This document shows positions 1 to 29,532 of a DNA stretch of 29,532 nucleotides, in pieces. Below the pieces are notes generated by a model. It saw only the letters and a program-made list of their open reading frames with translations. It was not told where the DNA came from and made no database searches. Each line of letters opens with the position of its first letter. Within the stretch, counting starts at the first letter, position 1. Source of the stretch: a virus. Location of the stretch: the IMG/VR virus record IMGVR_UViG_3300025769_000582, positions 1-29,532 of that record. One strand, 5' to 3'. Both the position numbers and the translations under genes were made by a program.

Positions 1-162
1 TTTGTTCAAAATATAGAAAAGCCGATTATGGTAGTACAAACTAATGGTGGCCAACATCAAGGCTGGGCTTGGACCAAGGACATTCCGCTACCTGAAGCTG
101 CACAAGTCTTGAACCACTTCGCAGAAGAGTATGAGATCATTCATCTAAGACAAAAAGGGCAA
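1..162. repeat. Contig-end overlap, left copy (pairs with 29371-29532)
   Basis: Bases 1-162 match 29371-29532 at a constant offset of 29,370. Bases 37-162 are identical; the first 36 differ at seven positions (3, 4, 10, 11, 12, 27, 36). The open reading frame continues across the join, so this is a circular or permuted genome read slightly past one full turn. Whether it is also a physical terminal repeat cannot be told from the sequence. Confidence 0.93.
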
Positions 163-501
163 CCACAGATTGAAGGTATCAAACATACTGAAGAATTAAG
201 TATTCGACAGTGCATAGCACTTCTAGCACGTTCCAAAAAGCGTTTCTTGATTGACAGCTACGCGCAACACGCAGCCGCTGCGCTTAATCTACCTTCGACT
301 GTTTATTGGGCCGCGACTAAGCCAGAACAGTTTGGCTATGATCTACATACAAATATTGAGAGTTACGAACCAACTCTAAAGAATCAACACCGTTTGGAAA
401 TGTTGTTTAGTGGCTTAGACCACTCCAGTGATAAGTGTCCTTTCTCAGCTGGCCAAAGATTATTACCATTAGAAGAAACAATGCAATCGTTACGCGTATA
501 A
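1..501 (+). CDS. GT9-like glycosyltransferase, C-terminal part (5' end at right edge of window)
   Basis: The frame is open from base 1 and joins in frame to the gene starting at 29005, giving a 288-residue protein. This part holds the C-terminal Rossmann half of a GT-B fold transferase resembling family 9 (heptosyltransferase-like). A segment reading FLIDSYAQHAAAALNLPSTV matches the usual position of the nucleotide-sugar-binding 'D-S-x-x-x-H-x-A-A-A-x-x' loop, and is followed by W-x-A-x-K-P-E-x-F-G-Y. Such enzymes move a sugar from an NDP-sugar to lipopolysaccharide or another surface glycan. In a phage the likely roles are host-surface remodelling (superinfection exclusion) or virion glycosylation; which one is unknown. 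It follows the DUF6165-like gene, a pairing also seen in bacterial glycan clusters, and is followed by terminators at 580 and 705. The family call is fairly sure, the substrate is not. Confidence 0.75.
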   Translation, partial: FVQNIEKPIMVVQTNGGQHQGWAWTKDIPLPEAAQVLNHFAEEYEIIHLRQKGQPQIEGIKHTEELSIRQCIALLARSKKRFLIDSYAQHAAAALNLPSTVYWAATKPEQFGYDLHTNIESYEPTLKNQHRLEMLFSGLDHSSDKCPFSAGQRLLPLEETMQSLRV

Positions 502-579
502 ATAACATAATGATTCAGTTTTAGCATTTGCTGTTTCGTTAATCATTTTTCTATTGTTCAAATTTGTTTTTGTTGAAGA

Positions 580-609
580 GGGTAAGTTTTTAAAGCTTAC
601 CCTTTTTTT
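580..609 (+). terminator. Rho-independent terminator after the glycosyltransferase
   Basis: GGGTAAG (580-586) pairs with CTTACCC (596-602), the stem being extendable by T-G and T-A pairs, and a run of seven T follows (603-609). It lies 79 bases after the stop codon at 501 and would end the DUF6165/glycosyltransferase transcript. Confidence 0.85.
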
Positions 610-704
610 ATGAGATAAATACTAAGAGGCTTTTGCTTGATTCCGCCTCGCAGATACACATGTTGTAATGTGTTTCATTTTTTATAATTTTTTTTTACTT
701 GTAG

Positions 705-738
705 AAGGGGTATTCGCAACGGCGGATCCCCTTTTTTT
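705..738 (+). terminator. Second, strong tandem terminator
   Basis: AAGGGG (705-710) and ATTCGC (712-717), with T711 bulged, pair with GCGGAT (722-727) and CCCCTT (728-733) around an AACG loop. A T run extends to 738. The stem is about 12 bp and more GC-rich than its surroundings. It lies 96 bases past the first terminator with no gene between them, so it is either a fail-safe terminator or the end of a short RNA from 610-704. Confidence 0.8.
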
Positions 739-850
739 CTTGAAAGTGCACAATGGGCCAAATGTCATTGATATATAAAATACTAAGAATGAAACATTCT
801 ATTTTATTCTAGTATAAATAACAGTTCTAACCTAAAAAAAATTATAAATT
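739..850 (+). promoter_or_regulatory. Leader and probable promoter region of the early/replication operon
   Basis: No gene fits in 502-850. After the terminators this AT-rich stretch precedes the first early gene. It contains a perfect inverted repeat, AGAATG-AAA-CATTCT (786-800), which could be an operator or an RNA hairpin. An 11-mer AAATACTAAGA occurs at 617-627 and again at 778-788, and GTATAAATAACA occurs at 496-507 and 812-823. A-rich sequence with no Shine-Dalgarno precedes the ATG at 851. None of the TATATCTTA or TATATTAG boxes found elsewhere is present, so early transcription probably uses a different promoter, which I cannot place exactly. Confidence 0.4.
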
Positions 851-1189
851 ATGGAACACTTAGTTAATCAACTTGAAGGGCTTCGCGCAGAAGCAAACAC
901 TAAATTCGGTAATGAGTTTACCGACGGACTCTACTCTCAGATCTATAAAGAGTGGCATAGTATTGTGCATAATCTTGAGATGAATGCAAATGCTAAACTG
1001 ATGTTAATGCGTATGATTGAGCTGAAATGGCACTGTCAATTCACATTTACAGTCAGTAGTATGTCAAAAGATTTGAAGATGCAAAAGAATACTGTTAATC
1101 TGCATTTGAAAAAATTGCAAGATTTGGGCCTTTGCAAAAAGAATGAGACTGGTATCAACTGGCAAATTACTTTAAATAAAGTATTTTAA
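851..1189 (+). CDS. Winged-helix DNA-binding protein (early)
   Basis: A 112-residue protein. Residues about 66-100 read as a helix-turn-helix with a wing: a short helix (SSMSKDLKM), a turn, then a recognition-like helix (NTVNLHLKKLQDLGL) and a charged strand, as in MarR/GntR-like or replication-initiator winged helices. The N-terminal 60 residues look helical. It is the first gene after the early leader, starts at an ATG after an A-rich leader, and is one base from the next gene. It is therefore likely an early regulator or a replication accessory protein that could bind the palindrome upstream or the GTAACA repeats at 2983-3152. The fold is a reasonable reading; the target is inference. Confidence 0.55.
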   Translation: MEHLVNQLEGLRAEANTKFGNEFTDGLYSQIYKEWHSIVHNLEMNANAKLMLMRMIELKWHCQFTFTVSSMSKDLKMQKNTVNLHLKKLQDLGLCKKNETGINWQITLNKVF

Positions 1190-1190
1190 G

Positions 1191-1724
1191 ATGACTTGGT
1201 CACATGAGAACATAGAGAGATTAGTGATTAAATGGATTATTGAAAGGGATCTAGAAGAGATTACTCAAATGAATTTTAAAGACTGGTTTTGGCAACCAGA
1301 GGCCAAGGCACTTGCTTGGGCCTGTTTTTTCTCTAGAAAAGCCGGTGATACTAATCCATTAAATCATATTGATTGGAGCAAGACCAAGTGCAAGGAGAGT
1401 CATATCAAACATTTTCTAGAGATAGATCTATTATGTGATGAAGATATGAAGAAGTGTCTTGATTACTTTAAGCACGAACGTATGTGGATGGAATTGTATG
1501 AAAAGTCCAGTTTTAGATCTAATGATAAAGTCAGAGAGATTATGCAATTAGTTGGTGAAAAGCTAAAGGCGGGTCCTTTTAGGACTAATGAAAAAGCTTA
1601 TTTAATCATCTATAAATTCTATGAAAAGGAATTTAATAATAAGATGGGTAATAAACTCAAGCAGGAAAATCAAATTAAACAAATACAACTAAATAAAAAT
1701 AAGCACTTTAAAAAATGGAAATAA
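1191..1724 (+). CDS. Unknown early protein, helical with a basic tail
   Basis: A 177-residue protein that I do not recognise. The first 100 residues are helical and aromatic-rich (several Trp in the segment KDWFWQPEAKALAWACFF). The general look is of a DnaB-type helicase N-terminal or helicase-loader domain, but this is weak. The last 30 residues are Lys/Asn/Gln-rich, suggesting nucleic-acid contact. It begins one base after the upstream winged-helix gene and overlaps the downstream helicase gene by ten bases, so it is translationally coupled in the replication operon. An accessory role in replication is inferred from position only. Confidence 0.55.
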   Translation: MTWSHENIERLVIKWIIERDLEEITQMNFKDWFWQPEAKALAWACFFSRKAGDTNPLNHIDWSKTKCKESHIKHFLEIDLLCDEDMKKCLDYFKHERMWMELYEKSSFRSNDKVREIMQLVGEKLKAGPFRTNEKAYLIIYKFYEKEFNNKMGNKLKQENQIKQIQLNKNKHFKKWK

Positions 1725-2986
1725 CACCAGAACAATGGAACAGAGACATTACAAATTACGTAATGATTAACAATGATTTTTACAAAAGACTTCATTCTGA
1801 TCCGACTAAACTAAATCCAACACCGGTACAAAAGAGTACACTTAAATCTAAATATGGATTTATTGAGCGAGATTTAGAAACTGTACCAGAATTAGATGGA
1901 TTTATTTGTGAACCTTTGCATGGAGAAAATTACAGAGAAGTAGTTAACAATTGTTGGAATACTTATGATTTTGTAGAATGGAATCCTCAGCCAGGCAAAT
2001 GGCCAACTATAGAGAAATTGATTAATCACCTATATGGCGACAATGGAGTTGAACCTGATCAACGAGAAGAACTCTATGATTATCATACACTCTTAATCAA
2101 GCATCCAAAACAGAGACTATTTTGTAGAATACTCTATTCACATCATCAAGGAACTAGTAAAAGTAGTTTGGGTTTTCTAGAACAATTAATGTTTCAAGGA
2201 AATTATAGTAAAGTCAGAGATACTGAATTAGAGAGTACTTTTAATAGTGTTTGGGCCGAAGCTCTAGTTATTCATTTAGATGAACCGAGTTTTGAAAAAC
2301 CTAAAAGAGCTGCCAGAGATATCAGAGACATGGTAACTATGGAAACTGTTAATGTCCGTAAAATGAGAGAAGAATACAAGCAAATTGATTTTTACGGTAA
2401 GATCTTAATTACAACTAATGATAGTGACTTTATGCCAATTGAAAAAAGCGATCGTCGTTATTGGGTTAGAGAGATACCACCAATTAAAGAAGGTGATAAA
2501 GACCCTTACTTTCAAGAAAAAATGAGGAAAGAAGTTAATCACTATATCCACTTTCTTTTAAATCGTAAAATGAAATGGGAGAAGAAAGTTGATGCCACAT
2601 TTTGGATTCCTTATGATGCTGTCCAAACTAATGGCCTTAAGAAGTTGATTGGCGATAATACTGCGAGTGATGAAAGACAACTGATAGAATGGTTTGAAGA
2701 CTGGTTTTTACGTGATAAAAAGAGAGACCATTTGACTTTTAATCTTAAAGACTTACAGACATCTATTGAATGGGAAGGTAAAGAGCCAAGCACTAAAAGA
2801 CTGGCTGTTATTTTGAGAGATGGTATGGGTATCAAGCAACCAAATAAGCCAAGAAGATTAGCCAAAGGTGAAAGTTATATCGATATGGGTAGTAACTCAA
2901 TTTACACAGTAGGCCGATTTTGGACTGTAAAACGCAGTCAATTTAACCTAGAAGTTGACATTTTTAACGATATCAAATTTGGGTAA
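1715..2986 (+). CDS. SF3-like / DUF5906-type replicative helicase (primase-helicase ATPase)
   Basis: A 423-residue protein. Residues 145-151 (QGTSKSS) are a Walker A-like loop, 181-190 (AEALVIHLDE) a Walker B, and 230-236 (ILITTND) sensor 1. The run ending DRRYWV at about 246-251 is the arginine-bearing signature typical of DUF5906/D5-like helicases of phages and plasmids. No primase catalytic domain is visible in the short N-terminal region, so it is probably a helicase with host or separate priming. The Walker A lacks the usual glycine before the lysine (SKS instead of GKS). The stop codon lies inside the first GTAACA repeat of the candidate origin, which fits a replication initiator or helicase beside its own origin. 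Confidence 0.78.
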   Translation: MEITPEQWNRDITNYVMINNDFYKRLHSDPTKLNPTPVQKSTLKSKYGFIERDLETVPELDGFICEPLHGENYREVVNNCWNTYDFVEWNPQPGKWPTIEKLINHLYGDNGVEPDQREELYDYHTLLIKHPKQRLFCRILYSHHQGTSKSSLGFLEQLMFQGNYSKVRDTELESTFNSVWAEALVIHLDEPSFEKPKRAARDIRDMVTMETVNVRKMREEYKQIDFYGKILITTNDSDFMPIEKSDRRYWVREIPPIKEGDKDPYFQEKMRKEVNHYIHFLLNRKMKWEKKVDATFWIPYDAVQTNGLKKLIGDNTASDERQLIEWFEDWFLRDKKRDHLTFNLKDLQTSIEWEGKEPSTKRLAVILRDGMGIKQPNKPRRLAKGESYIDMGSNSIYTVGRFWTVKRSQFNLEVDIFNDIKFG

Positions 2987-3152
2987 CACATTTGTAACAG
3001 AATGGGTAACAGTAAAAATTCAACTTAATCAATTGATAGGATTGTATATTTTATTATTTGTTACTTGTTACTAATAATAATAATAATAATATTAAAGAAT
3101 AATAGAATAATATAAAGAGGAAAAACCAATCGTAACAGTAACAAGTAACAAA
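2983..3152. repeat. GTAACA iterons, 16-bp inverted repeat and (TAA)n tract: candidate replication origin
   Basis: GTAACA occurs directly at 2983, 2994, 3006, 3132, 3138 and 3145, and inverted (TGTTAC) at 3059 and 3066: eight copies in 168 bases. The first three are spaced by 11 and 12 bases, about one helical turn. TTTGTTACTTGTTACT (3057-3072) is a perfect inverted repeat of 3137-3152. The 64 bases between the arms are very AT-rich and carry a (TAA)n run. Iterons beside an AT-rich unwinding element just after a helicase gene are the usual layout of a replication origin. They could instead be operators for the downstream genes. No gene lies in 2987-3195. Confidence 0.55.
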
Positions 3153-3205
3153 AACTTTTCCCATATTGTTGACTAAAAAAAACAAACTCTAAAAAATGAA
3201 TCGCA

Positions 3206-3502
3206 ATGCAAAAAGTAGAAAGACGAGGAAAAAAGCACGTTTGGACCAATTTATCCCCTGGCCAACCGATGAATGTCAAATTGAAGGAGGAGAAACTCCA
3301 GGTATGGAAAGGGATCCAAACCAATCCGATACCCAGGGACCGACACATTCGTGAATGGTGTAAGAGAGAAGACCTGTCAGCTAAACGCTTACTAAAAGAC
3401 ATGTTAAAAGAAGGCTTCATCCTAAAAATCGAATACATACAGAAAGGAGGAACATGCGTTCGCCATCTTACACCTGCTCCAGAGATATGGCTAAAGGACT
3501 GA
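3206..3502 (+). CDS. Small unknown protein, possible winged helix
   Basis: A 98-residue protein with no recognised family. The C-terminal half (about 45-90: RDRHIREWCKREDLSAKRLL, then helix and strand) could be a small winged-helix domain; the N-terminal half is basic. An alternative frame starts at ATG 3196, directly after five A residues, and is open for 52 codons to a TGA at 3352-3354. I prefer the 3206 frame because it is longer and its C-terminal half looks like a folded protein. It would be the first gene transcribed past the candidate origin, and its stop lies inside the next gene. Confidence 0.5.
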   Translation: MQKVERRGKKHVWTNLSPGQPMNVKLKEEKLQVWKGIQTNPIPRDRHIREWCKREDLSAKRLLKDMLKEGFILKIEYIQKGGTCVRHLTPAPEIWLKD

Positions 3503-3690
3503 CCAAAGAAGAGATGAAAATCAGAAAGCATCTGATTAGTGAATGGCAAAAGCACGTTGAAATGCGTTTAGATAACGATCTAGAAGTCTGGAGTTTTTTT
3601 GATTACTTAGAAAATGAACTAATAATGTATGAAGCGTTAGAATTATATGAGGTATGTCAAACCCTAAAAAGGATACAAGATCATGAATGA
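3487..3690 (+). CDS. Small unknown helical protein
   Basis: A 67-residue acidic, helical protein starting at ATG 3487 (MAKGLTKEEM...). An in-frame ATG at 3454 is less likely because it would lie deeper inside the preceding gene. It overlaps the upstream gene by 16 bases and the downstream gene by eight, so it is part of a tight operon. I see no motif that gives a function. Confidence 0.5.
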   Translation: MAKGLTKEEMKIRKHLISEWQKHVEMRLDNDLEVWSFFDYLENELIMYEALELYEVCQTLKRIQDHE

Positions 3691-4141
3691 GGTCAGTTAT
3701 TTTTACCGTTGCGATATTCCAGTACCACCAAAGGCATTAGAAATGGACTTAACAGATCGTCAAATGCTCTTGGTTCATCTTATATCTAGACTACATCGCT
3801 ATCATCCAGAAGATGACTGGTTTCTCTTGGAAAAGTCAGATGTCTTTCTAATGTTAAATAAGGGAAACATACTACGCTGGGGAGTATTCATGCAAACTTT
3901 TGATCCAATTTTAGAGATGGGTAATATGCCAAATGATAAAGTCTTATGCAGAATCAATCCACATATCTGGAAGCCAGGCCAAAAATTAAGATCTTATAAT
4001 TTGACTGATAGATTAACAATTTATATGTACCGTAAACTGAGAGGACTATTTCCATTAGGAAGAGTTGATGAAAGATTTAAAGGTTACGATATGACGTGTG
4101 ACCTGATAAAAATGTTAGACAAAGCTCAGAATGACGTGTAA
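3683..4141 (+). CDS. Unknown early/middle protein
   Basis: A 152-residue protein of no family I can name. It is rich in Leu, Arg and aromatic residues, without signal peptide or membrane segments; the segment DRQMLLVHLISRLHRYHPED looks like an amphipathic helix. It overlaps both neighbours (3683-3690 and 4131-4141), so it is co-translated with the small gene before it and the sigma-like gene after it. Its role is unknown. Confidence 0.55.
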   Translation: MNEVSYFYRCDIPVPPKALEMDLTDRQMLLVHLISRLHRYHPEDDWFLLEKSDVFLMLNKGNILRWGVFMQTFDPILEMGNMPNDKVLCRINPHIWKPGQKLRSYNLTDRLTIYMYRKLRGLFPLGRVDERFKGYDMTCDLIKMLDKAQNDV

Positions 4142-4703
4142 TGAATGGATCCAAAACAACTACACCAATATTTGTGAATGGTCAAAGAATATAACAAGAG
4201 GAGATCAGCTCTCTAAAGAGTTGGCTCACTATGCGATTTGGCAAATGTTAGAACATCCTAAGCGTGAAGCCTTGGCCATGAGAGAAAGAGACTTTCCAGA
4301 TACACTTAAGTATTTTATGTTAAGTATAATTCGTAATAGTTGGTATGGTAAAAAGTCACCTTTTAGTCTGGTTGAGAAACAGCATCGCACAGATATAGGT
4401 CAAGTAAAGAAGACGATTGACGAGAAATCATTTTGGGATAGCGTAGCCAATGCGAAACACGAAGAATATGATTACTATAAGGACGAGTTAATAGAAGCGA
4501 TCCAGGCTATCCTAAATGAAATGTCTAAATCTACCGATCGAGAATGGTATTTAGCAAAATTGTTTAAGATGTGGATAGAATTTCAAAACTTCAGTGAAAT
4601 GAGTCGTATAACAGGTATACCACGCACCTCGATCTCGAAAGCAGTGAAAGAGGGAAAAGAATACATATTACATGAACTCTATCTTCGCAATCTATTATCT
4701 TGA
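4131..4703 (+). CDS. Sigma-factor-like / ECF-type transcription regulator
   Basis: A 190-residue protein. Residues about 18-85 look like a diverged sigma region 2: 'NITRGDQLSKELAHYAIWQM' followed by YFMLSIIRNSWYGKKSPF, a pattern like the 'DELTQE...YL..I..N....' helices of sigma-70/ECF proteins. Residues about 150-175 (FSEMSRITGIPRTSISKAVK) form a helix-turn-helix like region 4. The linker is acidic. Sigma-like proteins of this size are common in Bacteroidota phages and may direct late transcription. Here it lies just upstream of the terminase genes and would be made before the structural blocks that start with TATATCTTA boxes. The sigma assignment is by motif reading and should be treated as likely rather than certain. 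Confidence 0.6.
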   Translation: MTCNEWIQNNYTNICEWSKNITRGDQLSKELAHYAIWQMLEHPKREALAMRERDFPDTLKYFMLSIIRNSWYGKKSPFSLVEKQHRTDIGQVKKTIDEKSFWDSVANAKHEEYDYYKDELIEAIQAILNEMSKSTDREWYLAKLFKMWIEFQNFSEMSRITGIPRTSISKAVKEGKEYILHELYLRNLLS

Positions 4704-4950
4704 GCCACTAATCACAATCTTAGCCTTGTCAGCAACTACGGCATTGCTAATGGGATTTAGGCCTTATGAATGGATGGTTGAACAGTTTCAATTACCAAGG
4801 AAACCGCTCTTGTGTCCTAAGTGTTTTGCTTTTTGGTTGACACTTATTTGGACTTATCAAGAACCTTGGAAGATTCAATTTGTGATGGCTATATTTGCAA
4901 GCATTTTAGCAGAAATAATAGATCAAAAAATCAACTTAAAGTATGAATGA
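4672..4950 (+). CDS. Small membrane protein with CPxC motif (DUF1360-like)
   Basis: A 92-residue protein with two hydrophobic segments (about 8-27 and 67-84) and a shorter one around 52-61. Between them is CPKCFAFW (48-55), the Cys-pair/Phe-Trp signature seen in small phage and bacterial DUF1360-like membrane proteins. The metal- or redox-active role of the two cysteines is unknown. The start lies 32 bases inside the sigma-like gene and the end overlaps the next gene by eight bases. It could contribute to lysis or to envelope modification; position alone does not decide. Confidence 0.55.
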   Translation: MNSIFAIYYLEPLITILALSATTALLMGFRPYEWMVEQFQLPRKPLLCPKCFAFWLTLIWTYQEPWKIQFVMAIFASILAEIIDQKINLKYE

Positions 4951-5149
4951 AGCACTTGAATTCTGGAGAGAAAACCAAAAGATACTTTTACAAAACCACA
5001 AACCTTCACCCACGTTTGCAAAGCAGGTTTTTGAGTATGCAAATTTGGTGGACCCAAAAGGGAATCACAAAGCATCCAGTTGTAATAGATGCTATCGGAG
5101 TGCTGTCAGTGCTCTTGTAAGGTGGGCTAAGAAACAAGAAAATAGTTAA
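4943..5149 (+). CDS. Small protein with a Cys pair, unknown
   Basis: A 68-residue basic protein. It contains S-S-C-N-R-C-Y near residue 46-52, a CxxC pair that could bind a metal with other ligands, followed by an amphipathic helix with conserved-looking Arg and Trp. It overlaps the membrane-protein gene and ends nine bases before the terminase small-subunit candidate. Small proteins at this position in related phages are usually unassigned. I cannot name a function. Confidence 0.5.
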   Translation: MNEALEFWRENQKILLQNHKPSPTFAKQVFEYANLVDPKGNHKASSCNRCYRSAVSALVRWAKKQENS

Positions 5150-5157
5150 AAAAACAG

Positions 5158-5550
5158 ATGGAAAACACGGAAGATGACAAAACATATGATCCTAATTTTA
5201 GGAATGGTATGTTTCAGAAAGGTGGTAAGCCTGGCCCTGGTAGACCGAAAGGCTCTCCTAATCGTAGTGCTAAAGAATTGAGAGAGGCCTATCAAAACTT
5301 GGTAGACAATAATATAGATAATATGACTCAATGGCTAGAGCAAGTTGCGGCCGAGAGTCCAGAAAAGGCGATGGACATGATGCTTAAACTGTCGGAGTAC
5401 GTGTTACCAAAAATGAGTCGACAGGAAATAACTGGTAAAGATGGAGAAGATCTTTTCACTAACATTAGGTTTGACTTTGGCCTTGATGCTGGGTCAGAGA
5501 ATGCACGACTTATCGACACGGATGAAGACACCCCGAGAATCGATTCATGA
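5158..5550 (+). CDS. Probable terminase small subunit (DUF5681-like N-terminus)
   Basis: A 130-residue protein. The N-terminal segment FQKGGKPGPGRPKGSPNRS is the Gly/Pro/Arg/Lys 'KGxxGNPxGRPKGSxN' type element of DUF5681-like phage proteins, which is a DNA-contacting AT-hook-like tail. It is followed by helices and an acidic C-terminus. Its stop overlaps the start of the large terminase (ATGA), the usual small/large arrangement. The small subunit would recognise the packaging site and regulate the ATPase. Assignment rests on the N-terminal motif and the neighbour. Confidence 0.65.
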   Translation: MENTEDDKTYDPNFRNGMFQKGGKPGPGRPKGSPNRSAKELREAYQNLVDNNIDNMTQWLEQVAAESPEKAMDMMLKLSEYVLPKMSRQEITGKDGEDLFTNIRFDFGLDAGSENARLIDTDEDTPRIDS

Positions 5551-6773
5551 AGGCCGTAGGCTTTACACCCCACAAAAAACAGAGAGAGATCCTTCAGGCT
5601 ATCTTGGCCGGAACGGAGAAGTTCTATGTGGTCTCCGTGGGTCGTCAGTTCGGCAAGTCTCTAATGGGTATGAATCTGCTGCTCTATTGGGCCATCAATA
5701 TGAAACCTTGTCAGATCTTATGGGTGAGTCCGGTCTATTCTCAAACTTCGAAAGTCCAGAAGGAGCTGATGTCAGCTATTGGTAATAGTGGCATAGTTCA
5801 AAACTGTAACTTTTCTGATAATTATATCAAGTTAAAGACTGGTAGTGAAATCATCTTCAGATCTGCTGAGAGATATGATAACGTCCGTGGTTGGACTTTT
5901 GATTATGCAGTAATTGACGAGGCAGGTTTCATTAAACAAGAAGCTTGGCAAGAGGCCATCAGACCTACATTGGCCGTTAAAGGTAAGAAGGTCCTGTTTC
6001 TCTCAACACCGAAAGGTAAGAACTGGTTCTATGATCTCTATCAATTAGGTCTGAGTAATGACCATCCTAATTACAAGAGTTTTAAAGGCAGTAGTTATGA
6101 TAGTCCTTTTATGAGTCATGAAGAACTAGAAGACGCTCGCAAGACCTTACCAGAATCTGTCTTTAAGCAAGAGTATATGGCCGAATTCTTAGATAGTGGT
6201 GGTGAGGTCTTCTCAGACTTAGAAAGAGTCTCATTCAATCAATGGCCAACTGCAGAAGGTAAGATCTACTGTGGTATTGACTTGGCCAAACAGGAAGACT
6301 GGTCTGTTGCTACTTTTATGGATCATAGTGGTAAGATCGTTGAGATCTGGAGAGACCGCCACCAAGACTGGCAGACTATGATCAATCAAATCTTAGAAAG
6401 GATTAAGAAGTGGCAGGCCACCGTGATGATAGAAGTCAACAGTATTGGTGATGTGATCTTTGACCAAATCAAAAGAGAATGGCAGGACACACATCCTTTT
6501 GTTACTTCAAATAAGTCTAAACAAGAGATTATTGAAGGCCTGATCTTAGACTTCAATAACCAAGAGGTTAAGATTCCTCATAGAGATCTTTTCGGTCCGC
6601 TCTGGGATGAGTTAAGTTACTTTACATATGATTACAATCCCAAGACAAGGAGCATCAAATACGGCCATCCTAGTGGCTTACACGACGACACAGTAATCTC
6701 ATTGGCTATAACGAATTACTGCCGAAAGACTCGGAAGTCAATCGGCAGTTACACTTGGAAGGCTGGACGTTAA
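5547..6773 (+). CDS. terL: Terminase large subunit (DNA packaging ATPase/nuclease)
   Basis: A 408-residue protein with all core motifs. Walker A GRQFGKS is at 32-38, Walker B YAVIDEA at 120-126, and the coupling motif LSTPKGKNWF at 152-161. The nuclease domain has D245 in GIDLAKQED, E296 in MIEVNSIGD, and D380/D381 in GLHDD. This motor translocates DNA into the prohead through the portal and cuts the concatemer. It is somewhat short for the family but looks intact. It is coupled to the small-subunit gene by an ATGA overlap. Its stop codon abuts, with no gap, the stop of the minus-strand GNAT-like gene, so packaging mRNA and GNAT mRNA converge without an evident terminator. The portal lies far away at 20587-21711. 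Confidence 0.95.
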   Translation: MKAVGFTPHKKQREILQAILAGTEKFYVVSVGRQFGKSLMGMNLLLYWAINMKPCQILWVSPVYSQTSKVQKELMSAIGNSGIVQNCNFSDNYIKLKTGSEIIFRSAERYDNVRGWTFDYAVIDEAGFIKQEAWQEAIRPTLAVKGKKVLFLSTPKGKNWFYDLYQLGLSNDHPNYKSFKGSSYDSPFMSHEELEDARKTLPESVFKQEYMAEFLDSGGEVFSDLERVSFNQWPTAEGKIYCGIDLAKQEDWSVATFMDHSGKIVEIWRDRHQDWQTMINQILERIKKWQATVMIEVNSIGDVIFDQIKREWQDTHPFVTSNKSKQEIIEGLILDFNNQEVKIPHRDLFGPLWDELSYFTYDYNPKTRSIKYGHPSGLHDDTVISLAITNYCRKTRKSIGSYTWKAGR

Positions 6774-7385
6774 TTAGTCCTCCACAACATAATACATTCT
6801 AGCAGTATTAAGTTCGTCAGTGAATCCAAACTCACGCATCCAAGACCGAAGCTTAGCAGTGCCTTTACGCATTTCTTTAAAAGATTCGGCCTCTTGAATG
6901 TAGCAAGGATAAGTAATAACTCTATCAGCAATACCAACTGCTTCACATGCATCCAAGAAGTAGTTCATCAATTTAGTACCATAGCCTTTGCCTTTTTTGC
7001 TGGCCTCTATAAAATCAAGATTTAGATAGCCATCAATAGTCCAGTAGAAATGAAGAGTACCGTAATCACATTGAAAGGCGGCCTTATAGTAGTCGCAATA
7101 AACATCTTCATACCAAGTCTTACCAGCATTATCAAAGGTATCATTGTAGTACATTTGCAATTTGCAAGCACCTGACCGAGGATCTACATTGTCTTTGTTG
7201 GCATAGTCAAACATTTCACTAATCACTAACACAAGCTCGTGTTCTTCGAGGTCTAACATATCATTGACTACTTTTTCATCAATGCTTTGGAATGGAACTT
7301 GAACTTGTGGCCTTTTAGCCATGCGAGCCATGTGAGCGAAACCTTCTTTCAGGTCTTTGTTAGAGATGTTCATAATAGTTTTCAT
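6774..7385 (-). CDS. GNAT-like acetyltransferase
   Basis: A 203-residue protein. The segment around 123-150 (LDFIEASKKGKGYGTKLMNY) carries K-G-K-G-Y-G-T at 131-137, the Q/R-x-x-G-x-G/A acetyl-CoA pyrophosphate loop of GNAT enzymes, at the expected strand-loop-helix position. The C-terminal 'FGFTDEL' echoes the G-F motif that ends many GNAT domains. The N-terminal 110 residues are not recognised. The substrate could be a host protein, an antibiotic-like molecule or a nucleotide; nothing indicates which. It is on the opposite strand to the flanking structural genes, has its own promoter box at 7408-7423 almost identical to that of the other minus-strand operon, and ends directly against terL. 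Probably an accessory (moron-like) gene. Confidence 0.65.
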   Translation of the reverse strand: MKTIMNISNKDLKEGFAHMARMAKRPQVQVPFQSIDEKVVNDMLDLEEHELVLVISEMFDYANKDNVDPRSGACKLQMYYNDTFDNAGKTWYEDVYCDYYKAAFQCDYGTLHFYWTIDGYLNLDFIEASKKGKGYGTKLMNYFLDACEAVGIADRVITYPCYIQEAESFKEMRKGTAKLRSWMREFGFTDELNTARMYYVVED

Positions 7386-7407
7386 TGTGTGTATTGATTA
7401 GTAATTG

Positions 7408-7423
7408 TTACAGAGCTAATATA
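7408..7423 (-). promoter_or_regulatory. Minus-strand promoter box of the GNAT-like gene
   Basis: On the minus strand this reads TATATTAGCTCTGTAA, with the TATATTAG part a fair match to the Bacteroidota -7 box TAnnTTTG. The same sequence with one change lies upstream of the minus-strand AAA+ gene (20076-20091). The box ends 22 bases before the ATG at 7385. No clear -33 TTG is present at standard spacing. Confidence 0.6.
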
Positions 7424-7490
7424 CACAATTCTGGCCAACTAAAAAACTTTTGATGACTTTTTTTTGATAAAATTCAACTTGATACATAAG

Positions 7491-7500
7491 TATATCTTTA
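7491..7500 (+). promoter_or_regulatory. TATATCTT-type promoter of the tail operon
   Basis: TATATCTTTA ends four bases before the ATG at 7505. It is the first of five such boxes at the heads of structural blocks. If it is a -7 element, the mRNA would be leaderless or nearly so. Confidence 0.55.
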
Positions 7501-7504
7501 ATTG

Positions 7505-8167
7505 ATGATTAAGATCACTACTACATCAGGCCAATATGAGATTCCCAGTGAACCACTCTTGAGTCACTGGAATTGCTGCTTGAAGTGGGGCTTTGAGAAC
7601 CCTAAGTCATGGCCACTCATCTTACACGAAGTAACAGGTTGTCCATTGAATGAAATCAATCAGATTTCTGCTGATGTGATAGAAGTCCTGTTTGGCCACT
7701 TTATACAAAAGTTCAATGAAGTAGAAGAGATCAGACCAGACTTTTCTGGTTGGAACTTTGGCCAGTTTATTGACGCTGATGTAATGTTGAGCTTGGGAGT
7801 TGATAAATGGATGATGCAAATCTGGTATCTAATCTCAGGTAAAGATGACGCCAAATTTAGCGAAGCGTGGCCACAGATCTTAAAACTCTATGATTGGCGT
7901 AAAAGTGTCTATCAAGAATATGATGAATTCTTTGGCTTGAGTGAGATGGAGAAGGCCAAAGAACGTGGAGTTGAAATAGAAGAAAGAGAGTCCACATTGA
8001 GCTCACTACAAACAGCTTGGTATAGTGTGATCCAACAAATAACTGGTGAAGACCTAACCAAACAAGACTGGGTCACAGACCAACCTTACAAAAAGGTCTT
8101 AAACTGGTTGACTTGGAAAAAGTGGAGAGATGAGCAAATAGAATTAGAAATGATCCGTAAACGATGA
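7505..8167 (+). CDS. Probable tail assembly chaperone-like / tail-module protein
   Basis: A 220-residue protein starting at ATG 7505; a TTG three bases earlier is less likely. The C-terminal half (WYSVIQQITGEDLTKQDWVT, then a helix ending in charged residues) resembles the 'WY..L..LA..D....D.VT.L....ALN.L' pattern I associate with tail-assembly-chaperone-like proteins of Bacteroidota phages. The middle has F-G-Q-F-I-D-A-D, as in the same group. It is the first gene of a tightly overlapping tail operon, ATGA-coupled to the next gene. In most siphophages the chaperone sits directly before the tape measure; here four genes intervene, which lowers confidence. Confidence 0.4.
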   Translation: MIKITTTSGQYEIPSEPLLSHWNCCLKWGFENPKSWPLILHEVTGCPLNEINQISADVIEVLFGHFIQKFNEVEEIRPDFSGWNFGQFIDADVMLSLGVDKWMMQIWYLISGKDDAKFSEAWPQILKLYDWRKSVYQEYDEFFGLSEMEKAKERGVEIEERESTLSSLQTAWYSVIQQITGEDLTKQDWVTDQPYKKVLNWLTWKKWRDEQIELEMIRKR

Positions 8168-8601
8168 CATACGAAAAAGTAATACAAGACTTCTTTACCA
8201 TCTGTGAAAACCACAAGATGATTCAAACATGGGGCTATGGCCAATTGACAGACTTGGTAGATCCATACAACCAAGAAGGCCAAGATTATCCTTATGCTTT
8301 CTTAGTGCCACAAACTCATGTCTTATTAGAGCACTCAACTCAATACAATTTCCAATTGATTATGCAAGAGTTGGTGATGGGTGGTCAATCAGAAGTCATT
8401 AGGGCCCAATCTGATGCTCTGCTCTACATCAAAGATATCTTAGCACACTTTTATTACCACTTAGACGGGTATGACTTTACTCTTAACTTTCAGGTCACAC
8501 CGTTTCGAGAAAAATACGATGATAGCGTTGCAGGTATGACAGCTAGTATTCAATTAGTTGTTAGAGACCTGTTAGACGATTGCATAACACCTTATGAGTG
8601 A
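8164..8601 (+). CDS. Probable tail completion / tail terminator protein
   Basis: A 145-residue protein. Strands alternate with helices, as in the small tail-terminator/neck proteins (gpU- or gp17-like) of siphophages: an N-terminal helix, a central 'YPYAFLVPQTHVLLEHSTQY' strand pair, a helix with DALLYIKDILAHFY, and a final pair of strands. Similar sequences lie beside gp10-like neck genes in Bacteroidota phages. ATGA coupling before it and an eight-base overlap after it place it in the same operon. Called by architecture and context only. Confidence 0.5.
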   Translation: MTYEKVIQDFFTICENHKMIQTWGYGQLTDLVDPYNQEGQDYPYAFLVPQTHVLLEHSTQYNFQLIMQELVMGGQSEVIRAQSDALLYIKDILAHFYYHLDGYDFTLNFQVTPFREKYDDSVAGMTASIQLVVRDLLDDCITPYE

Positions 8602-9058
8602 TCTAAACGATATAATCAACGAGTTAAGCGATATTGGTGAGGACTTAACAGATGATATTAATGATATTGTCCGTCAGGTCTTACAACAAGAAGTCAATAT
8701 CTGGCGTCAAAGGGCCCCACGAGATACTGGTGCTTTGCAACAAAGTATTCAACTGAGACTCTTAGATCCTTACACATGGGGTATTGAGTTTTTGGACTAT
8801 GGTCTCTACCAAAACTTTGGAGTCCGAGGTACTGAGTCCGATCCTGGAGCTTTTAGTGCCAGTGGTAGTCAGACTTTCGGTACACCATATCAGTTTAAGA
8901 GTAAAACTATTGGAGGACCACTTCCTTTTGCTGTAAGACAATCAATTGCTCGTTACGGCCTCAAACCACAACCTTGGTTCTTACTACCTGGTGAAACAGT
9001 AGACCTGATCGCTGACCGAGTAGCAAGAGCCGTTGAACAAAGATTACAACTATTATAA
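8594..9058 (+). CDS. HK97 gp10-like head-tail/neck protein
   Basis: A 154-residue protein. The segment RAPRDTGALQQSIQLRL at about 39-55 is the hallmark 'RAPVDTGxLRxSI' of HK97 gp10-like tail-completion proteins. Aromatic YGLYQNFGVRG follows, like the usual 'YAxYQEFGT' motif. These proteins join the neck to the tail. The acidic N-terminal helix and the C-terminal helix fit the family length. Its TAA overlaps the next ATG by one base (TAATG). Confidence 0.7.
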   Translation: MSDLNDIINELSDIGEDLTDDINDIVRQVLQQEVNIWRQRAPRDTGALQQSIQLRLLDPYTWGIEFLDYGLYQNFGVRGTESDPGAFSASGSQTFGTPYQFKSKTIGGPLPFAVRQSIARYGLKPQPWFLLPGETVDLIADRVARAVEQRLQLL

Positions 9059-10446
9059 TGGCACTAGAACCCGTAATACAAATACAAGACGAACCAGAAA
9101 ACATTGAAATGGTCTATGGCTACAATGTTTGGACTCTAAGCGACTTAAATACGACCAATCCACGATATGTCTTACAAGTCTGGAATTGGAACGACTCAAC
9201 AGAATCAGCTGATGAACTCTTATTTGACTTGCGTCAACAGAGTAACCCGGCCGGTTTTGCACACTTTGATATTCAAAAGATCTTACAAAATCTAGTTGAG
9301 CATCAATATCGGTATGTGCCACCTTTTCAATTTGACGATACAACGGCCTCACCAGGTGAATTAAGACCTGACTTTACTTACAGCATAAAAGCTGGCTATG
9401 AAAACACAGCAGGTGTTCCAGTTATCCAACAAGAGTCAGGCCCTAAGGTAATCTACCCAGGTTACAAAAAGTATAATGAGGTCAACTTTGATATTTCACC
9501 ATTTAGACCAGTCTTTAATCCTACTAATGAATTTGGTCAAATCACATTGGTACAATCTGCCAGACCTTTTGCAGAATGGTGGGACGCTTATCCATCAGAC
9601 GCTTCTGGCACTTGGCCTTATAAAGTAGTTCCAGTTACTGAGGACCAACCAATTCAGATTCCGATTCTGACTAATATCGAGATTCAATATGACCCTGATA
9701 GTATTTTTGTTACAGAGTATCCTTTCTTCAATTACACTTTCTACGATGAGTCTGGAGCAACTCTACTCGCAGGTACAGTAGATGCTTCTACGGTTATTCC
9801 ATGTGACCCTGTACAATTCCCAGAGTACTACGAGGCCGGCAAAACGATTATCTTCTTTGGCTTTAATATTCGCACAGTCTTAAATACCTTTCCAACTTGT
9901 ACAAGAATAGACATCGACACTAGATCTACTTACTATCACACCGGCCTTTTAAGTTGTTTGCCATCAGCTGGTGATAGAGATGTTTATGGAGCTTACAGAT
10001 TTGAAATTGGTGCTAATGAGTGTAACGACTATGCTGAGACCTATTTGACTTGGCAAAACAAGTGGGGTTTCCAAGAGTACTTTCCATTTCAAAAGGAAAA
10101 GACCCGATCACTCTCTTATGAAAGACAAGAATACTACCAAGACGGTGCAACATGGAGCAACTCCAGCTTTGACCACCTGATTGGTGAACCGGGTCGCCGA
10201 GTCTTTGCACAAACCAGAGAAGAAGAGTGGACTCTACGTACTCGTTGGTTAACAGGTAACGAAGTTGTCTTAATGGAGTCCTTATTAAACAGTGGTTGGG
10301 TGGCCGTTTGGAATGGTGATAGAGACTTTACACCTGCTACTATTCAAACTAACAGGTATATTGAACGTAATGAAAGACGCCAAAAGATGTATCAGTTTGA
10401 AATAACTATCAAGTTGGCCAATAATCAACAACTACAAAGAGGATGA
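9058..10446 (+). CDS. Large tail/baseplate structural protein
   Basis: A 462-residue, aromatic-rich, mostly beta protein without membrane segments. I do not recognise a named domain. It is reminiscent of structural proteins in Bacteroidota siphophages that precede the tail-tip protein: an N-terminal conserved-looking block (VYGYNVWTLSDLN...) and a C-terminal 'RTRWLTGNEVVLMESLLNSG' block. It is coupled to both neighbours by overlaps (TAATG and ATGA). Position between neck genes and the next large tail protein suggests a distal tail or baseplate component. The exact role is unknown. Confidence 0.55.
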   Translation: MALEPVIQIQDEPENIEMVYGYNVWTLSDLNTTNPRYVLQVWNWNDSTESADELLFDLRQQSNPAGFAHFDIQKILQNLVEHQYRYVPPFQFDDTTASPGELRPDFTYSIKAGYENTAGVPVIQQESGPKVIYPGYKKYNEVNFDISPFRPVFNPTNEFGQITLVQSARPFAEWWDAYPSDASGTWPYKVVPVTEDQPIQIPILTNIEIQYDPDSIFVTEYPFFNYTFYDESGATLLAGTVDASTVIPCDPVQFPEYYEAGKTIIFFGFNIRTVLNTFPTCTRIDIDTRSTYYHTGLLSCLPSAGDRDVYGAYRFEIGANECNDYAETYLTWQNKWGFQEYFPFQKEKTRSLSYERQEYYQDGATWSNSSFDHLIGEPGRRVFAQTREEEWTLRTRWLTGNEVVLMESLLNSGWVAVWNGDRDFTPATIQTNRYIERNERRQKMYQFEITIKLANNQQLQRG

Positions 10447-12692
10447 TACAGTTAATAGTAGAAGGCAACTTCTTAGACCTATATGACAGGACTCCACCTA
10501 AGTTGACCTTTCAAATAGAAGACATTACGGATACTTCTGCTACTAGTATTTTTAGTAGACAGTTTAGACTACCAGCTACTCAAAGAAACTTTCAATTCTT
10601 TAAGACGGCCTTCTTAGTCAATGGCCAAGACTTTGATGTTACACAAAAGTATAACGCTTCGATCTTAGTCGACGGTGTAGAGTTTCGCAGAGGTCAATTT
10701 AGATTAAACAAAGTCTATGTTAATGAAGTACAATCTATTGTTGACTATGAGGCCATCTTTTTAGGTGAGAGTAAAAGCTTTGCCAGTCAGTTAGGTGAAG
10801 GCTTCTTAAACGAAATAGACTTAACAGAGTATAATCACGTACCAACTATGGAATTAATAGTTGATAGTTGGCAAGCTTATCCTGAAGGTGGCCTTACTGA
10901 CGGCCTGTTTGAAGGTGATATCTTGTATCCACTTATTGACTTTGGTAATACTTATGCTGATGAAGGTAACCCACCAGTCTTAACGCCACAAGAGACTAGA
11001 ATCTCAGCAGTTGATGCGTCAGACCACTTAAACTTTACTAAAAAGCAACATCCAGTAGACTCATCACGCTTTAAGCCGATGGTCAGAATGAAAGTCATCT
11101 TTGACAAATGTTTTGCTGAGACCGATTACACTTACACTAGCCAATTTATGGAGAGTGAAAGAGTAAGACACATGTATATTTCTGCTTGGGGTAATGTGCC
11201 TAGTCCTTATGCTGATAATTCAAATAGTAACTTAATTAGCTCTAGCACTATTGGGGCCCAGTTTTCAGCAGAAGATGAATTTGTAGTCCCTTTTCAGGCC
11301 AACTTAGATCCAGCAGGTAACTTTGATAATACCACATCAACTTACTTGGTTCCAATTACTGGTACATATGACTTGGTCTTAAATATCTCAGGCCAAGCTA
11401 TCGGTGATGCACCTGCTGGTGGTGAAATTGAAGTCGGCTTCTATAAAAATGGTGTTGCTTTGCAGACCAATACTTTTGTTGCTGGTGCTGGTTCACTTAT
11501 TCCATGGGACGCTTATATTGAATTAGACAATGAGCCTTTAGTAGCTGGTGATGAGATCACAGTACAAGTCCGAATCACTGCAGGCCAGATTCAAAGCTAT
11601 ATTGTTGAAAACGGAGCCAGTTGGGACATACCACAAGCACCTGGTGAGTTAAACGTGGCCTTGATGTTGAATGATAAGTACAAAAAGATTGATTTTATCA
11701 AAGACACTCTTACCAGGTTTAGATTGGTGATGCAACCAGATCCTAATAATCAATCACAGTTCATTATTGAGCCTTGGCAAAACTGGATCGGTACAGGCCA
11801 AATCTATGATTGGACCAAAAAGGTTGATTTGAGTCGTGATATTCAAATCTCACCGCTTTTTTATACTCAAGCTGAAGCTATTCAGTTTTCAGACCAAGCT
11901 GGTACAGACTTTTTAAGTGATCTTAATCTGGATGAGTTTGACGAGGTCTTTGGAACCCTTTTAGTTGATAGTAACAATGAATTGTTAACAGGTTTACGAG
12001 AAATCAAACTCATCGGTCAAGCGTCTACACCTATCACACAAATCGAAGGTTCTACTGATACTTATGGTCCTAGTTTTATCATTCCACAAATCCATGTGCA
12101 TGAAACTGGTAACAGCTTAGATTATCCATTACAACACATACCAATTAAGGCCAAGACTAGACTCTTATTCTATAATGGCTTAAAATCTACTGGTGGTGTT
12201 GAATGGTGGGACACTATTACTGCACCTCTTAATACTCCACGCACTGAGTATCCAATGGTGAGTTACTATGAGTTTTGGCCTACTTTAAGTGGTGGATTAA
12301 ATCTCAATTGGCAAAGAGAAACAGGTTACATTAGATACTATTCTAATGAAGACCGTTTAAGAGGCCGAAGCCAATACGAAGTCTATTGGGGTGAGTATAT
12401 TGACAGCTTATATGACCGCTTTGCGCGTAGAGTGACGCTCTATGTCAAACTTTCTAATCTAGATCTGCAAGACTTCTCATTTGATGATGTGGTCTTTATC
12501 CGAGACACATACTATTATGTTGAAAAGATCTATGATGCACCAGTAGGCCAAGATGAATTGGTTAAAGTTGACTTGATTAAGTTGAGTAGAATAGTAGAGA
12601 TCAAGAACCAGGTTCCACCACCACCTGAATTCTTCTGGAATACTATTAACGAAAACTTTAACGAGGTCGAAGAAGACTGGAACGAAAAGTAA
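10443..12692 (+). CDS. Tail-tip / baseplate protein with an inserted jelly-roll-like domain
   Basis: A 749-residue protein. The N-terminal 120 residues (including SRQFRLPATQRNFQFFKTAF, then a strand-rich segment with VDGVEFRRGQFRL) match a family I know from Bacteroidota phage and prophage tails, where the 'S+xF.LP.T..N..LF' signature recurs. Residues about 270-396 look like an inserted C1q/jelly-roll-like module: STYLVPITGTYDLVLNISG, a GFYKNG turn, then DEITVQVRI. Such modules bind glycans or stabilise trimers. It is the last gene before a new promoter box at 12712, and is probably part of the tail tip contacting the host. Overall structural role is likely; details are inferred. Confidence 0.6.
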   Translation: MIQLIVEGNFLDLYDRTPPKLTFQIEDITDTSATSIFSRQFRLPATQRNFQFFKTAFLVNGQDFDVTQKYNASILVDGVEFRRGQFRLNKVYVNEVQSIVDYEAIFLGESKSFASQLGEGFLNEIDLTEYNHVPTMELIVDSWQAYPEGGLTDGLFEGDILYPLIDFGNTYADEGNPPVLTPQETRISAVDASDHLNFTKKQHPVDSSRFKPMVRMKVIFDKCFAETDYTYTSQFMESERVRHMYISAWGNVPSPYADNSNSNLISSSTIGAQFSAEDEFVVPFQANLDPAGNFDNTTSTYLVPITGTYDLVLNISGQAIGDAPAGGEIEVGFYKNGVALQTNTFVAGAGSLIPWDAYIELDNEPLVAGDEITVQVRITAGQIQSYIVENGASWDIPQAPGELNVALMLNDKYKKIDFIKDTLTRFRLVMQPDPNNQSQFIIEPWQNWIGTGQIYDWTKKVDLSRDIQISPLFYTQAEAIQFSDQAGTDFLSDLNLDEFDEVFGTLLVDSNNELLTGLREIKLIGQASTPITQIEGSTDTYGPSFIIPQIHVHETGNSLDYPLQHIPIKAKTRLLFYNGLKSTGGVEWWDTITAPLNTPRTEYPMVSYYEFWPTLSGGLNLNWQRETGYIRYYSNEDRLRGRSQYEVYWGEYIDSLYDRFARRVTLYVKLSNLDLQDFSFDDVVFIRDTYYYVEKIYDAPVGQDELVKVDLIKLSRIVEIKNQVPPPPEFFWNTINENFNEVEEDWNEK

Positions 12693-12711
12693 ATTCAATT
12701 TACTCTTAGAG

Positions 12712-12722
12712 TATATCTTATA
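12712..12722 (+). promoter_or_regulatory. TATATCTTATA promoter box before the tape measure
   Basis: The box ends five bases before ATG 12728, in the only gap (35 bases) between the tail operon and the tape-measure gene. A start site a few bases past a -7 element would make a leaderless mRNA. Confidence 0.55.
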
Positions 12723-12727
12723 CTGAT

Positions 12728-14845
12728 ATGGCTAATGCTAACATAAAAATCGAGATTGATGGTGTACAATACGCCGTTAAAGAGATTGAATCTCTAAAAA
12801 AGGCCACTGAAGGCGCTGCTCAAGCAACTGAAGAGTTGGCCGATGCGCAAAAAGAGAGTGCCGATGCTGCCAAGGAACAGGAAGAAGAGACAGGATTTTT
12901 ACAAGATCGTTACAATGGTCTAAAAGATACTGTTAGTAAATTGAGAGCTGACTTTAAGTTGGCCACTAAAGGTATCTCAACCTTTTTTACTACTGGTACC
13001 AAAGGCGCTAAGGCCTTAAAGATTGCTTTTGCTTCAACTGGTATTGGTTTACTGGTAGTGGCTATTGCTAGCTTGATTGACTACTTTAAGGACACTGAAG
13101 AAGGTTCTAGGGTGCTCACAGTCGCATTCGAATCAGTTGGAGTGATAGTCAATAAGTTGATTGATTTCTTTGCGGAGATACCAGCTAAAATTAAGTCAGT
13201 CTTTGAAGATCCAGTAGAATCGATCAAAGGTTTTGCTACAACTATTCAAACTTTTGTTGCTGATAAGATCTCACAACTACTTGAAGGTTTTGGTCTACTT
13301 GGTGAGGCCTTATCAGATCTTTTTAGTGGTGAGTTTAGTAGCGCTGCAGATAAGGCCAAAGAAGGTTTCTTAAAGATTGGTGACTCTGCATTGGCTTTGA
13401 ACCCTGCTACTGCTGTACTGTATCAGCTGGGTGATGTGATAATCAATGATGTGGTCCCTGCAGTAACAGAAGCTGTAACAGCTGTGAATGACTTGGTCTT
13501 GGCAGAACGTGGTCTTAGAGATCTTAACCAAGAATTAATTGTTAGCAATGCACAGTTAACAAAACAGTTAGAGACCGAGCAAAAGATTGCCGAAGATACC
13601 ACACTTACATATCAAGAGCGTAAAGATGCGTTGGATCAGGTCAATGAAGCTCAAATCCAACTTGCAGAAAACGCTGCTAAGCAAGCACAAGCTGAAGAAG
13701 ACCTAATACGTCAACAATTGGCCTTGGCAGACAGCTATGAAGAGCAAGAGGAGTTGCAAACAGCATTGGCAGAAGCAGTAGCTAACAGAATCTCTAGAGA
13801 AACAGAATTAGAGACCAAGAAGTTAGAGGCTGGTAAGCTTTCACGTGAACTTGAACAAGAAGAACTCGACCGTCAACAAACTATTAACGATACTATTCAA
13901 CAATTACGATTAGAGAATATTGAAGACGAAAGAGAGGCCGCAAGAGAATCTCTACGTATAGCAGAAGAGACAGCTATTAAAGAATTAGAGAGACTTAAAG
14001 CTACTGATGAAGAGATTCAGGCCTTAAGAGACCAGTTTGCTGAATCACGCCGTCAACAAGAGAAAGAATTTGCTGATGAAGACGCAGAACTCTTACAAGA
14101 AAAGCTGGAAAGAGAAGAACAGGCTGCAGAATTCTTACGTCAGCAAAGCTTGACAGCCCAACAGGCTGAAATCGATATCTTGCGCCAAAAGTATGATGAG
14201 CAAATAGAACTGGCTGGTGAAAACAGTGATTTGGCCCAGCAGTTGATTGAGCAACGTGAGCAGGCCATTGCAGAGATTGAAGACAAATATCGTAAAGAGA
14301 AAGTCAAGAAAGATCGCACAGCTCAACAAGAAGCTATCAACTCTGGAATTGAATTGGCCGCCAAAGGTATTCAAGCTATTATAGCTTTGAATCAGGCCGC
14401 AGCTGGTGATAGTGAAGCAGAGCAGAAGAAGGCCTTTGAACGCAATAAAAAGTTGCAGATTGCATTGGCAACTATTCAAACTGCGCAAGCTGTTACAGCA
14501 GCCTTGACCGCTGGTGGTAACCCAATTAAGTTGGCTACTGGTGCTCAATTTGTTGAAGCTGCAATTGTTGCTGCACAAGGTCTGGCACAAATAGTCTCAA
14601 TAAAGAACACTGAGTTTGGTGGAGGTGGCAGTGTAACTACTCCAACTCAACCACCAGCCTTTAATGGTCAAGCTGCGTTAGATACATTTAATCAAGGTAT
14701 CGTTCAAAACCAAGATCCCGGTGAAGCAATAACACCTGGTCAAACTGGCCAACAATCAGAACCAATTAGAGCCTATGTGATAGCAACAGAAGTTACTTCA
14801 CAACAAGAGGCCAATCAAGAAATAGAAAACCTTGCACGATTATGA
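12728..14845 (+). CDS. Tail tape measure protein
   Basis: A 705-residue protein. The N-terminus is helical and charged. A hydrophobic segment (about 96-118, IAFASTGIGLLVVAIASLID) matches the membrane-inserting stretch typical of tape measures. Residues about 250-540 are a long Glu/Gln/Lys/Ala coiled coil, and another hydrophobic helical region lies at about 580-620. At roughly 0.15 nm per residue the tail would be near 100 nm long, which is small for a siphovirus. The gene has its own promoter box and is ATGA-coupled to the protease gene, an unusual order because head genes follow rather than precede it. Confidence 0.82.
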   Translation: MANANIKIEIDGVQYAVKEIESLKKATEGAAQATEELADAQKESADAAKEQEEETGFLQDRYNGLKDTVSKLRADFKLATKGISTFFTTGTKGAKALKIAFASTGIGLLVVAIASLIDYFKDTEEGSRVLTVAFESVGVIVNKLIDFFAEIPAKIKSVFEDPVESIKGFATTIQTFVADKISQLLEGFGLLGEALSDLFSGEFSSAADKAKEGFLKIGDSALALNPATAVLYQLGDVIINDVVPAVTEAVTAVNDLVLAERGLRDLNQELIVSNAQLTKQLETEQKIAEDTTLTYQERKDALDQVNEAQIQLAENAAKQAQAEEDLIRQQLALADSYEEQEELQTALAEAVANRISRETELETKKLEAGKLSRELEQEELDRQQTINDTIQQLRLENIEDEREAARESLRIAEETAIKELERLKATDEEIQALRDQFAESRRQQEKEFADEDAELLQEKLEREEQAAEFLRQQSLTAQQAEIDILRQKYDEQIELAGENSDLAQQLIEQREQAIAEIEDKYRKEKVKKDRTAQQEAINSGIELAAKGIQAIIALNQAAAGDSEAEQKKAFERNKKLQIALATIQTAQAVTAALTAGGNPIKLATGAQFVEAAIVAAQGLAQIVSIKNTEFGGGGSVTTPTQPPAFNGQAALDTFNQGIVQNQDPGEAITPGQTGQQSEPIRAYVIATEVTSQQEANQEIENLARL

Positions 14846-16410
14846 ATAGAGAAATAAAAAAGATTGCCGAACTCAAGATTGATATTGAAGACATTGAATT
14901 AGATGGCTTTGGTATTGATGTAGTCAGTTTTGTCAATGACCCAGCTATTGAAGTTGGTTTTTTACACTTTAATAAAGAAACTTTTGTTGTACCATCTGCT
15001 GGTGAAACTGAAGAAGAGTTTATTGGTCGTTGTATGTCTTCTCTCGATACAGAGTTTCCAGATGAAGATCAAAGGTTGGCCGTTTGTTACAGCTACTGGG
15101 AAAGCGATAAGCTTGAAGATGAAGAAGATAAAATACTTTTTGAAAGTTACACAGACTATCCAGAAGCAGTCAAGAGTAACGCAGAAAGAGGTATAAGATT
15201 AAATGAGGAGGTTGATAACAAATGTGCTACACAAGTCGGTAAGGTTAGAGCACAACAATTGGCCAAAGGTGAACCTATCAGTTTTGAAACTGTCAAAAGA
15301 ATGTACAGTTACCTTTCACGTGCTAAAGAATACTATAAGCCAAGTGATACTGAAGCTTGTGGTACTATTAGTTACTTACTTTGGGGTGGTGAAGAGGCAC
15401 TAAGATGGTCTGAACGTAAGATCAGACAGGTTGAAGAAATGGTAATCTTACAATGGGCCGAAGAGCATGGTGAAGAACAGAATAATGATTATATGGAAGT
15501 CGATATTAGTGATAAGTTTTCGACTGTTCAAGATATTGCGAAAGCTGTTGCTGGTCTTGATATACTGGGTAAGCTGGGTATTAGAAAAGACCAGGAAGGA
15601 GTAACCAAGTATAAGTATACTGGTCCACCAGCAGAACGTGGTTTTTGTAAAGCCTTAATGAGACTCAATAAACTCTATAGCTCAGAAGATATGGAGAAGT
15701 TGAAGAGAAAGTTGAGTATTGTGAATCCTGGCATGGGACCTGGTGGCAGAAACAGTTACGATGTATTTGCTTATAAAGGCGGAGTTAATTGCCGCCACTA
15801 TTGGTCTAAGAACCTCTTGTTTAAAGCTCCAGGTAGTAACAGAGTCTTGATGTTAAATCAAGGTCCAGCCGAAGGTGATGCTGGTAAATCAAATAACAGG
15901 AACGAGCCTTCACCAACTGGAGCTGTTGGTAACAATGCTAGCTTAAAGTTCTCTATGATTGATGGTGATAAGAGGATTGTTGCAGGCCCTATGATGATTC
16001 CTAATAAGTTTATTATTAGAAAGGACCAAAATGGTGATCCTTACTATGTCTATTTTACAAAAGAGACCATACGTAAACTACAAGAAAAGTGGAGTCGTGA
16101 ACATAAGTGGAATCAAACTGATGTTAACCACGACGGTAATGTAACAGACACAAATGTTCTATTAGAACAATGGATTATTGAAACACCAGCAAATGATAAG
16201 AGCCGTGAATACTATGGTTTTTATGATTTACCAAAAGGCACATGGTTTGGTGCTTATAAGGTCAATGATGACCAGACCTGGGAAGACATTAAGTCAGGTA
16301 AACTGACAGGTTTCTCGATTGAAGGTAACTTTGTTGAGAAATCAAAGGAGAATGAGGACGTAGGAAAACTAAAACAAATCATAGATATCCTGAAAAATGT
16401 CAACGAATAA
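14842..16410 (+). CDS. XkdF-like prohead protease (S78-type)
   Basis: A 522-residue protein. The C-terminal third, from IVAGPMMIPNKFIIRKDQNG through YVYFTKETI to GFSIEGNF, follows the XkdF-like (Peptidase_S78_2) pattern. S492 in GFSIEG and H430 in DVNHDG are candidate catalytic residues. The N-terminal block IDVVSFVNDPAIEVGF and the F-I-G-R-C-M / QRLAVCYSYWE segments are typical of phage capsid-maturation proteins, and a middle block (CATQVGKVRAQQLAKGEPIS...WGG) occurs with them. The enzyme would cleave scaffold and capsid during head maturation. It lies between the tape measure and the scaffold-like gene. Its stop overlaps the start of the small membrane-protein gene. Confidence 0.75.
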   Translation: MNREIKKIAELKIDIEDIELDGFGIDVVSFVNDPAIEVGFLHFNKETFVVPSAGETEEEFIGRCMSSLDTEFPDEDQRLAVCYSYWESDKLEDEEDKILFESYTDYPEAVKSNAERGIRLNEEVDNKCATQVGKVRAQQLAKGEPISFETVKRMYSYLSRAKEYYKPSDTEACGTISYLLWGGEEALRWSERKIRQVEEMVILQWAEEHGEEQNNDYMEVDISDKFSTVQDIAKAVAGLDILGKLGIRKDQEGVTKYKYTGPPAERGFCKALMRLNKLYSSEDMEKLKRKLSIVNPGMGPGGRNSYDVFAYKGGVNCRHYWSKNLLFKAPGSNRVLMLNQGPAEGDAGKSNNRNEPSPTGAVGNNASLKFSMIDGDKRIVAGPMMIPNKFIIRKDQNGDPYYVYFTKETIRKLQEKWSREHKWNQTDVNHDGNVTDTNVLLEQWIIETPANDKSREYYGFYDLPKGTWFGAYKVNDDQTWEDIKSGKLTGFSIEGNFVEKSKENEDVGKLKQIIDILKNVNE

Positions 16411-16573
16411 TGAAGACATTGTAGCAACTACTTTTTCTTTAGGTGCTATAACTGCTTACTTAATGGAGATAGAAATTATATTAACTGTAGCTGTTTTAGC
16501 TAGTGCTCTAACCCTGAATGTATACCGTATTGTTAAAACTTGGAAAGGCGATAAAGATGCTGATAACAAATAA
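16397..16573 (+). CDS. 58-residue small membrane protein
   Basis: ATG 16397 opens a 58-codon frame ending TAA 16571-16573, overlapping the protease gene's last 14 bases. It encodes a hydrophilic N-terminus, one or two hydrophobic stretches (about 9-24 and 26-43) and a basic C-terminus (WKGDKDADNK). Such short membrane proteins are often holin or spanin-like, but nothing proves that here. It lies just before the promoter box at 16597, so it is the last gene of the tape-measure transcript. Confidence 0.5.
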   Translation: MSTNNEDIVATTFSLGAITAYLMEIEIILTVAVLASALTLNVYRIVKTWKGDKDADNK

Positions 16574-16596
16574 TTTTTGTCACTTTTCAAATTTTT

Positions 16597-16607
16597 TATA
16601 TCTTATA
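16597..16607 (+). promoter_or_regulatory. TATATCTTATA promoter of the scaffold/capsid operon
   Basis: The best-formed of the five boxes: a TTG (16577-16579) lies 19 bases upstream of TATCTTA (16599-16605), matching the Bacteroidota -33/-7 spacing. The scaffold ATG is at 16650, so this unit has a leader of about 40 bases. Confidence 0.6.
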
Positions 16608-16612
16608 ACGCA

Positions 16613-16631
16613 AGACCGTAAATCGTGGTCT
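16613..16631 (+). promoter_or_regulatory. 5' leader hairpin of the capsid mRNA
   Basis: AGACC (16613-16617) pairs with GGTCT (16627-16631), with two G-T wobble pairs inside, and is followed by seven A. It lies a few bases after the expected start site, where a stem could protect the mRNA end or affect translation. Confidence 0.35.
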
Positions 16632-16649
16632 AAAAAAATCAAAATCATC

Positions 16650-17198
16650 ATGAAAGCATCAGAAGCTATTGAAAAGATTCGAGTCCTGCTTGGCGTTGAA
16701 GACGCAGTAGAAGAGACTCAAATTCAGTTAGCAACTGCTACTTTAATTGATGGCACCGTAGTCGAAGTAGAAGGCGAGCTTGAAGTTGGCAAACCTCTTT
16801 TCGTACAGACTGAAGAAGGACCTATTCCTGCTCCAGCTGGCAAGCATCAAACAACTAATGATCTCTTGATCACTGTTGATGAAGCAGGTGTTATCACTGA
16901 AATCGTAGAAGTTGAAGCTGAAGAACCAGAAGTAGAAGTCGAGATTGAAATGGAAGCAGAGGAAGAGGTCAAAGTAGAGATGGAAGAGGAGAAGGTCAAA
17001 ATTGAAATGGCCGAAAAGTTGATCCAATTGCTCGAGCCTTACTTGAAGCAAATCGACGAAATGAAAGAGAAGATGGCCGCACAAGACGAGGTTATCGCAA
17101 AGCTCTCAAAAGAACCAGCCGCTAAACCAATTAAGCGCAATGACATTACCAACGACCGCATCAGTGCAGTTGACCGCTTGGTAAAATTCAGAAAATAA
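16650..17198 (+). CDS. Scaffold-like protein
   Basis: A 182-residue acidic protein starting at ATG 16650 (MKASEAIEKI...); an upstream in-frame ATG at 16518 would overlap the promoter and the small membrane-protein gene and is rejected. The centre (about 87-128) is almost all Glu, Val, Ala and Met, and the C-terminal 50 residues form a helix ending in basic residues, the usual layout of phage scaffolds whose C-terminus binds capsid subunits. The position between protease and major capsid supports this. It could alternatively be a small head decoration precursor. Confidence 0.65.
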   Translation: MKASEAIEKIRVLLGVEDAVEETQIQLATATLIDGTVVEVEGELEVGKPLFVQTEEGPIPAPAGKHQTTNDLLITVDEAGVITEIVEVEAEEPEVEVEIEMEAEEEVKVEMEEEKVKIEMAEKLIQLLEPYLKQIDEMKEKMAAQDEVIAKLSKEPAAKPIKRNDITNDRISAVDRLVKFRK

Positions 17199-17215
17199 AA
17201 TAAACACCAAAAATT

Positions 17216-18115
17216 ATGAGTTACGTATTAACTGACCTACAGGCATATACTGACGAGATGAGCTTTGAGTTGATCTCTAAGGCAGTATTGACCACCAATT
17301 TGATGAACTACGTTACTATCCGTAGCGGTCTTCGCGCAGGTAACGTTGCAATTAACTTACTAGACGCAGACATTTCTGTACAAGACAGAGCTTGCGGATG
17401 GGACAACAATGGTACAATGACCTTTTCACAAGTTGTTATTGACATCGCTGAAAAGCAGTCAAAGCAGGAATTGTGCCCAACAGACCTTCGCGACTACTAC
17501 TTGAGTGAGCGTTTGTCTCCATCAGCTTACGCTGAAGAAGTACCTTTCCCAGAAGTTGTTTCTAATCTTTTTGTCCAAAAGATCCGCAACTGGAACGAGA
17601 ACTACTTGGCTAACCAATTGTTTGACACTGCAGCTGCTGCATTGGCAACTGCTGGTACTTGCCCTAACCAAGTTGCAACTACTGCAGCGGTTGACGTAAA
17701 CAACGTTGTAAGCATTGTTCTTGAGTTGTTCGACGCTATCGATGAGTCTGTAAAGGACAGAGACGATTTGGTTGTCTTGATGAACCCTGCAAACTTCGCA
17801 TTATTGCGTAGAGCACTTGTTGCACAAAACTACTTCCACTACAACCAAGGTCAAGGTACTGAGGACGAATTGATCATCCCAGGTACTAACATGAAGGCTG
17901 TAAGAGTTACCTTAAACGCTCTTGATACTGAGTACGCTTCTATGATCGCTGGTCCAGCCAGAGACATGGTTGTTGGTACTGGTCTTGAGGACGACATGGA
18001 TTCTTTGCGTATCTTCTACGATCAGTCAAACGACGTAGTAAAGGTAATGGCAGCTTGGAGAATCGGGGTCAACTTTGTTGACGTTTGTAAGTTCTCTTAC
18101 TACACACCTGCATAA
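17216..18115 (+). CDS. Major capsid protein (HK97-fold, probable)
   Basis: A 299-residue protein, the right size for a compact HK97-fold shell subunit. Helix-rich N-terminus, then strands; the C-terminal 120 residues contain the P-domain-like block DLVVLMNPANFALLRRAL and the A-domain-like end. It follows the scaffold-like gene, carries no GGCC sites (unlike most neighbours), and its codon choice (GAC, AAC, TTC) looks tuned for high expression. The family is common in Bacteroidota phages. Between it and the next gene is a weak hairpin, GCTC-TTGA-GAGC at 18131-18142. Confidence 0.8.
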   Translation: MSYVLTDLQAYTDEMSFELISKAVLTTNLMNYVTIRSGLRAGNVAINLLDADISVQDRACGWDNNGTMTFSQVVIDIAEKQSKQELCPTDLRDYYLSERLSPSAYAEEVPFPEVVSNLFVQKIRNWNENYLANQLFDTAAAALATAGTCPNQVATTAAVDVNNVVSIVLELFDAIDESVKDRDDLVVLMNPANFALLRRALVAQNYFHYNQGQGTEDELIIPGTNMKAVRVTLNALDTEYASMIAGPARDMVVGTGLEDDMDSLRIFYDQSNDVVKVMAAWRIGVNFVDVCKFSYYTPA

Positions 18116-18163
18116 TCAATACCCTTAACCGCTCTTGAGAGCATAAAAATAATCCAATAAACT

Positions 18164-18685
18164 ATGGCTTGTAATATCACAGAAGGATTTACGGTGTCCT
18201 GTAAGGATTCTCAAGGGGGTATTGAGTACTTGTACATGGCAGACTTGCCATCAGGTGCTGTACCTGTAACTGATGTCGATGGAATCTTAACTGGTTTCAA
18301 TGACGCTGCAGGTGCTCCTTTGACAATCACTTTCTACAAGTTTGAAGTCCCTAAGCAGACTTCTGGCTTGACACAAACAATCAATGCAGACAACGCAGCA
18401 GGAACTGTATTCTATCAGCAAGACATCACTATGGTCTTTAATAAGATTACAGCTGATGTCAGAAATCAGATCTTGTTGTTGGCTCAAAACCCACGTATCG
18501 TTGCAGTTGTAAAAGACGGTAATGGAATCTTCCAAACTGTTGGAGCTACTCGTGGTGCTGAAGTAACTGCTGGAACTATCACTACTGGTATCGCTTATGC
18601 GGACCGTAATGGCGGTGAATTGACCGTAACTGGTCTTGAGCCAGATCCAGCTTACATCACTGACGCTGCACTTGTTGGTGAATAA
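18164..18685 (+). CDS. Probable major tail tube protein
   Basis: A 173-residue, low-charge, beta-rich protein. It begins CNITEGFTVSCKDSQGGIEY, a pattern shared by tail-tube-like proteins of Bacteroidota phages, and has the strand-rich core with TDVRNQILLLAQNPR-like helix expected of a tube fold. It is the last gene of the capsid operon, closed by the terminator at 18710-18739. Like the major capsid gene it carries no GGCC, consistent with an abundant virion protein. A small decoration protein is the alternative. Confidence 0.65.
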   Translation: MACNITEGFTVSCKDSQGGIEYLYMADLPSGAVPVTDVDGILTGFNDAAGAPLTITFYKFEVPKQTSGLTQTINADNAAGTVFYQQDITMVFNKITADVRNQILLLAQNPRIVAVVKDGNGIFQTVGATRGAEVTAGTITTGIAYADRNGGELTVTGLEPDPAYITDAALVGE

Positions 18686-18709
18686 GTAAATCTTACACAA
18701 ACTAAAAGA

Positions 18710-18739
18710 AGAGGGACCTTATAGTCCCTCTTTTTTTTT
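18710..18739 (+). terminator. Terminator of the capsid operon, shared with the end of the minus-strand gene
   Basis: AGAGGGAC (18710-18717) pairs with GTCCCTCT (18724-18731) around a six-base loop, followed by nine T. The minus-strand gene's stop codon (18719-18721) lies in the loop, so its last codons (KKKEGL) are written by the stem and the A/T run. Confidence 0.85.
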
Positions 18740-19198
18740 GAATTTAGAAACATCTACATTACTTCCACTAGTTCCTTTATATGTTTGTATTGTAAAAAAA
18801 CTATCTTTTAACATACATAACCAAGATTCAGGATATCCAAATTCTTTTAATTTATTTCTCATTTCAGTTCTTGTAAATTCTTTAGGCAATGAATTTAGAA
18901 CTTCCATTTTTTTATTGTGTTGACATTTGTTACCATGCCATTTTGCATAATTAGCTGTGGTAACAGGCCTGCTACAAACTTCACATTTTATTAGTTTATG
19001 AGCATTTCTAATGTTTTTATCTCCATTCGATTCAATAAGTTTATAAATATGCCCAGTTTCTTTATTGGCACTACCTCCTTTACTATTACGTTCAAACGCA
19101 ATAAATTCTTTTTGAGTCATTTGGCCAATCTTAGTTGCCTTAAACTCTTTAATTTCTTGTTCGGCCTTTTTAAGCCAGTCTGGTTTATTGTTTTCCAT
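18719..19198 (-). CDS. Zinc-finger-like protein paired with the AAA+ ATPase
   Basis: A 159-residue basic protein. Residues 72-94 hold C72-x2-C75, then H88, C92 and H94 (CEVCSRPVTTANYAKWHGNK, C, Q, H), a plausible zinc site like the small CxxC...WH..C modules in phage DNA-binding or HNH-associated proteins; the N-terminal 60 residues are charged and helical. I see no full HNH catalytic motif. It starts inside the stop of the AAA+ gene (shared base 19198), so the two are translated together from the promoter at 20076-20091. Probably DNA- or RNA-binding; partner of the ATPase by inference. Confidence 0.5.
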   Translation of the reverse strand: MENNKPDWLKKAEQEIKEFKATKIGQMTQKEFIAFERNSKGGSANKETGHIYKLIESNGDKNIRNAHKLIKCEVCSRPVTTANYAKWHGNKCQHNKKMEVLNSLPKEFTRTEMRNKLKEFGYPESWLCMLKDSFFTIQTYKGTSGSNVDVSKFKKKEGL

Positions 19199-20058
19199 TA
19201 GTACTTCAAGTAATCAAGTTCCCAATTATCTTTATAATCTTCTGGCTCATCAATAATCTCAAAGCCCATCTTTTGAATTGTACGAACGCTAGTTTCTTTC
19301 ATATTATTCCAGTTTTGCCATACCCAATCTAAAAGATAGATTTTGTCTTCTTCATTATCAAGCATATAAAGAGCGTTGTCATTTATGCCAGCGTCATACA
19401 ACCAACCCCACTTTTCTGATTTATTTAGTTCGATATCAAGCGGATTCATTCGACTACGGATGGCCAATAAGTGTTGAGCTCGTTGCTTTTTAGCACCTGT
19501 CATATCCTTAATACTAATTTCATCTGGCAAAATAATATTAGATGTAATCATAAAAACGAATTCATCACACGGAATTGTTAATTTACCTTCATCTTCATTA
19601 TAATAAAGTGGAAGAAGATCTTTAACACTTTCTGTAAAGTTACCAGCTGAAATCTTTTTAGAATATTCAAAAGTACGTTCTTCAATTTTAGTGTTGGTCA
19701 TATGTTTAAGCATATTAACATTTTTAGCTTCAAACATAAAATCACAATCATCAAGAACTATAACCATTCTTTGACCTTTTGGTTTGTTATGATGAAGCAA
19801 AATCAATTGACCCATAAGACCAAAAAGAGAGGTATTACCTGTTAATTCAATAAAAGGTACATTATAATTACTCAATTGTCTTTTTACATGTTCAGACTTA
19901 CCAACTCCAGGTGCTCCTGAAATCAATGTGTCAAGGTAGACCTTACGATCAAGGTTTGTTGCTCGTTTAGCTCCTCGTTTAGCTTCTTTAACAAGCCGTT
20001 CACGCCGAGCTTGGCCAGCTTGAATAGCCTCGCGTTGTTCTGTTGAGAGTTTAATCAT
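19198..20058 (-). CDS. AAA+ ATPase
   Basis: A 286-residue protein. Walker A GAPGVGKS is at 48-55, Walker B MVIVLDDCDF at 98-107 and sensor-1-like FVFMITSNI near 184-192. The N-terminal 40 residues are basic and helical. The C-terminal third is acidic. The overall layout resembles the AAA family ATPases of marine phages whose function is unknown; clamp loaders and RarA-like proteins are the nearest well-known relatives. It heads the two-gene minus-strand cassette inside the structural region, with its own promoter. Roles in DNA repair, replication or counter-defence are all possible. The ATPase call is sure; the function is not. Confidence 0.8.
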   Translation of the reverse strand: MIKLSTEQREAIQAGQARRERLVKEAKRGAKRATNLDRKVYLDTLISGAPGVGKSEHVKRQLSNYNVPFIELTGNTSLFGLMGQLILLHHNKPKGQRMVIVLDDCDFMFEAKNVNMLKHMTNTKIEERTFEYSKKISAGNFTESVKDLLPLYYNEDEGKLTIPCDEFVFMITSNIILPDEISIKDMTGAKKQRAQHLLAIRSRMNPLDIELNKSEKWGWLYDAGINDNALYMLDNEEDKIYLLDWVWQNWNNMKETSVRTIQKMGFEIIDEPEDYKDNWELDYLKY

Positions 20059-20075
20059 TTTTGTGTTGTTTTTAA

Positions 20076-20091
20076 TTACATAGCTAATATA
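20076..20091 (-). promoter_or_regulatory. Minus-strand promoter box of the AAA+/zinc-finger operon
   Basis: Minus-strand TATATTAGCTATGTAA, one base different from the box at 7408-7423. It ends 17 bases before the ATG at 20058. It lies back to back with the plus-strand box at 20161. Confidence 0.6.
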
Positions 20092-20160
20092 AGTAAAAAA
20101 TCTTAAAGTTTTACATGTATTTGCTTTTTTAACATTTACAAGTACAATTTCTATAAAAAG

Positions 20161-20171
20161 TATATCTTATA
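20161..20171 (+). promoter_or_regulatory. TATATCTTATA promoter of the portal operon
   Basis: Identical over 11 bases to the boxes at 12712 and 16597. The first ATG is at 20193, giving a short leader of roughly 20 bases. Confidence 0.55.
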
Positions 20172-20192
20172 GTAGAAAAACATCCCATTTTT

Positions 20193-20585
20193 ATGACAAT
20201 TAACATAAACGAACAGCCAAATGTCAGGTTTTTCATCAATTATGCCGCTCCTAAGTATGTAGAGTGGAGATTAAGATTGTTGAGTGAGTGGAGTAACCGG
20301 GCCATAGAGCAAGATGGTATTGTTTACACCTTAGATCTCACTTTACAAACGCCAGTTAATGAAAGATATAGTGAATTCTTTATTACACTACCTGGCAGTC
20401 AGCTTGAGGACTTTGATCTACAAGGGTGGTATAAATACTACTTAGAAGGCTCTGATGATGGTGTTGAATGGTTTGAGGTTGAAACTGGCACGGTTAAGGT
20501 CATTAATGATTCTGAGCAAAAATTAACAGAAAAACCAAAATATATTGGCCCTAATCCTGACGCAGAGGCCTACGTAATTTACTAA
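20193..20585 (+). CDS. Small structural-region protein, unknown
   Basis: A 130-residue protein, beta-rich and acidic, without membrane segments. Residues about 80-105 (LQGWYKYYLEGSDDGVEWFE) look like an immunoglobulin- or fibronectin-like strand pair as found in head or tail decoration proteins. It is the first gene after the promoter at 20161 and lies one base before the portal gene. A head decoration or portal-associated role is a guess from position. Confidence 0.5.
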   Translation: MTININEQPNVRFFINYAAPKYVEWRLRLLSEWSNRAIEQDGIVYTLDLTLQTPVNERYSEFFITLPGSQLEDFDLQGWYKYYLEGSDDGVEWFEVETGTVKVINDSEQKLTEKPKYIGPNPDAEAYVIY

Positions 20586-20586
20586 T

Positions 20587-21711
20587 ATGGAAAATAAGTA
20601 CTCATTTAAGGCCTTTAATTTTAGGAATATTGAAGTCCCTAAGATTGAAGAGCGCAAAGACAAAGATTGGGTTTCTTTTGGTGAAAAGAATCTTTATCCT
20701 GATCATTTAATCGAGATGTTTAATACCTCAGCTATTCATCATACCTGTATTCAGGCCAAAGCAGATGCTACTTATGGTGAAGGTATATTAACTTGGGGTA
20801 ACGAAGTTGTTAACAGCCACGGTGAAACAATGAATGAAGTCTTTGAAAAGGTTGTAATGGACTACAATCTTTTCGGTGGTTATAGTCTAAATGTAATCTG
20901 GAGTAAAGACGGTTCACAAATTGCTGAATATTATCACATTCCATTCAATAATATCAGAAGTGGTAAGATGAATGATGAAGACCGTGTAGATTATTACTAC
21001 TACTCAACAGATTGGAAGCAATACAGAAAGTACAAGCCAATTCAATATAGAGCCTATTCGGTCACTGATAATACTGGTGATGATGCTAGTCAGATCTACT
21101 ACTACTATGATTATACAGTAGGCCAAGATTATTATCCACTTCCACAATATGTAGCTGCCAGCAACGATATCGACATCGATGCGCGTGTAAGCCGTTTCCA
21201 CTCATCTAATTTAGCAAATGGTCTTTCACCTAGCTTGATGTTAACCTTTAGAAATGGCACACCTAGTGAAGATGAAATGGACGCTATCTGGAGAGACATC
21301 AATGATACTTTTGGTGGTGAAGAGAATGCAGGTCGTGCTTTCATCAACTTCTCAGAACCTGGTAAAGAACCAGTAGTTGAAGCAATCCAATCAGCAAATG
21401 ATGACTACTATGTTACTCTTGAAGAACGTATCTCTTCACGCATCTTAACAGCACACAGAATTACTAGTCCACTTCTTTTAGGTATTAAGGACTCTAGTGG
21501 TTTTAGCTCAAACGCTGAAGAGATCAGAGTTAGTTTTAACCATTTCTTAGGTACTGTAATTATTCCAGACCAAAAGAAACTCTTGAAATCATTTGGTAAG
21601 ATTGTCAGACAATCAGGCTTAAATGTAGAACTTAAAATCAAACAGGCAGATATTGTCTATCAGGCTGAGGAGTTGGATCTTCCTGAACAAAACATAACAA
21701 CCGAAGAGTAA
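20587..21711 (+). CDS. Portal protein
   Basis: A 374-residue protein. The N-terminal block has HTCIQAKADATYGEGI, like the 'I..+a...vGyG..' opening of portals. The central part carries Y-N-L-F-G-G-Y-S-L and Y-H-I-P-F-N-N-I-R, matching the 'D..l.GNaf..i' and 'l.p..v' portal pattern, and the C-terminal third has LEERISSRILTAHRITSPLLLG as in HK97/SPP1-type clip and stem regions. It forms the dodecameric channel used by the terminase. It is smaller than many portals. Unusually it is more than 13 kb from terL and follows the tail tube. It shares one base with the connector gene that follows. Confidence 0.75.
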   Translation: MENKYSFKAFNFRNIEVPKIEERKDKDWVSFGEKNLYPDHLIEMFNTSAIHHTCIQAKADATYGEGILTWGNEVVNSHGETMNEVFEKVVMDYNLFGGYSLNVIWSKDGSQIAEYYHIPFNNIRSGKMNDEDRVDYYYYSTDWKQYRKYKPIQYRAYSVTDNTGDDASQIYYYYDYTVGQDYYPLPQYVAASNDIDIDARVSRFHSSNLANGLSPSLMLTFRNGTPSEDEMDAIWRDINDTFGGEENAGRAFINFSEPGKEPVVEAIQSANDDYYVTLEERISSRILTAHRITSPLLLGIKDSSGFSSNAEEIRVSFNHFLGTVIIPDQKKLLKSFGKIVRQSGLNVELKIKQADIVYQAEELDLPEQNITTEE

Positions 21712-22301
21712 TGGCAACCGTATTATTAATTACAGAAGAAAGACTAAAAGGTTATACTGGGATTGATGAAAATGTCGATCCTAAAGAGCTATATCCTTTT
21801 GCCCTTCAGGCCCAAGATATTCATCTACAGCAATCTCTAGGTACCAAGCTTTATAACAGAATTAAGACTGATGTTAATAACTTTGTTGTAAGTGGAACTC
21901 CTATTGATCCAGATTACAAGACTCTACTTGATGATTATATCCAACCAACTATAGTTCACTATACTTACTATTTGGCACTACCACATATCAAGTATCGCAC
22001 TACTAACAAAGGAGTCCTCAGTGGAACAAGCGAGGTGGCCGCTGGAATAAGCCTAGATGAACTCCAATACTTAAGAAATAATATTAAACAGACTGCTCAG
22101 TTCTATGACGAGAGGTTGCGAGACTACTTGAGAGAGTGGAATGAGCTGTTTGAAGAATACACTAGTTATACTTCAAAGGACGGTATGCCGCCTAACAGAT
22201 CAACTGCTTATTATACTGGGTTGGCAATTCCAGGTAAATGGCAGAAGGGCCGAGCTTGTGATTGTGGTGAATGTGAATACTGTACAGATGAAATCTACTA
22301 A
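21711..22301 (+). CDS. Head-tail connector (DUF6712-like)
   Basis: A 196-residue protein. The helical N-terminal block (LITEERLKGYTGIDENVDPK, followed by I-H-L-Q-Q-S-L-G-T-K-L-Y) matches the DUF6712 family of small connector-like proteins in Bacteroidota phages; the internal 'ALPHIKYRTTNKGVLSGTSE' block fits too. The C-terminus ends with a cysteine cluster (C-D-C-G-E-C-E-Y-C), which could bind a metal. It directly follows the portal, as connectors usually do. Confidence 0.7.
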   Translation: MATVLLITEERLKGYTGIDENVDPKELYPFALQAQDIHLQQSLGTKLYNRIKTDVNNFVVSGTPIDPDYKTLLDDYIQPTIVHYTYYLALPHIKYRTTNKGVLSGTSEVAAGISLDELQYLRNNIKQTAQFYDERLRDYLREWNELFEEYTSYTSKDGMPPNRSTAYYTGLAIPGKWQKGRACDCGECEYCTDEIY

Positions 22302-22404
22302 GAAGACAGACAAGAATATCAAACTCTTGAAACTCTTTTTTGAGAGGGAGAGACAAAAAAAGGCTGAAAAGAGTGAGACAGTTTTAGCCAAAATTATATC
22401 TTAA
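22288..22404 (+). CDS. 38-residue basic small protein
   Basis: ATG 22288 opens a 38-codon frame to TAA 22402-22404, overlapping the connector's last 14 bases. The peptide is Lys/Glu-rich and helical (ERERQKKAEKSE). The frame ends inside the TATATCTTA box of the fibre operon. It may be a real small gene or chance coding; there is no family evidence. Confidence 0.3.
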   Translation: MKSTKKTDKNIKLLKLFFERERQKKAEKSETVLAKIIS

Positions 22405-22405
22405 T
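22395..22405 (+). promoter_or_regulatory. TATATCTTA promoter box of the fibre operon
   Basis: TATATCTTA at 22395-22403 ends eight bases before ATG 22412, again implying an almost leaderless mRNA. It overlaps the end of the 38-residue frame. Confidence 0.5.
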
Positions 22406-22411
22406 ATAGGA

Positions 22412-23527
22412 ATGGATATTTTAAATGTAACAAAAGACTATGCAGACTGTCGATCAGGTGGAGCTGTTACAGAGCCTACTGGTGGAACTTGGGTTTCTGC
22501 TATTGCAATATATTTAGGTGCAACTGAACCGGTTAACGGCAGTTGGATCCAGGCCCTTTGTGAACAAGAAGGTGTTACTCAATCTGTTAATGGCAGTTGG
22601 GTACAGGCCTTAGCTGAAAGCTATGGTTTGACAGAGCCACTTAACGGAAGTTGGTGGTTTGCTATTGCTGATTATCAGTGTAACGCAGGTCCTAAGCCAC
22701 CACCACCATTTATTTGGAACTTAGATACTAGACGTTGGAACCTAGAAACTAGAACCTGGGATAATGGGGTTGTACCTTCTTTAGACCCTGATGCTCAAGC
22801 TTTCTTAACTGCTACTGGTATTAGTGATAATACACAAGAATTGGCTGTCAATCAGTTAGTACTTGATTTAAAAGCAGCTGCTATTTGGAATAAGATGACT
22901 GCAGTTTGGCCATTTGTCGGTGGTACTGCAACTACGCATAAGTATAATTTGATTGATCCACAAGATACTGATGCAGCGTATCGTATGACATTCAACGGTA
23001 CATTTTCACACGGTCCTAATGGAGCTGCAGCTGGAGGTACTTCAAGTGATTATGGTAATACACACTGGATTCCAAATGCTCAAACATTTACTAATGGTGT
23101 TCATTGGTCTGCTAATATTTATGCAGACGGTGGTGGTACTAACTATAATATGGGTATTGCACAATCTGGTGATTGGGCCCTAATCAATGCATTTATAGGT
23201 GCAACAGACTATTGGCAAGCAGGTACTGGTGGTTATCTAACTCACAATGGAGACAGTTCATTTGACTGGGTTGCAGGTACATCTAATGGTACAAACTTTA
23301 GAGCCCTTTATGATGATGGTGTTCAAGTTACATCAGATACTAACGGTGGTATTAATACTGCACAAACTATACCTGCATATGCATGGGCTGTTAACGCTGG
23401 TGGTACTCCTACTGGAAGTTCTAGAGATATTATGAACTTTATCACAATTGGTGAATACTTAGATGCGACCGAAATGTCAGCACTTTATACTGCTGTAACA
23501 AACTTTAATACAACACTAGGAAGATAA
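22412..23527 (+). CDS. Adhesin-like tail protein with Trp repeats and a lectin-like domain
   Basis: A 371-residue protein. Residues 20-91 hold four 18-residue repeats ([72 protein letters not shown]) with a fixed G-[ST]-W core. A Pro-rich linker (PKPPPPFIW) follows, and then a long domain that begins around residue 125. Its [17 protein letters not shown]...[11 protein letters not shown] and [14 protein letters not shown] blocks match a concanavalin-like domain widespread in marine phage tail proteins. The likely role is glycan binding on the host. It is the first gene of the fibre operon and has no collagen or YadA repeats, unlike the next two. Confidence 0.6.
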
Positions 23528-23528
23528 G

Positions 23529-25913
23529 ATGAGCGATTCTCTATTTAATAAGAAGATATGTAATACGTATCCAGGCATGATTAAGACGTGTGATAACACG
23601 CAATTAACTCCTATTGAAAAACCTTTATCTGACGGTGTTGGTAACCTTTTACCAATGTCAGCTGGTACTTGTAGTATTAGTTATGGTGGTATTCAAGATT
23701 TTACTAACGCAACTGTAGTTGGATTTGGTGCTGTAGGTCCTACTGGCCCAACTGGTCCGGTTGGTGCTACTGGTCCTGAAGGTCCTGCTGGTCCTGCTGG
23801 TGGAGCTACTGGAGCTACAGGTGCAACAGGCCCGCAAGGTGCACAAGGTACTGCTGGTTTAAACGGTGTTGCTGGTCCAACTGGCGCTACTGGTGCTACT
23901 GGAGCTCAAGGCTTACAAGGTGCTACTGGAGCTCAAGGTCTTCAAGGTCTACAAGGAGCAACAGGTCCACAGGGATTACAAGGTGCTACCGGACTAACTG
24001 GAGCCACTGGTACACAAGGAGCAACCGGAGCCACAGGAGCTCAGGGTAATACTGGAGCAACCGGTGCACAAGGACTACAAGGTTTACAAGGTGCTACTGG
24101 AGCTCAAGGAGATGATGGAGCTACAGGTGCACAAGGTCCGCAAGGCTTTCAAGGTCTACAAGGAGCAACGGGAGCTCAAGGTCTTCAAGGCTTACAAGGA
24201 GCTACTGGAGCGCAAGGCTTACAAGGCGCAACTGGCGCTACCGGTGCTGATTCTACTGTTCCTGGACCTACTGGTCCTACTGGTTTAACAGGACCGCAAG
24301 GATTTCAAGGTCTACAAGGAGCAACTGGTTTACAAGGTGCTACTGGAGCAACTGGTGCTGATTCAACAGTACCTGGTCCTACTGGACCTACAGGTGCTAC
24401 TGGAGCACAAGGATTTCAAGGTTTACAAGGAGCAACAGGAGCAACAGGTCCACAAGGCTTTCAAGGCTTACAAGGTGCTACTGGAGCCCAAGGAGATGAT
24501 GGAGCAACAGGTCCACAAGGCTTTCAAGGCTTACAAGGTGCTACTGGAGCTACTGGTGCTGATTCAACAGTGCCTGGTCCGACAGGTCCGCAAGGCTTAC
24601 AAGGAGCTACCGGTGCAACTGGTTTACAAGGTGCTACTGGAGCTAGCGGCGCTGATTCAACAGTACCTGGCCCTACTGGTCCACAAGGATTTCAGGGTCT
24701 ACAAGGAGCAACGGGAGCAACGGGTCCTCAGGGTCAAATCGGAGCCACTGGAGCAACCGGACCTGTAGGACCACAAGGTAATGATGGTGTTGCTGGCTTA
24801 GTTGTAGGTTCAATTCCTGGTAACTCTATGAGATCAGCAGATCATTTAACTAATGTAAATAGTATTGCTTTATGTACACATAGTATTGCTTTAGGAAGTG
24901 GCGCTGCTGCATGTGGAACTAGCTCAATTGCAATAGGTACTTCAGCAATATCATATATGTATGAAGGTATTACAATTGGTACAAAGGCTGAAGCACACTG
25001 TTGCTGCAGCATTGCTATTGGATCTAATGCTTGTAGTTTTGGACTAGATCAAATAACTATAGGTTGTTGTAATCTTAATTATGGTAATACCACAGTTTTG
25101 ATTGGTGATAGTAACTGGTCTTGTGTTTCAACTGGTGTAATCATTGGTTCAAATAACCAACTTTGTAATCCTGCAACATGCAATAATGTAGTAATAGGCC
25201 GAGATAATTGCCAAGGTGGTAATCTTGGTGTAATGATCGGTGATTGTAACACTAATTGTTTTAGTTATGGCGTTAATATAGGTTCTTGTGCTAATAGTAA
25301 TGGTGGAAGCGGAGTATCAATTGGTAGAAATACAATTTCAGGTAGTGATTCAGTTGCTATAGGATGTGGATCAAATTCAAATGCAATAGCATCTGGCAAT
25401 GTTGCTATAGGTGAAAGTGCATGTATTATTGCAGGTGTTGATAATATTGCAATCGGCCATAGTGTTAAAGTATGTGGAGTTAATGGAAGCAATCAAAATA
25501 TAGTTTTAGGATACTTAAGCTGCAGTGACGGTGATAGCTCTATTTCTATTGGTGATGTTACACGAGCAATGTGGGATCACAGTATTGCTATTGGTCGATT
25601 AGCTTCAACTTGTTGTATCGACTCTGTTTCTATTGGATGTAGTGCTCTTGCTTGCAGAAGCAGTGTAGCTATTGGAAAAGGTGCTAGTTCAACTGGTACT
25701 TGTAGTATCGCGATTGGACATAATTCATCTGCAACTACATTTAGTTATGCAATCGGTAGAGATATAGTAGCTAGCAGAGTCAATGTATTAACTACTTGTG
25801 AATTACAAACTTGCGGAAATGGTCGAGGCCTGATAGTTCGCACGCCAGACGGCACACAAGATTACAGAATCGCTGTAGACAACAGTGGTAACTTAACAAT
25901 AACAGCTGTATAA
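23529..25913 (+). CDS. Collagen-like / YadA-like tail fibre 1
   Basis: A 794-residue fibre. Residues 1-66 are a likely virion-anchoring head with [13 protein letters not shown], shared with the next gene. Residues 67-424 are a Gly-X-Y collagen-like region of about 118 triplets rich in GAT, GPQ, GLQ and GFQ; four GADSTVPGP interruptions break the phase. From about 437 to 745 runs a left-handed-roll head of YadA type (repeats of SIAIG/VAIG with 13-19 spacing), then a C-terminal module (LTTCELQTC...TPDG...VDNSGN). It would form a trimeric fibre for host recognition. The YadA part has 26 cysteines in about 355 residues, which is unusual. Confidence 0.8.
23727..24797. repeat. DNA-level short repeats encoding the collagen-like region
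   Basis: Nearly repeating GGT-GCT-ACT-GGA and CAA-GGC-TTA-CAA-GGT blocks, with longer units containing GADSTVPGP at four places. Synonymous codons vary between units, so the repeats are older than a recent expansion, yet they remain able to recombine in length. Confidence 0.75.
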
Positions 25914-25930
25914 ATAAAAAAACAAAACTC

Positions 25931-27973
25931 ATGGGTTTAGGATTAAACGGATGTCAAATTGACGCAACGTACCCAGGTCTGATAAAGACTTGCGACAATT
26001 CGGCAGTAACTTCAACATACAAGCCAATCACTGATGGTAATGGTAATGATCTGCCAGTACAAGTGAGCAGCTTGGGTACAAAATTTACAGGTGACGCCGA
26101 CTTTACAGGCGCAACAGTGACAGGCATTCCTGCAGGTCCAACTGGTCCAACTGGACCAACTGGAGCTCCAGGTCCTACAGGTGCTCAAGGCGCTACAGGT
26201 GCAAGTTTAACATATGATCTTGCATCAACACAGAACGCATCTGATGTGGATGTGACCTTAACTGGTAGTGATCTTTCAGTAGATACTGTTAAATTAGTTG
26301 CAGGTACTAATATCACATTAACTGATAGTGGTTCAAATGCAATAACTATTGACGCAGCAGGCGGTGGTGGAGCTGCAGGTTTGGTGAATGGTACTGGAGC
26401 TGACTCGTTAAAGAACGCTGATAGCTTAGTGACTACACCGGCAGCTGCAGATGGTACTTGCTCAATTGCGTTAGGTAATGCAGCTTGTGCAACAGGCAAA
26501 GATACAATTGCGATTGGTAATGGAGCACGTGCCACAAGTTCATGCAATTCAATTACAATTGGTTTAAACGCCTGTGATACAGGACTACAAAAAGGTATTG
26601 CAATTGGTGCTAATACTAAAGCAGGTTGTACAGGTAATGGTTCATATCGTGGGATGGCAATAGGGGATGCAGCTCAAGGAACTGGTACTGAATCTATTGC
26701 GATCGGTTTAAGTGCTAACACGTGTCTTTACACGTATGGTATCGCAATCGGTAGAGGTACATGCACAACAGCTCAGCAGGCTATCGCAATCGGTGCTAAT
26801 GTTTCTGCCTCTCGCGCCTGCGCTTTAACAACTTGCGAGATTGAACTTTGCACTGCAGGTGGAGGCATTTACTTGACTACTCCTGATGGTCTGGCCCAAC
26901 CTAAATTGACTGTTGATAACTCTTGTGCGCTCTTAGTTGATGGCACACCAGTTGGAGGTGGTGGTGGAGCTGCAGGTTTAGTGAATGGTACTGGAGCTGA
27001 CTCGTTAAAGAACGCTGATAGTTTAGTAACTCTTCCTGCAACCGCATTAGGTGCATGTTCAATTGCTTTAGGTGATAATGCTTGTGTGGTTCAAGAGTGT
27101 GGTATTGCAATTGGTATTGGAAGTATTGCACAAGGTGGTCGTGGTATTAATATTGGAGCAAATTCTACGAGCCAGTCAAGTGTAAATCAAAATACTGCAG
27201 TAGGTGCTAAAACATATGTTGGAGCTGGTGCTACTGCATTTGGTACATTAGCATGCGCATCTGGTGTAAACTCAATTGCAATCGGTGCACAGTGTAATTA
27301 TTCTTTTACAGCTGCATCTGCTCTTGCTACTCAAATTGGTTCAATTGCAATCGGCAGTTGCGCATCAGCTCTTCAAGCTAATACAGTTGTAATTGGTAAT
27401 GCAACAGTTACTACTCTTGCAGCTTCTGGCGTAGCTATTGGTAATGGAGCATGCACTTCAAATGGAGAAGGTGTTGCAATTGGTTCATCTGCTAGATCTA
27501 TAAATAATAGAGGTGTTGCAATTGGTAGAAACTCATGTGCACAAGGACCATTAGGGATATCTTTAGGCAATTATTCAAGAGCTTGTGGTAATAATGCTAT
27601 TTCTATTGGTGGCGCTGGAGCATCTGTAAGCGGTGGAGCTTTAGCAAATTATGCAATTTCAATTGGTTCTGGTAATAGCGTTTCATTAGCTAATGCTGAA
27701 GGTAGTATTGCTATCGGTGGTAACACTAATAGCAATTCTAACTGTGCTACTGGTACTTGCGCTATTGCAATTGGTTTAGATGCTCAATCTACTGGTATTA
27801 GTTCTATTGCTATTGGTCCTGCAGTTGTAGCTACTAGACAAGATACTTTAACTACTTGCCAATTAGAAGCTTGCGTAGCTGGTAAAGGTGTAGTAGTAAC
27901 TTCACCAGACGGACTAACAACTTTAGGTATAGGTATTGATAACAGTGGCAATATCGTCACTTACACACCTTGA
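25931..27973 (+). CDS. Collagen-like / YadA-like tail fibre 2 (paralogue of fibre 1)
   Basis: A 680-residue fibre with the same plan as fibre 1 but a much shorter collagen segment (about 25 residues, '[20 protein letters not shown]'). The head region shares A-T-Y-P-G-L-I-K-T-C-D-N and the 'F-T-G-D-A-D-F-T-G-A-T-V-T-G' type turn with fibre 1. After an intermediate linker come two arrays of YadA-type repeats separated by a copy of the C-terminal module (LTTCEIELC...TPDG...VDNSC). A GGGG-A-A-G-L-V-N-G-T-G-A-D-S-L-K-N linker begins each array and occurs twice, 199 residues apart. The true C-terminus carries another copy of the module. About 24 cysteines lie in the roll region. A second receptor-binding fibre or a different fibre position is likely. 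Confidence 0.78.
   Translation: MGLGLNGCQIDATYPGLIKTCDNSAVTSTYKPITDGNGNDLPVQVSSLGTKFTGDADFTGATVTGIPAGPTGPTGPTGAPGPTGAQGATGASLTYDLASTQNASDVDVTLTGSDLSVDTVKLVAGTNITLTDSGSNAITIDAAGGGGAAGLVNGTGADSLKNADSLVTTPAAADGTCSIALGNAACATGKDTIAIGNGARATSSCNSITIGLNACDTGLQKGIAIGANTKAGCTGNGSYRGMAIGDAAQGTGTESIAIGLSANTCLYTYGIAIGRGTCTTAQQAIAIGANVSASRACALTTCEIELCTAGGGIYLTTPDGLAQPKLTVDNSCALLVDGTPVGGGGGAAGLVNGTGADSLKNADSLVTLPATALGACSIALGDNACVVQECGIAIGIGSIAQGGRGINIGANSTSQSSVNQNTAVGAKTYVGAGATAFGTLACASGVNSIAIGAQCNYSFTAASALATQIGSIAIGSCASALQANTVVIGNATVTTLAASGVAIGNGACTSNGEGVAIGSSARSINNRGVAIGRNSCAQGPLGISLGNYSRACGNNAISIGGAGASVSGGALANYAISIGSGNSVSLANAEGSIAIGGNTNSNSNCATGTCAIAIGLDAQSTGISSIAIGPAVVATRQDTLTTCQLEACVAGKGVVVTSPDGLTTLGIGIDNSGNIVTYTP
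26363..26434. repeat. 72-bp direct repeat in fibre 2, copy 1 (copy 2 at 26960-27031)
   Basis: 26363-26434 and 26960-27031 match at 69 of 72 bases at an offset of 597 (199 codons). Each encodes the GGGAAGLVNGTGADSLKNAD linker. The three differences are synonymous. This marks a tandem module duplication within the fibre. Confidence 0.85.
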
Positions 27974-28011
27974 TACATAACTTAATTTAAATTAAAAAAC
28001 AACATAATATT

Positions 28012-28317
28012 ATGGCTTTAAACGTAACAGGAAACTTCGAGCTACCAACTGGTCAGACCTTGACACAAGTATACGCTCGTACAAATGCAGCTCTTTCTTT
28101 AGAAGGAAACCAAGTAATGGCTTACCCAGAATTTTGGGTAGATGAAGCAGCTTTTACCACTCGTAAAGATAACTTGAGAATTGATATTCGTGCTGACTTC
28201 TCTTATCAATATGATCGTGTACAAGACGGTGCTGACATCTTAGCTTTTTCAAACCAAAAGGTAAAGGAGACTCTTGAGTCTTTAGGTTTTACTGCAGAAA
28301 TCGTAGAACTAGACTAA
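28012..28317 (+). CDS. Small protein following the fibres, unknown
   Basis: A 101-residue soluble protein with an N-terminal Gly-Asn-Phe-Glu beta pattern and a C-terminal helix (NQKVKETLESLGFTAEIVEL). It resembles the small conserved proteins found next to fibre and holin genes in Bacteroidota phages, but I cannot assign a function; a fibre-assembly or minor-tail role is possible. Its last base is the first base of the holin-like gene (TAATG overlap at 28317). Confidence 0.5.
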   Translation: MALNVTGNFELPTGQTLTQVYARTNAALSLEGNQVMAYPEFWVDEAAFTTRKDNLRIDIRADFSYQYDRVQDGADILAFSNQKVKETLESLGFTAEIVELD

Positions 28318-28499
28318 TGTTTGGTAAAGATCAAATCTTTGCGTTTATCAGACACGCGCTTACTTTGGCAGGCGGTGTTTTGGTAACCAAAGGTATCGTC
28401 GATGAGGCCTCTATGCTAGAAGCAGTAGGAGCTATCATTACACTTTTAGGTTTTGGATGGAGTTTTAAAGATAAAGCTGATAGAAAGTTAGATAAATAA
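28317..28499 (+). CDS. Holin-like membrane protein (Pam3-gp28-like)
   Basis: A 60-residue protein with two hydrophobic segments (about 10-25 and 33-50) and a strongly basic tail (KDKADRKLDK). The N-terminal 'FIRHALTLAGGVLVTKGIVD' and the second 'AIITLLGFGWSF' match the Pam3-gp28-like putative holin family of Bacteroidota phages. Holins form membrane lesions that time lysis. It ends the fibre operon, just before the 28550 terminator, the right place for a lysis gene. No endolysin was identified beside it. Confidence 0.65.
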   Translation: MFGKDQIFAFIRHALTLAGGVLVTKGIVDEASMLEAVGAIITLLGFGWSFKDKADRKLDK

Positions 28500-28502
28500 C
28501 TT

Positions 28503-28523
28503 GTTCAAGAATAATCTTTGAAC
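28503..28523 (+). promoter_or_regulatory. Hairpin between the holin-like gene and the terminator
   Basis: GTTCAAGA-ATAA-TCTTTGAAC can pair as an eight-base-pair stem with one bulged T. No T run follows, so it is not itself a terminator; it may be a processing site or stabiliser of the fibre/holin mRNA 3' end. Confidence 0.35.
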
Positions 28524-28549
28524 GAAACTTGTCGCCAATTATTACTGAA

Positions 28550-28584
28550 AGAGCTCTGGATTAGGCCCCAGAGCTCTTTTTTTT
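28550..28584 (+). terminator. Strong terminator after the holin-like gene
   Basis: AGAGCTCTGG (28550-28559) pairs perfectly with CCAGAGCTCT (28568-28577), with an eight-base loop and T run to 28584. It closes the fibre/holin operon and lies only 17 bases before the DUF6165-like start. Confidence 0.9.
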
Positions 28585-28600
28585 GCTAGATACATACCAT

Positions 28601-29005
28601 ATGGTAACAATTAATATTTCTTATGGTGAATTGGCAGACCGATTGACTATTCTACGCTTAAAAAAGGAGATGATACTAGACCCTGAAAAGCGGCATTGGA
28701 TAGATCAAGAGCTGCCAGTTTTAGAACGTAAATGGGACAACGCATTAAAAGATGCACAAATCAAGACTACTGATGAAAATCTTGAAGCGGCTAAAAAGGA
28801 GATTATTAAACTCGGATGGATTAATAAAAACTTGTGGCAAATAGAGGACCAAATAAGAGAGTATGAAAAAGGTGGTGAATTTGGAGTCCCTTTCATTCAC
28901 TTAGCACGTCAAGTCTATCAGACTAATGATAAAAGATATGAATCTAAACAAAAGATTGATAAACTACTAAACAGTTTTATAAGAGAACAAAAATCATACA
29001 ACTAA
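28601..29005 (+). CDS. DUF6165-like protein
   Basis: A 134-residue protein from ATG 28601; an in-frame TTG at 28583 lies within the terminator's T run and is rejected. The N-terminus NISYGELADRLTILRLKKEM matches the 'I-S-x-G-E-x-x-D-K-L-T-I-L' opening of DUF6165, and the rest is a long helical region. DUF6165 genes often lie in glycosyltransferase clusters of Gram-negative bacteria; biochemical function is unknown to me. Here it shares one base with the glycosyltransferase start (TAATG), so both are translated together. A plausible helper of that enzyme. No obvious promoter lies between the terminator and the ATG. Confidence 0.65.
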   Translation: MVTINISYGELADRLTILRLKKEMILDPEKRHWIDQELPVLERKWDNALKDAQIKTTDENLEAAKKEIIKLGWINKNLWQIEDQIREYEKGGEFGVPFIHLARQVYQTNDKRYESKQKIDKLLNSFIREQKSYN

Positions 29006-29532
29006 TGAGTAAAATTTTAATAGGTATTGAAGGAGGTGCAGGCAAGCACATTACAGCCTCAAGTGTAATTAAACAAATGCATGAAGAAGGACACGAAGTC
29101 CATGTGATGGCCGCATGGCCACAAATCCTTCAGGGCAATCCTTATATAGCCAGATTACACGAATGGCAAAGGAGTGAGTATTTAATTGAGAGATTTAACG
29201 AGTACGATCAGGTGATCCTAGATGACCCCTATAGGCAACGTCCTTTTTTACAAGGAGAGCTTAATCTGGCTCAAACTTGGTTTTGGATGTGGGACGGCCG
29301 CTTAGTCTCAAGAGAAGACGCTATTCCAGATTATTGGATTACACTAGCCGAAGAACAAGAGATTAACACATTCATTCAAGCAATAGAAAAGCCGATCATG
29401 GTAGTGCAAACTAATGGTGGCCAACATCAAGGCTGGGCTTGGACCAAGGACATTCCGCTACCTGAAGCTGCACAAGTCTTGAACCACTTCGCAGAAGAGT
29501 ATGAGATCATTCATCTAAGACAAAAAGGGCAA
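29005..29532 (+). CDS. GT9-like glycosyltransferase, N-terminal part (continues at base 1)
   Basis: The frame opens at ATG 29005 and is still open after 176 codons at the window end, where it joins in phase to base 163 of the window (29370 + 163). The N-terminus KILIGIEGGAGKHITASSVI is the Rossmann-like start of a GT-B glycosyltransferase, with Gly residues at the expected phosphate-contact loop. The whole protein would be 288 residues. See the entry at 1-501 for the nucleotide-sugar half. Overlaps the DUF6165-like gene by one base. Phage glycosyltransferases commonly alter host surface glycans; this one's acceptor is unknown. Confidence 0.75.
   Translation, partial: MSKILIGIEGGAGKHITASSVIKQMHEEGHEVHVMAAWPQILQGNPYIARLHEWQRSEYLIERFNEYDQVILDDPYRQRPFLQGELNLAQTWFWMWDGRLVSREDAIPDYWITLAEEQEINTFIQAIEKPIMVVQTNGGQHQGWAWTKDIPLPEAAQVLNHFAEEYEIIHLRQKGQ
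29371..29532. repeat. Contig-end overlap, right copy (pairs with 1-162)
   Basis: Matches 1-162 with seven differences in its first 36 bases and none in the last 126. See the left copy. Confidence 0.93.

Follow-up and report, generated by a model that had tools for sequence, protein, structure and literature searches.

The closest described counterpart of the element analyzed here is the sigma-A promoter of Bacteroidota. In F. johnsoniae, its -7 element has the consensus TAHHTTTG, the -33 element is weak, and the gap to the transcription start is 4-5 nt (PMC6847099). In F. psychrophilum, variants of TAnnTTTG predominate, and the median 5' UTR measures 24 nt (PMC9723704). Described parallels for the genes concerned are phage morons and free-standing homing-endonuclease insertions, and for the late promoters around them, phage-encoded ECF-like sigma factors.

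The window, by which we mean the whole 29,532-nucleotide stretch of viral DNA under analysis, contains two minus-strand transcription units, each preceded by a 16-bp box that resembles the Bacteroidota promoter. Its -7-like element, TATATTAG, agrees with TAHHTTTG at five of the six invariant positions (T-12, A-11, T-8, T-7, and G-5). The start would be expected 4-5 nt downstream, followed by a short A-rich leader without a Shine-Dalgarno sequence, and a weak -33 element is allowed in both cases. The box differs at -6, where it has A and the consensus has T, and in a conservation that runs on into GCTNTGTAA. A reading as an E. coli sigma-70 promoter found no support, with consensus matches in the region at shuffle level (36 versus 33.9). 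Based on these features and the comparisons described below, the boxes are likely (probability about 0.8) to be host sigma-A-type (Bacteroidota) promoters on swappable antisense cargo cassettes between conserved late genes, and the host of the phage is, on indirect grounds, probably a member of the Bacteroidota.

The two boxes in the window

An earlier note on this DNA had described the boxes as matching at 15 of 16 positions, 22 and 17 nt from the respective minus-strand ATGs. Coordinates, sequences, orientation, match, and distances all proved exact on re-examination (Table 1). Read on the coding strand, the box is TATATTAGCT(C/A)TGTAA. As for the count of only two minus-strand units, no further convincing gene on that strand was seen in the window, the remaining minus-strand ORFs of at least 60 aa lying mostly antisense to plus-strand ORFs. 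Both units use one class of box, distinct from the plus-strand TATATCTTA class.

Table 1. Positions of the boxes, cargo genes, late-class promoters, and associated features in the window
Feature	Position	Strand	Description
ECF-like sigma factor gene	4131..4703	+	Candidate reader of the plus-strand promoter class
GNAT-like cargo gene, site 1	6774..7385	-	Antisense between terminase and next late gene; L352 homologue at same place
Box 1	7408..7423	-	TATATTAGCTCTGTAA on coding strand (TTACAGAGCTAATATA on plus strand); -7-like element plus predicted start region GTAA; putative promoter of GNAT-like gene
T-run TTTTTT	7441..7446	-	Spans about -35 to -30; taken as a weak -33-like element for box 1
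Late-class promoter TATATCTTT	7491..7499	+	Predicted, for gene after site 1; aligned in L187
Late-class promoter TATATCTTA	12712..12720	+	Predicted from sequence; before tape-measure-like gene
Hairpin, T-runs on both sides	18704..18737	.	Probable shared terminator of late genes (+) and AAA/Zn cassette (-)
CxxC...WHxxxC zinc-finger cargo gene	18719..19198	-	1-nt overlap with AAA gene
AAA+ ATPase-like cargo gene, site 2	19198..20058	-	At the cut-off of Pfam AAA (21.2 bits); PHROG match phrog_1250 (E=6.7e-16)
Box 2	20076..20091	-	TATATTAGCTATGTAA on coding strand (TTACATAGCTAATATA on plus strand); putative promoter of AAA/Zn cassette; poor -33
Late-class promoter AAGTATATCTTATAGTAG	20161..20169	+	Predicted, after site 2; conserved in L004-L007
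Late-class promoter TATATCTTA	22395..22403	+	Predicted from sequence

No third copy of the box was found in the window when the variable base was allowed (two exact copies). The next-best match has three mismatches, a level at which (three or fewer mismatches) about 1.0 match is expected by chance. A 50-bp promoter model, which was seeded with the box and is hence circular in its core, assigns 29.7 and 24.6 bits to the two box sites and 1.2 bits to the third-best place in the window. The flank upstream of box 1 scores in the top 0.1% of intergenic positions of the window, and that of box 2 shows little match to the -33 element.

The ends of the window (13-162 and 29383-29532) form a 150-bp direct overlap with 98.7% identity, which suggests that the genome is circular or circularly permuted and varies between strains. 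The record therefore looks close to a complete genome of about 29.4 kb, and two box copies are probably the genome-wide count.

Distribution of the box in other phages and in bacteria

The box had been proposed to be private to the two minus-strand units. A search for the 16-mer in the window and other records contradicts this restriction: the window holds two copies, yet 48 occur in 24 whole records picked for holding the box or for being relatives (against none of a reversed-pattern control), and the exact sequence is present in at least 118 stretches among viral contigs. The same 16-mer thus stands a short way before genes of many unrelated phages, and before some Bacteroidota genes as well, and the copies across unrelated phages rule out a regulon private to the window phage. 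Terminase homology to the window was detected in 1 of 21 of these records, and weakly, so the sharing of the box does not reflect descent of the window phage.

The proposal that the box acts as a promoter fared better, as in other phages it has a fixed orientation to genes and mostly lies shortly before them. Among the matches listed (the first 80 loci), 69 distinct sites were obtained, of which 44 are intergenic; a downstream ORF on the same strand starts 1-36 nt away for 35 of the 42 intergenic copies that have one. No reversed gene start lies within 36 nt of the box among these listed matches, and the nearest oppositely oriented start is 79 nt away. Multi-copy records among the 24 carry the box on one strand in all but one case. 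In sampled bacterial genomes, the box lies no more than 50 nt upstream of an ORF for 15 of 51 Bacteroidota copies and for 3 of 68 copies in other genomes (P=2e-4, Fisher test). A few of the matches listed fall in phages that look like those of Firmicutes and have TTGACA as well as Shine-Dalgarno sequences. Searching annotated phages with the promoter letters returned weak matches only (E of about 1 or more), and motif discovery by EM among the relatives found by terminase ended on an A-rich motif.

A model of upstream regions recovered TTT(T/G)G at about -33 in the flanks of box phages, an element absent from the search pattern. The -33 TTTG element is accordingly part of the box-phage consensus; it is represented by the T-run at box 1 and is poor at box 2. 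With the exact box left out, TTAG and canonical TTTG forms both occur upstream of genes in the box phages (32 versus 23 sites). As judged from its placement, the box is a copy of a promoter core common to many unrelated phages, and the 16-bp signature would provide a searchable mark of promoters at gene starts in uncultured phages, probably those of Bacteroidota.

Cargo sites and the late promoters around them

The "GNAT-like" label of the cargo at site 1 refers to a Pfam match under the cut-off (16.2 versus 20.7 bits), and its structure model is poorly folded (pLDDT 43). Peptide patterns retrieved the protein from viral contigs of the same genotype only. A homologue, truncated by the end of its contig (54% over 76 aa), stands at site 1 of a relative, L352, behind the variant box TATATTAGCCATGTAT at about 246-261. 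A second relative, L187, is syntenic with the window (terminase 51%, tape measure 69% identical), and its divergent region can be aligned with that of the window, including the plus-strand GTATATCTTA. At site 1, in the same orientation and with the same promoter region, L187 carries three different antisense genes behind TATATTAGCTATGTAA, with a second box-like promoter before the second of them. Site 1 thus shows cargo genes swapped behind a fixed antisense promoter. L187 also has a box variant, TATATTAGCCTTGTAT, at 7976-7991.

At site 2, which follows the capsid-accessory gene, the AAA protein matches a PHROG of unknown function; no relatives of it were found in viral contigs by peptide patterns. 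In a single comparison (25% over 59 aa, E=3e-4), the zinc-finger protein showed a weak likeness to the C-terminal end of the L019 cargo at site 2. PADLOC returned no match for the cargo. The site is empty in four close relatives (L004-L007), where an equivalent hairpin leads directly to the late promoter. Other relatives carry antisense genes at this place, encoding HNH (L015), GIY-YIG (L011, L012, and L028), or other proteins (L019 and L042), suggesting that site 2 is a homing-endonuclease-type insertion point. As judged by these comparisons, the minus-strand genes form interchangeable cargo cassettes, placed antisense among the late genes at two sites of variable content.

The plus-strand late genes have predicted promoters of their own. 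Of the four intergenic TATATCTT promoters, three (7491, 12712, and 22395) lie about 5-8 nt from the ATG, so near that their transcripts would have almost no leader. Another TATATCTTATA occurs within the ORF at 16518-17198, in its N-terminal part, which suggests that the true start of this ORF is the later ATG of MKASEAIEK. Downstream, 23529-27973 encodes two long low-complexity proteins, and its DNA is strongly repetitive internally; the first protein contains collagen-like GATGAQG repeats.

The plus-strand class may be read by the ECF-like sigma factor encoded in the window. Like phage-encoded ECF-like sigma factors (phrog_1740, a family present in 6 of 16 relatives), its product is modeled with a two-domain sigma-like fold (pLDDT 89); the top Foldseek matches to the model are mostly ECF sigmas, none of them below E=0.001. 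This parallel would bear on the plus-strand class rather than on the box, its specificity being inferred. Relatives with a sigma at least 44% identical (L187 and L019) have TATATCTT promoters, eight including those of the window, and no TATATTT(A/G); those with a sigma of 37% identity or less have TATATTT(A/G) only, where either form was found. The close sigma subfamily showed no further diversity, and an alignment of the sigma proteins proved too diverse for use in scanning. The pattern is suggestive of co-evolution between sigma subfamily and late promoter sequence, confounded by shared ancestry, and the pairing of sigma family with promoter change is directly testable. A two-sigma logic can be proposed tentatively, as a reading less likely than not: the ECF-like sigma would read the late sense genes, its -10 preference co-evolving with the promoters (TATATCTT with one subfamily, TATATTT(A/G) with others), and the antisense cassettes, still under promoters for host sigma-A, would be expressed against the late genes on a schedule of their own.

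Reading of the box and parallels with known systems

In the favored model, the box forms the core of a regular sigma-A promoter of the Bacteroidota type, with the -7-like element followed by the start-site region. Host RNA polymerase would read it, with RNA beginning around the GTAA of the box and predicted leaders of about 26 nt (box 1) and 21 nt (box 2). The box would drive the GNAT-like cassette at site 1 and the AAA/zinc-finger cassette at site 2, presumably independently of the late sense program. Among relatives, the promoter and flanks of site 1 are kept as its cargo changes, and site 2 is empty or filled with other antisense genes.

It is unlikely that the box marks a promoter class specific to phages (TTAGCTNTGTAA), with a reader different from host sigma-A, and thereby a genuine regulon under common control, for instance of early genes. 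The conservation into GCTNTGTAA, past the sigma-A element, would fit such a class, as would a search of nine box phages with the pattern TATATTWGCNNNGTAW, which found the TTAG form alone (32 to 0). A distinct sigma factor or activator is possible because the box has A at -6 and this pattern found only the A form. However, TTAG and TTTG occur at similar promoters of one and the same phage (for example, L168), and copies of the box stand at the starts of genes on Bacteroidota chromosomes, as well as in phages that lack the terminase of the window.

It is very improbable that the box serves as an operator, bound by a regulator of phage or host origin, and not as a promoter core: a GGTTAACC-like palindrome is present in the spacers preceding the boxes at site 1 of L187 and L352 and could be taken as a regulatory site, but the box itself is shaped as a -7 element plus start region, in fixed orientation to genes. 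A chance match between the two divergent regions is scarcely credible. The two are rich in AT, and promoters can be expected to contain TATATT; because dinucleotide-preserving shuffles of both regions gave a shared 16-mer matching at 15 of 16 positions in 8 of 3000 trials, the pair is unlikely to be due to chance, not astronomically so. Chance is nevertheless opposed by the presence of the box at gene starts in many phages, and conservation at site 1 in L187 and L352 rules it out for box 1.

The cassettes resemble phage morons and free-standing homing-endonuclease insertions. They depart from both in being antisense to the late genes and in that site 1 lacks its own terminator, the GNAT-like gene abutting the 3' end of the terminase gene. 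The likeness lies in extra genes with a promoter of their own, here a putative one at both sites, inserted between conserved genes that are adjacent in relatives; in cargo that is absent (site 2 of L004-L007) or replaced (site 1 of L187) in relatives; in a probable terminator, the hairpin with T-runs on both strands, that flanks site 2 only; and in the HNH and GIY-YIG genes that occupy site 2 of relatives.
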